This document shows, piece by piece, positions 1-64,000 of a stretch of DNA of 64,000 nucleotides. The DNA is from Parabacteroides chinchillae (GTDB lineage: Bacteria > Bacteroidota > Bacteroidia > Bacteroidales > Tannerellaceae). The stretch lies in assembly GCF_900108035.1 (NCBI RefSeq), contig NZ_FNVS01000006.1:124001-188000 (forward strand), in the 5' to 3' direction. Every line of letters begins with the position of its first letter. Within the stretch, counting starts at the first letter, position 1. The position numbers and the translations under genes are program-made. The notes below the pieces were generated by a model. That model searched no databases. It was given only the letters and a program-made list of their open reading frames with translations, and was not told the origin of the DNA.

Positions 1-223
1 CCATATTTAGTATTGTTTTTATTCTCTGCCGTCACAAAGGCAAACTTTGTGCCAAAAGCGTAACCAACTGATAGTGTGATACCAGTAGAACTGCTAAGTG
101 TTCAATATCGAACAGTGTGTTCGCTTTTGTGCAAAACTTTTCGCATCGTACACTTGTTTAGGAAAGAAACTAAACGGAACGTTTACACTCCGCTTTTCAT
201 TAATCGCTAAAACTATCAGATAT
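1..223. other. Left-edge region without a confident gene
   Basis: A minus-strand frame is open from about 106 to the left edge (reading TGITLSVGYAFGTKFAF and on), but no ATG precedes it inside the window, so it cannot be called. The right part of the interval holds the promoter of the lipoprotein gene that starts at 224. Confidence 0.4.
126..156 (+). promoter_or_regulatory. Bacteroidetes-type promoter of the PepSY-like lipoprotein gene
   Basis: A TTTG -33 element (126-129) is followed after 19 bp by TACACTTG (149-156), one mismatch from the TAnnTTTG -7 consensus. The transcript would start near 163 and leave a leader of about 60 nt before the ATG at 224. Function is inferred from consensus and spacing only. 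Confidence 0.55.
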
Positions 224-1069
224 ATGAACACAAAATTTGCTCTTTTATCCGTCTTTGCAGGGTTAACCCTATTCTTCGCCAGTTGCAGTAAAGATAACGA
301 CGACAATCATGAAGGTATTATTCCGGTAGAAGACGTAGCCAAAGCATTCAGTCTAAAATACCCGAATGCTAAAGATATTACATTTGAAATAGAAGGAAAT
401 TATTATGTAGCCGATTTTATGAACGGTACGGTTTCTACCTCTGCCTGGTTTACCGATCAAGGTAAATGGATGATGGAGAAAATTGATATTTTGTACAATC
501 AGCTTCCGGCCCCTGTAACTGCAGCTCTAAAGGCTGGTGCATACTCTGATTGGAAAGTAGACGAGACCGATCTTATCAATCGAACCGGTATGGGAACTGT
601 TTACAAAATTGAAGTGGAAAAAGGAAGCATAGAAACCGACTTGTATTATTCCCAATACGGTAACCTGATTAAAACCGTTGACGATGCTTCAAATAACAGC
701 GATGCTCCTATCGTAATACCGGATGCCGTAACAGAGTTGATGAATCTTACATTCGCCGGAGCCGAACTTCTGGATATCCAACCGAATTCTGAGGGCTATG
801 AGCTGAATATGCTGGATAACAAAGTCTACAAAATTGCCCAGGTGAATAAAGATTACAGATGGCAGAATACAATGTGGCAAATTGCTCCATCCGAAGTTCC
901 GTCCATTATTGCAGAAGCATTTGAGAAATCGGTGTATGCTAACGATGAAGTGAAAGCAATCTTTACATTAATCAATGTTGACGGTTCATTCCAACTCTTC
1001 GAAGTCGTACATGGAGGGCAGAATACCTTCGTTACTTTTGATGTATTTGGCAATATTGTCAAGTCTTAA
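224..1069 (+). CDS. PepSY-like (BLIP-like) lipoprotein
   Basis: This 281-residue protein starts with a lipoprotein signal peptide ([21 protein letters not shown]), with the lipidated Cys at residue 21 followed by a charged KDNDDN linker. The frame is open back to 98, but the ATG at 224 fits the signal peptide and the upstream promoter. The body holds repeats of the pattern in which a helix with [11 protein letters not shown] precedes strands with YYVADF and a W-rich [11 protein letters not shown], as in the Bacteroidetes PepSY_like family of periplasmic proteins. Function is unknown; family members are usually secreted and sometimes sit near two-component systems, which is not the case here. 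It is monocistronic, with a hairpin terminator at 1094-1159. Confidence 0.85.
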
Positions 1070-1093
1070 ACTATCTGGTAATACAACCGCCTG

Positions 1094-1159
1094 AAAAAAG
1101 CTGCGCAGTTGCCGACCCAAACCTACAAGGCTTCCTGTTTAAAGCTGCGCAACTTTTTT
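1094..1159 (+). terminator. Terminator of the lipoprotein gene
   Basis: Bases 1094-1110 (six A then GCTGCGCAGTT) pair with 1143-1159 (AGCTGCGCAAC then six T) with one mismatch and one G-U pair, around a 32-nt loop. The A/T tails make it usable in both directions, which suits the convergent gene to the right. Confidence 0.65.
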
Positions 1160-1209
1160 AATTCAGGTGCCTATATAAACTTAATTACATGCTTATGTAA
1201 ATTACAACA

Positions 1210-1241
1210 GATGCCTACCGGAATTACTTCCGGTAGGCATC
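1210..1241. terminator. Perfect 14-bp hairpin between convergent genes
   Basis: GATGCCTACCGGAA (1210-1223) and its exact complement (1228-1241) flank a TTAC loop. It lies 20 bp past the stop of the minus-strand beta-galactosidase gene and probably ends its transcript. There is no long T tract. Confidence 0.65.
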
Positions 1242-1261
1242 CTGCTTTATGTAATTGCAAA

Positions 1262-3769
1262 CTATTTACTAATCAATTCGATCTTGGCCCCTTTTACGCC
1301 GGGTGCCGAAGCTTCAAAGAAGATAATACCCGGTTGTTCCGAGGTCTGGACAATAGCAGTTAATTGCCCGCTAAACAATTTCATATGGGGAGCCTGAAAC
1401 GATTCCAGGCTGGCACTATTACCATTAGCTGCCGCATGGTAAGAACCGGCGCCGCGCACTTCAAATTTAATCTGGCGTGTATCATTCGGGCACAAATTGC
1501 CGTCTTTATCCACTACCCTCACATTTATGAATGAAAGGTCTTTACCATCGGCCGTAAGTTGTTTGCGGTCGGCCGTAAGTTCAATATGGTGAGGTTTACC
1601 TGCAGTATGCACTTCCTCTTCGGCAACAGCATTACCATCTTTATCGTAAGCAACCACCTTTAGCGTTCCCGGTTCATATTTGGTATCCATCCACATCAGG
1701 CGGTAACGCTTCTGACGTTCAAAAGCCGCCTTTGCAGCATCAGTATAACTGCTGTCGATACCTATTGACAAATCTTTCGTACGCTTGCCCTGGCTTTTTC
1801 CGTTGATAAAGAGTTCTGCAGACGGATAGTTGGTATAAACAAACACCGGAGTAGTTTCTCCTTCGCGTCCCGACCAGGTCCAATGAGGCAAAATATGCAA
1901 TGTACGCTCTGCTTTATTCCAATGGCTGCGATACAGATAATAACGATCCTTCGGAATACCGGCCAGATCAATGATACCAAACAACGAACTATGGCTTGGC
2001 CAGTTGGTATAATAAGGGGTCGGTTCTCCCAGGTAATCGAAACCAGTCCATACAAACTCGCCTATGCAATAAGGTAAATCTTCATGCTGGATAAAGTCGT
2101 CTTCCGGCAAATTAGACCAACTGCAATGCTCTACATCATACGAAGAACTTTGGTTGTCATCATACACAGCCATCGCCTTACGCTCTACCGGAAACTTATA
2201 AACGCCACGTGAACTTACTGTGGAAGCCGTTTCACTGCCAAGTATAATGCCTTGCGGAAGTTTCTTATAATTCACTTTATAAAGCTGTGGACGATAGTTA
2301 AATCCAGCCACATCCATAACAGCGGCAAAATTATTGTTTACTACCGCATCCGGAGCATCCATTCCCTGAGTTACAGGACGAGTCGGATCTTCACGATGAC
2401 AAATATCCTGCAAACGTTTGGCTATCTTGCAATCTCCTTCATTCCACTGATTAGGCACTTCATTACCGATACACCACATAACGACACTCGGATTATTACG
2501 GAAGTTATGGATCAGATTCACCAAATCTTTCTCCACCCATTCGTCAAAAAGAAGGTTATAACCGTTCTTACATTTGGCTACATTCCATTCGTCAAAGCTC
2601 TCGGCCATCAACATCATGCCCATTTCATCACAAGCCTTTACCAATTCCGGTGCAGGCATATTATGTGAAGTACGGATGGCATTGCAACCCATATCTTTCA
2701 GGATACGTATCTGACGGCGGATAGCCGCATCGTTCACAGCTGCACCCAAAGGCCCGAGGTCATGATGATTACAAACACCTTTGAATACTGTTTTCTCTCC
2801 ATTCAGGAAGAAACCTTTTTCAGGAATAATCTCAATGGAACGGATTCCGAAAGGCGTTGAATAAATATCTTTTAATGCAGTACTTTCATACAGACGGGCT
2901 TCGGCCACATATAAAGCAGGCATATCGGGAGACCAAAGAGTAGGCGTCCTGACTATGAATTCCTGATTAACGGAACCATTATTATATGGCAGTTGCGACA
3001 GTGAAGTGGTTGTCTCGGTCAACTTCTGTTTATTTGGATTCCATATACTTGTTACCAAGCTGTACTTTGAAAGATCAGCGCCTTCCGGTAATTCTACCTT
3101 TGTTTGCACATTGATCTTGGCAAACTGTTTATTCACCTCAGGAGTAGTTACATACGTACCCCACACCGGGATATGAGCATCTTCTGTTACAATCACATGC
3201 ACATTTCTGTACAATCCGGCACCCGGATACCAACGGGAAGATTCCGGTAAATTTTCCAAACGGACAGCCAAGGTATTCTTTTCACCCGGTTTCAGATACT
3301 TGGTTATATCAAAATGGAAAGAATTATAACCATATGGCCAGTAACCGACCTTTTCACCATTAATATATACATTAGCCTGGCTCATCGCTCCGTCGAAAAG
3401 GATAAAAGCCCGCTTTCCGGGAGCAAACTGTGGTACGTCAAACTGCGTACGATACCACCCTACGCCAACAAAGGGCAAACCACCAGTACGTCCGGCATGT
3501 TCCATAGCCTCCTTTTGTCCGTCTTGGGCAATAGCAACATCCTGCTTATCGTTCTGCGCACTAAAAGGGCCGTAAATAGCCCAATCGTGAGGGACAGTGA
3601 CAGACTGCCACTTAGAATCGTTGAAGGATGGATTAACAAATTCGGGATTGTCTTCTCGCGTAAATTTCCAGTTCTTTTCCAAAAGAAATTCATTGCGCAC
3701 TTGTGCCGGCAGAGTTGTCAACATACCGCATAGCCCCAATAAGACTAAACAGATCTTTTTCATTCTCAT
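1262..3769 (-). CDS. Secreted GH2 beta-galactosidase
   Basis: This is a glycoside hydrolase family 2 enzyme of about 835 residues with a Sec signal peptide (MKKICLVLLGLCGMLTTLPAQ). The order is: N-terminal jelly roll (about 35-205, with VPHDW and GVGWYR), an Ig-like domain (about 210-315), a TIM barrel (about 320-620), then DUF4982-like and C-terminal Ig-like domains (about 650-840). Numbered from the upstream in-frame Met at 3790, the acid/base is Glu444 in CIGNEVPNQW and the nucleophile Glu520 in ILGSETAS. It should cleave beta-galactosides of dietary or host glycans in the periplasm. It is alone, not in a PUL: no SusC/D pair is nearby. The Met at 3769 is preferred because the promoter predicts transcription from about 3790; Met at 3763 is equally possible. 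Confidence 0.9.
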   Translation of the reverse strand: MRMKKICLVLLGLCGMLTTLPAQVRNEFLLEKNWKFTREDNPEFVNPSFNDSKWQSVTVPHDWAIYGPFSAQNDKQDVAIAQDGQKEAMEHAGRTGGLPFVGVGWYRTQFDVPQFAPGKRAFILFDGAMSQANVYINGEKVGYWPYGYNSFHFDITKYLKPGEKNTLAVRLENLPESSRWYPGAGLYRNVHVIVTEDAHIPVWGTYVTTPEVNKQFAKINVQTKVELPEGADLSKYSLVTSIWNPNKQKLTETTTSLSQLPYNNGSVNQEFIVRTPTLWSPDMPALYVAEARLYESTALKDIYSTPFGIRSIEIIPEKGFFLNGEKTVFKGVCNHHDLGPLGAAVNDAAIRRQIRILKDMGCNAIRTSHNMPAPELVKACDEMGMMLMAESFDEWNVAKCKNGYNLLFDEWVEKDLVNLIHNFRNNPSVVMWCIGNEVPNQWNEGDCKIAKRLQDICHREDPTRPVTQGMDAPDAVVNNNFAAVMDVAGFNYRPQLYKVNYKKLPQGIILGSETASTVSSRGVYKFPVERKAMAVYDDNQSSSYDVEHCSWSNLPEDDFIQHEDLPYCIGEFVWTGFDYLGEPTPYYTNWPSHSSLFGIIDLAGIPKDRYYLYRSHWNKAERTLHILPHWTWSGREGETTPVFVYTNYPSAELFINGKSQGKRTKDLSIGIDSSYTDAAKAAFERQKRYRLMWMDTKYEPGTLKVVAYDKDGNAVAEEEVHTAGKPHHIELTADRKQLTADGKDLSFINVRVVDKDGNLCPNDTRQIKFEVRGAGSYHAAANGNSASLESFQAPHMKLFSGQLTAIVQTSEQPGIIFFEASAPGVKGAKIELISK

Positions 3770-3797
3770 TTTTGTGTTTATGTAGTTCATAGCGCAA

Positions 3798-3828
3798 CAA
3801 AAATAATTAAATTTGCACGCAATACAAA
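3798..3828 (-). promoter_or_regulatory. Promoter of the beta-galactosidase gene
   Basis: On the minus strand TTTG (3825-3828) is followed after 19 bp by TATTTTTG (3798-3805), a full match to the Bacteroidetes consensus. It predicts a start near 3790, which argues against the most upstream ATG. Confidence 0.65.
3808..3815 (+). promoter_or_regulatory. -7 element of the dcuB promoter
   Basis: TAAATTTG matches TAnnTTTG. The -33 element is weak (TTCA at 3786-3789, 18 bp upstream). It interleaves with the divergent promoter of the galactosidase gene, so both polymerases would compete for the same 40 bp. Confidence 0.5.
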
Positions 3829-3850
3829 CTAAATCTTCATTTTAAAGAAC

Positions 3851-5167
3851 ATGCTGATACAACTTGCCTTCGTCTTAATTGCAATTATAATAGGTGCCCG
3901 TCTCGGTGGTATAGGATTAGGTGTATTAGGAGGCGTAGGCCTTGCTATTCTGACCTTTGGTTTCGGACTGGAACCAACTTCACCGCCAATTGATGTAATG
4001 CTGATGATTGTTGCCGTTATTGCTGCCGCCAGTTGTATGCAAGCAGCCGGAGGACTTGATCTGATGGTTAAGTGGGCGGAGAAGCTACTTCGTAAAAATC
4101 CGCAACAGATCACAATCCTCAGCCCTATCGTTACGTATGTATTTACTTTCATTGCAGGAACGGGGCACGTGGCTTATTCGGTACTACCCGTGATTGCAGA
4201 GGTTGCAACAGAAACAAAAATCCGGCCGGAGCGCCCGTTAGGCATAGCGGTAATTGCTTCCCAGCAAGCCATTACTGCCAGTCCTATCTCGGCGGCTACC
4301 GTAGCATTACTTAGCATGCTCACAGCACAAGGTTTTAATATTTCCTTATTTAATATACTGATGATTTCGGTTCCTTGTACGCTGGCCGGTGTTTTTGCCG
4401 GAGCTTTTTATTCGCTTCGAGTAGGCAAAGAGTTAGTAAACGATCCGGAGTATCAGAAACGTTTAGCCGATGGCGAATTCAATACTAAACATTACGAATT
4501 GACAGACGTAAAAAATCAGCGTTCCGCTATTATATCCGTTGTTTTATTCATCCTGGCAACAATAGGAATCATTCTGTTTGGTTCTATAGAAAGCCTCCGC
4601 CCAGTATTCACAACCGATGGAATCGCCAGGCCGCTTTCCATGGCTTATATTATAGAGATACTAATGCTATCGGCTGCAGCTTTGATTTTATTAATTACCC
4701 GAACGGACGGAATAAAAGCAGTACAAGGTTCTGTCTTCTCCGCCGGTATGCAGGCAGTAGTAGCAATCTTCGGTATTGCCTGGATGGGTGATACTTTCAT
4801 TGCAGGAAATATGACCGAGTTGAAAGCATCCATCGAAAGTACGGTAACAGCTATGCCATGGTTATTCGGACTGGCACTATTCCTGATGTCAATCTTATTA
4901 TTCAGCCAGGCTGCCACCGTTCGGGCTTTGCTGCCGTTAGGTATTGCCCTCGGCATTTCTCCTTATATGCTGATAGCTCTTTTTCCGGCAGTCAATGGTT
5001 ACTTCTTTATCCCGAACTACCCGACTGTTGTTGCCGCCATCAACTTTGACCGTACCGGCACAACGCATATAGGCAAGTATATCCTGAACCATTCATTCAT
5101 GATGCCGGGGTTAATCGCCACCGGCGTATCGGTAGCATTAGGGTTATTGCTGATACAACTATTTTAA
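3851..5167 (+). CDS. dcuB: Anaerobic C4-dicarboxylate transporter, DcuA/DcuB family
   Basis: A 438-residue inner-membrane protein with about 11 hydrophobic segments. The N-terminus reads GARLGGIGLGVLGGVG, then PPIDVMLMIVAVIAAASCMQAAGGLD and AEKLLRKNP, all signatures of the Dcu family. The forms PPIDVML, GTGHVAYSVLPVI and IRPERP are closer to E. coli DcuB than to DcuA. It should exchange fumarate, malate or aspartate for succinate in anaerobic fumarate respiration; a fumarase gene lies 1.8 kb downstream on the other strand. It is monocistronic, with hairpins after the stop. Confidence 0.93.
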   Translation: MLIQLAFVLIAIIIGARLGGIGLGVLGGVGLAILTFGFGLEPTSPPIDVMLMIVAVIAAASCMQAAGGLDLMVKWAEKLLRKNPQQITILSPIVTYVFTFIAGTGHVAYSVLPVIAEVATETKIRPERPLGIAVIASQQAITASPISAATVALLSMLTAQGFNISLFNILMISVPCTLAGVFAGAFYSLRVGKELVNDPEYQKRLADGEFNTKHYELTDVKNQRSAIISVVLFILATIGIILFGSIESLRPVFTTDGIARPLSMAYIIEILMLSAAALILLITRTDGIKAVQGSVFSAGMQAVVAIFGIAWMGDTFIAGNMTELKASIESTVTAMPWLFGLALFLMSILLFSQAATVRALLPLGIALGISPYMLIALFPAVNGYFFIPNYPTVVAAINFDRTGTTHIGKYILNHSFMMPGLIATGVSVALGLLLIQLF

Positions 5168-5188
5168 AGAAATGCTTAAACAAAAGAT

Positions 5189-5216
5189 GGCGGCTTTCTT
5201 ATACAAGAAAACCGCC
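5189..5216 (+). terminator. Hairpin after dcuB
   Basis: GGCGGCTTTCTT (5189-5200) pairs with AAGAAAACCGCC (5205-5216) around ATAC, with one C-A mismatch. It lies 21 bp after the dcuB stop. No T tract follows on the plus strand; on the minus strand a T-rich stretch follows. Confidence 0.6.
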
Positions 5217-5261
5217 TCCGATCATTAAAACAATTAAATCACAATAATCTCCACTTTACTT

Positions 5262-5315
5262 CATCGGGATCATTTTCTTAAAACATCAGGATGATTTGTA
5301 AAAATGATCCCGATG
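5262..5315. terminator. 15-bp perfect hairpin abutting the thioredoxin stop codon
   Basis: CATCGGGATCATTTT (5262-5276) is exactly complementary to 5301-5315 around a 24-nt loop. It begins at the base next to the thioredoxin stop and probably protects or ends that transcript. Confidence 0.6.
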
Positions 5316-5672
5316 TTATAATAATTTATCCTCTATCAGTTTCTTTAATTCCTGTTTACCCATAACACCCAAAAGCTGCTCCTTAGGTTTACCTACAGGA
5401 CAGAGCAAAAGAGTAGGTATGGTTCTGATATTAAAAGCAGCTTCCAACTCTGCTTCCTGATCTACATCTACTTTATAAATATAAATCTTACCGTCAAACT
5501 CCTGTGCCATCTCGTCCAACAATGGATTCAGACGTTTACAATAGCCGCACCATGGGGCATGAAAATCTACCAAACACGGTTTATCACCAATATATTCCCA
5601 ATCTTTCGGGTCCGCTTCAAAGTTCCCGACTCTGGCTATGAAATCATCTTTTGTCAAGTTTGTTACTTCCAT
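5316..5672 (-). CDS. Thioredoxin-family protein with a CGYC active site
   Basis: A 118-residue cytoplasmic protein of thioredoxin length with no signal peptide. The redox motif is WCGYC (Trp41, Cys42, Cys45) and the cis-proline loop is RTIPT (Pro86). Classical thioredoxins have CGPC; the Tyr in place of Pro is expected to shift the redox potential. It should reduce protein disulfides. It stands alone, with a -7 element TACCTTTG on the minus strand at 5700-5707. Confidence 0.88.
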   Translation of the reverse strand: MEVTNLTKDDFIARVGNFEADPKDWEYIGDKPCLVDFHAPWCGYCKRLNPLLDEMAQEFDGKIYIYKVDVDQEAELEAAFNIRTIPTLLLCPVGKPKEQLLGVMGKQELKKLIEDKLL

Positions 5673-5699
5673 GATTCTTTTCTTTTATTGTATATATAA

Positions 5700-5707
5700 C
5701 AAAGGTA
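5700..5707 (-). promoter_or_regulatory. -7 element of the thioredoxin gene
   Basis: On the minus strand this reads TACCTTTG (TAnnTTTG). It lies 28 bp before the ATG. No clear TTTG is found at the -33 position. Confidence 0.4.
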
Positions 5708-5754
5708 ATAAGAAATATGTTATGGTAAGACTGATATAATACACATAAGTTTTA

Positions 5755-5762
5755 TACTTTTG
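5755..5762 (+). promoter_or_regulatory. -7 element of ilvA
   Basis: TACTTTTG matches TAnnTTTG and predicts a start near 5769, leaving a leader of about 17 nt before the ATG at 5786. The -33 element is not recognisable. Confidence 0.4.
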
Positions 5763-5785
5763 CACATCGTTTTAACAACAGCAAC

Positions 5786-6985
5786 ATGCTCACACTCGAC
5801 AAAATATATCAGGCTTCATTTGCATTAAGAACAGTAATAAGGCGCACAGACCTTATAAAAGCACCAAATATCAATCCGGAATGCAACATATACCTGAAAC
5901 CGGAAAACCTGCAAACAACCGGTTCTTTTAAAGTTCGCGGAGCTTGCTTCAAAATATCCCAACTAACAGAAGAAGAGAAAGCAAAGGGTGTTGTGGCCTG
6001 CTCTGCCGGAAATCATGCCCAAGGTGTTGCTTTGGCTGCCAGTTCGCAAGATATCCGTTCAATAATCTGTTTGCCTGATAATGCGCCCATTTCTAAAATA
6101 GAGGCAACCAAACGATACGGTGCCGAGGTTTGTTTGGTTGAAGGCGTATATGATGATGCTTATAAAAAGGCTTTGGAATTAAGAGACGAAGAAGGCTATA
6201 CGTTTATTCATCCTTTTGATGACGAAGATGTAATAGCCGGCCAAGGAACAATAGGACTTGAGTTATTGGAACAATTACCGGAACTAGATGCTGTAATTGT
6301 GCCTATCGGCGGAGGCGGACTTATTTCAGGTGTTGCATATGCTATCAAAAAACTGGCGCCACATGTAAAAGTGTATGGCGTACAGGCAAACGGTGCACCA
6401 AGCATGGCCGAATCTATCGGACGAGGTAGGATACAACGATTAGAAACAGTCCGTACTATAGCAGACGGAATAGCTGTGAAAGAACCGGGATTGCATACTT
6501 TTGATTTATGCCAGAAGTACGTCGACGAAATTGTATCCGTTACCGATGACGAAATATCTACAGCAATACTCGCCCTTATCGAACAGCAGAAACTAATTGC
6601 GGAAGGTGCCGGCGCCGTTGCAGTAGCTGCTGCTATGTTCAACAAAGTCTCTATCAAAGGGAAAAACGTTGTATGTCTGGTATCAGGAGGTAATATAGAC
6701 GTGAATATCCTATCCAGGGTAATAGGGCGTGGTTTGCAAAAATCGGGGCGCTCATGTAGCATGACAATCGAATTGGTGGACAAACCGGGACAATTGCAAC
6801 AAGTTTCCCAGATCATAGCGGAGCTGGGAGCAAATGTAGTCTCCGTATATCACGAACGGGTAAGTCACACAACCGACATCAATGGTTGTTATCTTCGTTT
6901 GGAAATGGAAACACGCGACCAGCGCCAGATTAACGAAATCAGACAAGCGCTGGCTATTGCCGGTTATAAAATTGTCGCCATATAA
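5786..6985 (+). CDS. ilvA: Threonine ammonia-lyase (threonine dehydratase)
   Basis: This 399-residue PLP enzyme deaminates L-threonine to 2-oxobutanoate. The Schiff-base lysine is Lys49 in TTGSFKVRGA, the phosphate-binding glycine loop is GGGGLISG (about 172-179), and SGGNIDVN follows near 300. The C-terminal 75 residues form one ACT-like domain (MTIELVDKPGQLQQVSQII), the layout of the roughly 400-residue catabolic/biosynthetic hybrid form rather than the 514-residue E. coli IlvA with two ACT-like domains. The ACT domain suggests feedback by an amino acid. No ilv operon is adjacent. Its stop lies only 2 bp from that of the convergent fumC. Confidence 0.92.
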   Translation: MLTLDKIYQASFALRTVIRRTDLIKAPNINPECNIYLKPENLQTTGSFKVRGACFKISQLTEEEKAKGVVACSAGNHAQGVALAASSQDIRSIICLPDNAPISKIEATKRYGAEVCLVEGVYDDAYKKALELRDEEGYTFIHPFDDEDVIAGQGTIGLELLEQLPELDAVIVPIGGGGLISGVAYAIKKLAPHVKVYGVQANGAPSMAESIGRGRIQRLETVRTIADGIAVKEPGLHTFDLCQKYVDEIVSVTDDEISTAILALIEQQKLIAEGAGAVAVAAAMFNKVSIKGKNVVCLVSGGNIDVNILSRVIGRGLQKSGRSCSMTIELVDKPGQLQQVSQIIAELGANVVSVYHERVSHTTDINGCYLRLEMETRDQRQINEIRQALAIAGYKIVAI

Positions 6986-6987
6986 AA

Positions 6988-8385
6988 TTATTCGCGGCCT
7001 ACCATCTTTGCAGGGTCAACCCATTTATCAAATTCTTCTGCTGTAAGATAACCTGATTCTATGGCAGCCTGTTTTAAGGTTTTATCTTCTTTATATGCTT
7101 TCTGTGCAATTTCCGCTGCTTTATAATAGCCGATCTTCGGATTCAAAGCCGTAACAAGCATCAGAGAATCGTCCAAATGTTTCCGGATCGTTGCCGTTAC
7201 CGGTATTATTCCTACTGCACAGTAATCATTAAAACTGGTACAGCCTTCTCCTATCAACCGGGCACTATGCAAAAAATTATATGCAATCATCGGCTTATAC
7301 ACATTCAGTTCAAAATGTCCGTTAGATCCGCCAATGGAAATTGCCACATCATTCCCCATCACCTGGGCGGCAATCATCGTCAAAGATTCGCACTGGGTCG
7401 GATTGACTTTTCCCGGCATAATAGATGACCCCGGCTCATTTTCAGGAAGATGTATTTCTCCTATTCCGGCACGCGGGCCTGAACCCAACATACGGATATC
7501 ATTAGCTATTTTCATCAGGCTGACAGCAACGCTTTTTAATGCTCCATGAGCCTCGACTAGTGCGTCGTGCGTAGCTAATGCTTCAAATTTATTCGGAGCG
7601 GTAACAAATGGCAATCCGGTTAATTCAGAAATCTTCTTGGCTACGTTTTCGGCATAGTCTTTCGGAGTATTAATGCCCGTACCGACAGCAGTTCCGCCCA
7701 AAGCTAATTCCGATATATGTGATAATGAATTTCGCACAGCTGAGATTCCATATTCAAGCTGGGCTGCATAACCGCTAAACTCCTGCCCCAATGTCAATGG
7801 GGTAGCATCCATAAAATGTGTACGCCCGATCTTTACAACCGGCATGAACTCCCGGCTTTTAAGTAACAGCGTATGATAAAGTTTTTCTAATCCGGGCAAA
7901 GTCGTTTCGGCCAACATTTTATATGCAGCAATATGCATTGCAGTAGGAAAAGTATCATTTGAAGATTGAGACTTATTGACGTCGTCATTCGGAAGCAGTA
8001 TTTTTTCTTTATCCGTAAGTTTTCCACCGGTCAATACCTGTGCACGATTGGCTATGACTTCATTTACATTCATGTTCGTTTGCGTCCCACTGCCTGTCTG
8101 CCAAACGACCAAAGGAAAACTACCATCCAGTTTACCTTCCAGAATTTCATTACAAACCTGAACAATCAGGTCGCATTTCTCAGTAGATAAAACACCGGCT
8201 TCCTTATTCGTTAAAGCAGCAGCTTTTTTCAGAAAAGCAAATGCTTCGATTATTTCTACAGGCATGCGGTCTGTTCCACGGGCAATCTTAAAGTTCTCCA
8301 CACTACGTTGGGTCTGTGCTCCATAATAAGCTTGAGCAGGAACTTTCACTTCTCCCATCGTATCTTTCTCTATCCGATAATCCAT
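6988..8385 (-). CDS. fumC: Class II fumarate hydratase
   Basis: A 465-residue enzyme of the fumarase/aspartase superfamily that interconverts fumarate and malate. The signature [15 protein letters not shown] and the following [10 protein letters not shown] are fumarase-type rather than aspartase-type. [19 protein letters not shown] and [16 protein letters not shown] are the other conserved substrate-binding regions. With DcuB nearby it fits fumarate respiration. It is monocistronic; no hairpin separates it from convergent ilvA. Confidence 0.95.
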
Positions 8386-8446
8386 TTTAATTCCTTTTTT
8401 ATTATTAAAACTTCTTACCGGAAAGAAATGTTCTCTTTACGAAAAT

Positions 8447-9106
8447 TTAATTTGCATCACGCACAGTAATATGGAAACATCCCTGTTTACGTTCATGCTT
8501 TATAAAACAACGGTTTTGCCTGTGTAAATCACGAAGAACTGAAGCCAGAACCATCTTCAACCGGTCTTTATCTATATTCAAAGTATCTTTCTCGTCAATT
8601 TTAGTATATCTGGCCCATGAAACATCGAAAGTAGTTCCGTATTGATGGGCTGAGTTAACCGAAGAATTAAAATTTCTTCTTTTTAATTTCTTCACATCAT
8701 CTACCGTACGGGTTACGCTTGTAACTAATATTTTATACTTAGGAGCATTCAAATTATACAACGAATCCTGAAAGTTTTTACCGATATCCTCCAACAGATC
8801 AGCAGCCTGAGGAATGAGGTAAGGAATAGAGTGTTTTAACTCTTCTATTTCATAGTAATCATTAGTTTCTATTTCTTCCATCTTCTTTGATGCCTTTTCT
8901 GCCTCTTCTCTGGAGGAAACCGGTTCAATACCTAAACGTTGGGCCTCTGCCAAATGAACATCGTTCAAGTCTTTAAAATCGCGGTTGTAGCTTCCGTTAT
9001 ACCATATTTTTTTCAGTTCGCCACGTTTTTCTTTACAGGAAGGAAAGGCTGTTACTACAGAAAAAGCTATTAGCAACAGTAGAGCATTTATCGTATATTT
9101 CATCAT
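8447..9106 (-). CDS. DD-peptidase-fold (M15-like) exported protein
   Basis: A 219-residue protein with an N-terminal signal segment ending FPSC (Cys24), a loose lipobox. The segment SAHQYGTTFDVSW matches the SxHxxGxAxD zinc-binding motif of the M15 / Hedgehog-type DD-peptidase fold, and CFHITVR near the C-terminus can supply the last zinc ligand. SVTRTVDDVKKLKRRN resembles the substrate-cleft segment of D-Ala-D-Ala peptidases. A role in peptidoglycan trimming in the periplasm is inferred; Bacteroidetes relatives carry a DUF5715-type label. A CAAAAATA at 9124-9131 (TATTTTTG on the minus strand) is a likely -7 element. Confidence 0.75.
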   Translation of the reverse strand: MMKYTINALLLLIAFSVVTAFPSCKEKRGELKKIWYNGSYNRDFKDLNDVHLAEAQRLGIEPVSSREEAEKASKKMEEIETNDYYEIEELKHSIPYLIPQAADLLEDIGKNFQDSLYNLNAPKYKILVTSVTRTVDDVKKLKRRNFNSSVNSAHQYGTTFDVSWARYTKIDEKDTLNIDKDRLKMVLASVLRDLHRQNRCFIKHERKQGCFHITVRDAN

Positions 9107-9205
9107 GTTTCATTTTTGAATGACAAAAATAAAGAAAAAACGTAACACAGTACCATCGGATTCATAATATTACTACTTTTGTGTTCCATAAAAGATGGTT
9201 TCTGA

Positions 9206-10204
9206 ATGATTGAACGAATTTATATCCTGGAAAGCGTAGACCCGGTTATTTTCTATGGAGTTAACAATGCAAATATGCAGTTAATTAAAACTCTGTTCCC
9301 GAAATTGCGCATTGTTGCCCGTGGAAATGTAATGAAAGTAATAGGCGACGAAGATGAGTCTGAACTTTTCCTCAAGAAAATCCGCGAAGTCGAAAAGTAT
9401 TGCGAAGAATTCAATTCTCTTACGGAAGATGTAATTCTTGATATTGTGAAGGGGAAAGCTCCTGTCATAACCAAGCAGGAAAACCTCATTATACACGGAA
9501 TGAACGGTAAAGCTATCGTTGCCCGGACAGATAACCAACAAAAGCTGGTAAAAGCATTCGAAGAAAACGATCTTGTATTTGCCACAGGGCCGGCCGGTTC
9601 GGGCAAAACATTCGTAGCTATAGCGCTAGCTGTAAAAGCGTTAAAAAACAAGGAAGTCCGCAAAATCATATTAAGTCGCCCAGCTGTTGAAGCCGGAGAA
9701 AAGCTCGGATTTCTACCAGGCGAAATGAAAGACAAACTAGATCCTTATTTACAACCCTTGTACGATGCTTTGCAAGATATGATACCCGGAGCCAAACTGA
9801 AAGAATATATGGAAAACAACATCATACAAATTGCGCCTCTTGCTTTTATGCGCGGACGCACACTGAATGATGCCGTTATTATTCTGGATGAAGCACAAAA
9901 TACAACTACGCATCAGATAAAAATGTTTCTGACCCGTTTAGGTATGAATGCTAAAATGATTGTAACCGGAGATATTACTCAAATAGATTTACCTCCTACA
10001 GCAACTTCCGGGCTTATCCAGGCCATGAACATACTTAAAGGTGTAAACGGAATAGGAAAAATAGAATTCAACAAAAAGGATATTGTCCGCCACAAGTTGG
10101 TACAACGTATTGTTGAAGCTTATGATAAATTTGACGACAAGCGCAAGAAAGAAAGTAAAGAATCAAAAGAGAAGAAAAAGGAATCTACAATAATAACTAA
10201 TTAA
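9206..10204 (+). CDS. phoH: PhoH family ATPase
   Basis: A 332-residue cytoplasmic P-loop protein. Walker A is GPAGSGKT (128-135), Walker B is VIILDEAQN (about 225), and the intervening KIILSRPAVEAGEKLGFLPG is the PhoH signature. Residues 1-90 form a KH-like RNA-binding region typical of PhoH/YbeZ-type proteins. The lysine/glutamate-rich tail (after about 312) is disordered. YbeZ-type proteins act in ribosome or RNA maturation. TACTTTTG at 9174-9181 is a likely -7 element. It heads a phoH-purC-menG-aroE run. Confidence 0.92.
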   Translation: MIERIYILESVDPVIFYGVNNANMQLIKTLFPKLRIVARGNVMKVIGDEDESELFLKKIREVEKYCEEFNSLTEDVILDIVKGKAPVITKQENLIIHGMNGKAIVARTDNQQKLVKAFEENDLVFATGPAGSGKTFVAIALAVKALKNKEVRKIILSRPAVEAGEKLGFLPGEMKDKLDPYLQPLYDALQDMIPGAKLKEYMENNIIQIAPLAFMRGRTLNDAVIILDEAQNTTTHQIKMFLTRLGMNAKMIVTGDITQIDLPPTATSGLIQAMNILKGVNGIGKIEFNKKDIVRHKLVQRIVEAYDKFDDKRKKESKESKEKKKESTIITN

Positions 10205-10216
10205 ATTAAAAAGGTT

Positions 10217-11167
10217 ATGAAGAAGGCGTTAGTTAGAACCGACTTTAATTTCCCCGGACAAAAAAGCGTATATCACGGTAAAGTACGCGATGTATATAAC
10301 ATTAATAATGAAGTTCTGGTAATGGTTGCAACCGACCGCATCTCGGCATTTGATGTTGTTCTGCCGGAAGGTATTCCTTATAAAGGACAAATGTTGAATC
10401 AGATTGCAGCCAAGTTTCTTGACGCTACAACCGATATTTGCCCGAACTGGAAACTTGCAACTCCGGACCCAATGGTAACCGTTGGTGTACAATGCAAAGG
10501 ATTTCCTGTTGAAATGATCGTACGCGGCTACCTTTGTGGTAGTGCTTGGCGCACTTATAAAAGCGGCGTACGCGAAATATGTGGTGTAAAATTGCCGGAA
10601 GGTATGCGTGAAAACGAACGTTTCCCTGAACCGATCATCACACCGACAACAAAAGCTGAAATAGGAGAACACGATGCCGACATCTCTAAAGAAGAAATCT
10701 TGGCTCAGGGATTGGCTACGCCTGAAGAATATGCTTTGCTAGAGAAGTACACGATGGCTTTATTCAAACGAGGAACCGAAATTGCAGCAGAACGCGGACT
10801 TATCCTCGTAGATACCAAATACGAATTCGGAACCAGCAACGGCACTATCTATCTGATGGATGAAATTCATACACCGGATTCTTCCCGTTACTTCTATTCG
10901 GAAGGCTACAAAGAACGTTTTGAAAAAGGTGAACCGCAAAAACAGCTTTCCAAAGAATTCGTGCGCGAATGGTTAATGGAAAACGGATTCCAGGGCAAAG
11001 CAGGACAAAAGGTTCCCGAGATGACACCGGCCATTGTAGAAGGTATCAGCGACCGCTATATAGAATTATTCGAACACATCACGGGTGAAAAGTTCGTAAA
11101 AGTCGACACTGACAATCTAACCAGTCGTATCGAAAAGAACGTAACCGAATATTTGAAAAATAAATAA
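10217..11167 (+). CDS. purC: SAICAR synthase (phosphoribosylaminoimidazole-succinocarboxamide synthase)
   Basis: A 316-residue enzyme that couples aspartate to CAIR in step 8 of IMP synthesis, with ATP use. The N-terminus holds GKVRDVYNI and the [13 protein letters not shown] signature; [20 protein letters not shown] and DTKYEFG follow. It is the long (over 300 residues) form common in Bacteroidetes and yeast, not the 237-residue E. coli form. It lies 12 bp after phoH and 3 bp before menG, so the three are probably co-transcribed. Confidence 0.95.
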
Positions 11168-11170
11168 GGT

Positions 11171-11911
11171 ATGGCGAAGTACGGTTCAGAACAAATTCTT
11201 CCATATAATAACGAAGAAAACAAAGGAGCGCAGGTAAAGCGTATGTTTGATAACATCGCCGGAAAATACGACCTACTGAATCATACATTATCACTCGGCA
11301 TAGATAAAGGATGGCGCAAAAAAGGCATTGCTTTTCTGCGCCCTTTTTCTCCGCAAACCATATTAGATATTGCCACAGGAACCGGCGATCTGGCTATCTC
11401 CATGTATCAGACATTGAAAGCTCAGCATATTACAGGAGCAGACATATCCGAAGGAATGATGGAAGTAGGCCGCAAAAAAGTAGCAAAAGCCGGTTATTCG
11501 GAATATATATCATTTGAGCAGCAAGACTGCACAAAATTGACTTATCCGGATAACTCGTTCGATGCTGTAACCGCCGCTTTTGGAGTCCGCAACTTCGAGA
11601 ATATCGAACAAGGGATTGCAGAAATGTATCGTGTGCTAAAGCCCGGTGGTCATCTTATGATTCTGGAATTGTCCACACCGGAACATTTCCCGATAAAACA
11701 GCTTTATTGCTTATATTCAAAATTAGTTATCCCTAACGTAGGTAGATTTTTTTCTAAAGAAAAATCAGCATACAGTTACCTGCCGGAATCTATAAAAGTT
11801 GTTCCGCAGGGAAAGGTGATGACCGGTTTACTAAGCCGTCAAGGTTTTACCGATGCACATGTACAAACCTTCACCTTCGGAATTTGTTCATTATACACAG
11901 GCACTAAATAG
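11171..11911 (+). CDS. menG: Demethylmenaquinone methyltransferase (UbiE/MenG)
   Basis: A 246-residue SAM-dependent methyltransferase for the last step of menaquinone synthesis. The SAM motif is [12 protein letters not shown] (65-76), followed by [15 protein letters not shown] and by [30 protein letters not shown], the two UbiE/COQ5 signatures. Menaquinone is the only quinone expected in Bacteroidetes, so MenG is preferred over UbiE. It starts 3 bp after purC. Confidence 0.94.
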
Positions 11912-11932
11912 TAACGAATATTTGAAAAGACT

Positions 11933-12676
11933 ATGCAGAAATATGGATTATTAGGCTATCCTCTGGGACATTCATTTTCGAAGACATACTTCAATCAAAA
12001 GTTTGAAGCAGAAAAGATAGATGCAACATATATCAACTTCGAAATCCCGAACATCAAAGATATAAAAAACGTCTTAAAGGAAAATCCGGAATTGAACGGA
12101 CTGAATGTCACTATTCCGTACAAAGAACAAATTATCCCTTATCTGGATGATTTGGATGAAGACGCACGCTTGATCGGTGCGGTAAACGTTATTAAATTCT
12201 CAAAAGGTCTTTTTGGAAAGACTAAATTAAAGGGTTACAATTCCGATATTATCGGGTTCAAACAATCTATCGAACCATTATTAAAAGAGACACACCATAA
12301 AGCACTAATACTTGGTACCGGAGGAGCCTCCAAAGCCGTATTCCAAGGATTAAAACAGCTAGGTGTAGGTGCAACTTTAGTCTCACGCACTCCGAAAAAG
12401 TTTTGTATCACCTACGATGAAATTACTCCAAAAACAATGGAGCAATACACCGTAATCGTAAACACAACTCCACTCGGAATGTTTCCAAATATCAATACAT
12501 GCCCGGACATTCCTTATGACATGCTTACACCGGATCATTTATTATACGATTTACTTTATAATCCGGACGAAACTCTTTTCATGAAGAAAGGGAAAGAAAA
12601 AGGGGCAGTAGTTAAAAACGGACTTGAAATGCTCCTGCTACAAGCTTTTGCCGCTTGGGAAATCTGGCAGAAATAA
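11933..12676 (+). CDS. aroE: Shikimate dehydrogenase
   Basis: A 247-residue enzyme that reduces 3-dehydroshikimate with NADPH. The substrate-binding N-terminus reads LGYPLGHSFSKTYFN, catalytic Lys64 lies in NVTIPYKE, and the dinucleotide loop is LGTGGASKAV near residue 125. It is shorter than E. coli AroE (272) but normal for Bacteroidetes. It starts 21 bp after menG and is probably last in the phoH-led operon. Confidence 0.94.
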   Translation: MQKYGLLGYPLGHSFSKTYFNQKFEAEKIDATYINFEIPNIKDIKNVLKENPELNGLNVTIPYKEQIIPYLDDLDEDARLIGAVNVIKFSKGLFGKTKLKGYNSDIIGFKQSIEPLLKETHHKALILGTGGASKAVFQGLKQLGVGATLVSRTPKKFCITYDEITPKTMEQYTVIVNTTPLGMFPNINTCPDIPYDMLTPDHLLYDLLYNPDETLFMKKGKEKGAVVKNGLEMLLLQAFAAWEIWQK

Positions 12677-12730
12677 CTTGTATGGAAAAAGGGAAGCATC
12701 AAAATCCGGCAAGACAAGCATCAAAAAGAA

Positions 12731-13354
12731 TCAATCTAAACTCCAGGTCAGAACAAATCCGGGAGTAACGGAATAACCTAATTTAAAAAAAGCATTTTCC
12801 TGTGTGCGTGTTTCCTGAACAACAAAAGTACCGGATTCTGCATACAGGAAAGGTTTTACATGTAAATGACGGCAAAAATCCACGTCTTCCTGCCCTATCA
12901 TCTTAAACAATGTCTCTTTTGCACACCAATAAATCAAAAGATGTTCAATCTCATGATTCAAATCAATAGCTTCTTCTTCTTCCTGATTCATAAATCGATT
13001 CCGTATTTTACATACCCGGTCCGAGCGATACTCAATATCGACACCTGCAGCAGGAGATTCCTGCAATAAGACCGCAGCATATCCCTTCGTATGTGATATA
13101 CTGATATGTAAAGGTATATCCGGCAAAAACGGTGCTCCGTTCGGAAAATAATCAATTACAGCCTCTTTCTCCAACAACTCCTTCAACAGTACACGGCTAG
13201 CTAGCCGTTCCTGTTTACGATGTTCGGCACGTATAGACTGCAAGAAAGAAAGAGAACCGGACGAATTAGGCAGCATAGACAATAACTTGTCTGAGCTTTC
13301 GCTTATCTGCCAAACTCCAAGCAAAGGATTATTTTGTTTCTGTAATAAAGGCAT
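12731..13354 (-). CDS. 4'-phosphopantetheinyl transferase, Sfp family
   Basis: A 207-residue enzyme that loads phosphopantetheine from CoA on carrier proteins. The magnesium and catalytic residues are in GVDIEY (Asp106, Glu108) and WCAKETLFK (Glu147, Lys151). SISHTKGYAAV (86-95) binds the CoA diphosphate. It is last in the mutY-ssb-gldE-gldD operon, and its ATG shares one base with the gldD stop (TAATG), suggesting translational coupling. Confidence 0.9.
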   Translation of the reverse strand: MPLLQKQNNPLLGVWQISESSDKLLSMLPNSSGSLSFLQSIRAEHRKQERLASRVLLKELLEKEAVIDYFPNGAPFLPDIPLHISISHTKGYAAVLLQESPAAGVDIEYRSDRVCKIRNRFMNQEEEEAIDLNHEIEHLLIYWCAKETLFKMIGQEDVDFCRHLHVKPFLYAESGTFVVQETRTQENAFFKLGYSVTPGFVLTWSLD

Positions 13355-13926
13355 TATTTCTTCCAGCTAAAAGATTGGATAAGTTCTATAATATCCTTTC
13401 GGAGATATTCGGTTACAGGAGCCAGAGAATCTGCATTAGGTTTGCAATCATAGTACAAGGCTCCGCGGAAAAAGTTTGCTGCACTATCGGTCAGCATAAA
13501 CTGTATAGGTGAAGCCAATTCGCCTTCCAGCAGGAAAAGAGAGCCATAAACATGTTCATCCGGGTTACTATATGTCTTCTCAACAACGGAAGCTATATCT
13601 TTCACCTGGCGAGATACTAATTCCCGGGATTCACTCTCCGCCCGATGCAATGTGGCTGGAGTTATAGGTAAATAACTGCAATATATCTTAGCACCCAATG
13701 ACGGGTATGAAATATTGATCCATTGGCCGGACGCATTTTCGACTGGCGGTAACTCCACGATAGATAATTGCGATACATCAAACGTATAAGGAAGATTGTC
13801 CAGCGGTAACTTCTGATAATGAGCAACGCCTGGCTCTATACGAAAATAGCCACGCGGCTTCGGTGTATATTCTGTACAAGAATAACATGCTAGCGAGCAC
13901 ACACACCAAATAGCCAACCACTTCAT
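13354..13926 (-). CDS. gldD: GldD-like lipoprotein
   Basis: The 190-residue form starting MKWLAIWCVCSLACYSC has a lipoprotein signal with Cys17; a longer frame to 13968 would overlap gldE and lack a proper signal. An AG-rich GGAGA lies 8 nt before this ATG. YTPKPRGYFRIEPG is the GldD opening. GldD was defined in Flavobacterium gliding, but it is conserved with gldE in non-motile Bacteroidales, where the role is unknown and envelope-related. Confidence 0.88.
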   Translation of the reverse strand: MKWLAIWCVCSLACYSCTEYTPKPRGYFRIEPGVAHYQKLPLDNLPYTFDVSQLSIVELPPVENASGQWINISYPSLGAKIYCSYLPITPATLHRAESESRELVSRQVKDIASVVEKTYSNPDEHVYGSLFLLEGELASPIQFMLTDSAANFFRGALYYDCKPNADSLAPVTEYLRKDIIELIQSFSWKK

Positions 13927-13931
13927 AAGAA

Positions 13932-15266
13932 CTAATCTCCATCCTCTGTTTCGTGATTCTGGATGCAATTGAACTTCACCTTCAATATACGGCGATTATC
14001 TACTTCCAGTATCTGAAAACGATATTTGTTGTATTCTATAATTTCCCGACGATGCGGAAAATCTCCTTTTATCTCGAGAAGAAGCCCGGCCAGAGTTTCA
14101 ACCTCTTCTGTCAGCTTGCCAAACTCACCCGGATCGACATCAATAGCACGAAAGAAATCTGTCAGTAATATCTTGGCCTCAAATATAATGCTACCATCAG
14201 CCAAACGGATAACTTGCTGTTCATCTTCATCGTATTCGTCTGAAATTTCGCCCACAATTTCCTCCAGAATATCTTCCATCGTTACAATACCGGACGTTCC
14301 ACCAAACTCGTCTACAACAATCGCCATATGTATTTTATTAGTACGAAACTCTTCCAGCAAATCATCGATCTTTTTCGTCTCCGGTACAAAATAAGCCGGG
14401 CGAATCAAACTTTGCCAACGGAATGTATCCGGTTTCTCCAAATAAGGCAACAGGTCTTTGATATATAAAATACCTTTGATATTATCTTCCGTCCCTGCAT
14501 AAACAGGAATACGGGAATAACCGGATTTTACAATAAACTCTGTAACATCATGAAAACTACTCTTAATATCAATATCTTCCATATCCAGGCGAGGTGTCAT
14601 TATCTCGTCTGCCGTTTTATTATAAAACTTAATAATTTCGGCAAGCATTTCCTTTTCTTCCGGTATTTCCGTAGAAGTTAACTCGAGTGCTTTCGTTAGT
14701 TCGTCTACCGATAAATCATATTTTTTCTTCACTAACGCTTTGTTAATAACAGTAGTAGATGTTACTAATAGAGAGGATAATGGTTTACAGAAACGTTCAA
14801 GACCGCTTAATACGGGAGCAGCAAAACGAACAAATTTCAAAGCGTTCTTTTGTGCATAAATCTTTGGCATAATCTCACCAAAAAGTAAAAGTAAGAAGGT
14901 CAGTATTACAGTTTCCAATACAAACCCCAAAGCAGGAGATGCAGAAAAATTTATCCATGCATTAATACCATAGGTACAAAGCATGACAACAGCTACATTT
15001 ACAAAATTATTTGCTATCAGTATAGCCGCCAGAAGATGTTCCGATCGCTCAAGAAGGCGTTGGATAACAAGATCGGAAGTTGTTTTCTCTTCGCGGATGT
15101 CACTTATGTCACCCGGCGAAAGAGAAAAGAATGCCACTTCGGAAGCCGACACAAAACCGGAGATAAACAGCAACAAAATAGCCAGGCTGAGAGCTATCAC
15201 AGGCCCCGCTGTAAGCGCCTGTATCGTTATATGACTAAATAAGTCCGAATAATAATCTGAGTCCAA
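13932..15266 (-). CDS. gldE: GldE: CNNM/CBS-domain transmembrane protein
   Basis: A 444-residue protein with an N-terminal DUF21/CNNM membrane domain (three or four helices, about 15-190), a CBS pair (about 215-340, with MTPRLDME and GTSGIVTMEDILEEIVGEI) and a CorC/HlyC transporter-associated domain (about 355-435). Relatives handle Mg or Co ions; in Flavobacterium, GldE supports gliding and can partly replace other functions. It lies 5 bp before gldD and 25 bp after ssb. Confidence 0.9.
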   Translation of the reverse strand: MDSDYYSDLFSHITIQALTAGPVIALSLAILLLFISGFVSASEVAFFSLSPGDISDIREEKTTSDLVIQRLLERSEHLLAAILIANNFVNVAVVMLCTYGINAWINFSASPALGFVLETVILTFLLLLFGEIMPKIYAQKNALKFVRFAAPVLSGLERFCKPLSSLLVTSTTVINKALVKKKYDLSVDELTKALELTSTEIPEEKEMLAEIIKFYNKTADEIMTPRLDMEDIDIKSSFHDVTEFIVKSGYSRIPVYAGTEDNIKGILYIKDLLPYLEKPDTFRWQSLIRPAYFVPETKKIDDLLEEFRTNKIHMAIVVDEFGGTSGIVTMEDILEEIVGEISDEYDEDEQQVIRLADGSIIFEAKILLTDFFRAIDVDPGEFGKLTEEVETLAGLLLEIKGDFPHRREIIEYNKYRFQILEVDNRRILKVKFNCIQNHETEDGD

Positions 15267-15291
15267 GGGGAACAGTGTTAGTTAAACAATA

Positions 15292-15789
15292 TCAGAACGG
15301 GAGATCATCCGCGTCGCTGGTTTCAGAAAAAGCACCCGACTGTGAAGAGGTTGGCTGCTGGTAATTCACAGGTGTATTAGCCGGCTGAGCAGACTGACCT
15401 GCTATTGGCTGAACTCCTGCATTCGTATTCTGTTGTGTTCCGTCCGCCGGACGTGTTCCTGTATTATAAAACTCTACACGGTCAGCATGTATTTCTGTTA
15501 CATAACGTTTCACACCTGTCTGATCATCATAGCTTCTAGTACGGATTTTGCCTTCTACATAAACACCGGAACCTTTCTTTACCCATTTTTCCACAAAAGG
15601 GACCAAATCACGACGAACAACAATATTATGCCACTCGGTGCGCTCCGGTACCACTGTTCCGTTAGCCAATGTATAACCTCTTTCAGATGTTGCCAAAGAA
15701 AAATTTGCAACAGCGGCTCCACTATCAAAATAACGCACGTCGGGATCTTTTCCCACGTTGCCGATAAGTATAACTTTATTCAACGACAT
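15292..15789 (-). CDS. ssb: Single-stranded DNA-binding protein
   Basis: The 165-residue form starting MSLNKVILIGNVGKDPDVRYF matches the family start; an in-frame ATG at 15816 would add nine residues. The OB fold covers about 1-110 (TEWHNIVVRRDLVPFVEKWVKKG, VYVEGKIRTRSY), followed by a Gln/Asn/Pro-rich linker and the acidic tip DADDLPF that recruits replication and repair proteins. It is between mutY and gldE in one operon. Confidence 0.95.
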   Translation of the reverse strand: MSLNKVILIGNVGKDPDVRYFDSGAAVANFSLATSERGYTLANGTVVPERTEWHNIVVRRDLVPFVEKWVKKGSGVYVEGKIRTRSYDDQTGVKRYVTEIHADRVEFYNTGTRPADGTQQNTNAGVQPIAGQSAQPANTPVNYQQPTSSQSGAFSETSDADDLPF

Positions 15790-15832
15790 AGTTCTAATTT
15801 CTAAATTATTATACAAAGAAACATAAATTCAA

Positions 15833-16918
15833 TCATTCAAACAAGTTTCGGCCGAATTTCTCCAAATAAATATGTACAAGACGTGGCACGGCATATTTAT
15901 CTATATCCTCACAAGAAATATAGAGATAGCGTTGCAAAGCCTCGGTTTCAAACTCTATCTCCACTTTATAGAAAGTAGCATAAATTATTTGATGGGATAA
16001 TACATGTTTTACATTTTCCAACTTCACGGAAATATCCAATTTGCCTGCATCTTTAAACAGATACCGGAAAGCATCTGTTTGCTGCAACTCTCCAAAATCC
16101 ATTATATGGGCTGTTTCGATCAGAGGAAATTCGTATAATCCGGTCCATATATCTTTTCCTTCCCGACGATGAAGCCAGGTTTTGCCTTTATATATAATGT
16201 AGAAATAATGAAAGAAACGGTCCCGGATTTTTGTTTTACTTTGTTTAACCGGATATGAATCTACTTTATTTTCGGCAAATGCCATACATTTATCTACAAG
16301 AGGACATTTATTACAATCTGGATTTTGAGGAATACATTGTAACGCTCCAAGTTCCATTATAGCCTGATTGTGAAGACCTGCTTTAGAATTGTCCATCAAT
16401 AATCCGGCTAAATCTGTAAAGGTTTTCTTTCCTTTTGTTGTATCGATCGGAATTTCCAAAGCGTATAAACGCGACAAAACACGAAAGACATTTCCATCGA
16501 CTACCGGATAAGGCTGATTCCATGCGAATGAAACAATTGCAGCCGCAGTATATTCGCCTATACCTTTCAACGATATAACATCTTCATATTTATCGGGGAA
16601 TATACCATTGAAGCGATCCATTATGTCACAAGCTGCCATTCTCAGATTACGAGCCCTGCTATAATATCCTAAACCCTGCCAATATTTCAGCACTTCGTCT
16701 TCATCTGCAACTGCCAGAGATTCAACATCAGGAAAACGATTAACAAACCGTCTGAAATATTCCAATCCCTGAACAACACGCGTTTGTTGCAATATAATCT
16801 CCGATATCCAGATAATATACGGATCATTTGTATTCCTCCAAGGCAAATCTCTTTTATACTCGTTATACCATGCTATCAAAGCACGACTTACTTTTAAATC
16901 GTTTTCTACCTGTCTCAT
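15833..16918 (-). CDS. mutY: A/G-specific adenine DNA glycosylase
   Basis: This 361-residue base-excision enzyme removes A opposite 8-oxoG. Catalytic Glu40 is in WISEIILQQT, the helix-hairpin-helix is LKGIGEYTAAAI (117-128) with Asp141 in VVDGNVFRV, and the 4Fe-4S cluster uses Cys195, 202, 205 and 211. A C-terminal NUDIX-like domain (about 225-355) reads 8-oxoG. It heads the five-gene operon and is divergent from HU. Confidence 0.95.
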   Translation of the reverse strand: MRQVENDLKVSRALIAWYNEYKRDLPWRNTNDPYIIWISEIILQQTRVVQGLEYFRRFVNRFPDVESLAVADEDEVLKYWQGLGYYSRARNLRMAACDIMDRFNGIFPDKYEDVISLKGIGEYTAAAIVSFAWNQPYPVVDGNVFRVLSRLYALEIPIDTTKGKKTFTDLAGLLMDNSKAGLHNQAIMELGALQCIPQNPDCNKCPLVDKCMAFAENKVDSYPVKQSKTKIRDRFFHYFYIIYKGKTWLHRREGKDIWTGLYEFPLIETAHIMDFGELQQTDAFRYLFKDAGKLDISVKLENVKHVLSHQIIYATFYKVEIEFETEALQRYLYISCEDIDKYAVPRLVHIYLEKFGRNLFE

Positions 16919-17053
16919 AACGACTTGTTTTCACATCAACGTTCAAACCTAACTATTTGATTAATGCAAACATACATAGATATAACGGATTGTAAGGAAT
17001 GTTTTTTATTAAAAATTGGGCATTAATTCTTTTTACACTTAAATAAAAAGCTA

Positions 17054-17061
17054 TATATTTG
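17054..17061 (+). promoter_or_regulatory. -7 element of the HU gene
   Basis: TATATTTG is a full TAnnTTTG match. The -33 region is only TTTA (17032-17035). It predicts a start near 17068 and a leader of about 40 nt. Confidence 0.5.
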
Positions 17062-17108
17062 CATTCCAAAAAATTAATAGGTCCAAATCAATTAATTAAT
17101 TTATAGAC

Positions 17109-17381
17109 ATGACTAAAGCAGATATTGTTAGCGAAATTTCAAAAAGTACCGGCATTGACAAATCTACGGTATTGGCAAGCGTTGAATCTTTCATGGACAT
17201 TGTAAAGGATTCTTTAGCTCAAGGTGAGAACGTTTACCTGAGAGGTTTCGGAAGTTTCGTTATTAAGAAAAGAGCTCAGAAAACAGCTCGTAATATTTCT
17301 AAAAATACAACGATCATCATTCCGGAACACAACATCCCGTCATTTAAGCCGGCTAAGACTTTCTTAAATGAAGTAAAGTAA
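17109..17381 (+). CDS. HU family DNA-binding protein
   Basis: A 90-residue histone-like protein that bends DNA as a dimer. MTKADIVSEISKSTGIDKSTV is the alpha-helical dimerisation part, and LRGFGSFVIKKRAQKTARN gives the beta-arm base; the arm carries NTTIIIPEHNIPSFKPAK with the Pro that intercalates. Its place before the 29-residue peptide and rng is conserved in Bacteroidetes. Confidence 0.93.
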   Translation: MTKADIVSEISKSTGIDKSTVLASVESFMDIVKDSLAQGENVYLRGFGSFVIKKRAQKTARNISKNTTIIIPEHNIPSFKPAKTFLNEVK

Positions 17382-17418
17382 TCAAGTAATTATACGTTAA
17401 ATTTAAAATTAAAGAACA

Positions 17419-17508
17419 ATGCCTAGCGGAAAAAAAAGAAAAAGACATAAAATGTCTACGCACAAGCGCAAAAAGAGACTGAAAAAGAATAGACATAAGA
17501 AAAAATAA
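17419..17508 (+). CDS. 29-residue basic ribosomal peptide (COX24/AURKAIP1-like)
   Basis: A short gene read directly from the sequence: MPSGKKRKRHKMSTHKRKKR then LKKNRHKKK and TAA. Eighteen of 29 residues are Lys, Arg or His. The pattern KRKRHKMxTHKRKKRxxKNRHKK is that of the COX24/AURKAIP1 domain (mitochondrial mS38), annotated in many Bacteroidetes as a tiny protein. mS38 binds the small ribosomal subunit near the decoding helix, so a ribosomal role is inferred. It lies 37 bp after HU, and a terminator follows at 17527. Confidence 0.85.
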   Translation: MPSGKKRKRHKMSTHKRKKRLKKNRHKKK

Positions 17509-17526
17509 GTCTATCTAGCAAACTCT

Positions 17527-17567
17527 AAAGAACAAACTTAATAAGAGACCTTTTAAGTTTGTTCTTT
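17527..17567 (+). terminator. Terminator after the HU / basic peptide unit
   Basis: AAAGAACAAACTTAA (17527-17541) pairs exactly with 17553-17567 around an 11-nt loop. It separates HU and the peptide from rng. Confidence 0.75.
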
Positions 17568-17605
17568 GCGTATTTTAAGGTCTGATATTAAAATCCCTCT
17601 TTATA

Positions 17606-19177
17606 GTGATTAGTGAATTAGTAGTTGATGTACAGCCCAAAGAGGTATCTATTGCCGTACTGGAAGACAAGAATCTTGTGGAACTTCAGAAAGAAGCCCG
17701 CAACGTGTCTTTCGCTGTAGGCGATATTTATCTTGGTAAAGTAAAAAAACTAATGCCCGGGCTCAACGCTGCGTTCATTGATGTAGGTTATAAAAAGGAT
17801 GCATTTCTTCACTATCTGGACTTAGGTCCAAATTTCAACACTCAACAGAAATTCCTCAAACAGGCGTTAAGCGATCCTAAAAAAACTCCTCCTATTTCTA
17901 AAATGCAGATACTACCTGAAATAGAAAAGGAAGGGAGTATAAGTGACGTACTGAAAGTGGGACAAGAGGTGTTGGTTCAAATTGCTAAAGAACCGATTTC
18001 AACAAAAGGACCCAGACTAACTTCCGAGCTATCCTTTGCCGGAAGATATATAGTCCTGATTCCATTTGCAGATAAGGTTTCAGTCTCCACTAAAATCAAA
18101 TCAAGCGAAGAAAGAGCGCGTCTACGACAATTAATCCAAAGTATTAAACCAAAAAACTTTAGTGTTATTGTCAGAACTTCTTCGGAAGGTAAACGTGTAG
18201 CAGAACTCGATCATGAGCTAAAGACATTAGTAAAACGGTGGGAAGATAATATCATTAAAGTGCCTAAAGCAAAAGTTCCCTCTATCATCTATGAAGAGAC
18301 GGCACGCGCGGTAGCATTATTAAGAGATATATTCAATCCTTCCTTCCAAAACATTCATGTAAACAACTCGGAAGTATATCATAACATACGTGATTATGTT
18401 AGCCTGATAGCACCGGGAAGAGAAGACATTGTACAACTGTATACCGGAGAACTTCCTATCTTCGACAATTTTGCTGTAACAAAACAGATCAAATCATTGT
18501 TCGGACGTACAGTGACCTATAAAAGTGGAGCCTACCTGATTATCGAACATACCGAGGCAATGCACGTGATAGATGTAAATAGCGGTAACCGCTCAAAAGG
18601 CAGTGATGCCCAAGAAAAAACAGCTATCGACGTAAATATTGCCGCAGCCGACGAAATTGCCCGTCAACTTCGTTTGCGTGATATGGGCGGTATTATTGTA
18701 GTAGACTTTATCGATATGGCAGAAGCTGCCAATCGGCAAAAGCTATTTGAACACATGTCTAAAGCAATGGCAACCGACCGGGCTAAACACAACATCCTGC
18801 CTTTAAGCAAGTTTGGTCTGATGCAAATTACACGCCAAAGAGTACGTCCCGCAATGGACGTAGATACGTCGGAAGCCTGTCCTGCCTGTTTCGGGACAGG
18901 AACTGTAAAACCTTCTATCCTATTCACAGATAGTTTGGAAGGCAAAATTGACTGTTTAGTAAATAAGCATCATGTGAAGAAATTCACCCTGCACGTACAT
19001 CCTTACGTTGCAGCGTATGTGAATAAAGGATTAATTCCTTTAAGTTCTAAGTGGAAATGGAGATATACCAGAGGCTTGAAGGTTATCCCCAACCAGAGTT
19101 TAGCTTTTCTTGAATACAAATTTTATGATGAAGACAAGAATGAGCTAGACATGAAAGAAGAAAAAGAGATTAAATAA
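17606..19177 (+). CDS. rng: Ribonuclease G/E
   Basis: A 523-residue endoribonuclease for rRNA and mRNA processing, of RNase G length, without the long RNase E scaffold tail. It starts with GTG (17606), the only start that keeps the conserved opening ISELVVDVQPKEVSIAVLED. The order is an S1 domain (about 38-130, VGDIYLGKVKKLMPGLNAAFIDVG), the 5' sensor and RNase H-like region, and the catalytic Asp pair in MHVIDVNSGNRS and IIVVDFIDM. EACPACFGTG carries the CPxC zinc-link. Confidence 0.94.
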   Translation: MISELVVDVQPKEVSIAVLEDKNLVELQKEARNVSFAVGDIYLGKVKKLMPGLNAAFIDVGYKKDAFLHYLDLGPNFNTQQKFLKQALSDPKKTPPISKMQILPEIEKEGSISDVLKVGQEVLVQIAKEPISTKGPRLTSELSFAGRYIVLIPFADKVSVSTKIKSSEERARLRQLIQSIKPKNFSVIVRTSSEGKRVAELDHELKTLVKRWEDNIIKVPKAKVPSIIYEETARAVALLRDIFNPSFQNIHVNNSEVYHNIRDYVSLIAPGREDIVQLYTGELPIFDNFAVTKQIKSLFGRTVTYKSGAYLIIEHTEAMHVIDVNSGNRSKGSDAQEKTAIDVNIAAADEIARQLRLRDMGGIIVVDFIDMAEAANRQKLFEHMSKAMATDRAKHNILPLSKFGLMQITRQRVRPAMDVDTSEACPACFGTGTVKPSILFTDSLEGKIDCLVNKHHVKKFTLHVHPYVAAYVNKGLIPLSSKWKWRYTRGLKVIPNQSLAFLEYKFYDEDKNELDMKEEKEIK

Positions 19178-19192
19178 GAAAATCTTACTGAC

Positions 19193-19230
19193 AAAAGTTC
19201 CGGGAGAAATTCATCTCCCGGAACTTTTTT
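19193..19230 (+). terminator. rng terminator
   Basis: AAAAGTTCCGGGAGA pairs with TCTCCCGGAACTTTT around six bases and runs into a T tract ending at 19230: a textbook intrinsic terminator 16 bp after the stop. Confidence 0.9.
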
Positions 19231-19253
19231 ATTCCTTCTATATACATCCAAAA

Positions 19254-19311
19254 TTTCTTCCGGTAGAAATACAAATTTCATCCGAGAGAAACTGAAAATC
19301 CATCCGAGTAG
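19254..19311. repeat. Three phased imperfect repeats upstream of dnaK
   Basis: TTTCTTCCGGTAG (19254-19266), TTTCATCCGAGAG (19276-19288) and TCCATCCGAGTAG (19299-19311) recur at 22-23 bp, about two helical turns. They end about 94 bp before the -24 element at 19405, the usual distance for an activator site. The role is inferred. Confidence 0.45.
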
Positions 19312-19404
19312 CCTACAAAAACATTTTGAAAACACTTTTACATCATTCTGTCAATCTGTCATACGACAGACAAAGAAAAAAGCCATGCTTTCATCAAACA
19401 ACTT

Positions 19405-19420
19405 TGGCACGGCGTTTGTA
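19405..19420 (+). promoter_or_regulatory. Sigma-54-like -24/-12 element before dnaK
   Basis: TGGCACG (19405-19411), four bases, then TTGTA (19416-19420). The -24 half is perfect, and the -12 half differs from TTGCA at one base; spacing between the GG and the -12 G is canonical. It predicts a start near 19431 and a leader of about 59 nt before the dnaK ATG. No housekeeping TAnnTTTG element was found nearby. Confidence 0.5.
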
Positions 19421-19489
19421 GAATAATCTATGAATCGCTTCGGAAGGCGATGGAAAATTTAGAATAATAACAATTAAAATATTTACGTC

Positions 19490-21412
19490 ATGGGAAAAAT
19501 TATTGGTATTGACTTAGGAACAACCAACTCTTGTGTTGCCGTATTGGAAGGTAACGAACCGGTTGTTATTGCAAACAGCGAAGGTAAAAGAACAACACCT
19601 TCAATTGTTGCATTTGTAGAAGGAGGCGAACGCAAGGTAGGTGACCCGGCTAAACGTCAGGCTATCACAAATCCGGAAAAGACTATATTTTCAATCAAGC
19701 GTTTCATGGGTGAAACGTATGACCAGGTACAAAAAGAAATTAATCGCGTACCTTACAAAGTGGTACGTGGCGACAATAACACCCCGCGTGTTGATATTGA
19801 AGGCCGTCTCTATACTCCGCAGGAAATATCTGCGATGATCCTTCAAAAAATGAAAAAGACTGCAGAAGATTATCTGGGGCAGGAAGTAACAGATGCCGTA
19901 ATTACCGTTCCAGCATACTTTAGTGACGCACAACGTCAGGCTACAAAAGAGGCAGGTGAAATTGCAGGTTTGAATGTACGTCGTATTGTAAACGAACCAA
20001 CAGCTGCATCTCTAGCTTATGGCCTTGACAAGACAAGCAAAGATATGAAGATCGCCGTATTCGACTTAGGTGGCGGTACATTTGATATCTCTATCCTTGA
20101 ACTGGGTGATGGCGTATTCGAAGTAAAATCAACAAACGGTGACACACATCTGGGTGGTGATGACTTTGACCACGTAATTATCGACTGGTTGGCAGAAGAA
20201 TTCGAACGTGAAGAAGGTGTTGATCTGCGTAAAGACCCTATGGCTTTGCAACGTCTGAAAGAAGCAGCAGAAAAAGCTAAAATTGAATTATCAAGCACAA
20301 CAAGTACAGAAATAAATTTACCGTATATCATGCCAGTAAACGGTATTCCAAAGCACTTAGTTAAGACTTTAACCCGTGCTAAGTTTGAACAGTTGGCAGA
20401 CGGTTTAATCCAGGCTTGTATTGCTCCTTGTCGTCAAGCTTTGTCAGACGCAGGTTTGAGCACTTCTGATATAGATGAGGTTATTTTGGTAGGTGGTTCT
20501 ACTCGTATTCCTGCTGTACAGGCTATTGTTGAAAAGTTCTTCGGAAAAGCTCCTTCTAAAGGCGTTAATCCCGATGAAGTTGTAGCCGTAGGTGCTGCAA
20601 TTCAGGGTGGTGTATTGACTGGAGAAGTAAAAGACGTATTGTTGTTGGATGTTACTCCACTATCTCTCGGTATCGAGACAATGGGTGGTGTAATGACTAA
20701 GCTGATCGAATCTAACACAACAATTCCGACTAAAAAGTCTGAGACGTTTACAACAGCCGTTGACAACCAACCTTCTGTAGAAATCCATATATTGCAAGGT
20801 GAACGTTCTTTGGCAAAAGATAACAAATCAATCGGACGTTTCCATTTGGACGGAATACCTGCTGCACAACGTGGCGTACCCCAGATTGAAGTAACATTCG
20901 ATATTGATGCAAACGGTATATTAAATGTATCAGCTAAAGACAAAGGTACAGGAAAGACTCAAAGTATCCGTATCGAAGCTTCCAGTGGTTTGAGCGATGA
21001 TGAAGTAAAACGCATGAAAGACGAAGCTGCAGCTAATGCCGAAGCAGATAAAAAAGAAAAAGAACGTATTGATAAGCTAAATCAGGCCGACAGTATGATC
21101 TTCCAGACCGAAAAACAATTAAATGATCTGGGTGACAAATTACCTGCTGACAAGAAAGCTCCGATCGAAGCAGCTTTAAATAAATTAAAAGAAGCTCACA
21201 AAGCTCAGGATATTGCAGGTATAGATGCTGCAATGGCAGAGTTGAACACTGTATTCCAAGCAGCTAGCCAAGAAATGTATAATGCTCAAGGTGGAGGAGC
21301 TCAACAACCAGGTCCAGACTTCGGACAACAAACTGGTGGTAACGCTGGAAACAATAATAACAGCAACAAAGACGGCAACGTTACTGATGTGGATTTTGAG
21401 GAAGTGAAGTAA
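19490..21412 (+). CDS. dnaK: Molecular chaperone DnaK (Hsp70)
   Basis: A 640-residue Hsp70. The ATPase starts [27 protein letters not shown] and [14 protein letters not shown] are the other two Hsp70 signatures. The linker [15 protein letters not shown] leads to the substrate-binding beta domain and the lid (about 510-605), then a Gly/Asn/Gln-rich tail ending [11 protein letters not shown]. It folds and rescues proteins with DnaJ and GrpE, which are not adjacent. It is monocistronic, between two terminators. Confidence 0.97.
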
Positions 21413-21444
21413 GTATCGATAAATAACGATAACAATAAATAGGA

Positions 21445-21485
21445 ATATAGGGTGTAACTCAACAAGTTACGCCCTATATCTTTTT
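21445..21485 (+). terminator. dnaK terminator
   Basis: ATATAGGGTGTAACT (21445-21459) pairs with AGTTACGCCCTATAT (21465-21479) with one G-U pair, followed by five T. It marks the last clearly core-chromosome feature before the mobile region. Confidence 0.85.
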
Positions 21486-21625
21486 GTAGACTTTTCTTTG
21501 GCTTTGCTTATTTCTCGGATTTTTATCGTATATTTGTACCATAATTGTACCGACACTTAAAAGTAGATAATGTGGCACTTACAAGAATGCCGGTATTGAG
21601 AATGAGGAATATAAGTAAAAAGATT

Positions 21626-22186
21626 ATGCCAGCAGCAAAATTTGAAATAAAACGGAAGTGCCAGATTTGTGGAGAAGAGTTTTTAGCCAAAACAATAGAA
21701 TCTTGGTATTGCTCTCCCAAATGTTCCAAAATTGCATGGAAGCGACGCAAGGATGAAGAACAAAGATTGCAAAGGTTGGACGAAGTGGTTAAGAAGATAC
21801 CCAAGTCCAAAGAGTACATCACGGTTCCTGAAGCATACGCATTGTTTGGCATAAGCAAGGAAACTCTTTATCGTTTGATTCGTAAGGGTACAATCCCCAG
21901 TGTAAATGCAGGAGAAAGACAGACATTACTATCAAAAGCAGAACTGATGAAACTCTATCCTCCACGCAAGAAAGCTCTCACAAAGCCGAAACCTGTTGCC
22001 AAACTATATAGTCTGGAGCCGAAAGATTGTTATACCATTGGAGAAATCACAGAGAAGTTTCTTGTGAATGAAAGTACAGTTTATCTCCATATACGCAAAT
22101 ACTCTATCCCTACTCGGCAGATTGGGAACTTTGTGTATGTACCCAAGAAAGAAATTGATAACTTATATAAAGGTGTGAAGCGATGA
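21626..22186 (+). CDS. Zinc-finger and double-HTH protein (excisionase/regulator type)
   Basis: The 186-residue form starting MPAAKFEIKRKCQICGEEF is preferred; the frame is open back to 21545, but the extra residues are not typical. The N-terminus carries CxxC-x15-CxxxC (CQICGEEF, WYCSPKCSK), a small zinc finger. Two MerR/excisionase-like helix-turn-helix units follow: YITVPEAYALFGISKETLYRLIRKGTIP and CYTIGEITEKFLVNESTVYLHIRKYSIP. Its stop overlaps the integrase ATG (ATGA), so it is likely a recombination directionality or regulatory factor. Confidence 0.75.
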   Translation: MPAAKFEIKRKCQICGEEFLAKTIESWYCSPKCSKIAWKRRKDEEQRLQRLDEVVKKIPKSKEYITVPEAYALFGISKETLYRLIRKGTIPSVNAGERQTLLSKAELMKLYPPRKKALTKPKPVAKLYSLEPKDCYTIGEITEKFLVNESTVYLHIRKYSIPTRQIGNFVYVPKKEIDNLYKGVKR

Positions 22187-23328
22187 AGAAAGCATTAGTC
22201 AATACACGAGTGTCGGTAAAGCTCCGCAAATCTGAATATCGTGATGAATGGTATCTTTATGTGGAATCTTATCCTGTATTTCAATCCGGAAAAGATACGC
22301 CACAAAGAGTGCGTGAATATCTCAATCGTACCATTACAACACCTATTTGGGATAAGTCACGCAATGCAAGGACTAATGCCGAAGGCAAAACCACTTATAA
22401 GCCGAAGCGAGATTTGAACGGTGTCATTCAATGTAAGTCGCAATTAGACCAGGAATCATGTATCTATGCCGACAAGGTCAGAAGCCTACGACAAAAGGAG
22501 TACGACAATGCAGCTTTATATGCCGATACCGATGCAGAACAGGCGGAGCAGTTGGAACGCTCCCGAAGTAATTTCATTGAGTACTTCGACCATGTGCAGC
22601 GAACAAGGCATGCCCATAGCTCTGATTCTATCATTGTCAACTGGAGGAGAGTGCATGAATTATTGAAGATTTTCGCAAAAGGTGACACCATTCTCTTTTC
22701 GCAAATAGACTTAAAGATGGTTGAATCGTTCCGGCAATTCATAATGAATGCCCCACAAGGAGGCACTAAACGAGGTACGATTTCTCAAAATACAGCAGCA
22801 ACCTATTTCTCTATCTTCAAAGCCGGATTGAAACAGGCTTTTATAGACGGATATCTGACTATTGATATTTCTGCAAAAGTCAAAGGCATTCAAGAAAGGG
22901 AAAGCCGGAGAGAATATCTCACGGTAGAGGAATTGAACCGACTGGCTCAAACACCTTGTGACCCATTACTGAAACGTGCTGCCTTGTTCTCTGCTTTAAC
23001 AGGAATCCGTCATTGCGACATTCAGAAGTTGAAGTGGTCGGAAGTGGAAATGTTCAATGGAGGCTATCGGTTGAATTTTACTCAGCAAAAGACAAAAGGA
23101 GTTGAATATATGCCTATATCAGAGCAAGCATATAATCTCTGTGGAGAGCCAAAAGAGGGTGAACTTTTGGTTTTTGCCGGACTTCCTGACCCTTCTTGGA
23201 TAAACCGTCCTGTCAAAAAGTGGATTGAAGCTGCCGGAATCACCAAACACATTACCTTCCATCAGGCAAGGCATAATAAATTTTCTTTTCCTTTGGAAAT
23301 GAGTAATTTGCAAAGGTTTTCTTTTTGA
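22183..23328 (+). pseudogene. Tyrosine integrase of the outer element, 5' part, cut by the nested element
   Basis: Codons 1-360 (to 23262) give an arm-binding/SAM-like region (about 1-220) and the catalytic start with the first Arg (ALFSALTGIRHCDIQKLKW) and ITFH of the HxxR box. From 23263 the frame runs into foreign DNA (QARHNKFSFPLEM and on) and stops at 23328 without the catalytic Tyr. The missing 58 codons lie at 48667-48843, in frame. The fused product would have 418 residues. Without the Tyr the protein should be inactive, so the outer element is probably locked in place. Confidence 0.85.
23257..23262. repeat. Left copy of the TTCCAT crossover sequence (attL)
   Basis: TTCCAT here and at 48661-48666 flank the nested element. 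Taking one copy out restores the integrase reading frame (ITFH joined to CFRHSYATLQL). The true core could be a base or two longer or shorter. Confidence 0.6.
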
Positions 23329-23463
23329 CAGGTAACGATTTAGAAACGAGCAAAATTCCCATTTTTGTCACCTCTTGCCTTAAATCAAAAGAACGCTTCT
23401 GTGTACAAAGGTACAATTTTTATTTATTTATAGTGTTTTATTCCTTGTATTTTTGCATGACAG

Positions 23464-24246
23464 CTAAAACTTTTTTATTAATCGGACAGATACATCTTTC
23501 TTGTACTCCGACGGTGTTATTTTCATTCTCTTCTGTACATACCGACTGAAATAAGAAACTGAAGAAAAATTCATTCGCTCAGCAATCGTAGTTAAAGACA
23601 GTTCTTTTTGTCGCAGCAAGCGGGTAATCTCCTGAAGGGTAAAGCGGTCGATCCAATAAGTAGCAGGTTTTCCACTTACCTTTTTGCATATCTCCGATAG
23701 GTAATGAGGGGTAATACAAAGCTGGGAAGCATAAAAATTAAGATCTCGGTTTTGGATATATTCACCGTTATATAACAGCTCTATAAACTTTCGCAGTAAG
23801 ACTGTTATACGTTCCGACACCTGCACGTTATTCTGACTGCGTGCGTGAATATCGTAAAGGTCAAGGATGTGTGCTGTAAGCAGGCTTCCCATCAACTCCT
23901 CCCGAAACAGATGCTCTTTATCTTTCAGACGTTGCCGGATACAGCACATCGCCTCCCGGATGTTACGACCGAGCGATGTTCCCCGTATCAGTTCCGGTTC
24001 AAAACAGAGCACCCATCCTTGCGGCTGGAAAGTCTCTCCCGTGTCTTCCACCCCGATTACCTGTCCGGGAGCAAGACACACGACAGAACCTTTCTGGTAA
24101 TCGTAATGATTCCGCCCATAAACCAATTCGCAATTCTTCTCGTCTTTCAGGAATACGACATAAAAGCTGAAGGTATGTCTCATATGCTTCATCAGCTTCG
24201 CTTTCGACAAGTCGATTACACTCACCAACGGATGCAGGGTCTCCAC
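23464..24246 (-). CDS. AraC family transcriptional regulator
   Basis: A 260-residue protein with an N-terminal sensing domain (about 1-150) and an AraC-type double HTH at the C-terminus (about 160-255; FYASQLCITPHYLSEICKKVSGKPATYWI and IAERMNFSSVSYFSRYVQKRMKITPSEYKK). The open frame begins with GTG at 24246. A better-looking start, ATG AAT AAG GAA CTC, lies about 57 nt upstream but in another frame; deleting one base near 24280 would join it to LQNINHILSVETLHP. Either GTG is used or the 5' end is frameshifted. No target gene is obvious; the next operon upstream is for alkylation repair. Confidence 0.8.
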   Translation of the reverse strand: METLHPLVSVIDLSKAKLMKHMRHTFSFYVVFLKDEKNCELVYGRNHYDYQKGSVVCLAPGQVIGVEDTGETFQPQGWVLCFEPELIRGTSLGRNIREAMCCIRQRLKDKEHLFREELMGSLLTAHILDLYDIHARSQNNVQVSERITVLLRKFIELLYNGEYIQNRDLNFYASQLCITPHYLSEICKKVSGKPATYWIDRFTLQEITRLLRQKELSLTTIAERMNFSSVSYFSRYVQKRMKITPSEYKKDVSVRLIKKF

Positions 24247-24575
24247 GCTCAGTATATGATTAATATTCTGTAACGATTGTAATATTCAAGAGTTCCTTAT
24301 TCATGATTATACTTTGTTATTTCTCTGACAACAAATATAAGAATTGCCTCGTTTCCCGATGTCATAAGAAAGTCTGAAGCCGTAATTTCGGTAAGAAAAT
24401 CCGTTATCCGTGTAAGACACCGATTGTTATCGTAACACTTTAAACTCATGCGTGATAACAATCTGTAATTTCGGTAAAATACTCTGTAGTTGGGTTAAAG
24501 TCAGGCAATCGACAATACTGTGATTTTGCAACCACTAAGAATAATACAACACTTTTCGTACTTTGTATTTAAAAT
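24247..24575. promoter_or_regulatory. Repeat-rich regulatory region upstream of the AraC gene
   Basis: The 13-mer GTAATTTCGGTAA occurs at 24382-24394 and 24465-24477. GATTGTTATC (24422-24431) and its exact complement (24454-24463) form an inverted repeat between them. No gene is seen. The arrangement looks like binding sites for the neighbouring AraC protein; this is inference. Confidence 0.4.
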
Positions 24576-25331
24576 CTACCATAACCCTATTCCTTTTATC
24601 TTAGGACATTCCAATTCCAATAATCCTTTTTTTGCATCGAGACCACCTCCATACCCCGTGAGTTTATGATTGCTGCCGATTACCCGGTGGCAGGGTACGA
24701 AGATAGAGATAGGATTGGTGGCATTGGCCGATGCAACTGCACGCACAGCCTTCGGGTTATGGATGCAGCGGGCAAGTTCGCCATAAGATATGGTCGTTCC
24801 ATAGGGTATTTTCATCAGTTCTTCCCATACGGTACATTGAAATTCCGAGCCGGTAAAGACAACGGGGATATCGAATATCTTACGGTGTCCGGCAAAATAT
24901 TCTTCGAGTTCCCCAATGGCCCGTTCGATGACGTCGGAAGTTCCTTCTTCATACTTCGCGTTCAGATGTCGCTGTATGCGGCGGTCTATCGTACTGCGGC
25001 GTTTCTCCACCGCCCAATCGCAAATACACAGCTTGTCGCCGTAAGAACCGACAAGCATATCGCCCACGGGCGATTGATACCGTGTAATCTTTATAGTTTC
25101 CATATTGTTCCTTTTATTGTTGGGAAATTCTTTCATACATATTTTACATGGTCTGTATCCGGCTTGTAATGCTTCCTCAAGCGTATCATAAAACACGATG
25201 TTCTTTTCCAGAGGCTTCGCCGGACAGTCCGGTGTACAAACAATTTTCGTTGTTCTGACGGCAACGAAAAATTTACCACGATAGCTTGCGTCTCTATTTC
25301 TTACCGCTTTTATCTTTTCTTCTGTTTTCAT
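24576..25331 (-). CDS. Ada N-terminal zinc domain fused to O6-methylguanine-DNA methyltransferase
   Basis: From MKTEEKIKAV (25331) the protein has about 251 residues. Residues about 10-75 match the Ada phosphotriester-repair domain (FFVAVRTTKIVCTPDCPAK and RPCKIC, four zinc Cys including the methyl acceptor). Residues about 85-245 are the Ogt/MGMT domain with acceptor Cys in the IFVPCHRVIG box. The AraC-type DNA-binding part of E. coli Ada is absent, so it should repair but not itself activate. It is the last gene of the alkylation operon and overlaps alkA-like by 38 bp. Confidence 0.9.
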   Translation of the reverse strand: MKTEEKIKAVRNRDASYRGKFFVAVRTTKIVCTPDCPAKPLEKNIVFYDTLEEALQAGYRPCKICMKEFPNNKRNNMETIKITRYQSPVGDMLVGSYGDKLCICDWAVEKRRSTIDRRIQRHLNAKYEEGTSDVIERAIGELEEYFAGHRKIFDIPVVFTGSEFQCTVWEELMKIPYGTTISYGELARCIHNPKAVRAVASANATNPISIFVPCHRVIGSNHKLTGYGGGLDAKKGLLELECPKIKGIGLW

Positions 25332-25986
25332 CATACTTGTTGTTGGTCGGTGCATAATCTTTCATTCCTTCTATTGCACCTCCTGCCACAGCCCAAAAGT
25401 AAAGACTTGCGACGGAAGCATAAGGAGCGAACCGTTTCTTATATAGGTCGAACAGTTGCCTGTTTATTACTTTATGGTGATAGACCATACGCATACCTCG
25501 CACAAGAGCGAGGTCGCCGAAACTCAATATATTACGGCGTTGCATGGAAAACAGCATAAGCATTTCAGCTGTCCAGATTCCTATACCGTCGAGTTCTACG
25601 AGTTTGGCGCAGACCTCTTCGTCCGACATTGTCCTAAGGGATTCGATGTCGAGTTCACCCGATAAGACTTTTTGTGCAGCCGATTTGATGTAAGCCGCTT
25701 TTTTGAATGTAATGCCGAATTGCTGTAACTCTTCGTCGCTTAAATCGTCGATAACCTGCGGTGTTATCTCGCCGAGAGTGGTTACCATCTTTTGCCAAAT
25801 TGTCTTGTGAGCCTTTGTCGAAATCTGTTGCCCTATAATCGAATTGACCAAAGCCGCAAATAGGTCGGGAATAACTCCCCGCTCTATCGGTCCTACCTTT
25901 TCCATTACCTCGGCAAGTTTTTTATCTCGCTTTTTCAAATAGGACACCTCTGTCTCGCCATAGATAAAAATATTACGGTCGGTCAT
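25294..25986 (-). CDS. DNA-3-methyladenine glycosylase (AlkA/HhH-GPD family)
   Basis: The 230-residue form starting MTDRNIFIYGETEVSYL fits the family; the frame is open to 26052. FAALVNSIIGQQISTKAHKTIW and the helix-hairpin-helix LVELDGIGIWTAEMLMLFSMQRRNILSFGDLALVRG, with catalytic Asp in SFGD, place it in the AlkA group. It removes alkylated purines. A Lys/Arg-rich tail ends the protein. It overlaps both neighbours, so it is in one operon with the ABM and Ada/Ogt genes. Confidence 0.9.
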   Translation of the reverse strand: MTDRNIFIYGETEVSYLKKRDKKLAEVMEKVGPIERGVIPDLFAALVNSIIGQQISTKAHKTIWQKMVTTLGEITPQVIDDLSDEELQQFGITFKKAAYIKSAAQKVLSGELDIESLRTMSDEEVCAKLVELDGIGIWTAEMLMLFSMQRRNILSFGDLALVRGMRMVYHHKVINRQLFDLYKKRFAPYASVASLYFWAVAGGAIEGMKDYAPTNNKYDENRRKDKSGKK

Positions 25987-26371
25987 CAGCTTGCTTGTTG
26001 TGGAAATATTCGTTGGAGTCCGCTGGAGCCTTATTCCGATTGGAATCGTCATATTCCCTTATGACGGAAGCGACGGTGATTCGGTAATTTTCAAAAAGCC
26101 TTTCACGTCCTTCCGATTGGCTCGTACGGTGGTGAAGTTCATTACGCCACTTTTCAACGGCTTCTTCGTTCTCCCATACATTCAGAGGCAACAGTTTACC
26201 TTCTTCATTCAGACTACTGAACCGTTCGGAACGAATAAAACCTTTTGCATCCGAAAGCAATAGTTTTAATTGGGCGGCAAGTTCGAGATAGCGCACTTTA
26301 CCCTCTGCCGTTGGCGTTACTTCAAAAAGAACGACCACTTTTCCGTTGCTGTTTTCTGTATTCTTTATCAT
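25973..26371 (-). CDS. Antibiotic biosynthesis monooxygenase (ABM) domain protein
   Basis: A 132-residue protein with a ferredoxin-like ABM fold: KVVVLFEVTPTAEGKVRYLELAAQLKLLLSDAKGFIRSERFSS, then NVWENEEAVEKWRNELHHRTSQSEGRERLFENYRITVASVIREY. Such proteins are small oxygenases, heme-degrading enzymes or stress proteins. It lies 31 bp after the FadR-type regulator and overlaps the glycosylase gene by 14 bp. A link to alkylation or electrophile stress is inferred from context only. Confidence 0.8.
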   Translation of the reverse strand: MIKNTENSNGKVVVLFEVTPTAEGKVRYLELAAQLKLLLSDAKGFIRSERFSSLNEEGKLLPLNVWENEEAVEKWRNELHHRTSQSEGRERLFENYRITVASVIREYDDSNRNKAPADSNEYFHNKQADDRP

Positions 26372-26402
26372 TTGATTGTCATATTTCTAGTTGTTTCTCG
26401 TC

Positions 26403-27053
26403 CTATGGCTCTTCTACAATCCGTGTTGCCATCTTCCGGGCGTTCTTCAAATCGCCTGCAATGATGTATCTCAATAACTTCTCGTGAGAAGATTGTGAAT
26501 TTATGAAGCAATCCGTACCATCGTAAATACGGTTGAACTCCGAAAGCAAATGCAGGGAAGCGGAACGGTAAATGTCTGCCAATATTCGATTGTGGGTCGC
26601 ATCGGCAATTGCAATGTGGAAATTCATGTCGGCTTTGATACATTCTTTCAACAAACCGTCTTTCGCATTTGCCTTTCTTGCTTCAAGGAAGGACTGCATT
26701 CGTTCTATATCTTTTTCCGTTCTTCTTGCCACGGCTTTCTCCACGATTGCAATATCCAATATTTTCCTCACCTCATCGAGTTCCGTCCGGTCGGCGATAC
26801 TCATATTTATACTGCCTCCGTTCGCATCGGATACTTCGGCGACAAATGTTCCCGCCCCTTGCCGGACTTGGACAACACCCATATTTACCAATAATTTTAC
26901 CGCTTCACGGATACTCGACCTTCCGACTTTGAAAGTTTTCATCAACTCCGGTTCGGTCGGAAGTTTATCCCCAATCGTATAAACTCCTTCCGCAATCTGT
27001 TGTCTCAACTGTTCGGCTACTATATCTGCCAAAGATTTCTTTTGTATAATCAT
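26403..27053 (-). CDS. FadR-type (GntR/FCD) transcriptional regulator
   Basis: A 216-residue regulator. The winged helix is at the N-terminus (SLADIVAEQLRQQIAEGVYTIGDKLPTEPELMKTFKVGRSSIREAVKLLVNMGVVQVRQGAGTFV, about 7-72). The FCD ligand domain follows (about 85-210; DMNFHIAIADATHN and HEKLLRYIIAGDLKNARKMATRIVE give the metal-binding His residues). It is first in the operon and so probably autoregulates it from the palindrome at 27083-27095. Confidence 0.9.
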   Translation of the reverse strand: MIIQKKSLADIVAEQLRQQIAEGVYTIGDKLPTEPELMKTFKVGRSSIREAVKLLVNMGVVQVRQGAGTFVAEVSDANGGSINMSIADRTELDEVRKILDIAIVEKAVARRTEKDIERMQSFLEARKANAKDGLLKECIKADMNFHIAIADATHNRILADIYRSASLHLLSEFNRIYDGTDCFINSQSSHEKLLRYIIAGDLKNARKMATRIVEEP

Positions 27054-27082
27054 ATATCTACTATCCTTTTCTTATTCATCAT

Positions 27083-27095
27083 ATCATCAGATGAT
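27083..27095. promoter_or_regulatory. Candidate operator of the FadR-type regulator
   Basis: ATCATC-A-GATGAT is a perfect palindrome that covers the predicted start of transcription of the alkylation-repair operon, as expected for a repressor site. Confidence 0.45.
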
Positions 27096-27098
27096 TTG

Positions 27099-27129
27099 CA
27101 AAAGTATATATTTTTGTATGACAGACAAA
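27099..27129 (-). promoter_or_regulatory. Promoter of the alkylation-repair operon
   Basis: On the minus strand TTTG (27126-27129) is followed after 19 bp by TACTTTTG (27099-27106), both full matches. The start would fall near 27092, about 39 bp before the regulator ATG. Confidence 0.65.
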
Positions 27130-27566
27130 ATATTCGGTGATAATATTTTGGGATATTGATATTTTGTACTTACATTAGCTATATTGAAAATATCAATTCT
27201 TGTGGAATATATTGGGGAATTTTCTCATCTTTTTCCAAGAATATTATTACCTCTGTTGCTTGAAGAGTTATTTGACAGCATAGCAACGTAAAACGTTGAA
27301 ATTCGCACGGTTGCTAAATCATTTCCTCTACTTTTCAAATATTTCGCTAAAAAATATTTTTGAAGAATGCCAACACAATACAATATTGAAAACAACTTTT
27401 GGCTTTAAATCCCTAAATGAAAGTGTCAAAATCCTCATAAACAGAAATCACCTTTACTACTAATAATCATAGTAAAGGTGATTTCAATAAGAGAAAAGTT
27501 TTGATATCTTCATAGAAATCTGAATTAACCATCTTCAAAAGTAATAAATAGTAGCTGATAGATGTA
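27130..27566. repeat. Gene-free AT-rich region with a perfect 16-bp hairpin
   Basis: No coding frame is supported. GAAATCACCTTTACTA (27445-27460) is exactly complementary to 27471-27486 around a 10-nt loop. No T tract follows, so it may be a processing or recombination structure rather than a terminator. Confidence 0.5.
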
Positions 27567-27613
27567 AAAAGCCATATCAAACTCTCTTGCGAGGAAACAA
27601 TGATGTGGCTTTT
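27567..27613 (-). terminator. Terminator of the second AraC gene
   Basis: AAAAGCCATATCA (27567-27579) pairs with TGATGTGGCTTTT (27601-27613) with one G-U pair; on the minus strand five T follow. It lies 36 bp after the AraC stop. Confidence 0.7.
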
Positions 27614-27648
27614 ATCAGTACTATTTCATATTTGAGTTTTCCCCTTTA

Positions 27649-28506
27649 TTATTCGGTATCTCTATATTGTTTGGGAGACATCCCCACTTCTCTTTTGAAA
27701 AACTTGCCAAAGAAAGATTGTGAGGGGAAATTAAGTTCATCACTTATCTGCTGAATAGTCATATCGGTTGTTTTAATTAAAGACTTGGCCTCTAAAATGA
27801 TGTAATCATCCAGCCATTGCCCTGCCGTTTTGCCGCTTACATTCTTTACGGCTACCGATAGATACTTAGTGGTAATATATAATCTGTCCGCATAGAAGCT
27901 GAGGGAGCGTTCCTGCTTGCAATATTTCAATACCAGTTTCAGGAAGTCCTCCATGATTATTTCATTTCTTGTTTTCTTTTTATTATTGACTTTATGCAGA
28001 TAGTATCCCAATCCATAAAAGAGCGCGATAGTAAGATGCTTGACGATAGCCTTCCGGTTCAGCCCTTCGTCCTTGTTCCTTAAAACCCCCACTAACATTT
28101 TATGATGATTAAGAATGGCCTCCAATGCTCTTTCCCCAAGAGGTAGAAAAGGTGTGCTGCGGACGGACATGAATGTGGAAAAACCTTCCGGGAGGCTGAT
28201 ACTTTCTGTGAATTGCCTGGTCATAATAATAAATTCACCTTGAAAGTCATCGCTGACATTTGTCAATTCCCTGATTTGCCCCGGAAGCAATACCAATAAT
28301 CCGGGGGCTTTGGCACGGACAGGAAACTGGTTTATTTCTGCCGTGATTTCACCTTTTATACAGATACACGTCACGGTAGCCTCACTTTTATGAGGGTACT
28401 TGTTTGGAAATGCATCGGAAATATCATCCGACAAATAGACTTCTCCCTTAATGCATTCCACATTATCCTTATTTTCCAATTCAAGATACATGTTTTGTCC
28501 TGTCAT
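27649..28506 (-). CDS. AraC family regulator divergent from the efflux operon
   Basis: A 285-residue regulator with a cupin-like N-terminus (about 15-150) and an AraC HTH pair at about 185-283 (FYADRLYITTKYLSVAVKNVSGKTAGQWLDDYIILEAKSLI and ISDELNFPSQSFFGKFFKREVGMSPKQYRD). Divergent placement, 170 bp from the efflux operon, makes that operon the likely target. TATATTTG on the minus strand (28533-28540) is its likely -7 element. Confidence 0.88.
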   Translation of the reverse strand: MTGQNMYLELENKDNVECIKGEVYLSDDISDAFPNKYPHKSEATVTCICIKGEITAEINQFPVRAKAPGLLVLLPGQIRELTNVSDDFQGEFIIMTRQFTESISLPEGFSTFMSVRSTPFLPLGERALEAILNHHKMLVGVLRNKDEGLNRKAIVKHLTIALFYGLGYYLHKVNNKKKTRNEIIMEDFLKLVLKYCKQERSLSFYADRLYITTKYLSVAVKNVSGKTAGQWLDDYIILEAKSLIKTTDMTIQQISDELNFPSQSFFGKFFKREVGMSPKQYRDTE

Positions 28507-28594
28507 GGCATTAAAATATTTCGTTTAGACCACAAATATAGCATTGTTTTATTGTAAAATGCAACTTTATAGGCAAAACAGTCCAAGTCTCATA

Positions 28595-28638
28595 CCTTTT
28601 GGCACTTTCCTGCCTTTTGGAATGCCTATACCTTTGCC
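28595..28638. repeat. Three direct repeats at 18-bp spacing before the efflux operon
   Basis: CCTTTTGG (28595-28602), CCTTTTGG (28613-28620) and CCTTTGCC (28631-28638) recur exactly every 18 bp. AraC-type regulators bind direct repeats of this kind. The third copy overlaps the -7 element. Confidence 0.45.
28606..28636 (+). promoter_or_regulatory. Promoter of the RND efflux operon
   Basis: TTTC (28606-28609), 19 bp, then TACCTTTG (28629-28636), a full -7 match. The start would be near 28643, about 33 bp before the first ATG. The weak -33 element suits activator control. Confidence 0.5.
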
Positions 28639-28675
28639 GACGATAAAAACATGATTGTTAGTTATATATGAATCA

Positions 28676-29860
28676 ATGAAGAAAATACTGATTTATCTTT
28701 TGCTTATCTGCGGCTTCTGTTCGGGAACGGTGGCGCAAAACAGGAATGACGAAATAAAGGATACCTTATCTTCTGTTTCCTCAAAAGAAATACCCGTCAC
28801 GGTGGATAAAAGAAAAAAGGACACGTGGCTCAACCGCTTATTGTACGGGCATATAGACCGGACGTATGAGAAGAAAATGGATTTCAGTTTTGTTGCCGCT
28901 CCATCCTATACCCGTGAAGCGAGTTTTGGGATTGGCGGAGCCGCTTCGGGATTGTACAGGCTGGACCGTACGGACTCCATCATGCAGCCTTCCGACATTT
29001 CAATCAATGGAAACATGTCCGTTGAAGGCATGTATGTCATCAATATCAGGGGAAACAACAACTTCAAAGGGAATAAGTCCCGCCTGTCCTATCAGGTGAG
29101 TTTCTGCAACCAGCCTCTCTATCTGTGGGGAATCAGTTATGATGACTGCCTACAGAATCCCGCTGTGAAATATACCAGACAGAGAGTCGGCCTCGATGTA
29201 GATTATGTGTATAAGCTTACCGATGACATCCATATCGGTGCTTCTCTTTCCGTCAACCATTCAAAAGCACATAAACTTGAGAATATCTCCTATCTGAACG
29301 GTCAAAAACAGAGTTATTTTTTTGTGGGGACAGGGCTTTCCATTCAATATGATACCCGCGACTTCATCCTGACACCCACCCGTGGAATATACCTGATGCT
29401 TAAGGAAATGGTTTATCCCCAAGTCTTTGGGAATTACCACAAGACATTGCTAAGTACCATATTTATTGCCGACGCCTACCAAAAACTATGGAAAGGGGCT
29501 GTTATTGCAGCAGATTTCTATGGAAGAATCAATGACAATAGTAGCCCCTGGGCACTTCGGGAAGAATTGGGAGGCTCTTTCCGTATGAGGGGATATTACA
29601 GTGGAAGATATACGGATAACAGTCAGGTCTCTGCCCAGGTAGAGTTGAGACAGCGGTTGTACAAACGTCTGGGTTGTGTCGGCTGGATTGGTGCCGGGAC
29701 TGTGTTTCCCTCCCTGAAAAAAATGAGAATGAGAAACGTGCTGCCCAATTACGGGCTGGGAATCCGGTTTGAGTTCAAACACAATGTCAATGTCAGGCTG
29801 GATTATGGTTTTGGGAAAGACACTAAAGGTTTTGTACTCAATTTGGCCGAAGCCTTCTAA
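28676..29860 (+). CDS. Omp85/BamA-like outer-membrane beta-barrel protein
   Basis: The 394-residue form starting MKKILIYLLLICGFCSGTVAQ has a signal peptide; the frame extends to 28655. Many amphipathic strands follow, and the end (GTVFPSLKKMRMRNVLPNYGLGIRFEFKHNVNVRLDYGFGKDTKGFVLNLAEAF) matches the D15/surface-antigen barrel of the Omp85 superfamily, including the GIRFEF and NVRLDYGFG elements. No POTRA domains are seen, so it is a barrel-only member. It is first in the efflux operon, 28 bp before the adaptor; an assembly or accessory role is inferred. Confidence 0.8.
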   Translation: MKKILIYLLLICGFCSGTVAQNRNDEIKDTLSSVSSKEIPVTVDKRKKDTWLNRLLYGHIDRTYEKKMDFSFVAAPSYTREASFGIGGAASGLYRLDRTDSIMQPSDISINGNMSVEGMYVINIRGNNNFKGNKSRLSYQVSFCNQPLYLWGISYDDCLQNPAVKYTRQRVGLDVDYVYKLTDDIHIGASLSVNHSKAHKLENISYLNGQKQSYFFVGTGLSIQYDTRDFILTPTRGIYLMLKEMVYPQVFGNYHKTLLSTIFIADAYQKLWKGAVIAADFYGRINDNSSPWALREELGGSFRMRGYYSGRYTDNSQVSAQVELRQRLYKRLGCVGWIGAGTVFPSLKKMRMRNVLPNYGLGIRFEFKHNVNVRLDYGFGKDTKGFVLNLAEAF

Positions 29861-29888
29861 GTTTATTAATATCAAAAAAAGAATAAGT

Positions 29889-31010
29889 ATGAAGAAAAAC
29901 AAGATTTGTATATTGCTGGTCCTGTGTGCCGGCTGTATATTCTCATCCTGCAAGGAACAGAAGCAGAACCGAGAACCGGTCAGCTACAAGACCATGACGG
30001 TATCAATGTCGGAAACAGAGTTATACCGTAGCTACTCCGCTTCCATTGAAGGAAATCAGTATGTGGAAATACGTCCGCAAATAAGCGGGCTTATTACAAG
30101 AATCTGTATTGACGAAGGAGCCCGTATAAGCAAAGGGACACCTCTGTTCATTATAGACCAGGTCCCGTATGAGGCTGCCCTGAAAACTGCGTCAGCCGCT
30201 GTAAAAAGTGCGCAGGTAAAAGTCTCCACCGCCCGGTTGACCGCTACCGGCAAACAAGAACTGTACAAGGAAAATGTGATTTCAGATTTTGAACTTCAAA
30301 CGGCCTTAAACTCCTTAGGGGAAGCGGAAGCTCTGTTGGCACAGGCGGAAGCGGATGAAATGAATGCCCGCAACAACCTGTCATATACTATAATTAAAAG
30401 TCCGGTAGATGGAGTGGCAGGCATGATACCCTATAAAGTGGGAGCTTTGGTAAATCCCTCCATCAGCGAGCCACTGGTAACCGTATCAAGTGTAAATGAA
30501 ATGTTTGCTTATTTTTCGGTTTCAGAAAACCAATTACAGGAATTGGTCGGAGAACCTGACGAGGATACCGGTTTTATTGAGAACCTTCCGATGGTGGAAT
30601 TAAAACTTGGGAATGGGAAACTTTATGCGGAGAAGGGAAAGGTCACGGCGGTCAGCGGTATCACGGATGCACAGACAGGAGCTGTCGGGATACGTGCGTC
30701 CTTTCCAAATCCCCAAGGACTGCTCCGCAGCGGAAGCACGGCAACAGTTGTGGTACCCTATAAAATAAACGGCTGCATCGTCATTCCCAAAGCGGCCACC
30801 TACGAGATACAGAACAAAGTATTTGTCTATAAGGTCGTGGACGGGATAGCCACATCTGCCGAAATAAAACCGTTCAAGTTGAACAACGGCTCTGAATATG
30901 CCGTCATGTCCGGTCTGACGGAAGGTGATGTCATTGTTGCCGAAGGTGCCGGATTATTGCGTGAGGGAACTCCAATTTCCGGAGGAACTGCATCTGCACA
31001 TCATAAATAA
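29889..31010 (+). CDS. RND efflux periplasmic adaptor lipoprotein (MFP)
   Basis: The 373-residue form starting MKKNKICILLVLCAGCIFSSC has a lipobox with Cys21; upstream in-frame Met codons overlap the previous gene. YVEIRPQISGLITRICIDEGARISKGTPLFIID is the lipoyl half-motif, followed by a coiled-coil hairpin (about 95-150), NLSYTIIKSPVDGVAG, a beta-barrel and a membrane-proximal domain. It bridges pump and outer-membrane channel. Confidence 0.92.
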   Translation: MKKNKICILLVLCAGCIFSSCKEQKQNREPVSYKTMTVSMSETELYRSYSASIEGNQYVEIRPQISGLITRICIDEGARISKGTPLFIIDQVPYEAALKTASAAVKSAQVKVSTARLTATGKQELYKENVISDFELQTALNSLGEAEALLAQAEADEMNARNNLSYTIIKSPVDGVAGMIPYKVGALVNPSISEPLVTVSSVNEMFAYFSVSENQLQELVGEPDEDTGFIENLPMVELKLGNGKLYAEKGKVTAVSGITDAQTGAVGIRASFPNPQGLLRSGSTATVVVPYKINGCIVIPKAATYEIQNKVFVYKVVDGIATSAEIKPFKLNNGSEYAVMSGLTEGDVIVAEGAGLLREGTPISGGTASAHHK

Positions 31011-31022
31011 AAGGAGGTAAAT

Positions 31023-34000
31023 ATGAATATAAGAACTTTTATAGACAGACCTATATTGGCATGTGTCATTTCCGTGCTAATCCTGATGGTAGGAATTGTC
31101 GGGCTGACCATGTTACCCATTGAACAATTCCCCAGCATTGCACCGCCTACCATCCATGTAAATGCCACTTACACGGGAGCCAATGCCGAAACCGTACAAA
31201 AAAGTGTGATAGTCCCTTTGGAGGAAGCCATCAATGGGGTGGAGAATATGATTTACATGACATCCTCCGCCACGAATACGGGAAATGCCACCATTACCGT
31301 ATATTTCAAGCAAGGAACAGATGCGGATATGGCGCAGGTGAACGTACAGAACCGTGTATCGCAAGTTACGGGAATGCTTCCTGCCGAGGTGACGAAAGTC
31401 GGGGTAACCACATTGAAACGCCAGACAGGGACATTGAAAGTGGTTTCCCTATACAACAAAGACGGCAGTTACGATGACCTTTTCCTCAATAATTACATGA
31501 AGATAAATGTCATCCCGCGCCTGTCGCGTATCTCCGGCGTGGGCGATATCCACATGATGGGATCGGAGTATTCCATGCGCATCTGGCTGAACCCTCAAAG
31601 AATGGCCCAATATGGATTGATGCCTTCGGACATCAGTGCCGTGTTGAACGAACAGAATGTGGAAGCGGCTACCGGTACGCTGGGTGAGGAGTCGGACAAC
31701 ACTTACCAGTACATCCTGAAATACCGGGGCCGGTATGAAACGGCTGAAGAATTTGAAAACCTTGTAGTACGTTCCTTGCCGGACGGACAGGCATTGTATC
31801 TCAAAGATGTGGCGGAAATTGAATTGGGGGCACTCAACTATGGCTACAAAGGAGAGGTAAACGGTTATCCGGGAACAACCTGTACCATTTCTCAAACGGC
31901 AGGTTCGAATGCGAATGAAATCATCAAGGAGATAGACAGAACCCTGGAAGAACTTTCCCAAAACCTGCCTAAGGGAATGGAGTTTGCCGATGTGGTCAGC
32001 ACGAAAGATCAGTTGGACGCCTCCATTAAGGATGTCATCAAGACCTTGGTAGAAGCCATTCTGCTGGTAATTCTTGTTGTATATGTTTTCCTGCAAAGCA
32101 TGCGGTCCACATTCATTCCGGCTGTTTCCATTATCGTATCGCTTGTCGGGACATTTGCCTTCCTGTATATTGCCGGATTCAGCTTGAACATGCTGACCCT
32201 GTTCGCGCTGGTATTGGTCATCGGAACGGTTGTGGACGACGCGATAGTTGTCGTGGAAGCTGTTCAAGCTAAATTTGATGAAGGGTACAAATCCGCTTAT
32301 CAGGCAACGATTGATGCGATGGGCGGTATCAGTTCGGCATTGATAACCACCTCGCTGGTCTTTATGGCGGTGTTTATCCCCGTATGTTTCATGGAAGGTA
32401 CTACCGGTACTTTCTATACACAATTCGGATTGACAATGGCCGTGGCGGTCATCATATCGTTAGTCAATGCCCTGACTTTAAGCCCGGCCCTTTGTGCATT
32501 GATTATGACCCCGCACATGGAAGTAGGAAAAGGGGAAAAAGCAAGCCTGTCTTCCCGGCTTCATGTGGCCTATGAATCGGCTTTCAATGCCATGCTGAAC
32601 AGGTATAAGACCGGCATCGTATGGTTCATTAATCGTAAATGGCTGCTCTATCCTTTAATGACAGTGATTTTTGCAGGATTGTTCCTGCTTATGAAAAGCA
32701 CCAAAACCGGTTTGATACCGACCGAAGATACGGGAGCTATTTATATCAATGTGGCCACCGCTCCGGGCAGCACGCTGAATGAGACCAAACAGGTGATGGA
32801 CCAGATAGACAAATGTATTCGGGACATCCCTCAAATCGAGATTTTTGCAAAAATCGCCGGTTATGGTATGCTTAGCGGGCAGGGAGCCACCAACGGAATT
32901 TTCTTTGTAAGACTCAAGCATTGGGATGAACGTGAAGGTAAGGAAAACCATATCAACTCCGTCATTGCGGACATCAACAAGCGCACGGCAAGTGTCAAGT
33001 CTGCCAATATGATGGTTTTTGCACAACCCATGCTTTCCGGTTATGGAAACAGCAACGGCATTGAAATGTATGTGCAAGACCGCAAGGGTGGAACCATAGA
33101 AGAATTGCAGACGCAGACGCAGGCGTTCTGCCGGGCATTGGAAGAACGTCCGGAAATTGCGATTGCTTATTCAACGTTTGCGACCAGATATCCCCAATAC
33201 AAGGTGGAAGTGGACGCGGCATTGTGCAAAAAGAACAACGTGTCACCCTCCGACGTATTAAATGTTCTGTCGGGCTATATAGGCGGAACCTATGCCTCCA
33301 ACATGAACCTGTATACCAAAATGTACCGCGTGATGATACAGGCCGCTCCCGAATTCCGTCTGGATGAAGAAGCCTTGAACAACATCTTTGTACGCACCAC
33401 TGAAGGGGATATGAGTCCGATAGAGCAGTATGTCAGAATAGAAAAGGTTTACGGACCGGAGTCCCTTTCCCGTTTCAACCTTTTTTCATCCATATCCGTG
33501 ACGGTAATGCCTGCGGACGGTTACAGTACAGGCCAGGCTATCAAAGCCATTGCCGATGTTTCGGTCCGTTCGCTTCCTTCGGGATACGGGTATGAATTTG
33601 GGGGACGCAGCCGTGAGGAGGCCGATACCGGAACCGGAACGATTGTCATTTTCATTATTTGCTTCCTTTTCATTTATCTGCTGTTGTGCGCCTTATACGA
33701 GAGCCTTTTCATTCCGATGGCGGTCATGCTTGCCGTCCCGTTCGGACTTTTCGGCAGCTTCCTCTTTGCCAACCTGTTCGGTGTCGAAAACAATATTTAT
33801 ATGCAGACGGGACTGCTGATGCTGATAGGATTATTGTCAAAGACGGCCATCCTGCTCACCGAATACGCTTCCCAAAGACGGACCGAGGGGTACAGTATCG
33901 TACGGGCTTCCCTTGAAGCGGCCCGTGTGCGCCTGCGTCCTATTCTAATGACCGTTCTCACCATGGTATTCGGAATGATTCCCATGGCTATGTCAAGCGG

Positions 34001-34184
34001 GGTGGGTGCCAACGGCAGCAAGGCATTGGCATTGGGAACAATCGGCGGCATGCTGATAGGAACACTGGCTTTACTGTTTTTTGTCCCGTTCTTCTTCATC
34101 ATATTCCAGCATATCGAGGAACGGGTCATGCCCCAACGTCGGGTTTTGAAATTATCGGAACAATCAAACAAAGAAAGAGAATGA
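31023..34184 (+). CDS. RND efflux pump inner-membrane subunit (AcrB/HAE1 family)
   Basis: A 1053-residue proton-driven pump with 12 predicted membrane helices and two large periplasmic loops. The proton-relay residues are present: VIGTVVDDAIVVVEAV holds the Asp pair of helix 4, and LIGLLSKTAILLTEYA the Lys of helix 10. The opening FIDRPILACVISVLILMVGIVGLTMLPIEQFPSIAPPTI is typical of HAE1 pumps for drugs, dyes or bile salts. It lies 12 bp after the adaptor and overlaps the channel gene by 4 bp. Confidence 0.95.
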   Translation: MNIRTFIDRPILACVISVLILMVGIVGLTMLPIEQFPSIAPPTIHVNATYTGANAETVQKSVIVPLEEAINGVENMIYMTSSATNTGNATITVYFKQGTDADMAQVNVQNRVSQVTGMLPAEVTKVGVTTLKRQTGTLKVVSLYNKDGSYDDLFLNNYMKINVIPRLSRISGVGDIHMMGSEYSMRIWLNPQRMAQYGLMPSDISAVLNEQNVEAATGTLGEESDNTYQYILKYRGRYETAEEFENLVVRSLPDGQALYLKDVAEIELGALNYGYKGEVNGYPGTTCTISQTAGSNANEIIKEIDRTLEELSQNLPKGMEFADVVSTKDQLDASIKDVIKTLVEAILLVILVVYVFLQSMRSTFIPAVSIIVSLVGTFAFLYIAGFSLNMLTLFALVLVIGTVVDDAIVVVEAVQAKFDEGYKSAYQATIDAMGGISSALITTSLVFMAVFIPVCFMEGTTGTFYTQFGLTMAVAVIISLVNALTLSPALCALIMTPHMEVGKGEKASLSSRLHVAYESAFNAMLNRYKTGIVWFINRKWLLYPLMTVIFAGLFLLMKSTKTGLIPTEDTGAIYINVATAPGSTLNETKQVMDQIDKCIRDIPQIEIFAKIAGYGMLSGQGATNGIFFVRLKHWDEREGKENHINSVIADINKRTASVKSANMMVFAQPMLSGYGNSNGIEMYVQDRKGGTIEELQTQTQAFCRALEERPEIAIAYSTFATRYPQYKVEVDAALCKKNNVSPSDVLNVLSGYIGGTYASNMNLYTKMYRVMIQAAPEFRLDEEALNNIFVRTTEGDMSPIEQYVRIEKVYGPESLSRFNLFSSISVTVMPADGYSTGQAIKAIADVSVRSLPSGYGYEFGGRSREEADTGTGTIVIFIICFLFIYLLLCALYESLFIPMAVMLAVPFGLFGSFLFANLFGVENNIYMQTGLLMLIGLLSKTAILLTEYASQRRTEGYSIVRASLEAARVRLRPILMTVLTMVFGMIPMAMSSGVGANGSKALALGTIGGMLIGTLALLFFVPFFFIIFQHIEERVMPQRRVLKLSEQSNKERE

Positions 34185-35548
34185 AAGAAAGATTAATATT
34201 CCTGCTGTTGCCGCTCCTGATGAGCGGCTGCGGTATCTACAATAAGTATGAGCGCCCCAATGATATTCCCGTTCCATTGAGTTATCGTGACATACCTCTA
34301 TCGGAGCGCTCCTCGGATAATCTGGCTGTTCTGTCATGGCGGACACTTTTTACAGATACCTGCTTGCAGAACCTGATAGACAAGGGACTGGAACACAATA
34401 CGGAGTTAAGTATCGCCCGGCTACGGGTAGAACAGGCAGAAGCGGTATTACTGTCATCCAAACTGGCTTATCTGCCTTCATTGTCCGCGGATGCAGAAGG
34501 CAGTCTGAGCAGCATTGACGGGGCAAAACCCGGAAAGAGCTATACCATTGCCGGGAAAGCAAGCTGGGAGATAGATATTTTTGGAAAAGTCACCAACGCA
34601 AAACGGGAAGCCCGTGCCGAGTTGGAGAAAACAAGGGCTTATGAACTTGCCGTACAGACCCAACTGATAGCTACCATTGCCGACAGCTACTATATGTTAC
34701 TGACCCTTGACCGGCAGCTGGAAATTAACCGGGCCACACTGGAATCTTGGGAAAAGACCGTCCATGCTATGGAAGTACTGAAACATGCGGGACAGCAAAA
34801 CGATACGGATGTGCTTCAGGCACAGGCAAACTGCCTTGCTTTACGTGCCTCACTCTCGCAGACGGAACAAAACATACATGAAACGGAGAACAGCCTGTCC
34901 GTATTGTTGGGAATTGCTCCACAGCACATTCACCGTGGTACGATAGCAGATGTACAATTGCCGCCAACCCTACACGCAGGGGTGCCATTGCAATTGCTTG
35001 AAAACCGCCCAGACATACGTCAGGCGGAGGCCGAGCTTGCAAAGGCCTTCTACGCCACGAACAGCGCACGTGCAGCTTTTTATCCCGGCCTTACCCTAAA
35101 CGGTACAGCCGGATGGACCAATAATGCGGGAGGGGCCATTATAAATCCGGCCCAGGTACTGCTTTCGGCGGTAGGTTCACTTACACAGCCTTTATTCAAT
35201 AAAGGAGAGAACATAGCCAATTTGAGAGTGGCAAAAGCGGACCAAGAGATAGCGCGAAAGAACTTCCAACAGGCGCTGCTTAACGCCGGACAAGAAGTTA
35301 ACGACGCATTGACGCAATATCAAATGGCAGACAAGCGCACCGTTTATTATACAAATCAAATAGATGCCTTGCGTAAGGTTGCACATAAAACGGAACTGCT
35401 GATGAAACACTCTTCCGTGAATTATCTGGAAGTGCTGACAGCCCACCGTTCATTGCTTACTGCTGAATTGTCTCAAGTGCAGAGTTGCTTCGAACAGATT
35501 CAAGGAATGATCAGTCTGTATCATGCTTTGGGAGGTGGTATTCTTTAA
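34181..35548 (+). CDS. TolC-like outer-membrane efflux lipoprotein (NodT family)
   Basis: A 455-residue channel subunit. The signal MKERLIFLLLPLLMSGC gives lipid Cys17. Two OEP repeats follow (about 60-250 and 265-450) with the NodT hallmarks WEIDIFGK, ENRPDIRQAEAEL and the AxAAFYPGLTLNG-type segment. With the adaptor and pump it completes a three-part efflux system. Its ATG overlaps the pump stop (ATGA). Confidence 0.93.
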   Translation: MKERLIFLLLPLLMSGCGIYNKYERPNDIPVPLSYRDIPLSERSSDNLAVLSWRTLFTDTCLQNLIDKGLEHNTELSIARLRVEQAEAVLLSSKLAYLPSLSADAEGSLSSIDGAKPGKSYTIAGKASWEIDIFGKVTNAKREARAELEKTRAYELAVQTQLIATIADSYYMLLTLDRQLEINRATLESWEKTVHAMEVLKHAGQQNDTDVLQAQANCLALRASLSQTEQNIHETENSLSVLLGIAPQHIHRGTIADVQLPPTLHAGVPLQLLENRPDIRQAEAELAKAFYATNSARAAFYPGLTLNGTAGWTNNAGGAIINPAQVLLSAVGSLTQPLFNKGENIANLRVAKADQEIARKNFQQALLNAGQEVNDALTQYQMADKRTVYYTNQIDALRKVAHKTELLMKHSSVNYLEVLTAHRSLLTAELSQVQSCFEQIQGMISLYHALGGGIL

Positions 35549-35569
35549 CACAATTATTCATCATGTAAT

Positions 35570-36589
35570 ATGAAAAAAGAGAACAAACAATCGCTTGCTG
35601 TCATCTTTATGGCAACGCTATGCACTTTACAAATTTCTTCAGTCTGTGCTCAAATCCGGACTGACAGTCTGAAACGCGGTATCAGCCGGTACACTGACCG
35701 TAATTTTTCCGAATTACGAACCGTTAACCTCCATTGGGAAGTTATGCCTTCCTACAACTATACTCTGAAACATAGTGACAGGGATTTTGAAAAAGGCAAA
35801 ATGGAAACATCGCGTAATGTAAAATTCCAGACGACTATTCCGGTTTTCCGCTCCGGCAAATTTTCGCTTTATGCCAATGGGAATATTGACTACTATCATT
35901 TCGAGGTCAACCCAAATGATGATAAACCATCGGAGCTGTTTACGGAAAAAGAGAATGACCGCTTGTATATGAAGGGAGGGCTGGCACTCAATTACTATGC
36001 CACACTGTTCGGGAAGCCTTTACTATTGAGTGTATCAGCCGGTATTGACGGTTGGGAGAAAGGAGTAGAGCAGTTTCAAGGTGGCTTCATGGCCAATCTG
36101 CTGTTGAAACAGACACACAAAAACAGTGTCTCGATAGGATTATATGCCATGTACCCTTATCAGATAACACCGGTTGTGCCAATCGTTATTTGGACGCACC
36201 GGTTAAATCCGAACTGGATACTTGATTTCACTCTGCCAAGCCGTATGTATGTACGATACCAAAGAGGGAAACACCGTTTATCTGCCGGTACACAGATGGA
36301 AACAGAACAGTTCTATATGCAGGCACCCACAAAGTATATGAATGCCTCACGACAGGAAGGTACATCGACATACTATTATAATAGAAGTATGTTCAAGGCT
36401 GAATTGGTTTATGAATGTATATTGAACAAGCGCTTTTACTTCATAGCACGTGGCGGTGGAGCCGGTACAATAACAGGAGGACTATATGATACCGACCGTA
36501 AAGGAACAGGCAACAAACCTTTTGTTGAAATATCACATTCTGTTGCGCCTTTTTTTAATGTGGGTTTTTCTTACAGTATATTCAGATGA
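35570..36589 (+). CDS. Outer-membrane beta-barrel protein (DUF6268-like)
   Basis: A 339-residue protein with a signal peptide (cleavage after SSVCA) and alternating aromatic strands through to a terminal Phe-Arg (GFSYSIFR), as in outer-membrane barrels. It resembles Bacteroidetes proteins labelled DUF6268; no function is known. It follows the channel gene by 21 bp and overlaps the next gene by 4 bp, so it is probably in the efflux operon. Confidence 0.75.
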   Translation: MKKENKQSLAVIFMATLCTLQISSVCAQIRTDSLKRGISRYTDRNFSELRTVNLHWEVMPSYNYTLKHSDRDFEKGKMETSRNVKFQTTIPVFRSGKFSLYANGNIDYYHFEVNPNDDKPSELFTEKENDRLYMKGGLALNYYATLFGKPLLLSVSAGIDGWEKGVEQFQGGFMANLLLKQTHKNSVSIGLYAMYPYQITPVVPIVIWTHRLNPNWILDFTLPSRMYVRYQRGKHRLSAGTQMETEQFYMQAPTKYMNASRQEGTSTYYYNRSMFKAELVYECILNKRFYFIARGGGAGTITGGLYDTDRKGTGNKPFVEISHSVAPFFNVGFSYSIFR

Positions 36590-37188
36590 AGATTATGAGA
36601 GTCGTGTTAAGTTTATTTGTCGTAAGCCTTTGTTTGGGGTTATCGACCTCCTCTGCCAGCGCACAACTTCGATTGGGAATAAAGGGTGGTGCCACTTTAT
36701 CAAGGGTCAGCCTCTCGGGGGATAAATCCAATCTTGCCTCCAAGAATCGGAGCGGATTCTTTGTCGGTCCGATGGTTGATGCAAAAATTCCTTTCTTCGG
36801 ATTGGGAATGGATGTATCGGCATTATATGCACATAGCTATTTGGACAACAAGTTTACTGAGACAACAGTCAAATCCATTGAAGTCCCGGTCAATGTAAAA
36901 TGGTCGGCAAGCATATTACGTTTGTTTGGCATCTATGCAGCGTTAGGACCGCAGTTCGGATTCAACATAGGAGAAAGGAATGACTCCCATTATCTCATCA
37001 GGAAAAGACACGCCAGTTTTAATACGGGTGGAGGAATTGTCTTGTTGGACCATGTCCAGTTCGGCGTAAATTACAACTTTGCGCTCACCCGTACAGCAAC
37101 GCTGCAAATACCTGTTGAGATGGGTGAAAACTACAACGTAAAAGTAAAGAATAATTCCTGGCAGGTCTCATTGGCCTATTTATTTTAA
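36586..37188 (+). CDS. PorT-like outer-membrane beta-barrel protein
   Basis: A 200-residue protein with a signal peptide (cleavage after SSASA) and the small eight-strand barrel pattern LRLGIKGGATLSRVS, GFFVGPMVDAKIPFFGLGMDVSALYA, VPVNVKWSA and a terminal WQVSLAYLF. The role is unknown. Its ATG overlaps the stop of the previous barrel gene. Confidence 0.78.
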   Translation: MKIMRVVLSLFVVSLCLGLSTSSASAQLRLGIKGGATLSRVSLSGDKSNLASKNRSGFFVGPMVDAKIPFFGLGMDVSALYAHSYLDNKFTETTVKSIEVPVNVKWSASILRLFGIYAALGPQFGFNIGERNDSHYLIRKRHASFNTGGGIVLLDHVQFGVNYNFALTRTATLQIPVEMGENYNVKVKNNSWQVSLAYLF

Positions 37189-37208
37189 AACTTTTTATAC
37201 TCCAAAAA

Positions 37209-37448
37209 ATGGACGAGAATATCATACAACAATGGATTGACAAGTTATATACGGCATTGAAGAGGGAAACCGGCATGTCGATACAGGACTTGAAAGTAGA
37301 ATGCGGATTATCTGATAAAGAGATTTACTTAATCATAGGCTGGCTCATACATGATCATAAAATAATTTATGACATGACGACTGACCGAATAAAAATTGAA
37401 TGCGAAGAAATGAACTTAACGTGCTATAATACCTATTCAATGACATGA
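37209..37448 (+). CDS. Small winged-helix protein (DUF2582-like)
   Basis: A 79-residue cytoplasmic protein, MDENIIQQWIDKLYTALKRE then GMSIQDLKVECGLSDKEIYLIIGWLIHDHKI, matching the short winged-helix proteins of the DUF2582 type in Bacteroidetes. It may bind DNA. It is 20 bp after one barrel gene and before another. Confidence 0.7.
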   Translation: MDENIIQQWIDKLYTALKRETGMSIQDLKVECGLSDKEIYLIIGWLIHDHKIIYDMTTDRIKIECEEMNLTCYNTYSMT

Positions 37449-37498
37449 GAAATAAGGTAGGATTAGCACAAATATTAATAACAAAAAAATTAGTAGAA

Positions 37499-38146
37499 AT
37501 GAAAAAATTAGTAATGATGGCAGTTTTGGCCATAGTATTGGGAACTGTACAAGCTGAAGCTCAAGGCTTAGTAAAGAATCTTATGGGACGTATGTATGGA
37601 GGCCCCAAAGTAGAAGCAAATCTATCCGGCTTTTTCCTTTCGGACATACCGGGGGTAAAAAGCAAAATGAATGTAGGAGGCTCGGCCGGTGGTTTCTTCG
37701 GTTTTCGTGTTACAGAGAATTTTTCTATACAGGAAGACATTCTGATGCATTATCAGGTTTCCCAGTTGGAACAAGATGGAAAGAAAGGCGACCTTAGTTA
37801 TTTAGGCGCGGAACTTGCCTTCTATGCAGTAGGGCATTGGAATGTATATGGTAATAATCGTTTGATCGTAGGTGCGGGACCGTTTGTAGGGTATGGTTTA
37901 AATGCAAAATACAAAATGGATGATCATGAAACAGACCTTTATGAAAAGAATGGTAATGGGGATAAAGTATTCCAGCCGTTCAGTGTAGGAGCAGGCGTTA
38001 TGTTAGGATATGAATTGGGCTGCGGACTACAAATTAATGCTTCCTATAAGATAGGGATTTTGGATCAGCTTGATGCCTCAAAAGATAAAGTAAGCATGTT
38101 GCCAAGCCGAATCAGTTTGGGAGTGGCATATCGTTTTGGGAAATAA
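37499..38146 (+). CDS. Outer-membrane beta-barrel protein (PorT-like)
   Basis: The 215-residue form starting MKKLVMMAVLAIVLGTVQAEAQ has a signal peptide; the frame is open to 37445, but those residues are not signal-like. Strand pattern: KVEANLSGFFLSDIPG, GGSAGGFFGFRVTENFSIQEDILMHY, LIVGAGPFVGYGLNAKY and a terminal SLGVAYRFGK. It is 8 bp before the sensor kinase gene, so the kinase may watch the outer membrane; this is inference. Confidence 0.78.
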   Translation: MKKLVMMAVLAIVLGTVQAEAQGLVKNLMGRMYGGPKVEANLSGFFLSDIPGVKSKMNVGGSAGGFFGFRVTENFSIQEDILMHYQVSQLEQDGKKGDLSYLGAELAFYAVGHWNVYGNNRLIVGAGPFVGYGLNAKYKMDDHETDLYEKNGNGDKVFQPFSVGAGVMLGYELGCGLQINASYKIGILDQLDASKDKVSMLPSRISLGVAYRFGK

Positions 38147-38154
38147 GATTTCTT

Positions 38155-40470
38155 TTGAGAAGAATAATGAAATTATTATTACAACACCGAATACTTTTAG
38201 GTTACATCATATTGATAGCAGTCATCGGTAGTATGGCTGCTATCATGTTCCATGAACGGAACCGGGTGCAAAATATCGAATCGGAAATTACAGAGATTCA
38301 GGAGGCTAACCGTACCATAAACGCCGCCCATCAGCATATTACCGTCCTTGCCACGTTGGGAGAATCTGCGATTACATGGGACAAGAAGGATTATCGGAAG
38401 TATCAGGTACGGCGGTTGCGAATAGACAGCCTTTTGCAGATTCTGCAACGAGACTATGAAGAGTTCGTCCCGACCAGACAAATAGATACGCTCCGTCTTC
38501 TGCTGGCCAATAAGGAAAAGCACCTGCACCAAGCCATGCTGGTGTTTCAGCAACACGACAGTCTCTTATCGGAACACCTGCCCGTCCTTGCCCGGCAAAC
38601 AAGAAATTTCCGCACCGTAACCCGAAAAAAGAGAGGTCTTGCCGGGCTTTTCGGAGGCAAGGAGACAGTACAAGTTCCGACCACTCCAAACACGCTTCAC
38701 TCCCTGAACGAGCGATTGATTTCGATGGAGGAAGAACGGCAGCAGACAATCGACGCTTACACGGACAGCCTGCGTATTCAAAACCGGGAGTTGAACCGCA
38801 AGCTGTATGTGTTGATTCAAGATATGGACGAGCAAACACAAGCTACATTTCAAGGCAAGGAATTATATCTCCAACAATCCTATGAGCGTTCGACTCTGAT
38901 TATTACCGGACTGATTCTAAGTGCCATTGTACTCCTTGTCGTTTCTTATCTGATTATCCAACGGGATATCAGAGAGAAGGCAAGTACTCAACGGCAATTA
39001 AAGGATACGATAGAGCAAAATACGGCACTGCTGGAAATGCGTAAGAAAATCATACTTACCATTACCCATGACATCCGCGGTCCGCTGAATACCATTAACG
39101 GAAGCGCGGAACTGACAATGGATACCCGCAACAAACGGGAAAGGGACCGTTACCTCACGAATATCCGTATCCTCTGCAAACACATCCTGCATCTTCTTAA
39201 CAACCTGTTGGACATGTACCGTTTGAACGAATCGAAAGAAAAGCGTAATGACGTCCCGTTCAAATTGGATACATTGCTGGAACGTATTGCCACCGGATTT
39301 ACGCTAACGGTAAACAATAAAGGGATTGTGTTCTCTCATGGTTTCACGGGAACCGATATAACCGTTAAAGGCGATTCTGACCGCATAGAGCAAATCATTG
39401 ATAATCTATTGACCAATGCCATTAAATTCACGGAAGCCGGAACCATCGTATTCGCAGCTGATTACAAGGATGAAACATTGTTCTTGAAAATCAGTGATAC
39501 AGGCATCGGAATGAGTGAGGATATGCTAAAACGTATCTTCCAGCCTTTTGAAAGATCCACATCCAGGACAAACCCGTCCGGATTCGGTTTGGGGCTCGCC
39601 ATAACCAAAGGACTGATTACGCTGTTGGACGGCAATATAACGGTAAAAAGCGAAATAGGAAAAGGGACAACCTTTCTTATTAGCTTGCCGTTGCCTTTCA
39701 CGACAGAAAGTATTGAAGAGGAGGAACATAGATCCGATGCACTAATGGGGCTTCCGCAACGCGTATTGGTGATCGACGATGATCCGATGCAGCTTGAAGT
39801 GGTCCGGGAAATGCTGGAGCGCAGCGGTATCTTCTGCAAGGCTTGCCGTAACGTGCAGGAGATTGTGAATGAAATGCGAAAAACCGATTACGGTCTGCTC
39901 CTGACCGATATACAGATGGCAGGTACAGACGGCATTAAACTGCTTGGACTGCTCCGCCAGTCTGATATAGGCAATTCCCGGACTATCCCCGTCGTGGCCA
40001 TGACCGCGCGGGGTGAAAAACCAAGAGACTTTTTCCATAAAGCCGGTTTTACAGCTTGTCTATATAAACCATTTTCCAAAAACGAACTGCTGAATACTTT
40101 GGCTGTCGCAGGAGAAGCAGACCGCATAGCGGACTTCTCTGCGTTGATTTCCGACGTCGGGGATAAATCACGTATGCTGGACATGTTCATTTCAGAATCC
40201 CGTAAAAATATAGCCGCCCTGCAATCGGCTTCCGCCCGTAAAGACCGTGAGGCGCTCCGCGAGACGGTGCACCGTATGATGCCGATGTGGGAAATGATAC
40301 AGGCGGAAAGGGCATTGCTGGCATACCGGGGGCTCCTGCATAAGGAAGAGGTAACGGACGGATGCATCACCGACCATACCATACGAATCATACAGCATAT
40401 GGAAAAGTTGATAGAAATGGCCGAATCAGAGAAAAAAGCAATAGAAAATGAAGAAGATATTAATCGTTGA
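38155..40470 (+). CDS. Hybrid sensor histidine kinase (HK-REC-Hpt)
   Basis: A 771-residue membrane kinase. Helix 1 (about 13-31) and helix 2 (about 247-268) frame a coiled-coil-rich periplasmic sensor of about 210 residues. The phosphorylated His305 lies in ITHDIRGPLNT, the N box in IIDNLLTNAIKFT (414-426), and G boxes in SDTGIGMS and GFGLGLAIT. A receiver follows (536-650; acidic pocket Asp541-543, phospho-acceptor Asp585), then an Hpt-like end with His706 in VHRMMPMW, a degenerate version of the usual HxLKG box. It overlaps the response regulator gene by 23 bp. Confidence 0.9.
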   Translation: MRRIMKLLLQHRILLGYIILIAVIGSMAAIMFHERNRVQNIESEITEIQEANRTINAAHQHITVLATLGESAITWDKKDYRKYQVRRLRIDSLLQILQRDYEEFVPTRQIDTLRLLLANKEKHLHQAMLVFQQHDSLLSEHLPVLARQTRNFRTVTRKKRGLAGLFGGKETVQVPTTPNTLHSLNERLISMEEERQQTIDAYTDSLRIQNRELNRKLYVLIQDMDEQTQATFQGKELYLQQSYERSTLIITGLILSAIVLLVVSYLIIQRDIREKASTQRQLKDTIEQNTALLEMRKKIILTITHDIRGPLNTINGSAELTMDTRNKRERDRYLTNIRILCKHILHLLNNLLDMYRLNESKEKRNDVPFKLDTLLERIATGFTLTVNNKGIVFSHGFTGTDITVKGDSDRIEQIIDNLLTNAIKFTEAGTIVFAADYKDETLFLKISDTGIGMSEDMLKRIFQPFERSTSRTNPSGFGLGLAITKGLITLLDGNITVKSEIGKGTTFLISLPLPFTTESIEEEEHRSDALMGLPQRVLVIDDDPMQLEVVREMLERSGIFCKACRNVQEIVNEMRKTDYGLLLTDIQMAGTDGIKLLGLLRQSDIGNSRTIPVVAMTARGEKPRDFFHKAGFTACLYKPFSKNELLNTLAVAGEADRIADFSALISDVGDKSRMLDMFISESRKNIAALQSASARKDREALRETVHRMMPMWEMIQAERALLAYRGLLHKEEVTDGCITDHTIRIIQHMEKLIEMAESEKKAIENEEDINR

Positions 40471-41758
40471 AGACAATACGGCACTGGCGTACATGATACA
40501 GAAGTGGCTGTCAAGGGAAGGATATGATACAGAAATAGTAAGCGGGGAACCTTCCGCCCGTAAGCAGGTAAGGAAAGGAGACATAGACCTGATACTTTCC
40601 GACGTGCGCCTGCCCGAAGGAGACGGCATATCCCTATTGGAATGGATACAGAAAGAGAAAATGGATGTCCCGTTCATAGTCATGACCGGATATGCTTCCG
40701 TACCCGGGGCGGTGAAGGCCATCAAGCTCGGCGCCAAGGACTATCTGGCGAAGCCCGTTCAAATGGAAGAACTTCTCGACTTGCTGCAGGAAATTCTGCA
40801 ACCTTCATCCTCCGTGCGGTTGGAAAAGAAAATGCTGCATGAGCGTATCAGCCCCAAAGCGGTGGAGGCGGAAAGACTGGCCGGAAAGGTGGCCCCATTC
40901 GATATACCTGTCATGATATGTGGAGCCAACGGAACCGGGAAGGAATCAATCGCCCGGATTATCCATGAGGGCAGTTACCGGCGTGACAAGCCTTTTGTCG
41001 CGGTGAATTGCGGTGCAGTGCCGAAAGAGCTGGCATCATCCTTGTTTTTCGGACACAGGAAAGGGGCCTTTACCGGGGCTGACTCTGACCGGGAGGGGTA
41101 TTTTACGATGGCTAAAGGTGGCACGCTGTTTCTGGACGAGATAGGCACCGTGCCTGCCGAAATCCAGACGATGCTGCTTCGTGTCCTGCAGGAGAACATT
41201 TATGTTCCGGTAGGAAGCAACAGGGAACTACAAGCGGATGTGAGGATTGTGGCTGCAACCAATGAGGATATGGAGCGGGCCGTTCGTAACGGGACTTTTC
41301 GTGAGGACCTGTTCCATCGTCTGGCAGGGTTTGAAATCCGGCAGCCATTACTATCCGAATGTCCGGAAGACATCATTCCCCTGGCCGAATTTTTCCGTGA
41401 GAAATATTCCGGAGAACTCAGGCAGGCTACAACAGGCTTCACGCCTGACGCACGCAAACTGCTACTGACATATTCATGGCCCGGTAATGTCCGTGAGTTA
41501 CAGAACAGGATACGCCGGGCAGTGCTGCTGGCAGAGCAACCGTTGATTGGCATCAAGGACCTGAATATAGAGATACAATCCGGAACCCCGGCTGTTCCTT
41601 CCGTCATCCGACCGCTAAGAAACAGCGATGACGTGGAGAGACAATCCATCATTGACGCCTTGAAGAAATGCGGGGGACATCGGAAAAAAGCCGCGGAACT
41701 ATTGAATGTCAATCCCGCGACATTATATCGGAAAATGAAGAAATACGGGTTACGGTAG
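40448..41758 (+). CDS. NtrC-family sigma-54-dependent response regulator
   Basis: A 436-residue regulator: receiver (1-120, phospho-acceptor Asp52 in LSDVRLP, Lys102 in LAKP), AAA+ domain (about 140-375) with Walker A GANGTGKE (159-166), the sigma-54 contact loop GAFTGA (206-211) and Walker B GTLFLDEIG (225-233), and a Fis-type HTH at the end (GHRKKAAELLNVNPATLYRKMKKYGL). It should activate sigma-54 promoters when phosphorylated by the kinase just upstream. Targets are not known; none with canonical spacing was found in the cargo. Confidence 0.94.
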   Translation: MKKILIVEDNTALAYMIQKWLSREGYDTEIVSGEPSARKQVRKGDIDLILSDVRLPEGDGISLLEWIQKEKMDVPFIVMTGYASVPGAVKAIKLGAKDYLAKPVQMEELLDLLQEILQPSSSVRLEKKMLHERISPKAVEAERLAGKVAPFDIPVMICGANGTGKESIARIIHEGSYRRDKPFVAVNCGAVPKELASSLFFGHRKGAFTGADSDREGYFTMAKGGTLFLDEIGTVPAEIQTMLLRVLQENIYVPVGSNRELQADVRIVAATNEDMERAVRNGTFREDLFHRLAGFEIRQPLLSECPEDIIPLAEFFREKYSGELRQATTGFTPDARKLLLTYSWPGNVRELQNRIRRAVLLAEQPLIGIKDLNIEIQSGTPAVPSVIRPLRNSDDVERQSIIDALKKCGGHRKKAAELLNVNPATLYRKMKKYGLR

Positions 41759-42526
41759 AACAAAAACACGCATAAAGCCCATTTTCTCTTTTCAGCAGTT
41801 GCCCTTTTTAGCAAACCGGTCTGTATATAAAGGCAGCTTATTTTTGTTTTTTGTCCTTGCTTTTTCGTCTTCAGGCGCAACGACTTCGGAGTGAAGCCCG
41901 TCCCGAGCCTCCAGGCGAGCGGCAAGTTGTTTTGGGGTGCCGGAAATAATTTCGGGCGCCCCAAAACACAACTTGCCATGTTCGCTTGAACATGAATTTT
42001 TCTGTCGAAAAATCAAAATATGGCATCTTATCTACTCCCCGCTGATAAACTCCTTCCGCCGACATCTTTATCACTCCTTGAATGCCAAAAACCGGAGCCA
42101 CCGGGACACTTGGGCGGTGTAACAGGATGACATACAGTGCCACAGACCGTCAGCAGGCCGCCATGATAGTGGCAATCCGGAAATTTTATCGTTATTTTGC
42201 CGCATGTCCGAACGCGTCCGGTCGCACAATTATCCATGTGTTCGTCAGATACGGGGTGTATTATTGCATCCGACCATCGGGTAACGGGTGAACGGAAACA
42301 TATAAGAACATAATAATGTAACCGTCCGGCCATGTGTGAATGCGTGACCGGCTTAATGCCGGACGGAACACGTGGGGGATTGGATACGTGACCGACTTAC
42401 TTAGTGGATGTACATATCCGTTCGGCGATATACGCATACAGGAATGGCCGTATTTTCGCATTCACGACGTGAGAGAAACGCAATACTGCCGGAAAAGAAT
42501 TGTCCAACTATCTAAAATATGGAATT
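41759..42526. other. Gene-free region with oriT-like hairpins and iteron-like repeats
   Basis: No coding frame is convincing. A chain of three hairpins occupies 41921-42013. The 15-mer TGCGTGACCGGCTTA (42341) recurs as TACGTGACCGACTTA (42385), amid several GTCCGGC/GCCGGAC inverted motifs. In conjugative transposons such a region separates mob genes from parA/tra genes; neither mob nor parA is present here, only the DUF3408-like gene. Confidence 0.5.
41921..42013. repeat. Chain of three hairpins (possible relic oriT)
   Basis: Hairpin 1: 41921-41947 against 41949-41977 (arms share GGCAAGTTGT and TTTTGGGG, with a two-base bulge). Hairpin 2: CATGTTC (41977-41983) / GAACATG (41988-41994). Hairpin 3: ATTTTTC (41996-42002) / GAAAAAT (42007-42013). 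Confidence 0.45.
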
Positions 42527-43015
42527 ATGGTAAAGAGAAAAGAGGTTAAAATCGATGAGGAGCAGATACGCAGGATGATGACGGGGGACATTCCTGCCGG
42601 CTTCATGAAAAAAAATTATGGTGACAACGCTGCCGGCTTCAAAAGAGAAGGAGACGAGGGATTAGATACGGAAAAACAATCCGGGATTCCTGCCGTACCC
42701 GACAAGGTGGAAGATTCCGGTACATCTACTGGTGAAGAAGTACCGTCCCCGGCCCTCCGGGAGAAAACACGCCGGACAAGGAACGGCTTGCAGGAGTATC
42801 CCGAACATCTGTTTGATAACAACGTTGTGAGGGAACGCCGACAGACCTATGTCAGTAGTGATAACTACGAACGGGTGCGCACCCTGCTTTCCGTGGTAGC
42901 GCCGACCGTCAGTATTTCGTGCTATATAGACAATATCCTCTCGGCCCACCTGGAACAGTACCGTGACGAGCTGAATGCCATCTACAGCAGCCGTATCAAC
43001 CTGAAGCCGTTATGA
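42527..43015 (+). CDS. DUF3408-like conjugative-transposon protein
   Basis: The 162-residue form starts at the ATG at 42527 (MVKRKEVKIDEEQIRRMM). A variable acidic middle leads to the conserved C-terminal part RRQTYVSSDNYERVRTLLSVVAPTVSISCYIDNILSAHLEQYRDELNAIYS, which matches the DUF3408 family coded next to parA and tra genes in Bacteroidales CTns. A ribbon-helix-helix-like DNA-binding role is possible. Its usual parA partner is missing here. Confidence 0.75.
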   Translation: MVKRKEVKIDEEQIRRMMTGDIPAGFMKKNYGDNAAGFKREGDEGLDTEKQSGIPAVPDKVEDSGTSTGEEVPSPALREKTRRTRNGLQEYPEHLFDNNVVRERRQTYVSSDNYERVRTLLSVVAPTVSISCYIDNILSAHLEQYRDELNAIYSSRINLKPL

Positions 43016-43107
43016 TGTTCCGTTCACATGTGAAAAGGGACATCCGACAGTCAGAATCTCTTCCTGCTGCCGGATGCCCCCTGTTTTTCCTTTCACGACC
43101 TTGTGCC

Positions 43108-43521
43108 CTATCTCGTGCCAGTGGCTCTCTTTCCTTTCGGTATCGGGTTGTCGAGTATTATCTTGTAACAGAGTTTGCCGTCCACATTCACCGGTTCCCT
43201 CGCCACCATAAACCCGGCACATTTCTCCACCTTCGCGGCATCGAGTATCATGCCGGCTATGAAGCTGTTGGAGAAACGGGCGCAACGCGGGTCATTCCAT
43301 ATCGTGAAGCCGTTCTCGTCATCCGATACGAACATGTACCAGTCTTTCGGTCTGTCGTCATCCCTGGCGATTCCCAGCCGGTTGCCGGTGTGCAGGTTCA
43401 ACTCCCTGCTTAATATCTTGCTCAGGTACATGCTGCCGTCACGGCATACCGTGATGATCCGTTTGCCCTTGTAGGTCAGTGCCGGATGTGAATTGCTCTT
43501 GTCATAAACTGTCAGTTTCAT
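43108..43521 (-). CDS. Conserved hypothetical CTn-associated protein
   Basis: A protein of about 137 residues (from MKLTVYDKSNS; the frame extends to 43548). The text KGKRIITVCRDGSMYLSKILSRELNLHTGNRLGIARDDDRPKDWYMF suggests a small mixed alpha/beta fold; no motif gives a function. It is followed on the same strand side by a sigma-like gene upstream. Confidence 0.6.
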   Translation of the reverse strand: MKLTVYDKSNSHPALTYKGKRIITVCRDGSMYLSKILSRELNLHTGNRLGIARDDDRPKDWYMFVSDDENGFTIWNDPRCARFSNSFIAGMILDAAKVEKCAGFMVAREPVNVDGKLCYKIILDNPIPKGKRATGTR

Positions 43522-43566
43522 AATCATTTGCATTTTATAGTTATACATTGTCTGTCATTATACTTG

Positions 43567-44127
43567 TCATGCTGCCTCGCCGGCCATAATCATTCTTCTT
43601 CTGGCAATGAATTTCCGGTTCGCCCGGACGGATTCCATCATCGTCTGTGCCCTGCGTGTCACCACCGAGGTCTTCTCGCCCATGTGCCTGGCGATGGTAC
43701 GGAACGAGCTGCCGGTCTCGTAAAACCGGAGCATGAATATCCTGTAATCCTCGTAGGAAAAGTGATGCCTGAGGAATTTCTGTATGTCCCTTACCAGCCT
43801 GTCGCACCCGGTAAGCATCTCTTCCCGCTCCTCCGTCTCTTCCGGGCTGTCCGTCTCACCCAGTCTTGAGAAATATTCGTCTCCGGGGCTGTCGTAACGG
43901 CTTTCGTCCCTTGCCCCCGACTGTAGGATTCTCCGGTAACACCCGAAAAAATAAGAATCCATGTCCTTTATCCCGTCCTTTGAAAACATCACCTGCTTCC
44001 TGACTGCCAGATACGCGTCATGGAATGCGTCCTCGTCAATCTTCCCGTAAAGGGACACACTTTCTTTCAGTCTCGCGTATGAACGGTTGAACCATCCGTT
44101 GAATTCTTTCACGTCTTTTGTTGCCAT
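43567..44127 (-). CDS. Sigma-70-like / HTH DNA-binding protein
   Basis: A 186-residue protein resembling compact sigma factors: a helical N-terminus (FNGWFNRSYARLKESVSLYGKIDEDAFHDAYLAVRKQV), an acidic linker (EETEEREEM), then a region-4-like HTH (FSYEDYRIFMLRFYETGSSFRTIARHMGEKTSVVTRRAQTMMESVR). Whether it binds RNA polymerase core cannot be told. It may control genes of the element. Confidence 0.6.
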   Translation of the reverse strand: MATKDVKEFNGWFNRSYARLKESVSLYGKIDEDAFHDAYLAVRKQVMFSKDGIKDMDSYFFGCYRRILQSGARDESRYDSPGDEYFSRLGETDSPEETEEREEMLTGCDRLVRDIQKFLRHHFSYEDYRIFMLRFYETGSSFRTIARHMGEKTSVVTRRAQTMMESVRANRKFIARRRMIMAGEAA

Positions 44128-44561
44128 ATCCTTTGATTTTATCTGTTAGACATCCGGCCTGCGGTGCAGGCACTCTTGTTTCTTTGTATGCCTTACAGCC
44201 GTTCTCCCACCGGAAAGGTGTCAAGGCTCGGCAGGAAAAAATACCGGAGCGCGGAGCGTGAGGATGATTTTTTCCCCGCCGACCCGCAGGGCCTCGGCCT
44301 TGCGCCCCGGTGGGGAACGGCTACCTTTGCTTCAAAGAAATGAGGGTGTCTTTTGAGGTTTTCTACCTCCGGATTTGTCATCTGACGGTGAAAAAGAATG
44401 TCTGCCGGTGACACGTGCCCTCCGGTTTGCAGACGGTTCCCGTTTTTTTATTTTCTTCGCTTCCGAAACGGTTTACGGGCACATGAATCCCTTTCCGATA
44501 TCATCTGTCCGCCATTCCGTTTTACAATAAAAATCAATGTCAAACTTAAAATTACAGGAAT
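44128..44561. ncRNA. GC-rich structured intergenic region (large hairpin at 44198-44321)
   Basis: No coding frame. GCCGTTCTCCCACCGG (44198-44213) pairs with CCGGTGGGGAACGGC (44307-44321); inside, 44228-44245 (TCGGCAGGAAAAAATACC) pairs with 44262-44282 (ending TTTTTTCCCCGCCGA). The nested stems suggest a structured RNA or a single-strand DNA structure such as a replication or transfer origin. Calling it RNA is tentative. Confidence 0.35.
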
Positions 44562-44888
44562 ATGGAAGTAGTGGTTATAGACAAGGCGACTTTCGAGAGG
44601 ATGCTCTCGGGATTTGAGAATTTCGCGAAAAAGGTGGAACGTCTCTGCCGGGAACATGAGGACTTGGGAGAGAGGGAATGGCTTGACAGCGATGACGTGT
44701 GCAGGCTGCTCGGTATCAGTCCGAGAACCTTACAGACGATGAGGGAAAACGGTACGCTGGCTTACACTAAGATAAGCCACAAGGTGTATTATAGGCCGGA
44801 GGATGTGAAGGCTGTCTTTCCCGTGGCGGGAATGAAACGGCGTATTGGCGCCAATAAAGGAAGAGAATACAATATCAACAAACTATAA
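44562..44888 (+). CDS. Excisionase-like HTH protein 1
   Basis: A 108-residue protein: a short coiled coil (FERMLSGFENFAKKVERLCREHEDL), then a MerR/Xis-type HTH (EWLDSDDVCRLLGISPRTLQTMRENGTLAYTKISHKVYYRPEDVKAVF). It is the first of two related genes near the recombinases, as in CTnDOT-like excision modules. Confidence 0.8.
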   Translation: MEVVVIDKATFERMLSGFENFAKKVERLCREHEDLGEREWLDSDDVCRLLGISPRTLQTMRENGTLAYTKISHKVYYRPEDVKAVFPVAGMKRRIGANKGREYNINKL

Positions 44889-44899
44889 ATACCGGGCTT

Positions 44900-45223
44900 A
44901 TGAATGACAATGGCAATATCCGGTTGCTGACACTGGAAAACGACATGCGCGTGAGGGCCTTTTTCTCGTTGCTGGAAGACCTTTCAAGCAGGGTGGAGAA
45001 AATACGCGACAATAATAAACCGTCATTGGACGCAGAACGCTATTATACAGACAAGGAACTGGCGGTTAAACTGAAAGTCAGCCGCAGGAGCCTCCAGGAC
45101 TACCGCAACAACGGCATACTGCCATATACTCAGGTAGGCAGAAAAATCCTGTATAGGGCTTCTGACATAGAGGGTGTCTTGATGGACGGGTACAAGGAAG
45201 CGTATAGGTTGAAAAATACATAA
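44900..45223 (+). CDS. Excisionase-like HTH protein 2
   Basis: A 107-residue relative of the previous protein, 11 bp downstream: RAFFSLLEDLSSRVEKIRD, then YYTDKELAVKLKVSRRSLQDYRNNGILPYTQVGRKILYRASDIEGVLMDGYKEAY. The pair probably acts together in excision or regulation. Confidence 0.8.
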   Translation: MNDNGNIRLLTLENDMRVRAFFSLLEDLSSRVEKIRDNNKPSLDAERYYTDKELAVKLKVSRRSLQDYRNNGILPYTQVGRKILYRASDIEGVLMDGYKEAYRLKNT

Positions 45224-45312
45224 ACATCGAACTTGTAAAGTTACTTTTAATCTGCAAAGCTATCCTTTAAGCATGGAATATGCGGATAAAAGCAACTTTT
45301 ATCATAACATGA

Positions 45313-45555
45313 TGTCAAAATGAGAAGTGGGAAGAAAAGTGCAAAAAGTGGGGAGAAGAAAGTAAAAGTAGGGAGAAAATCATTGCTTTGCTTTCACTGG
45401 ATAACACACTGAGCACAACGGCACTTGCCCAGCGGATAGGAATAACCCCCAAAGCCGTGGAAAAACATATTTTCAGGCTGAAAGCGGACGGAGCGCTCCG
45501 ACGAATCGGGCCGGACAAAGGCGGATATTGGCAAGTGGTCGAAAAAAAGGATTGA
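45313..45555 (+). pseudogene. Remnant winged-helix C-terminus (AlbA/ATP-binding regulator type)
   Basis: The frame reads QNEKWEEKCKKWGEESKSRE, then KIIALLSLDNTLSTTALAQRIGITPKAVEKHIFRLKADGALRRIGPDKGGYWQVVEKKD and TGA. The repeated EKW/KKW stretch and the winged helix ending RRIGPDKGGYW are the tail of large DNA-binding ATP-domain proteins. It has no start codon and the main domain is gone. Confidence 0.6.
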
Positions 45556-45907
45556 TTTTTCTGGAGGGAGCGCAGTTTGCCGCCTGCCTTTTTCTTTGTG
45601 TTTCAAAAAATACCCCCCTATAAAATATCAGTATGGAATATCAGAACAGCATACAGACCGGTAGTATCCTACTGTCAGTATGCTGTTTCTTTATTTTGTT
45701 ACATCGACCTTTCCGTCAGTCGCTTGTTTCCGCTGCCGTCAGCGTTCATTGTACAGACGTGAAAGGGGAAAGGTTTTCGGGCTGAATACCCTTTGCCCGC
45801 AAAGGAAGATTCTGTCCGAAACGGCATCGCCGCCTGACCTTTTCACTTTCAGGAAAGTCTGTACTAACTTCTATGGACGAGCGAGGAAACAGGCGGCTAC
45901 GAAACTG
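45556..45907. other. Gene-free stretch with one strong hairpin
   Basis: No coding frame is supported. CAGCATACAGACCGGTAG (45647-45664) pairs with CTACTGTCAGTATGCTG (45669-45685) with a bulge and one mismatch, followed by a T-rich run. It faces the 3' end of the first recombinase gene. Confidence 0.5.
45647..45700. terminator. Hairpin with T-rich tail
   Basis: An 18-by-17-base stem-loop around TATC followed by TTTCTTTATTTTGTT; a plus-strand terminator is the simplest reading. Confidence 0.5.
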
Positions 45908-47125
45908 TCATTGGTTGCCATTACCGGAATGTGTGCGGTTTTGACTTCTCTTTTCCATCAGTTTGTCCATTTCCTTTGAGATTTTCTCCTCCGTTATTCT
46001 GGCATATCCCTGGGTGGTGGTGATATTCGAGTGCCCCATCATCTTGGCTATGCTCTCGATTGATATGCTCTCCGAAATAAGGAGAACCCCGAACCCGTGC
46101 CGGGCCTGATGGTAGGACAAGTCATCGTTCCTGCCCAGAATCACACCGATTTCCCGTATCTCGTGCCAGATGGAATCCCGGCTTGGCAGTGGGAACACGA
46201 GATTGTGCATGTCGGTGGTGTTGTACAATGCCAATATCTGTTCGGCTATCGGGTGTAAGGGGATAACCGCCTCCACACCGGTTTTCTTGCGGTTGATGCG
46301 GATGAACCGCCTGCCATCCGCTGTCGTCTCGATATGGCGCGGATGAAGCTGCTTGATGTCGGCATAGGCAAGTCCCGTCAGGCACGAAAAGATGAACGAC
46401 CGTCTGCCCAGTTCCGCACGCCCGTCATTCAAGGGCATGGCCATGATCCTTTTCATTTCCTCACGGGTGACGTACTTGTGCTTGGGGGCGGGCTTCTTTT
46501 CATATTCGACATCCTCCACCGGATTGGTACGCAGTATCTCGTTATCCACGGCAAGATAAAGCAGCCTGTTCAACCAACAGAGGCAACGGTTGGTCTGCGT
46601 GGAGCTGAAATTCTTGTTCCGTACAAGAAATGCCTTGTAACCTTTGCCGAAGTCTTCCGTTATATCCTCAAAGGCAATGTCCTTCTTGCCCATGGAGATA
46701 AGGTAGTCAGTCAAATATTTTTGGAAGTATTGGGAATGGCGGTAAGTGGAAATGGAATTTATCTCTTTGCTCCGTATTCTGAGACGTTCACGCTCTATCT
46801 CGCCCATTTGTAATAAATGGGTTGGAACCACGAACTGCCTTGTCACTTGTGCCTTGATTATCTCTGCGCTTACAACGCCTTGTGTCCGTAAAATATCCTC
46901 GTATGTCCGTTCGATATACTTCCGGTACTCTTGCAGTCTGGCGCTTTCCCTTACCGTGCGTATTGTTCCGGTTTTGGCGTTCCAGTCTTCCGGCTTGCAG
47001 TATATCCCGGTGGTGATGGCGGTGTTCCTGCCGTCAATGGTAATACGGCACATGACAGCCGTTGTCCCGTCGGCCTTTACCTTGCTGCGGTTGATGTAGA
47101 ATAATATGGAAAATGTACTTCTCAT
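45908..47125 (-). CDS. Tyrosine recombinase 1 of the nested element
   Basis: A 405-residue integrase: arm-binding N-terminus (about 1-100), SAM-like core-binding domain (about 105-205) and catalytic domain with Arg in FSCLTGLAYADIKQL, HxxR in SYHQARHGFG and Tyr in HSNITTTQGYARI. It lies 19 bp downstream of the second recombinase on the same strand. Its HQARH codons resemble the left end of the element (CCATCAGGC). Confidence 0.92.
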   Translation of the reverse strand: MRSTFSILFYINRSKVKADGTTAVMCRITIDGRNTAITTGIYCKPEDWNAKTGTIRTVRESARLQEYRKYIERTYEDILRTQGVVSAEIIKAQVTRQFVVPTHLLQMGEIERERLRIRSKEINSISTYRHSQYFQKYLTDYLISMGKKDIAFEDITEDFGKGYKAFLVRNKNFSSTQTNRCLCWLNRLLYLAVDNEILRTNPVEDVEYEKKPAPKHKYVTREEMKRIMAMPLNDGRAELGRRSFIFSCLTGLAYADIKQLHPRHIETTADGRRFIRINRKKTGVEAVIPLHPIAEQILALYNTTDMHNLVFPLPSRDSIWHEIREIGVILGRNDDLSYHQARHGFGVLLISESISIESIAKMMGHSNITTTQGYARITEEKISKEMDKLMEKRSQNRTHSGNGNQ

Positions 47126-47144
47126 GATGTCTGTTATTTATGGG

Positions 47145-48374
47145 TTATAGAACAAGTTTGAAATCTTTGGTAGCCTCGATAAGTCTGTCCATGTCCTCGA
47201 AGAGTTTTTTAGGTGTCACACGGGCATACACCTGCGTTGTCTGTATATTGTTATGTCCCAGCATTTTGCTGATGGTCTCAATCGGTACACCCGCTTCAAG
47301 GGTGACGAGCGAGGCAAACGAATGACGGCCGACATGGTAGCACAGGTTCTCCTTTATCCCTGCCAATACGGCCAGTGCCTTCATGTGGTTTCTCAGGCTT
47401 GGATAGTGAATCATCGGGAACAAGGTATCTCTTTCCTCATCATGGTATTTCTCTATCAGGTTAACGGCTTCCGGTAACAGTTTCACGCTTGCTCGGAGTT
47501 CGTTCTTTTTCCGACGGTATTTCAGCCACAATCTCCCGTCCTCGTCCGTATGCAGATTTTCTTTAGTGATTGTTACAGCATCACTATACGCTACCCCGGT
47601 ATAGCAGGCGAAGAGGAACAGGTCCCTTGCGAGGCGGTGGGTCGTGCGATGCGGGGCTATCTCGACATCCCGTATCTTCTCGAAACTTTCCCGGCTCAAT
47701 GCCTTGGGTGTCTTGACGGTCTGTTTCGGAAGGACATAATGCTGGAACATGAACCGCTCGGAATGCCCTTCCTTATAGGCTTTCCTGCAAGACTTCTTGA
47801 CAATTGCCAGGTAATGCCGTGCGGTATCCACGGCGTGTCCTTTCTCATCAAGGATGAAATTCTCATAATCGTGAATAAACTGTTCGGTAAGTTGTCCGAA
47901 GGCCAGATCCTTTGTCTTGAACCTGGCTTCAATGAACTCCCGCATGGTACGGCAGGTATAGTCGTATGCCGGATACGTCCCTTTGGCCCGGTCTATCCCG
48001 ATACGACTCTTTACTTCATCCCTGACGGCTTCCAACATCTTCATCAGGGTCATTTGGGTGTTCATGCTGCCCTGAAAGGTATCCTTGAGTGTCATTGCGT
48101 CAAAATCGGCCTTGCGCTCCAGAAGGGAATCGAAGGCGGCATTGACATCAAGCAGCAGCTTGTCGATTTTTGCATTGGTTTCAACGGCCTCCCTGCTTTT
48201 GCCGTTCAACCGGCTTTCGCGGGGATTCCACAATCCGGGAGTGCAGGAGAGCTTGCAGCTGAACTGCGCCATCGTGCGGTTCACGGTGATACGTCCCATT
48301 ATCGGGGCTTTGCCCGACTTGTCCAGTCCGCTCTTTTTGAGGTAGAGCAGAACCTTGAATTTTTCAACTTTCAT
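47145..48374 (-). CDS. Tyrosine recombinase 2 of the nested element
   Basis: A 409-residue integrase of the same group: catalytic Arg in FACYTGVAYSDAVTI, HxxR in CYHVGRHSFAS and Tyr in MLGHNNIQTTQVYARV. It starts 286 bp from the right end of the element, the usual place for the integrase that acts on the nearby attachment site. Tandem integrases are common in Bacteroidales elements; which one catalyses integration is unknown. Confidence 0.93.
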   Translation of the reverse strand: MKVEKFKVLLYLKKSGLDKSGKAPIMGRITVNRTMAQFSCKLSCTPGLWNPRESRLNGKSREAVETNAKIDKLLLDVNAAFDSLLERKADFDAMTLKDTFQGSMNTQMTLMKMLEAVRDEVKSRIGIDRAKGTYPAYDYTCRTMREFIEARFKTKDLAFGQLTEQFIHDYENFILDEKGHAVDTARHYLAIVKKSCRKAYKEGHSERFMFQHYVLPKQTVKTPKALSRESFEKIRDVEIAPHRTTHRLARDLFLFACYTGVAYSDAVTITKENLHTDEDGRLWLKYRRKKNELRASVKLLPEAVNLIEKYHDEERDTLFPMIHYPSLRNHMKALAVLAGIKENLCYHVGRHSFASLVTLEAGVPIETISKMLGHNNIQTTQVYARVTPKKLFEDMDRLIEATKDFKLVL

Positions 48375-48660
48375 ACGCTTATAATTTTAGTGGCAAATTT
48401 ACCTGTTTTACAAGCGTCCTTTGGTATGCAAAACTGTGACAACCAGTGTAATATATCGTCGTTTCAAATTATCTGGCCTGCTTCGCGTTACCTTGATTCC
48501 TTTCGGTAACTGTCCGGCTAACGGTTTGGTAACTGAACATCTTCAATAATCCCCACTTTCTTGCTTTTTACTCATGTGGAAGAATATAGAGAAATGCTTA
48601 ATTAGCAACAGATTACGTCACGTTTTCTTCTCGCTTCCATTGCTCATATCGCTTTTCTGT
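48375..48660. other. Right-end attachment region with arm-type repeats
   Basis: GGTAAC occurs at 48505-48510 and 48528-48533 (GGTAACTG both times) and inverted at 48487-48492; the left end has one at 23331-23336. They look like integrase arm sites. A second CTTCCATTG at 48634-48642 lies 26 bp from the TTTCCATTG at the junction and is an alternative core. Confidence 0.45.
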
Positions 48661-48666
48661 TTCCAT
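48661..48666. repeat. Right copy of the TTCCAT crossover sequence (attR)
   Basis: This copy joins the nested element to the 3' part of the split integrase. See the left copy at 23257-23262. Confidence 0.6.
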
Positions 48667-48843
48667 TGTTTTAGGCACAGCTACGCAACCCTGCAACTGG
48701 CTGGAGGAACTGATATTTATACGGTCAGCAAAATGTTGGGACATACAAATGTGCGAACAACACAGGTGTATGCAAAGGTTGTTGATGAAAAGAAAGAGAA
48801 AGCTACAGAAACCATTAAATTGGATTTATCTCAAACAAAATAA
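48661..48843 (+). pseudogene. Tyrosine integrase of the outer element, 3' part
   Basis: The 60 codons from FHCFRHSYATLQLAGGTDIYTV on carry the second half of HxxR and the catalytic Tyr (SKMLGHTNVRTTQVYAKV). A fortuitous ATG at 48574 in the nested element lies in frame and would add 29 unrelated residues. Joined to codons 1-358 at 22183-23256 it restores a 418-residue integrase. Terminator at 48867. Confidence 0.85.
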
Positions 48844-48866
48844 CCATTATTATACTTTGTAAGTAT

Positions 48867-48906
48867 AGCCATCTGCGTAAAATCTGCGTGGGTGGCTTTT
48901 TGTTTT
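48867..48906 (+). terminator. Terminator after the split integrase
   Basis: AGCCATC (48867-48873) pairs with GGTGGCT (48891-48897) around a loop with a repeated TCTGCGT, followed by T5GT5. Confidence 0.65.
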
Positions 48907-49130
48907 TATCTATGGTCTTTTCTTCTGACCATCTTATGATCCCTTGATGATTGAAGACATTATCATAAAAATCTACTACTGATATTCTCCACTATTCATG
49001 TTGATAATCAATGGGTAATCCTTATGATGATTATGTTTCGTTACTGCTTATTTATGTGATGTATTACACTATGAAATCAGTATGCGTAATCGCTGTTATT
49101 TTGCCGAAAAATCAAAAAACAAGTAGCAAT

Positions 49131-49490
49131 ATGAGTGAGAAGAACATTACATTTGAAGATTTACCCAAAGCAATGTCGTGGTTGATGGATAAATTGAATG
49201 AGCTGGATTCTAAAATAGATGGATTAAACAATCAGAATCAAAGCGTTCCAACCGAACAATGGATGAACCTTAAGGAATTGTGTGATTATATTCCCAGTCA
49301 CCCGGCAGAGCAAACTGTATATGGCTGGACGAGTTGTCATCTAATCCCATTCCACAAAAGAGGGAAGCGTATCATGTTTCTAAAATCGGAAATTGACGAA
49401 TGGCTCCATGCCGGCAAAATCAAATCTGATAAAAACTTGGAAGATGAAGCCGCCCAATTCATAAAGTCAAAAAGAAATACCAAATTCTAA
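49131..49490 (+). CDS. Excisionase-type HTH protein of the outer element
   Basis: The 119-residue form starting MSEKNITFEDLPKAMSWLMDKL is preferred over the open frame to 49011, because this opening and coiled coil are typical of the family. MNLKELCDYIPSHPAEQTVYGWTSCHLIPFHKRGKRIMFLKSEIDEWLHAG is an HTH_17-type domain. It overlaps the next gene (the ATG shares the stop region), so they are coupled. Confidence 0.8.
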   Translation: MSEKNITFEDLPKAMSWLMDKLNELDSKIDGLNNQNQSVPTEQWMNLKELCDYIPSHPAEQTVYGWTSCHLIPFHKRGKRIMFLKSEIDEWLHAGKIKSDKNLEDEAAQFIKSKRNTKF

Positions 49491-50863
49491 TGGATTCAAC
49501 CAATTTATGCAATGCGCTCAGAATGGAATTTGAAGGGATCTTTGAAAACAAGATTCCTTTGGATGCTTTTCCTGCCAAAATTCAAGATATGATATTGGCT
49601 CTATCCCGACAAGAGAATTATTCCATAGAATATATGATGGCTTCTCTTTTGGTGGCAGTGTCAACCGCTATCGGCAACGCTGTCAATATTCGTATTCGTG
49701 GTGGATGGATTAGTAATCCTGCCCTTTATATGATATTGGTAGGTCGTCCCGGAATGGGCAAAACCCCACCTTTGGATTTTGCATTCCGTCCTATCCGAAA
49801 GCATGATGCCAAAATCATCAAACAATTTAAATTGGATATGGAGCATTATAATAGCTTGGTTGAAAACAATAAGGCTAAAAAAGACAAGTCCTCTTCATTG
49901 CCGGACAAACCAATTTTACGAAGAACCATCATATCCGATTTTACACCGGAAGCTTTAATGCGTGCGTTGGATGACAATCAGCGAGGTGTCGTGGTATATG
50001 TGGATGAAATTATGGGAATGTTTAATGCCGTGAATCAATATAGCAAAGGACAACTCATTGAGCAGCTATTGACAGCCTTTAGCGGAAAACCATTGGATAT
50101 TTCAAGATGTAGCATCCCTGTACCTATTCATATAGAGCATCCTTTTATAAATATTGTCGGCACGATGCAAACGACACGTATGCACGAACTGATAGAGAAA
50201 GGATATAAAGACAATGGGCTGATAGACAGAATAATTTTTGTTTATCCATCGTCTCAGGAAATTTCAGATTGGGGGCTGGATGAAGAATCTTCCGTATCAA
50301 CTTTTGGTAAATACTCATCAATGTGGGATTCTATTATAAATAAGGTAATTAGTTTGCCATTTATAGAGAATGAAGATGACAGAGCCATACATAATGTATT
50401 GGAATTTTCTTCGGAAGCCAAAGCCTATTTTACAAACTGGCGCAATAATGCAGTTCGGGCTGTTAATCAAATCCAAGATGATGGATTGGTGGATAGCAGA
50501 GTGATTAAAGCTCCCATGATTACGGCTCGTTTAGCTTTAGTCTTGCAAATCCTTCGTTGGGCTTGCGGTGAAGAACACAAGGATTTTGTGGATATTGACT
50601 CAACCAAATCTGCTATTGCATTGAGTGAATACTTTGAGAACTGTTATACCAACATTCAGAAATATATGTTGCGAGAGAGCGTTGAACCGCAAAAAAGAGA
50701 ATTGCTTGATTGCCTTTCCGCAACTTTCACTACTGCCGATGCCATTCAAGCCGGAAAAGAAGTAGGGTTGTCGGAAAGGTCGGTAATGTATTCTTTGGTT
50801 AGCCTTGCTACGAATAAGGTTATCAAGAAAGTAAAGCGAGGTGAATATGAGAAGCTGCAATAA
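49490..50863 (+). CDS. DUF3987-like AAA ATPase (replication type)
   Basis: A 457-residue protein. Walker A is GRPGMGKT (85-92), Walker B VVVYVDE (about 167-173); a helical C-terminus carries an HTH-like end (ADAIQAGKEVGLSERSVMYSLVSLATNKVIKKVKRG). Such proteins accompany primase-like proteins and MobA in Bacteroidales mobilizable elements and plasmids and are thought to be helicase or primase-helicase parts. Confidence 0.82.
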   Translation: MDSTNLCNALRMEFEGIFENKIPLDAFPAKIQDMILALSRQENYSIEYMMASLLVAVSTAIGNAVNIRIRGGWISNPALYMILVGRPGMGKTPPLDFAFRPIRKHDAKIIKQFKLDMEHYNSLVENNKAKKDKSSSLPDKPILRRTIISDFTPEALMRALDDNQRGVVVYVDEIMGMFNAVNQYSKGQLIEQLLTAFSGKPLDISRCSIPVPIHIEHPFINIVGTMQTTRMHELIEKGYKDNGLIDRIIFVYPSSQEISDWGLDEESSVSTFGKYSSMWDSIINKVISLPFIENEDDRAIHNVLEFSSEAKAYFTNWRNNAVRAVNQIQDDGLVDSRVIKAPMITARLALVLQILRWACGEEHKDFVDIDSTKSAIALSEYFENCYTNIQKYMLRESVEPQKRELLDCLSATFTTADAIQAGKEVGLSERSVMYSLVSLATNKVIKKVKRGEYEKLQ

Positions 50864-50874
50864 ACGACACCTTT

Positions 50875-50951
50875 TGCAGTTTGCAGTTGTTGCAGTTTGC
50901 ACTTTGCGCTGACATAGGATTTCTGCAAAACTGCAATAAGTGCAAACTGCA
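50875..50951. repeat. Iteron-like TGCAGTTTGCA repeats
   Basis: TGCAGTTTGCA occurs at 50875-50885 and 50891-50901; the complement occurs as TGCAAAACTGCA (50924-50935) and TGCAAACTGCA (50941-50951). Two copies face two inverted copies across about 22 bp, and TGCAGTTTGCACTT / AAGTGCAAACTGCA form a 14-bp perfect inverted repeat. A replication origin or regulator site is inferred. Confidence 0.55.
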
Positions 50952-50978
50952 CGGACTGCAATAACAAAATGAAGAAGT

Positions 50979-51998
50979 ATGGCTGAATATAGATTTTCTC
51001 TTCAAAAATATAAGCGTGGGTCAAAACTTTCATGCCCGAAGTGTGGAAAGAAACAATGTTTTGTCAAGTACATAGATAGCCAAGGAGAAATAACTTTTCC
51101 TGATTATGTAGGCAGATGTGACCATGAGCAATCTTGCCAATACCATTACACTCCATCGGATTATTTTCATGATAACCCAATGGTAGTGGATTACAACAAG
51201 GATAACTTCATTGAAGCCGATAAGCCTAAGCCCAATTTACTGCCTCCAACCTCTTTTGTTGACAATGAACTAATGAAACGTACTCTTACTAACTATGGTA
51301 TGAATCCATTGTACATCTACCTGTCTGGGATGTTGGGTAAAGATGAGACTTCTCGGATATTCCAACTATATCATGTTGGCACATCAAAGAAGTGGGGCGG
51401 TTCTACTGTCTATTGGCAAATTGATTGGCAAGGTAATGTACGAACAGGGAAGATAATGTTGTATGATGCAGAAACAGGACATCGGACAAAAGAGCCAAGA
51501 AGTTATGTTAGTTGGGTACATACAGAACTGAATCTCCCAAACTACAATTTGAAGCAATGTTTGTTTGGCGAACATCTGTTATCTGAGAATCCGACCAAAC
51601 CTGTTGCTATTGTGGAAAGCGAAAAATCCGCTTTGATAGCTACCCATTATATGCCGGAATTTATATGGTTGGCAACAGGTGGAATGCATGGATGCTTCAA
51701 GTCTGACGTGGTAAGTGTATTGAAAGGTCGGTCGGTTATGCTATGCCCGGATTTGGGTGCAAGAGAGGTTTGGCAAACCAAGATGGCTTTACTCACTTCC
51801 GTATGTTCTAAAGTTGTATTGAGTGATAGTTTGGAACAATGCGCCACAGACGAACAGCGCAAGAACGGACTTGATATTGCGGATTTCTTATTGACGACTG
51901 AAACACCTGCGATGATACTTCAAAAGATGATAAAGCGAAATCCAAACCTACAAACTTTGATTGACTGCTTGCATTTGGAACTGGTGGATTCCGGTTAG
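50979..51998 (+). CDS. Toprim-domain protein with N-terminal zinc finger (DUF6371-like)
   Basis: A 339-residue protein. The N-terminus has a CHC2-like zinc site (LSCPKCGKKQCFVKY and GRCDHEQSCQYHY); a Toprim core follows (VAIVESEKSALIATHYM and VMLCPDLGAREVWQTKMALL). It resembles DnaG-type primases of plasmids and probably primes replication of the element with the ATPase upstream. Confidence 0.8.
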   Translation: MAEYRFSLQKYKRGSKLSCPKCGKKQCFVKYIDSQGEITFPDYVGRCDHEQSCQYHYTPSDYFHDNPMVVDYNKDNFIEADKPKPNLLPPTSFVDNELMKRTLTNYGMNPLYIYLSGMLGKDETSRIFQLYHVGTSKKWGGSTVYWQIDWQGNVRTGKIMLYDAETGHRTKEPRSYVSWVHTELNLPNYNLKQCLFGEHLLSENPTKPVAIVESEKSALIATHYMPEFIWLATGGMHGCFKSDVVSVLKGRSVMLCPDLGAREVWQTKMALLTSVCSKVVLSDSLEQCATDEQRKNGLDIADFLLTTETPAMILQKMIKRNPNLQTLIDCLHLELVDSG

Positions 51999-52291
51999 TG
52001 ATGTGTTTTTGGAGAAGCCAAACTAAGGGGAAAGTAAAACTATTGATTATCCAAATGGATATAGGTGACAATAGCCACTCTTAAAGTTGACAGACAAATG
52101 GCATAGTTCGGACAAAGACAATGCTTGCATTAAGGTATGTAATGCCCCATTTTTAATGGGTATTCTATGCAAGAAGTACCACCGTCCGACAAAATGGTTT
52201 CACTCATTTATCGTCTTGGAGGCTTCTTGCATTACTCGCAGGCTCGCAATGGATAGAACATTTTATTAATAAATTCCAGTTATAAACGCTT
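51999..52291. other. Candidate oriT region upstream of mobC
   Basis: No gene. CTTGCAT (52124-52130) pairs with ATGCAAG (52167-52173); inside lie GCATTA/TAATGC (52127-52145) and CCCAT/ATGGG (52146-52160). CTTGCATTA recurs at 52226-52234. Location before the relaxosome genes suggests the transfer origin. Confidence 0.45.
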
Positions 52292-52666
52292 ATGGATATA
52301 CAACAAAACAATGGAAAACAGGGTGTTCGTACTCGTCATATAGACATTCGTCTGACTGAAAATGAGTATGAAATGATAGTAGAAAAAGCTGCCGAATGTG
52401 GACTGACACTTAGTAACTACGGACGAAAATTATTGCAAAATCACCATCCAAACAAACGACTTTCAGACGAGGAAGTACAAGGATTGAACTCTTTATCGGA
52501 TGCACGAGCCGACCTTATCCGCATTCAGAATGTACTCAAAGGTAAACCTGATGAGATTAAAAAACGATATTTCCGAGATGAGAATTATATGCGTGCTTGG
52601 ATAGAGGCAGTAAATAGGCTTATTGTCCGATGGGGACAAATACGAGACAGTATAAATCAAATTTGA
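52292..52666 (+). CDS. MobC-like relaxosome protein
   Basis: A 124-residue protein: RTRHIDIRLTENEYEMIVEKAAECGLTLSNYGRKLL is a ribbon-helix-helix type DNA-binding start, followed by helices ending WIEAVNRLIVRWGQIRDSI. It is 4 bp before the relaxase, so it probably binds oriT and helps nicking. Confidence 0.82.
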   Translation: MDIQQNNGKQGVRTRHIDIRLTENEYEMIVEKAAECGLTLSNYGRKLLQNHHPNKRLSDEEVQGLNSLSDARADLIRIQNVLKGKPDEIKKRYFRDENYMRAWIEAVNRLIVRWGQIRDSINQI

Positions 52667-52670
52667 AATT

Positions 52671-53870
52671 ATGATAGCACAAGGAAAGGCAATTTCTCAT
52701 GGAGCAAGAGCCATTGAGTATTCTATGGAAAAAGATAAAGCCCAGCTCGTTAAGGTGAATGACTTGCCGGAAAATATAGAACCTTTGGCTATGTGGTCAC
52801 GGATGATGCAACACCAGCATCAATGTATGAAAGACAGATATAATCCGAAGCCCATAAAGCTGAACGCACTGCGCTTTGAAATATCTCCAGCCAAAGAAGA
52901 ATCGGCAGGATGGACAATGACGGATTGGCAGAATTTGGCGGATGAGTTTATTGCAGTACTTGACGGCATTGACCGAAGATGTGGCAAACCAGATAGTCAT
53001 CTTAAACCGACCAATATCAAAAATAGCCAGTATGTTGTTTCGTTACACACTGACAGCAAAAGTGGCATCCCTCACTTGCATATTGTAGCTAACCGCATAG
53101 ACAATATGGGCAAGACAAACGATGCGCATTATATTGGTGAACGTGCCGTTCATGCTGCCAACATCATCAATGAGAGACGTGGCTGGGTGCAATCCGTGCA
53201 ACGTCGTGATGAGAATATTCAGCAAATCAGTGAAGACTGCATCGCAATATTGAAAGCTATGCCAGAATTTGATTGGGAAACTTATAGCCAAATGTTAAAC
53301 GCTAAGGGGTACGATATTAAGTTGATAAAGGACGATAAGGAAGTGGTCAAAGGGTACGCTATACGAAAAGGGAACTCTATTTATAAATCCTCGATATTGG
53401 TTAAAAGTCGAAAATTGATGCCATCAAAAATTGAAGCGACTTGGATGGGATTACATGCTTCTGATAAACAAACTGCAATTCAGTCAAAGGAAGTATGTAC
53501 TCAAACGATGGCGCATAATAATAAAGAGGTGATGCCACAATCAAAGCCTTCTATTTACCACTATTCCATAACAGTGGATGGAGAACAACTTGAGGTTGAT
53601 ATACCAGATATGGTTAAGTCTGTCTTTGACGAAGAGTTTGGAAGCCTTGATGAAGAAGTCAAACAGACCAATTTATTCAAAGTTGCCGCCTTACTATTTG
53701 CCAGATATTTGGATGCTGCTACTTCTATGGCGGTTTCAAGCGGAGGTGGTGGCAGTCCCGGTAGCGGATGGGGTAAAGATAAGGACGATGATGAGCGTAA
53801 CTGGGCTGTTCGTTGTGCAAAAATGGCAAAATGGCTCTGCAAACCGATTAAACGTAGCAGGGGTAGATAG
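52671..53870 (+). CDS. mobA: Relaxase/mobilization nuclease (MobA, MOBP type)
   Basis: A 399-residue relaxase. Motif III is LHTDSKSGIPHLHIVANR, with His126, His135 and His137 as metal ligands; a candidate nicking Tyr is Tyr17 in ARAIEYSME. It cuts and pilots the transferred strand. The C-terminus is Gly/Ser-rich then basic (KRSRGR). Confidence 0.9.
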   Translation: MIAQGKAISHGARAIEYSMEKDKAQLVKVNDLPENIEPLAMWSRMMQHQHQCMKDRYNPKPIKLNALRFEISPAKEESAGWTMTDWQNLADEFIAVLDGIDRRCGKPDSHLKPTNIKNSQYVVSLHTDSKSGIPHLHIVANRIDNMGKTNDAHYIGERAVHAANIINERRGWVQSVQRRDENIQQISEDCIAILKAMPEFDWETYSQMLNAKGYDIKLIKDDKEVVKGYAIRKGNSIYKSSILVKSRKLMPSKIEATWMGLHASDKQTAIQSKEVCTQTMAHNNKEVMPQSKPSIYHYSITVDGEQLEVDIPDMVKSVFDEEFGSLDEEVKQTNLFKVAALLFARYLDAATSMAVSSGGGGSPGSGWGKDKDDDERNWAVRCAKMAKWLCKPIKRSRGR

Positions 53871-53896
53871 TATTTCATTTATAATCACATATAACC

Positions 53897-54475
53897 ATGC
53901 GTAAAAGTAAATATGACCAATCTTCTTTGCCTGTGCAGGATAGCAAGAGCATAGATAGTGATGATAACATTAGCAAAATTGAAAATCGTGTTGATTTTGA
54001 AACCGAGCTTGTAAATCTCACGAATCAGATTAAGGACATCAAAGATGTTATCCAAGAATTGAAACAGATAAAAGCATTTGTAGATGCTTCAGTGTTAACT
54101 TTTGAAGAATCAGCACAGGTTCTTAATGCTGCAGTGAAAACATCCGACAATATCCCTGATACTATTAGCCGTGCAATTATTCAGGCAGAGAATACTGTTA
54201 TAAATGTCAAACTTAGCGATGAAGACAAGTCTATTCTTACAGAATATCGCAATAAATTGATTGAAGAAGAAAAATCTTTATTTGAGAAGCAGATAACAGA
54301 ATTGAAGACACTTCATACGAATCACTGGAAAGAAGTCCATAAATGTGTGAAATCTGAAACTTCGTTTTCTCTTAATGGCAAAATAGCCAAATGTGCCGTT
54401 GTCGGATTCTGGATATTGTATGCGTATTTCTGTTTGACATTGGGAGGATTGATAATCTATATGAAATTCTTTTAA
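53897..54475 (+). CDS. Coiled-coil protein with C-terminal membrane helix (mob-associated)
   Basis: A 192-residue protein with a disordered start, a coiled coil (about 30-75, ELVNLTNQIKDIKDVIQELKQIKAF), a long helical middle and a C-terminal transmembrane helix (about 165-190). Its place after mobA suggests it tethers or assists the relaxosome. No family is recognised with confidence. Confidence 0.65.
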   Translation: MRKSKYDQSSLPVQDSKSIDSDDNISKIENRVDFETELVNLTNQIKDIKDVIQELKQIKAFVDASVLTFEESAQVLNAAVKTSDNIPDTISRAIIQAENTVINVKLSDEDKSILTEYRNKLIEEEKSLFEKQITELKTLHTNHWKEVHKCVKSETSFSLNGKIAKCAVVGFWILYAYFCLTLGGLIIYMKFF

Positions 54476-54513
54476 GGAATTGGAAGGATGGATTGACCAA
54501 CCTTCCAAATACA

Positions 54514-55320
54514 TCACCATGTTATGACCTTATCAACAATCTCTTGTTGTTCGGCACTGCTACGCCTCAAATAAATACGAGTTGTTTCAATACTTTCATG
54601 TCCCATCAGGTCAGCAAGTAGAGAAATATCGTTGAACTTCTCCAAGAAATTTTTAGCAAAGCGATGACGGAATGAATGGGGGTAAACCACTTTCTCATTC
54701 AATCCGTATTTGGCTGCGTAGTTTTTCAACTGTTGCGCAATCCCTCTTGTAGTGATACGCTCACCAAAGCGATTAAGAAAAAGATAGCCGGTGGTACGAT
54801 TGACTTTGCTAAGCCATTCTGTGGCTTCCTTGCGCAAGGACTTCGGAATGTAAATACGACGTATTTTGCCACCTTTGGTGTAGATGTCAAAATAACCCAT
54901 CTGCACGTGTTCAGCCTTCATTTGGATTAGTTCACTGACTCTTGCTCCTGTTGCTGCGAGGAAACGAACTACGAAATACCATTCTTGGTTTTCCTCCTTT
55001 TTTAGTTTGTTTTTTAGAAAAGCGTAGTCGGCATTACTGATTACATTTTCCAAGTAACTCCGCTGCTGCACTTTGACGGATTTTAATCTCAAACGAGATT
55101 TTCCCATGCTATCAAGATACTTGTTCATTGCCTGAATACGAAGATTCACTGTCTTAGGCTTGAATTTCTCAATGAGATAGGTTTTATACACAAGCAAATT
55201 GCGCTTGTTCAATTCTTTGTGCCGGGAATAATACTCTTTTACGGCATAGAGATAAGCTGCAATTGTGTTCTCCGCCATATTCCCTTGACGAAGATACGTT
55301 TCAAAATTTTCAATGTTCAT
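54514..55320 (-). CDS. Tyrosine recombinase, candidate hsdS invertase
   Basis: The 268-residue form starts MNIENFETYLRQGNMAENT (the frame extends to 55356). It has the SAM-like fold and catalytic Arg in AATGARVSELIQ, HxxR in PHSFRHRFAKNF and Tyr in MGHESIETTRIYLRRS, like XerC/D-type inversion recombinases of Bacteroidales. It lies 68 bp from the first inverted repeat of the hsdS locus, the typical place for the enzyme that shuffles hsdS. Confidence 0.88.
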   Translation of the reverse strand: MNIENFETYLRQGNMAENTIAAYLYAVKEYYSRHKELNKRNLLVYKTYLIEKFKPKTVNLRIQAMNKYLDSMGKSRLRLKSVKVQQRSYLENVISNADYAFLKNKLKKEENQEWYFVVRFLAATGARVSELIQMKAEHVQMGYFDIYTKGGKIRRIYIPKSLRKEATEWLSKVNRTTGYLFLNRFGERITTRGIAQQLKNYAAKYGLNEKVVYPHSFRHRFAKNFLEKFNDISLLADLMGHESIETTRIYLRRSSAEQQEIVDKVITW

Positions 55321-55387
55321 GTCAGATACATTATTAGTTAAACAATTCGTTATCATAATAATGTATGGTATTGCCTAATTCATTGAG

Positions 55388-55406
55388 TTCCTATTATGAG
55401 AAGTTT
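55388..55406. repeat. Inverted repeat A, left copy
   Basis: TTCCTATTATGAGAAGTTT is the exact complement of 58616-58634. It lies just before TRD1' in the silent cassette. Inversion between the copies would swap TRD1. Confidence 0.85.
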
Positions 55407-56189
55407 ATCGCTACAGGAGAGGTAAAATGCATTGATGAGGAGATTCCGTTTGAGATTCCGCAGGGGTGGGAATGGGAAAGAATTGGCAATATTTTTGAAA
55501 CAACAAGTGGTTCTACGCCATTAAGTAGGAATCCAGATTATTATAAAAATGGCAATATCAATTGGGTACGTACAACAGACTTGAACAATGGAATTTTGAA
55601 CAAAACCGAAATACAAATAACCTCGAAAGCAGTTATCGACTACAACCTTTCTATTTTACCCCAAACCTCAGTGTGTGTTGCAATGTACGGTGGTGCTGGG
55701 ACAATAGGCAAACACTGTATCTTGCATTTTGATACAACTATAAATCAATCTGTATGTGCCATCCAGCCTAATGGATTTTGTAATATGGATTACATCCATA
55801 CTTTTATTGAATATCAAAGACCATTTTGGATGGATTTTGCAGCAGGTTCAAGAAAAGATCCCAACATAAATCAACTCATTATTAAGCACTGCTTGTTACC
55901 TATTCCACCACAAGAAGAACAACTACGCATTGTTATAAAATTAAATCAATTATACCCATATATTTATCAATATGGAAATAGTCAAAATAGACTCAACCAA
56001 ATAAATAAAGAAATATGGCATAGTTTAAAAAAGTCAATTCTTCAAGAAGCTATTCAAGGCAAGTTAGTTCCACAAATAGCAGAAGAAGGAACAGCCCAAG
56101 AATTACTTGAACAGATACAGCAGGAGAAACAGAAACTTGTTAAAGAAGGCAAATTGAAAAAGGCTGCACTTAACGATAGCATCATCTAT

Positions 56190-56211
56190 AAAGGTGATGA
56201 TAACAAGTATT
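56190..56211. repeat. Inverted repeat B, left copy
   Basis: A 22-bp stretch (AAAGGTGATGATAACAAGTA plus TT) exactly complementary to 57820-57841. It precedes TRD2' and would swap TRD2. Confidence 0.85.
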
Positions 56212-56766
56212 GGGAGAAGAATGGTAAAATTGAAAAAGATATTACTAATGAGATTCCGTTTGAAATACCCGATTCTTGGTGTTGGATAAGGCTAAATAAT
56301 CTCTGTAATATCACAAATGGCTTTACCCCATTAAGAACAGAACTTAAATTCTGGAAAAATGGTAACATTAATTGGTTTACAGTTGAAGATATTCGTAAAC
56401 AAGGGGAATATATTTATGAAACAACTAAAAAAATCACGGAATTAGCAGTCAATAAGGATAGAATTGTAAGAGCTGGAAGTGTATTGTTATGTTGCACCGC
56501 TTCTGTTGGTCAATGCGCCATGACTATGATTCCTACCACAACAAATCAGCAATTTAATGCTTTAACTGTTAAAGAAGAGTATCGTTGTATTGTCAACGAT
56601 GAGTTTTTGTTTTTATTTGCGAAAACATTGGAACCAATACTACATGATTTAGCAGGAAAAACGACCTTTGAATTCATATCAGTAAAAAAAGTTGGGAACA
56701 TCCTTATCCCAATTCCACCAGTTTTAGAACAACATAGGATATGCAAAGTAGCCAATAAAGCAATAG

Positions 56767-56779
56767 CAAGTATTATGAG
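56767..56779. repeat. Inverted repeat C, left copy
   Basis: CAAGTATTATGAG is the exact complement of 57815-57827 in the active hsdS. TATTATGAG is shared with repeat A and may be the recombinase core. Confidence 0.65.
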
Positions 56780-57343
56780 CAGATAGGGAATACAAGTCGC
56801 TGTATTGATGAGGAAGTTCCTTTTAATATACCTAGTACTTGGATATGGACAAGACTTTCTTGTATCGCAAACGTATATACTGGTAATAGCATTAGTGAAG
56901 CCGAAAAGAAGTCGAAGTTCACTAATGTAAAAGGGCGCTATTATATTGGGACTAAGGATGTTGATTTAAAAAATCGGATTACATACAATAATGGGGTTGC
57001 GATTCCCGAACAGCATGAATCAGCTTTTAGGATTGCTCCTAAAAGTTCGGTGTTGATGTGTATTGAAGGTGGAAGCGCTGGAAAAAAAATTGCTGTATTA
57101 AATCAGGATGTATGTTTTGGTAATAAACTATGCTGCTTTGCAGCATATACAGAAATAAGCAAATATGTATACTACTATCTGCAATCTCCAATATTCTTAG
57201 ATATGTTTAATCAATATAAGACAGGCATCATAGGTGGTGTAAGTATTGCAAAAGTAAAAGAAATATTGTTACCATTACCTCCACTGCAAGAACAGCAACG
57301 CATTGTTGCCCAAATAGAAAAACTATTTGAGCAACTGAAATAA
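56771..57343 (+). pseudogene. hsdS: Third silent hsdS cassette (TRD2'')
   Basis: A 190-codon frame with no start, reading YYEQIGNTSRCIDEEVPFNIPSTWIWTRLSCIANVYTGNSISEA and ending PLPPLQEQQRIVAQIEKLFEQLK. It overlaps the end of the previous cassette in another frame. It is a stand-alone alternative second recognition domain. Its last 21 bp also encode the end of the active HsdS on the other strand. Confidence 0.8.
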
Positions 57344-58825
57344 TTCGTCAATGCGTTGAGTTATCCTTTTCTGTTCTGCTAAAGGTGGAATACCAATAGG
57401 CAGATTGTAGAATAACTCTTTATTGAGGTGCGGAATAGCCGCACCTCTTTTTGAATTCCTTAGCTCCGATTTATAGAACAAAATGAAAGCCAATACATAA
57501 GGCTTCCACATGACAGAAGAAAGCCATAGTTGTTTGAATGTACTCCCCATATACCCATCATCTGGAGCAGAGAATACTTCACCTGAATTTTCACCGTCCA
57601 CCAAAATGATACTATCGCCAGCTAACACAAATCGACCTTTCTCAATGATGGTCGCAGATGATTTGCCACGTAGATATTTAGCATTCAGACAAACCTCTTT
57701 TCCAAGTTTCTTTTCTCCATCCGTTAGTTGGCATATATCCTTCAATCGTAAGACAGTCCAATTATTTGGGTACTCAAAAAGTAACTCAATTTCAATCAGT
57801 TTTCCGTTTATCGTCTCATAATACTTGTTATCATCACCTTTGAAGATTATAGAATCGGTTAAGGCAGACTTCTTTAGTTTACCGTCTTTGACAAGTTGCA
57901 ATTTCTCTTGCCGTATTTTTTCGAGTAATTCTTGTGCTGTACCTTCGTCTGCAATCTGTGGAACAAGTTTTCCCTGTATTGCCTCTTGGAGAATAGACTT
58001 CTTTAGCTTATCATTGATTGAAATATTCAACTCTTCCAAGCAGTCCTGTACTTCGCTATATTTTTTTATAAGTGGCAAGAGTTCTTCTAATTTGGCAACA
58101 ATCCTCTTTTGTTCGGGAAGAGGGGGAAACGGTAATAATAATCCTTTTAAGCGATTCGCTGAAAGTCCAGGCATTGCAGTTCCTACTGAAGCTAAGTTAT
58201 TGCTTTCTTTTAATAGGTAGATAAAGTGATATACATATTCGCAAATGCCATTTACACATGGACGTAATCTATGGACATGATTTTGAAGACAAATATCATA
58301 ATCATAGTTCCAAATTGCAGAACGACCGTAACCTGCACCACCTTCACAAACAAGCAAATCGCCTTTTGTAGCAGAACACGTTTTTATTTCTTCCTCTGTA
58401 AAATTCATAACTTTTACATTGTCAAGAATGAAATTTCCCCAATATAGATTGGATGTTGTAATAAATTTCTGTGGTGTTCCGCCATTCTTATTACTACCAC
58501 TTTGCTGCTTTCCACTTGTATGATTGAAGATGTTGCCAATGCGTGTCCATTCCCACCCATTTGGAATCTCAAACGGAATCTCGTCATCAATGCACTTCAC
58601 CTCTCCCGTAGCAAGAAACTTCTCATAATAGGAATTATCGTCACCACGGTAAATGATAGATTCGTTTTTGTCTTTTTTGATTTTCTTTTCCTTGACCAGT
58701 CGGGCTTTTTTAGCTCTGATACGTTCAAGAAGTACCGATGCCGGTTCGTCATTAGGGTCTTGCGGTACAAGTTTCCCCTGTATCGCCCACTGGAGTATGC
58801 TGTTTTTTAATTGCTTACCGTTCAT
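57323..58825 (-). CDS. hsdS: Type I restriction specificity subunit, expressed copy
   Basis: A 500-residue full-length HsdS: N-terminal conserved region (NSILQWAIQGKLVPQDPNDEPASVLLERI), TRD1 (about 70-245), central helices (LKKSILQEAIQGKLVPQIADEGTAQELLEKI), TRD2 (about 330-480) and terminal helices (PPLAEQKRITQRIDELFQLL). It reads the bipartite DNA target for HsdM and HsdR. It is oriented with hsdR and hsdM. Confidence 0.93.
   Translation of the reverse strand: MNGKQLKNSILQWAIQGKLVPQDPNDEPASVLLERIRAKKARLVKEKKIKKDKNESIIYRGDDNSYYEKFLATGEVKCIDDEIPFEIPNGWEWTRIGNIFNHTSGKQQSGSNKNGGTPQKFITTSNLYWGNFILDNVKVMNFTEEEIKTCSATKGDLLVCEGGAGYGRSAIWNYDYDICLQNHVHRLRPCVNGICEYVYHFIYLLKESNNLASVGTAMPGLSANRLKGLLLPFPPLPEQKRIVAKLEELLPLIKKYSEVQDCLEELNISINDKLKKSILQEAIQGKLVPQIADEGTAQELLEKIRQEKLQLVKDGKLKKSALTDSIIFKGDDNKYYETINGKLIEIELLFEYPNNWTVLRLKDICQLTDGEKKLGKEVCLNAKYLRGKSSATIIEKGRFVLAGDSIILVDGENSGEVFSAPDDGYMGSTFKQLWLSSVMWKPYVLAFILFYKSELRNSKRGAAIPHLNKELFYNLPIGIPPLAEQKRITQRIDELFQLLK
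57820..57841. repeat. Inverted repeat B, right copy (with repeat C at 57815-57827)
   Basis: Exact complement of 56190-56211, at the start of TRD2 of the active hsdS. The overlapping CTCATAATACTTG (57815-57827) pairs with the third cassette. Confidence 0.85.
58616..58634. repeat. Inverted repeat A, right copy
   Basis: Exact 19-bp complement of 55388-55406, at the start of TRD1 of the active hsdS. Flanking sequence on the TRD side remains about 85-90 percent similar for some 50 bp. Confidence 0.85.
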
Positions 58826-58840
58826 TTTATTCTAATTGAC

Positions 58841-59338
58841 TTAGAAGTTTTCGTCTTTTTGTTTTTCCTTCAGATAGAACTGATATAACTTTTTTCCTAT
58901 CTTGTCTTTTTTGAAGATACGTTCATGATTCATAGGTGTCATAGACAACCGAATTTTTGCCACACCTTCATTCAAGATTTCAAACTGCTGTGGAGTAATT
59001 CTGAATTGAGCAGTAGAACTTATTTCTGTGACGGGGATTACAATATTTCCACTTATAACACCAGCAGATTGACTTCCATTCCCAATCACAGTTCCTCTTA
59101 ATTCAAGATATTTACCTGTGAATGTCCGAATTTTCATAGTTGGTTCAGCGAGAAAATTCATTCTGTCTGAACGCACTGTAGCTACTATCGAATAAATGGT
59201 GTCTTGCTTAGCTACACTGTACTTCATATTGCAACCTTCGGCTGCAAGTGCTTTATAAGTATAACCTACTGTTTGTGCTTTAGCGTTGAGTCCTAAAATA
59301 ATACAAAACAGTAATAATATAATTTTTATAGTTTTCAT
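58841..59338 (-). CDS. Secreted hypothetical protein within the restriction locus
   Basis: A 165-residue protein with a clear signal peptide (MKTIKIILLLFCIILGLNAKAQ). The mature part is beta-rich (YTYKALAAEGCNMKYSVAKQDTIYSIVATVRSDRMNFLAEPTMKIRTF) and has a basic tail. No family is recognised. A secreted protein between a Doc gene (2 bp away) and hsdS (15 bp) is odd; it may ride in the operon as phage-defence accessory or be an unrelated insert. Confidence 0.7.
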   Translation of the reverse strand: MKTIKIILLLFCIILGLNAKAQTVGYTYKALAAEGCNMKYSVAKQDTIYSIVATVRSDRMNFLAEPTMKIRTFTGKYLELRGTVIGNGSQSAGVISGNIVIPVTEISSTAQFRITPQQFEILNEGVAKIRLSMTPMNHERIFKKDKIGKKLYQFYLKEKQKDENF

Positions 59339-59340
59339 AT

Positions 59341-59820
59341 TTAATCTTGTTCGTAATCTTCGCCTTGTATTCCTAATTCGCCCTTACTCATGGCATTGGC
59401 AATATCTATTTTCAGTTCCTCGTCATAGTCTTTACTTGTCAAAAAGCTATTGACGATACGCAGCAACAAATCTTGGTCGATATTCGATGCTGCCACATGG
59501 TAAATGATAGATTCCAATGTACGCATACAGATGCAAGCGTGCCAGTAGTAGTTATTCTTGTGTAAGAAGTATGCGCCTAAAGTCAATGCAATACGCTTAT
59601 TCCCATCATTGAAGAAATGCCCGGAACAGAATCTATACATCAGATAGGTTAGTTTGTCGGCAAAGGTTGGATAGTATAAATCATTTTGCACAAAATCCAA
59701 TGTTGCACGAATACCACCTTCATCACGCACTCCTTCAAAACCACCATCGCTGGCATCAATCATTTTGCCATAGATGTTTAAGGCTTCATCGTAATCTATG
59801 TAAATAATTTTCTTACTCAT
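59341..59820 (-). CDS. Doc/Fic-family protein (death-on-curing type)
   Basis: A 159-residue protein with the Fic motif HFFNDGNKRIAL (about 67-78), the HxFxxGNKR form of the Doc branch, which can phosphorylate or AMPylate targets. GGFEGVRDEGGIRATLDF is the typical Doc N-terminus. It overlaps the upstream DNA-binding gene by 8 bp, as toxin and antitoxin genes often do. Confidence 0.85.
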   Translation of the reverse strand: MSKKIIYIDYDEALNIYGKMIDASDGGFEGVRDEGGIRATLDFVQNDLYYPTFADKLTYLMYRFCSGHFFNDGNKRIALTLGAYFLHKNNYYWHACICMRTLESIIYHVAASNIDQDLLLRIVNSFLTSKDYDEELKIDIANAMSKGELGIQGEDYEQD

Positions 59821-60829
59821 CTTCTGCCTGCTTTAAGCGTTTAAGCACATCTTTGTTATCAGCTAAGATACGGTCAAAATCAATAGACTGGTCACCGATG
59901 AATCGTTCAAACTCTTCAGGAGTAACAGCTTGCAGGTAATCTGCTATATTACCATGATACGCATCCCGGAAACTGAAATCCCTTGAAGCCATTTTGGTTC
60001 TGGCATCATTCAGATAAGGTTTCTGCATAGGGTGTTCGGCAAGTTCGTTTACAATATGTTCCACTTCGTCAACGGTAAGCAACCTTCCACCATTTTCTTT
60101 GAATCGTTCACTGATTGCTGCACCCACTCCGTTTTCAAAAGAGGATATAACCAATAGAACTTCTGAATACAGCGTGTGCCGAACATTGTCTTTTGAATCC
60201 AACTTCAATACTTCCCGATACTCTTTGGCATTCTCTTTAAAAACAGCCTTATAGATAAAATCCGTAATCTGAGAATACTTGTATGTATGATGCCCATCGA
60301 CATATTGATTGATGGCAGAGGTAAGATTTTTCCGATAGTTTTCTTCTGTGATTGCAGCAGGAAGATAATGCACATCCCTGCGATTAATATATTTAGTTCC
60401 TCCTCCGGTCTTTTCGTTGATGGTGGTAATCACAAAATCCAATATAAGACTACGGACTTTTTTAGCTTTCTCACTCTCTGTAAGCAACATACCCATGTCT
60501 AAGAATGAACGGAAGTTAAACAATCCGAGCTGTGTCGTTTTGCTCCCGACATTTATGACGGGAGCAAATTGCAACTTCAACTCTTTCAGGTGTTTACCCT
60601 TACATAAAATATATCCGTTAGCCGATAATTCATCGGAATGTTTTTCCAAGTAGCGTTCTATGGTTCGTTCCTCTACTTCGTAGAAATCGGCAACCATTTT
60701 TTTTGTAAAGCGATACTCTCCCTCAAAGAGCATTCCTTCAATGTCAAGATGCTCCTGTACTTTACTAACCGCAAAACGATTGTTGAGTACATTCTGCCTT
60801 TCTATGTTTGAGATTGTTAAATCTTTCAT
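59813..60829 (-). CDS. DNA-binding protein (RhuM/antirepressor-like), possible Doc partner
   Basis: A 338-residue protein. Residues about 35-75 (YRFTKKMVADFYEVEERTIERYLEKHSDELSANGY) look like an HTH; LFNFRSFLDMGMLLTESEKAKKVRSLILDFV resembles the KilA/RhuM-type region, and a helical C-terminus follows. Such proteins occur in Bacteroidales type I restriction loci beside Fic/Doc genes. It may act as antitoxin or regulator; this is inference. Confidence 0.7.
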   Translation of the reverse strand: MKDLTISNIERQNVLNNRFAVSKVQEHLDIEGMLFEGEYRFTKKMVADFYEVEERTIERYLEKHSDELSANGYILCKGKHLKELKLQFAPVINVGSKTTQLGLFNFRSFLDMGMLLTESEKAKKVRSLILDFVITTINEKTGGGTKYINRRDVHYLPAAITEENYRKNLTSAINQYVDGHHTYKYSQITDFIYKAVFKENAKEYREVLKLDSKDNVRHTLYSEVLLVISSFENGVGAAISERFKENGGRLLTVDEVEHIVNELAEHPMQKPYLNDARTKMASRDFSFRDAYHGNIADYLQAVTPEEFERFIGDQSIDFDRILADNKDVLKRLKQAEDE

Positions 60830-60844
60830 ATCACTTCACAATTA

Positions 60845-62353
60845 TCAGTTGCACGATTTTATATCTATACCGAGAATCTTTTGAATCTCAGAAAGCGTTT
60901 TGTCTATTTCATGGTCGAGTGCAGCACGTTTCTCAAAATACTGTTTGAGCAGTTCTGCCGGAGGGAGTATTTCTTCTTCCTCTTTCGGAAATTTACATTG
61001 ATCGAAGTTACAATCCAAATCTATCAGCTGTTGGGCTGTAAACACACGGCTTTTTTCTCCCACTTCGTCATTGATGATTTCTTTTCGATCTTTCCACCAT
61101 TCTTGAATAGGCAGCGTGTGTTCCACCTTCATAGGTTTGGTTTTAGAGAAGTGTTTATACCCTTCCGGCATATCCAAACGATAGAACCATGTCTCTTTGG
61201 TCTTGAACCCTTCTTCGCAGCCATCGGCTGCCTCATTATTAAAGAAAAGAATATTGGTTGCAATAGAGGTATATGGAGAGAATATAGAACCCGGCAAACG
61301 GATGATAGTATGCAAATTGAACTTGCGGAGTAGATTCTCTTTTAATGCGAGTTTAGCTCCGTCCGTACCAAACAAGAAGCCATCAGGGATAATCACACCG
61401 CATCGACCACCAACTTTAAGGCGGTACATGATAAGTGCGATGAACAAATCCGCAGTTTCACTTGAACGATATTGCACCGGGAAGTTGCTTTTTATGCTAT
61501 CTTCCGTGCTACCGCCATACGGAGGATTCATGCCGATAACATCCACCTTGTCGCTTTCCTTGAAATCAGTGATATTTGTTCCAAGCGAATCACAATTTGC
61601 AATGTTGGGAGCCTCTATATCATGGAGCAATAAATTTGTAATACTCAACAAATACGGCAATGGTTTCCACTCTTGCCCCACAACGGCATTTTGCAGCTTT
61701 TCTCCATCTTCGGCAGAATGAACATTTTTAGCCATATAGTTAAGAGCAGAGGTAAGAAAACCTCCTGTGCCGCTGGTGAAGTCACCAAAGGTCTCGCCCA
61801 ATTTCGGGTCAAGCATCATCACAATAAAATCGGTCAATGCTCGTGGGGTATAAAACTCACCGGCATTTCCCGCTGATTGTAGGTCTTTCAAGATACCTTC
61901 GTAAATATCTCCGAATGTGTGACGGTCGTCTGCATCGTCAAATTCAATTTCGTTTACAATATTGACTACTTGGCGCAGAAGCGTTCCATTCTTCATATAC
62001 TGGTTCAAGTCAGCAAATGTTTCCTGAACAATACTTTTGGCTCTTGGTGTATTGGCATCTATCGGAAGATTTTTCAAGGCAGGAAACAATTTCTCGTTGA
62101 CGAAAGAGAGCAATGCTTCTCCTGTCAACGCTTCGCCGTCTTTCTCGTCTACTGCCCAATTGCGCCAACGCAAATCTTCAGGGATGATAGACTTATAGTT
62201 CTCATCTTTGTATTCCCATGTCTCTTCCTGAGTATCATAGACTTTCAAGAAGAACATCCAAGTCATTTGCTCTATTCGCTGTGCGTCACCATTGATACCT
62301 GCATCTTGACGCATGATATTTTGGATTCGCTTTATGATGTTGTTTACTGCCAT
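60845..62353 (-). CDS. hsdM: Type I restriction-modification DNA methyltransferase
   Basis: A 502-residue N6-adenine methyltransferase. The helical N-terminal domain covers about 1-155; the SAM motif is DFTSGTGGFL (191-200, a variant of DPACGTGGF) and the catalytic motif NPPYGG is at 276-281. It modifies the HsdS-defined site and also forms the restriction core. It lies 2 bp after hsdR. Confidence 0.95.
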   Translation of the reverse strand: MAVNNIIKRIQNIMRQDAGINGDAQRIEQMTWMFFLKVYDTQEETWEYKDENYKSIIPEDLRWRNWAVDEKDGEALTGEALLSFVNEKLFPALKNLPIDANTPRAKSIVQETFADLNQYMKNGTLLRQVVNIVNEIEFDDADDRHTFGDIYEGILKDLQSAGNAGEFYTPRALTDFIVMMLDPKLGETFGDFTSGTGGFLTSALNYMAKNVHSAEDGEKLQNAVVGQEWKPLPYLLSITNLLLHDIEAPNIANCDSLGTNITDFKESDKVDVIGMNPPYGGSTEDSIKSNFPVQYRSSETADLFIALIMYRLKVGGRCGVIIPDGFLFGTDGAKLALKENLLRKFNLHTIIRLPGSIFSPYTSIATNILFFNNEAADGCEEGFKTKETWFYRLDMPEGYKHFSKTKPMKVEHTLPIQEWWKDRKEIINDEVGEKSRVFTAQQLIDLDCNFDQCKFPKEEEEILPPAELLKQYFEKRAALDHEIDKTLSEIQKILGIDIKSCN

Positions 62354-62355
62354 TT

Positions 62356-64000
62356 TTAAGCTGATTTATATATTTGATATTCAAGTTCTCTGATAGCTTG
62401 TTCAAAAGCGACTTTGCCACCGAATAACTTTATGATTTTAGTCGGCTTTCCGATGCTATTGAATGGTGGTATCTCCAATATATTCGCCTTTTCAAAATCA
62501 AGAATGCCATTTTCTGCATATTTTTCAAGAAGAGCCTCCAATACTTCGCGAGCTTTGCCTTCATACTTTCCGAAATAGTTGCGTTTCTTAACATTGTTCG
62601 CTCTTTCTTTTCTGGTCAAAGGAGGTTGGTCAAACGCAACATGACATATCACATCAAAGATGTCAGCGTCCTTCAATGCAGGATTCGCTTCACGTACTGC
62701 GTCTATCAAGATGGCATATTCCTTTAACTCATCCATAACCGCCTGTTTGCGTTCTGCTTCAGTCCACGTTTGTACGAAATCATCCAAACTTTGATAGTGT
62801 CGCAACAGTTGCTTTCTCGCAAACGACTGAACGCTTTCCGTTCTCATGGTTTTGCCATCCTCTCCCAAAACAGATACTATCTCATGAGCAATACGAATAT
62901 CTTTACCATTGATGACATATTTCTCATGAGGCTCAGACACAGTGGGAGTTTCTGGAGTATCAATGATTTTGTAAGGCTTTGGCTTTTTACCACCTCCTTT
63001 TGGCGGTTCCGGATCGCCATCAAATGCAGGATCTTTGAATTTTGCCGTTGCATTACGGAAGTCAAGGATTTCCAGATGCCACTTGCCTTTGTCTTTTCTA
63101 AGTCGTGTGCCACGCCCGATGATTTGCTTAAATTCCGTCATAGAGCCAATTTCTTTATCAATGACGATTAAGCCACAAGTTTTGCAGTCCACTCCTGTAG
63201 ATAGAAGTTCGGAGGTAGTAACAATTACCGGATAAGGCTCGTCAACACTGATAAAGTTGTCTAACTGCTTCTTCCCCTCTTTGTCCTCTCCGACAATGCG
63301 TGTTACGTAGTAAGGAGATTTTTTACATAAATCGCTATTCATATTGATAAGCAGTGTTCGCATTTCGGCGGCTTCCTCAATATCTGAACAGAACACGATT
63401 GTCTTTGTCATACGACCGATGTCGTATAACATTTGGGTAATCCTGTGTGCTACTACTTTACGCCTTAACTTAATGGCAAGGTCACGACCTATATTCTGTC
63501 TTTGATATAATTTCTGTTCAATTTCCTTTCCTAACAAATCTATTTCACCTTCATCGGGAGTCCAGCCCTGCAAATCAACGTTGATGAAGTCGGCAGTAAC
63601 CCGATATGGAGCCAAGAAACCATCTTGGATTCCTTGAAGAAGGGAATAGGTATATACCGGCTCTCCGAAATAATCCAAGTTGTTTGCTCCTTCATCAGCT
63701 TTCGGGGTAGCAGTCATACCGATTTGGGTAGCCGAGCTGAAATACTCCAATACTTTGCGCCATGCAGAATCGTCCTTTGCGCTACCACGATGGCACTCGT
63801 CAACGATAATCAAATCAAAGAAGTTTGGCTGCACCTCCAAAAACGGATCTGGCTTGCCCTCTTTTCCAACCAGTTGGTGGTATAACGCCATATATACCTC
63901 GTATGAGGAGTCAATTTTCTCTTCGCCTTCCCCAACAGAAGTTATCTTAGTCATAAACTTCTTGAAAGGTTTGAAGTCTTGCACCATTGTTTGGTCAATG
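62356..64000 (-). CDS. hsdR: Type I restriction enzyme, HsdR (3' part; runs off the right edge)
   Basis: At least 547 residues of the C-terminal part; the frame stays open to the window edge (reading IDQTMVQDFKPF), so the nuclease and first helicase motifs lie outside. Seen are DECHRGS (motif II, DEAD/H helicase), GMTATP (motif III), VFCSDIEEA, TTSELLSTGVDCKT and IIGRGTRLRKD (motif VI), then an EcoEI-like C-terminal domain. It translocates DNA and cuts unmodified phage DNA. Confidence 0.94.
   Translation of the reverse strand, partial: IDQTMVQDFKPFKKFMTKITSVGEGEEKIDSSYEVYMALYHQLVGKEGKPDPFLEVQPNFFDLIIVDECHRGSAKDDSAWRKVLEYFSSATQIGMTATPKADEGANNLDYFGEPVYTYSLLQGIQDGFLAPYRVTADFINVDLQGWTPDEGEIDLLGKEIEQKLYQRQNIGRDLAIKLRRKVVAHRITQMLYDIGRMTKTIVFCSDIEEAAEMRTLLINMNSDLCKKSPYYVTRIVGEDKEGKKQLDNFISVDEPYPVIVTTSELLSTGVDCKTCGLIVIDKEIGSMTEFKQIIGRGTRLRKDKGKWHLEILDFRNATAKFKDPAFDGDPEPPKGGGKKPKPYKIIDTPETPTVSEPHEKYVINGKDIRIAHEIVSVLGEDGKTMRTESVQSFARKQLLRHYQSLDDFVQTWTEAERKQAVMDELKEYAILIDAVREANPALKDADIFDVICHVAFDQPPLTRKERANNVKKRNYFGKYEGKAREVLEALLEKYAENGILDFEKANILEIPPFNSIGKPTKIIKLFGGKVAFEQAIRELEYQIYKSA

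Follow-up and report, generated by a model that had tools for sequence, protein, structure and literature searches.

How a specificity gene can be switched when several spare recognition domains lie beside it, and which of these domains can actually change places, is the question raised by an hsdS locus of Parabacteroides chinchillae. The locus lies in a stretch of 64,000 nucleotides (hereafter, the window), and all strands given below are those of the window.

Organization of the locus

The active hsdS (57323..58825, minus strand) encodes 500 residues comprising an N-terminus, the target-recognition domain (TRD) T1, a central region, and the TRD T2, and it matches Methylase_S in two stretches (2.7e-31). 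All five Methylase_S matches fall within this single locus. Three silent cassettes occupy the plus strand: the slot-1 cassette T1′ (55388..56209), with a TRD and the central conserved region, and the slot-2 cassettes T2′ (56204..56786), whose stop codon (56784–56786) follows shortly after site C, and T2″ (56767..57343), whose stop and the end of the active gene overlap in a tail-to-tail arrangement. The adjoining gene (54514..55356, minus strand, as the active hsdS) encodes a tyrosine recombinase of 280 residues (Pfam Phage_integrase, 4.4e-29). Its frame looks intact and retains ATGARVSEL, HSFRHRFA, and GHESIETTRIYL, which we take to be the catalytic boxes of tyrosine recombinases. The enzyme is 63.2% identical, over 96% of the query, to an annotated psrA product of a Streptococcus dysgalactiae plasmid and is assigned to the PsrA family of invertases. 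The PsrA-like recombinase places the locus, by homology, among the PsrA-type systems known to invert hsdS, as a new member. Indeed, the silent hsdS TRDs lie opposite to the expressed hsdS and have sites in common with it at the TRD starts. Solved structures for comparison comprised six chains, from a XerC-like protein, XerA, XerD, XerH, and IntI4.

The genes beyond hsdS all lie on the minus strand. They encode a protein with a signal-like start, as judged by eye, and without a family match in Pfam or NCBIfam (58841..59338), a Fic/Doc-family protein (59341..59820; PF02661, 1.3e-10), a protein with a weak ORF6N match under the Pfam cut-off (59813..60829; PF10543, 0.0012), HsdM of 502 residues (60845..62353; N6_Mtase, 8.1e-56; HsdM_N, 3.4e-12), and HsdR (62356..64000, continuing beyond the window). 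The part of HsdR inside the window scores 731.8 bits against the EcoAI/FtnUII-family model NF046051 (cut-off, 550 bits), and the full protein on the contig has 772 residues (positions 357–2675 of L119). HsdR, HsdM, and a two-TRD HsdS thus occur together, as in the EcoAI/FtnUII family, and the frames of the recombinase, HsdM, HsdR, HsdS, and the silent TRDs are open. By gene content, this is a complete EcoAI-type type I restriction-modification (R-M) locus, presumably of type IB. The adjoining part of the element is 98.6–99.4% identical in two other species, and their TRD sets largely differ.

Recombination sites and spacers

The first-pass annotation had placed three perfect inverted repeats at the TRD starts next to a tyrosine recombinase, and all three were recovered with their exact coordinates and arm positions: A (19 bp, 55388–55406 and 58616–58634), B (22 bp, 56190–56211 and 57820–57841), and C (13 bp, 56767–56779 and 57815–57827). 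A further exact 20-bp inverted pair (55440–55459 and 58563–58582) lies just internal to A, in the conserved TRD start. No exact inverted repeats of at least 19 bp other than A, B, and this pair occur in the window, and one of that length is present in 10 of 100 first-order Markov resamples of it. Resampling the 4.7-kb locus 300 times gave a 13-bp inverted repeat in 166 cases; the length of C is thus within chance, and its support comes from its position and from related loci. The sites are enclosed by imperfect inverted repeats measuring 195 nt (77%) and 123 nt (83%).

The sites of the window have a 6-bp spacer followed by the right arm TTATGAG at the TRD start. The spacer is TTCCTA in slot 1, in both the silent copy of A (plus strand; spacer, 55388–55393; arm, 55394–55400) and the active copy (minus strand; spacer, 58634–58629; arm, 58628–58622). 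It is CAAGTA in slot 2, namely, in the silent copy of C (plus strand; spacer, 56767–56772; arm, 56773–56779), in the slot-2 site of the active gene (57815..57841, minus strand; spacer, 57827–57822; arm, 57821–57815), and in the silent copy of B (56190..56216, plus strand; spacer, 56204–56209), where the right arm is degenerate (TTGGGAG, 56210–56216). A possible resemblance to Xer/dif-type recombination, in which two arms flank a 6-bp central region, is that many sites read ATAA-N6-TTAT; the left arms, however, are highly variable, and the spacer length of 6 bp is a prediction.

This anatomy modifies two points of the first-pass annotation. B and C have the same spacer and represent one site type, which excludes three independent cassette sets; instead, there are two exchange slots, with two and three TRDs. 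Furthermore, the silent B copy lacks TATTATGAG, previously suggested as the crossover core, and reads TATTGGGAG; the 6-bp spacer to the left of TTATGAG, or this spacer plus TTAT, is a more likely core.

The spacers were surveyed in 64 loci, i.e., 63 fetched ones and the window (L014 was omitted as a copy of L047), and sites were accepted in 60. Among 154 sites with an exact TTATGAG arm, found without reference to locus spacers, the spacer was the same in all 50 within-slot pairs and in none of the 101 between-slot pairs. With a looser site caller, spacers were equal in 106 of 108 within-slot pairs (37 loci) and in 2 of 172 between-slot pairs (42 loci). This caller accepts a spacer only if another one of that locus is at most one base away, a condition that excluded 43 of 247 sites and biases it toward within-slot agreement; the exact-arm count is free of this bias and has fewer sites, and in both counts the pairs are not independent because the loci are related. 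The spacer itself can vary while the pair still matches, as in the Enterococcus faecalis locus L103, with TATCCA at both slot-1 sites and TTTACA in other records. A distant subfamily has the slot-2 arm TTATCCG or TTATACG, in matched pairs in some loci. The tripeptide YYE at TRD starts is coded by TATTATGAG in 107 of 116 cases versus the 16% expected from codon use, a bias that, on codon choice, is a DNA-level constraint. Of 80 related loci, 60 have TRDs next to the recombinase; for 13 of the remaining 20, no more than 400 bp separate the match from where the fetched sequence begins. The short flip sites resemble a code that specifies the swappable and the fixed parts.

Swapped states were seen directly in relatives. 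Homologues of T2 lie on the strand of the recombinase, i.e., the active one, in 10 loci including the window, and on the silent strand in 9; of the 18 fetched T2-homologue loci, 15 have hsdM on the recombinase's strand, and 3 lack it in the stretch. T1′, silent here, has a counterpart with a 97% identical TRD (amino acids) inside the active gene of L019, where its left junction is sharp, at the spacer, and its right junction gradual. Among nine near-identical E. faecalis plasmids, TRD2 and TRD3 are swapped between four records and five, with a crossover confined to 10 bp and differing bases on both sides. The left arms remain in place, the core common to both states is CGCCTATTAT, and an arm with one mismatch, TTATAAG, recombines. 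IMG/VR yielded three relatives, among which a second state of the locus was not noticed, and a DNA search with the related invertases of L092 and L095 found no counterpart in E. coli. Together with the PsrA-like enzyme, these opposite orientations and plasmid inversions bear out the earlier proposal of a phase-variable type I R-M system with a neighboring tyrosine recombinase.

Mechanism and the degenerate third site

The recognition gene is probably recut by DNA flipping, so that cells change the sequences they mark, and the locus is very probably a phase-variable EcoAI-type R-M system of the PsrA kind with slot-coded spacers, B being predicted silent or slow. A single HsdS would be expressed from the minus strand, with T1′ (slot 1) and T2′ and T2″ (slot 2) as plus-strand spares. 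The PsrA-like recombinase is predicted to exchange strands in or beside the spacer, between a left arm often ending in ATAA and the right arm TTATGAG; this position is suggested by the anatomy, the crossover having been mapped in the E. faecalis relatives only. Recombination would be restricted to sites with equal spacers. The TTCCTA pair (A) would invert the block of 3.2 kb in its entirety, replacing both TRDs, the CAAGTA pair formed by C and the active site would change the second TRD, and slot-1 and slot-2 domains would retain their places. Each switch may give a new recognized sequence, with an altered methylome and restriction specificity. The anatomy, the family membership, the agreement of the spacers, and, in relatives, the opposite orientations and the crossover position are direct observations; we infer that the system is active in this organism, how many states it has, and that it affects methylation.

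The number of states depends on B. Six specificities and possible deletions result if all sites are active, and three without deletions if B is inactive. The inversion between 56190 and 57841 suggested by the first-pass annotation rests on a repeat pair that is real; its right arm is degenerate, so this inversion may be rare or absent. T2′ would then move only together with T1′, and the cassette array would not be excised by direct recombination. In direct pairs of related loci, the 5′ site is degenerate (at least two mismatches) in 31 of 32 sets; the 32 sets, including L067 with one mismatch, contain 12 arm sequences, which precede TRDs of 21 clusters at 60% identity. Both sites of a same-spacer pair are near-canonical in 68 of 98 inverted but only 1 of 32 direct pairs, the rule having been noticed and counted on the same loci. 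In L051 and L055 the putatively disabling change is synonymous (TACTACGAG for TATTATGAG), as expected if selection targets the DNA site.

Exceptions were also found. Direct sites with no more than one mismatch occur in E. faecalis and S. dysgalactiae. The Segatella plasmid L112, which overlaps L029 in part of its sequence only, carries a direct pair of TTATGAG sites, and the arm is TTATGAA in L067 and in R. albus L117. The scaffold L162, a separate locus 97–98% similar to L039, has two direct TTATGAG slot-2 sites next to 400 N and, if correctly assembled, speaks against a disabled third site. From a follow-up set of 47 loci, 18 were left out as overlapping the first set; runs of N distorted this step, since L172, in which no site was found, has no N-free 60-mer in common with the first set, and L162 is a distinct locus. 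Of the 29 examined, L113, L173, and L176 fit, L117 is borderline, and the E. faecalis loci L106 and L107 as well as L111 do not fit; L171 has no direct pair, and the remainder have other arms, unclear sites, or no TRD match. Universal disabling of direct third sites is thus ruled out by L111, L112, and E. faecalis, with L117 borderline. Our tentative generalization, plausible rather than probable, is that PsrA-type shufflons of Bacteroidota, Spirochaetes, and Clostridia combine a slot-specific, lineage-varying 6-bp spacer with a usually disabled third direct arm, so that the array would invert without self-deletion, with T1′-T2′ as a fixed pair and three specificities.

B may instead be fully active, TTGGGAG being tolerated, in which case three slot-2 cassettes would rotate, six specificities would arise, and T2′ would be excisable. 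Spacer and left arm of B are kept over 22 bp, the one-mismatch arm recombines in E. faecalis, some relatives have direct near-canonical pairs, and the available part of PMC12324116 describes six hsdSA alleles in pneumococcus with PsrA. The predominance of degenerate 5′ sites (31 of 32 sets, over many arms and TRD clusters) and the rarity of near-canonical direct pairs (1 of 32, versus 68 of 98 inverted) weigh against full activity, which we consider a serious possibility, if a doubtful one. It is unlikely that the degenerate arms form a further class of self-pairing sites rather than switched-off ones. TTGGGAG or CTTCGAG is common to unrelated inner TRDs, TTGGGAG sites in both orientations precede the same TRD in L020, and the slot-2 arms of the distant subfamily are sometimes matched; yet the duplicate in L020 may be an assembly artefact, and the single CAAGTA-TTGGGAG site in the window (B) has no partner.

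Exchange by RecA-type homologous recombination through the imperfect repeats of 123–195 bp, rather than at specific sites, would agree with the gradual right edge of T1′ in L019 and with the pneumococcal inversions that continued at the longer IR2 and IR3 without psrA, according to the available text of PMC4948785. The 10-bp crossover between differing neighbors in E. faecalis weighs against it, making this explanation improbable. Least credible of all is a decayed shufflon with remnant cassettes and an inactive recombinase: no inverted state was seen in the genome and all Methylase_S matches lie in one locus, but the frames are open, the two A copies agree at each of 19 bp, and TRD sets differ largely between species in which the neighborhood of the element is nearly identical. 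The preferred reading, a slot-coded inverting array with B silent or slow, adds a clear PsrA-type switch on a mobile element about 99% shared with other gut species. It proposes a testable rule, namely, that arrays avoid scrambling of domain order and, in many loci, self-deletion; if this is true, short sites in the sequence could suffice to tell how many methylome states an hsdS shufflon has.

Relation to known hsdS inversion systems

Among Bacteroidales, the hsdS shufflons BB (NCTC 9343) and 638R of Bacteroides fragilis, for which the available part of PMC3090145 gives eight specificities, likewise shuffle hsdS TRDs next to a tyrosine integrase. Identity with shufflon BB was rejected, as its published 38-bp inverted repeat had no match in the window at up to three mismatches. 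Inverton group 145 of hCom2, as far as described in PMC11892184, also comprises invertons within restriction subunit S genes, in Bacteroidota and Firmicutes_A, with a tyrosine recombinase, a relaxase, and MobC as neighbors; the likeness is one of gene context.

The PsrA-type systems are closer. In pneumococcus, deletion and complementation have shown that PsrA inverts hsdS (PMC4948785, available part), and the cod/SpnIII locus, as outlined in PMC4948785 and PMC7096588, likewise has hsdR, hsdM, one expressed hsdS, a silent opposite hsdS, a PsrA-family invertase, and a short repeat in hsdS. Six hsdSA alleles are reported there, by description only, whereas three specificities are predicted here. 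The S. dysgalactiae copy has its recombinase between silent cassettes, whereas that of the window is outside them; the slot-2 arms of the S. dysgalactiae copy are TTATRRG, without a clearly degenerate third site. The E. faecalis plasmids have a PsrA-family recombinase, the same site plan with the spacers TTTACA and CGCCTA, and inversions between records, but, unlike in the window, direct near-canonical slot-2 sites coexist; these plasmid loci may be among the invertible E. faecalis type I loci in the available part of PMC7394358. The kind of system is already known, but its short sites look like a code separating swappable from fixed parts.

Organization of the hsd locus and its mobile context

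On the minus strand, the hsd locus comprises hsdR, hsdM, and the active hsdS, with three genes between the last two: one matching ORF6N weakly, one of the Fic/Doc family, and one whose product has no family match. HsdR (EcoAI/FtnUII family) is 772 aa long, and its gene starts beyond the window. The 500-aa product of hsdS contains two Methylase_S stretches, the target-recognition domains (TRDs) T1 and T2. Three further TRDs (T1′, T2′, and T2″) lie silent on the plus strand, and the genome's Methylase_S matches, five in all, fall in this locus. The adjoining tyrosine recombinase (54514–55356) has an XerC-like protein (4a8e) and XerA as its best solved chains and, among plasmid records, shares 63.2% identity with the annotated PsrA of a Streptococcus dysgalactiae plasmid.

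An exact repeat search confirmed the positions that the first-pass annotation had claimed for A, B, and C, the inverted repeats at TRD starts. Apart from A and B, the sole exact inverted repeat of at least 19 bp within the 64-kb window is a 20-mer located immediately inside A; 10 of 100 Markov resamples of the window contained a repeat of this length. Of 300 locus resamples, 166 contained a 13-bp inverted repeat, so C (13 bp) is unremarkable by length alone.

Sequence comparison places the hsd locus on a mobile element: positions 48486–55475 of the window are 98.6% identical in L019, a related locus of Prevotella sp. MGM1, and 48661–55483 are 99.4% identical in L020, from Phocaeicola plebeius. 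At E ≤ 1e-100, relatives of the recombinase turn up in 8 of the 123 genomes in its family and in 5 of 393 sampled across its order, both counts including its own genome. For the family of P. plebeius, the figure is 38 of 399 sampled genomes, the L020 genome being one of them.

The stretches 21395–23262 and 48661 onward, contiguous in four related loci (L020, L021, L022, and L024; L022 matched in part), are separated in the window by about 25.4 kb (23263–48660), bounded on either end by a short repeat. This stretch looks like a nested insertion that interrupts the element's integrase gene; relatives carry intact copies. Mobilization-type genes (49011–54475, with a relaxase match at 52671–53870) lie in the interval from the integrase remnant to the hsd locus; a similar gene order, including a MobV relaxase and integrases, is seen in L112, a Segatella hominis plasmid.

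Site anatomy, spacer matching, and movement

TRD starts were lined up over 64 loci, and accepted sites came from 60. They follow a common plan: a variable left arm, often ATAA-ended, then six bases, then the right arm TTATGAG. At protein-anchored starts, YYE is encoded as TATTATGAG in 107 of 116 cases, where codon use predicts 16%, a bias indicating that the constraint acts on DNA. In the window, the hexamer is TTCCTA at slot 1 (the first TRD place in hsdS) and CAAGTA at slot 2 (the second); combinations elsewhere include TTTACA/CTCTTA, CAGGCA/TTGTTA, and ACGGCA/CAGACC. With a looser site caller, which set aside 43 of 247 sites and favours hexamers already seen in the same locus, the hexamer was the same in 106 of 108 within-slot pairs (37 loci), the exceptions being L026 (a broken TRD, wrongly slotted) and L089, and in 2 of 172 between-slot pairs (42 loci), both of them the L026 case. 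When sites were instead required to carry TTATGAG exactly and were located with no reference to the hexamers of the locus (154 sites), the hexamer was equal in 50/50 within-slot and 0/101 between-slot pairs. The two slots have no matching crossover sequence, which would explain why first- and second-position domains keep their places.

Nine Enterococcus faecalis plasmids, whose recombinase is 65.5% identical, have flanks about 99% or more identical and differ by inversion. A coding left arm is adjoined by TRD2 in four records and TRD3 in five, and a coding left arm by TRD4 in one and TRD5 in seven, one record being cut. In these inversions, the left arms are fixed and the right arm and TRD move together; therefore, the TRD2/TRD3 crossover lies within CGCCTATTAT. 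No mixing of TRD2/3 with TRD4/5 was seen in the nine records, though the sites match. In one record, L103, both slot-1 sites (4110 and 9890) read TATCCA, where the others have TTTACA; the pair still matches, as though the two spacer copies had changed in concert. Two others (L104 and L107) carry an identical slot-1 TRD at both ends, which may reflect gene conversion or assembly of mixed states.

A TRD 97% identical to the silent T1′ sits in the active gene of L019. Relative to the window, the left flanks of the active and silent places are unchanged and the switch falls at TTCCTA; on the right side of T1′, the match declines gradually across the central region. The largest TRD cluster (60% identity) is that of the T2 homologues: of its 19 members, 10, counting the window's, are on the recombinase's strand and 9 on the opposite one. 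The recombinase's strand is the active one where checkable, because hsdM lies on it in 15 of the 18 fetched loci (outside the stretch in 3). No other TRD cluster of the set is as widespread as that of T2 (57323–57827, plus 18 loci), whose partner TRDs vary.

L020 carries the same TTGGGAG-headed TRD on both strands (4965–5543 and 6580–7158), which may be a duplication, gene conversion, or an assembly artefact. At the contig start of L022 (position 1), the alignment stops precisely on the inner boundary of repeat A (window 55406), where assembly might have forked between two inversion states. Close recombinase relatives in L060, L061, and L062 adjoin an ORF of ~1300 aa and shorter opposite ORFs; inverted repeats there coincide with sequence that codes for an I-G-N-P-P-Y-like motif, and the arrangement is possibly an invertible single-chain methyltransferase system. 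In L068 (3398–7902), the same recombinase family adjoins glycine-rich repeat proteins with several inverted repeats, a possible surface-protein shufflon.

The third slot-2 site

The B site, which heads T2′, has the right arm TTGGGAG. When arms with at most one mismatch to TTATGAG are taken as near-canonical, both arms qualify in 68 of 98 inverted versus 1 of 32 direct (same-orientation) same-spacer pairs (Fisher p 6e-12; this value ignores relatedness, the pairs share sites, and the counting used the very loci that had suggested the pattern). Of the 32 direct sets, 31 have a degenerate 5′ site and all 32 a near-canonical later site; the one exception at the 5′ site is L067, with the arm TTATGAA. 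The 5′ sites (L067 included) comprise 12 arm sequences, and the TRDs behind them form 21 clusters at 60% identity and 15 at 40%; the 5′ arms of L051 and L055 show only synonymous differences. Counter-cases to a degenerate 5′ site come from E. faecalis, S. dysgalactiae, the Segatella plasmid L112 (near-canonical in one of its three direct pairs), and the gapped scaffold L162, and TTATGAA in R. albus and L067 is borderline. Because a subfamily at ~61–66% identity has other slot-2 arms, e.g., TTATCCG, "degenerate" is meaningful only inside the TTATGAG group. With every site working, the locus would have 8 configurations, 6 specificities, and deletion-competent pairs; with T2′ locked, 4 configurations, 3 specificities, and no deletion.

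Comparison with known hsdS inversion systems

Inversion of hsdS driven by a tyrosine recombinase or integrase is well known from Mycoplasma, pneumococcus, E. faecalis, Listeria, and B. fragilis (PMC4948785, PMC7394358, PMC3090145, PMC5729914, PMC5903667). According to the pneumococcal study, deletion of psrA abolished hsdSA–hsdSB inversion (IR1, 15 bp) and left inversion with hsdSC, and excisions between direct repeats are also described (PMC4948785); later work, as told in PMC7096588, has PsrA acting on all three repeats via IR1-like sequences. A gut-community study describes, for two phyla, invertons within subunit S genes that have recombinase and mobilization genes next to them (PMC11892184). 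In the passages and term searches covered, which took in few subscription papers, neither a spacer code nor a disabled third site was found described. The window's hsdS shufflon is ordinary in kind and well supported; its usefulness is that its relatives reveal a compact site grammar, giving a sharp prediction for this locus.
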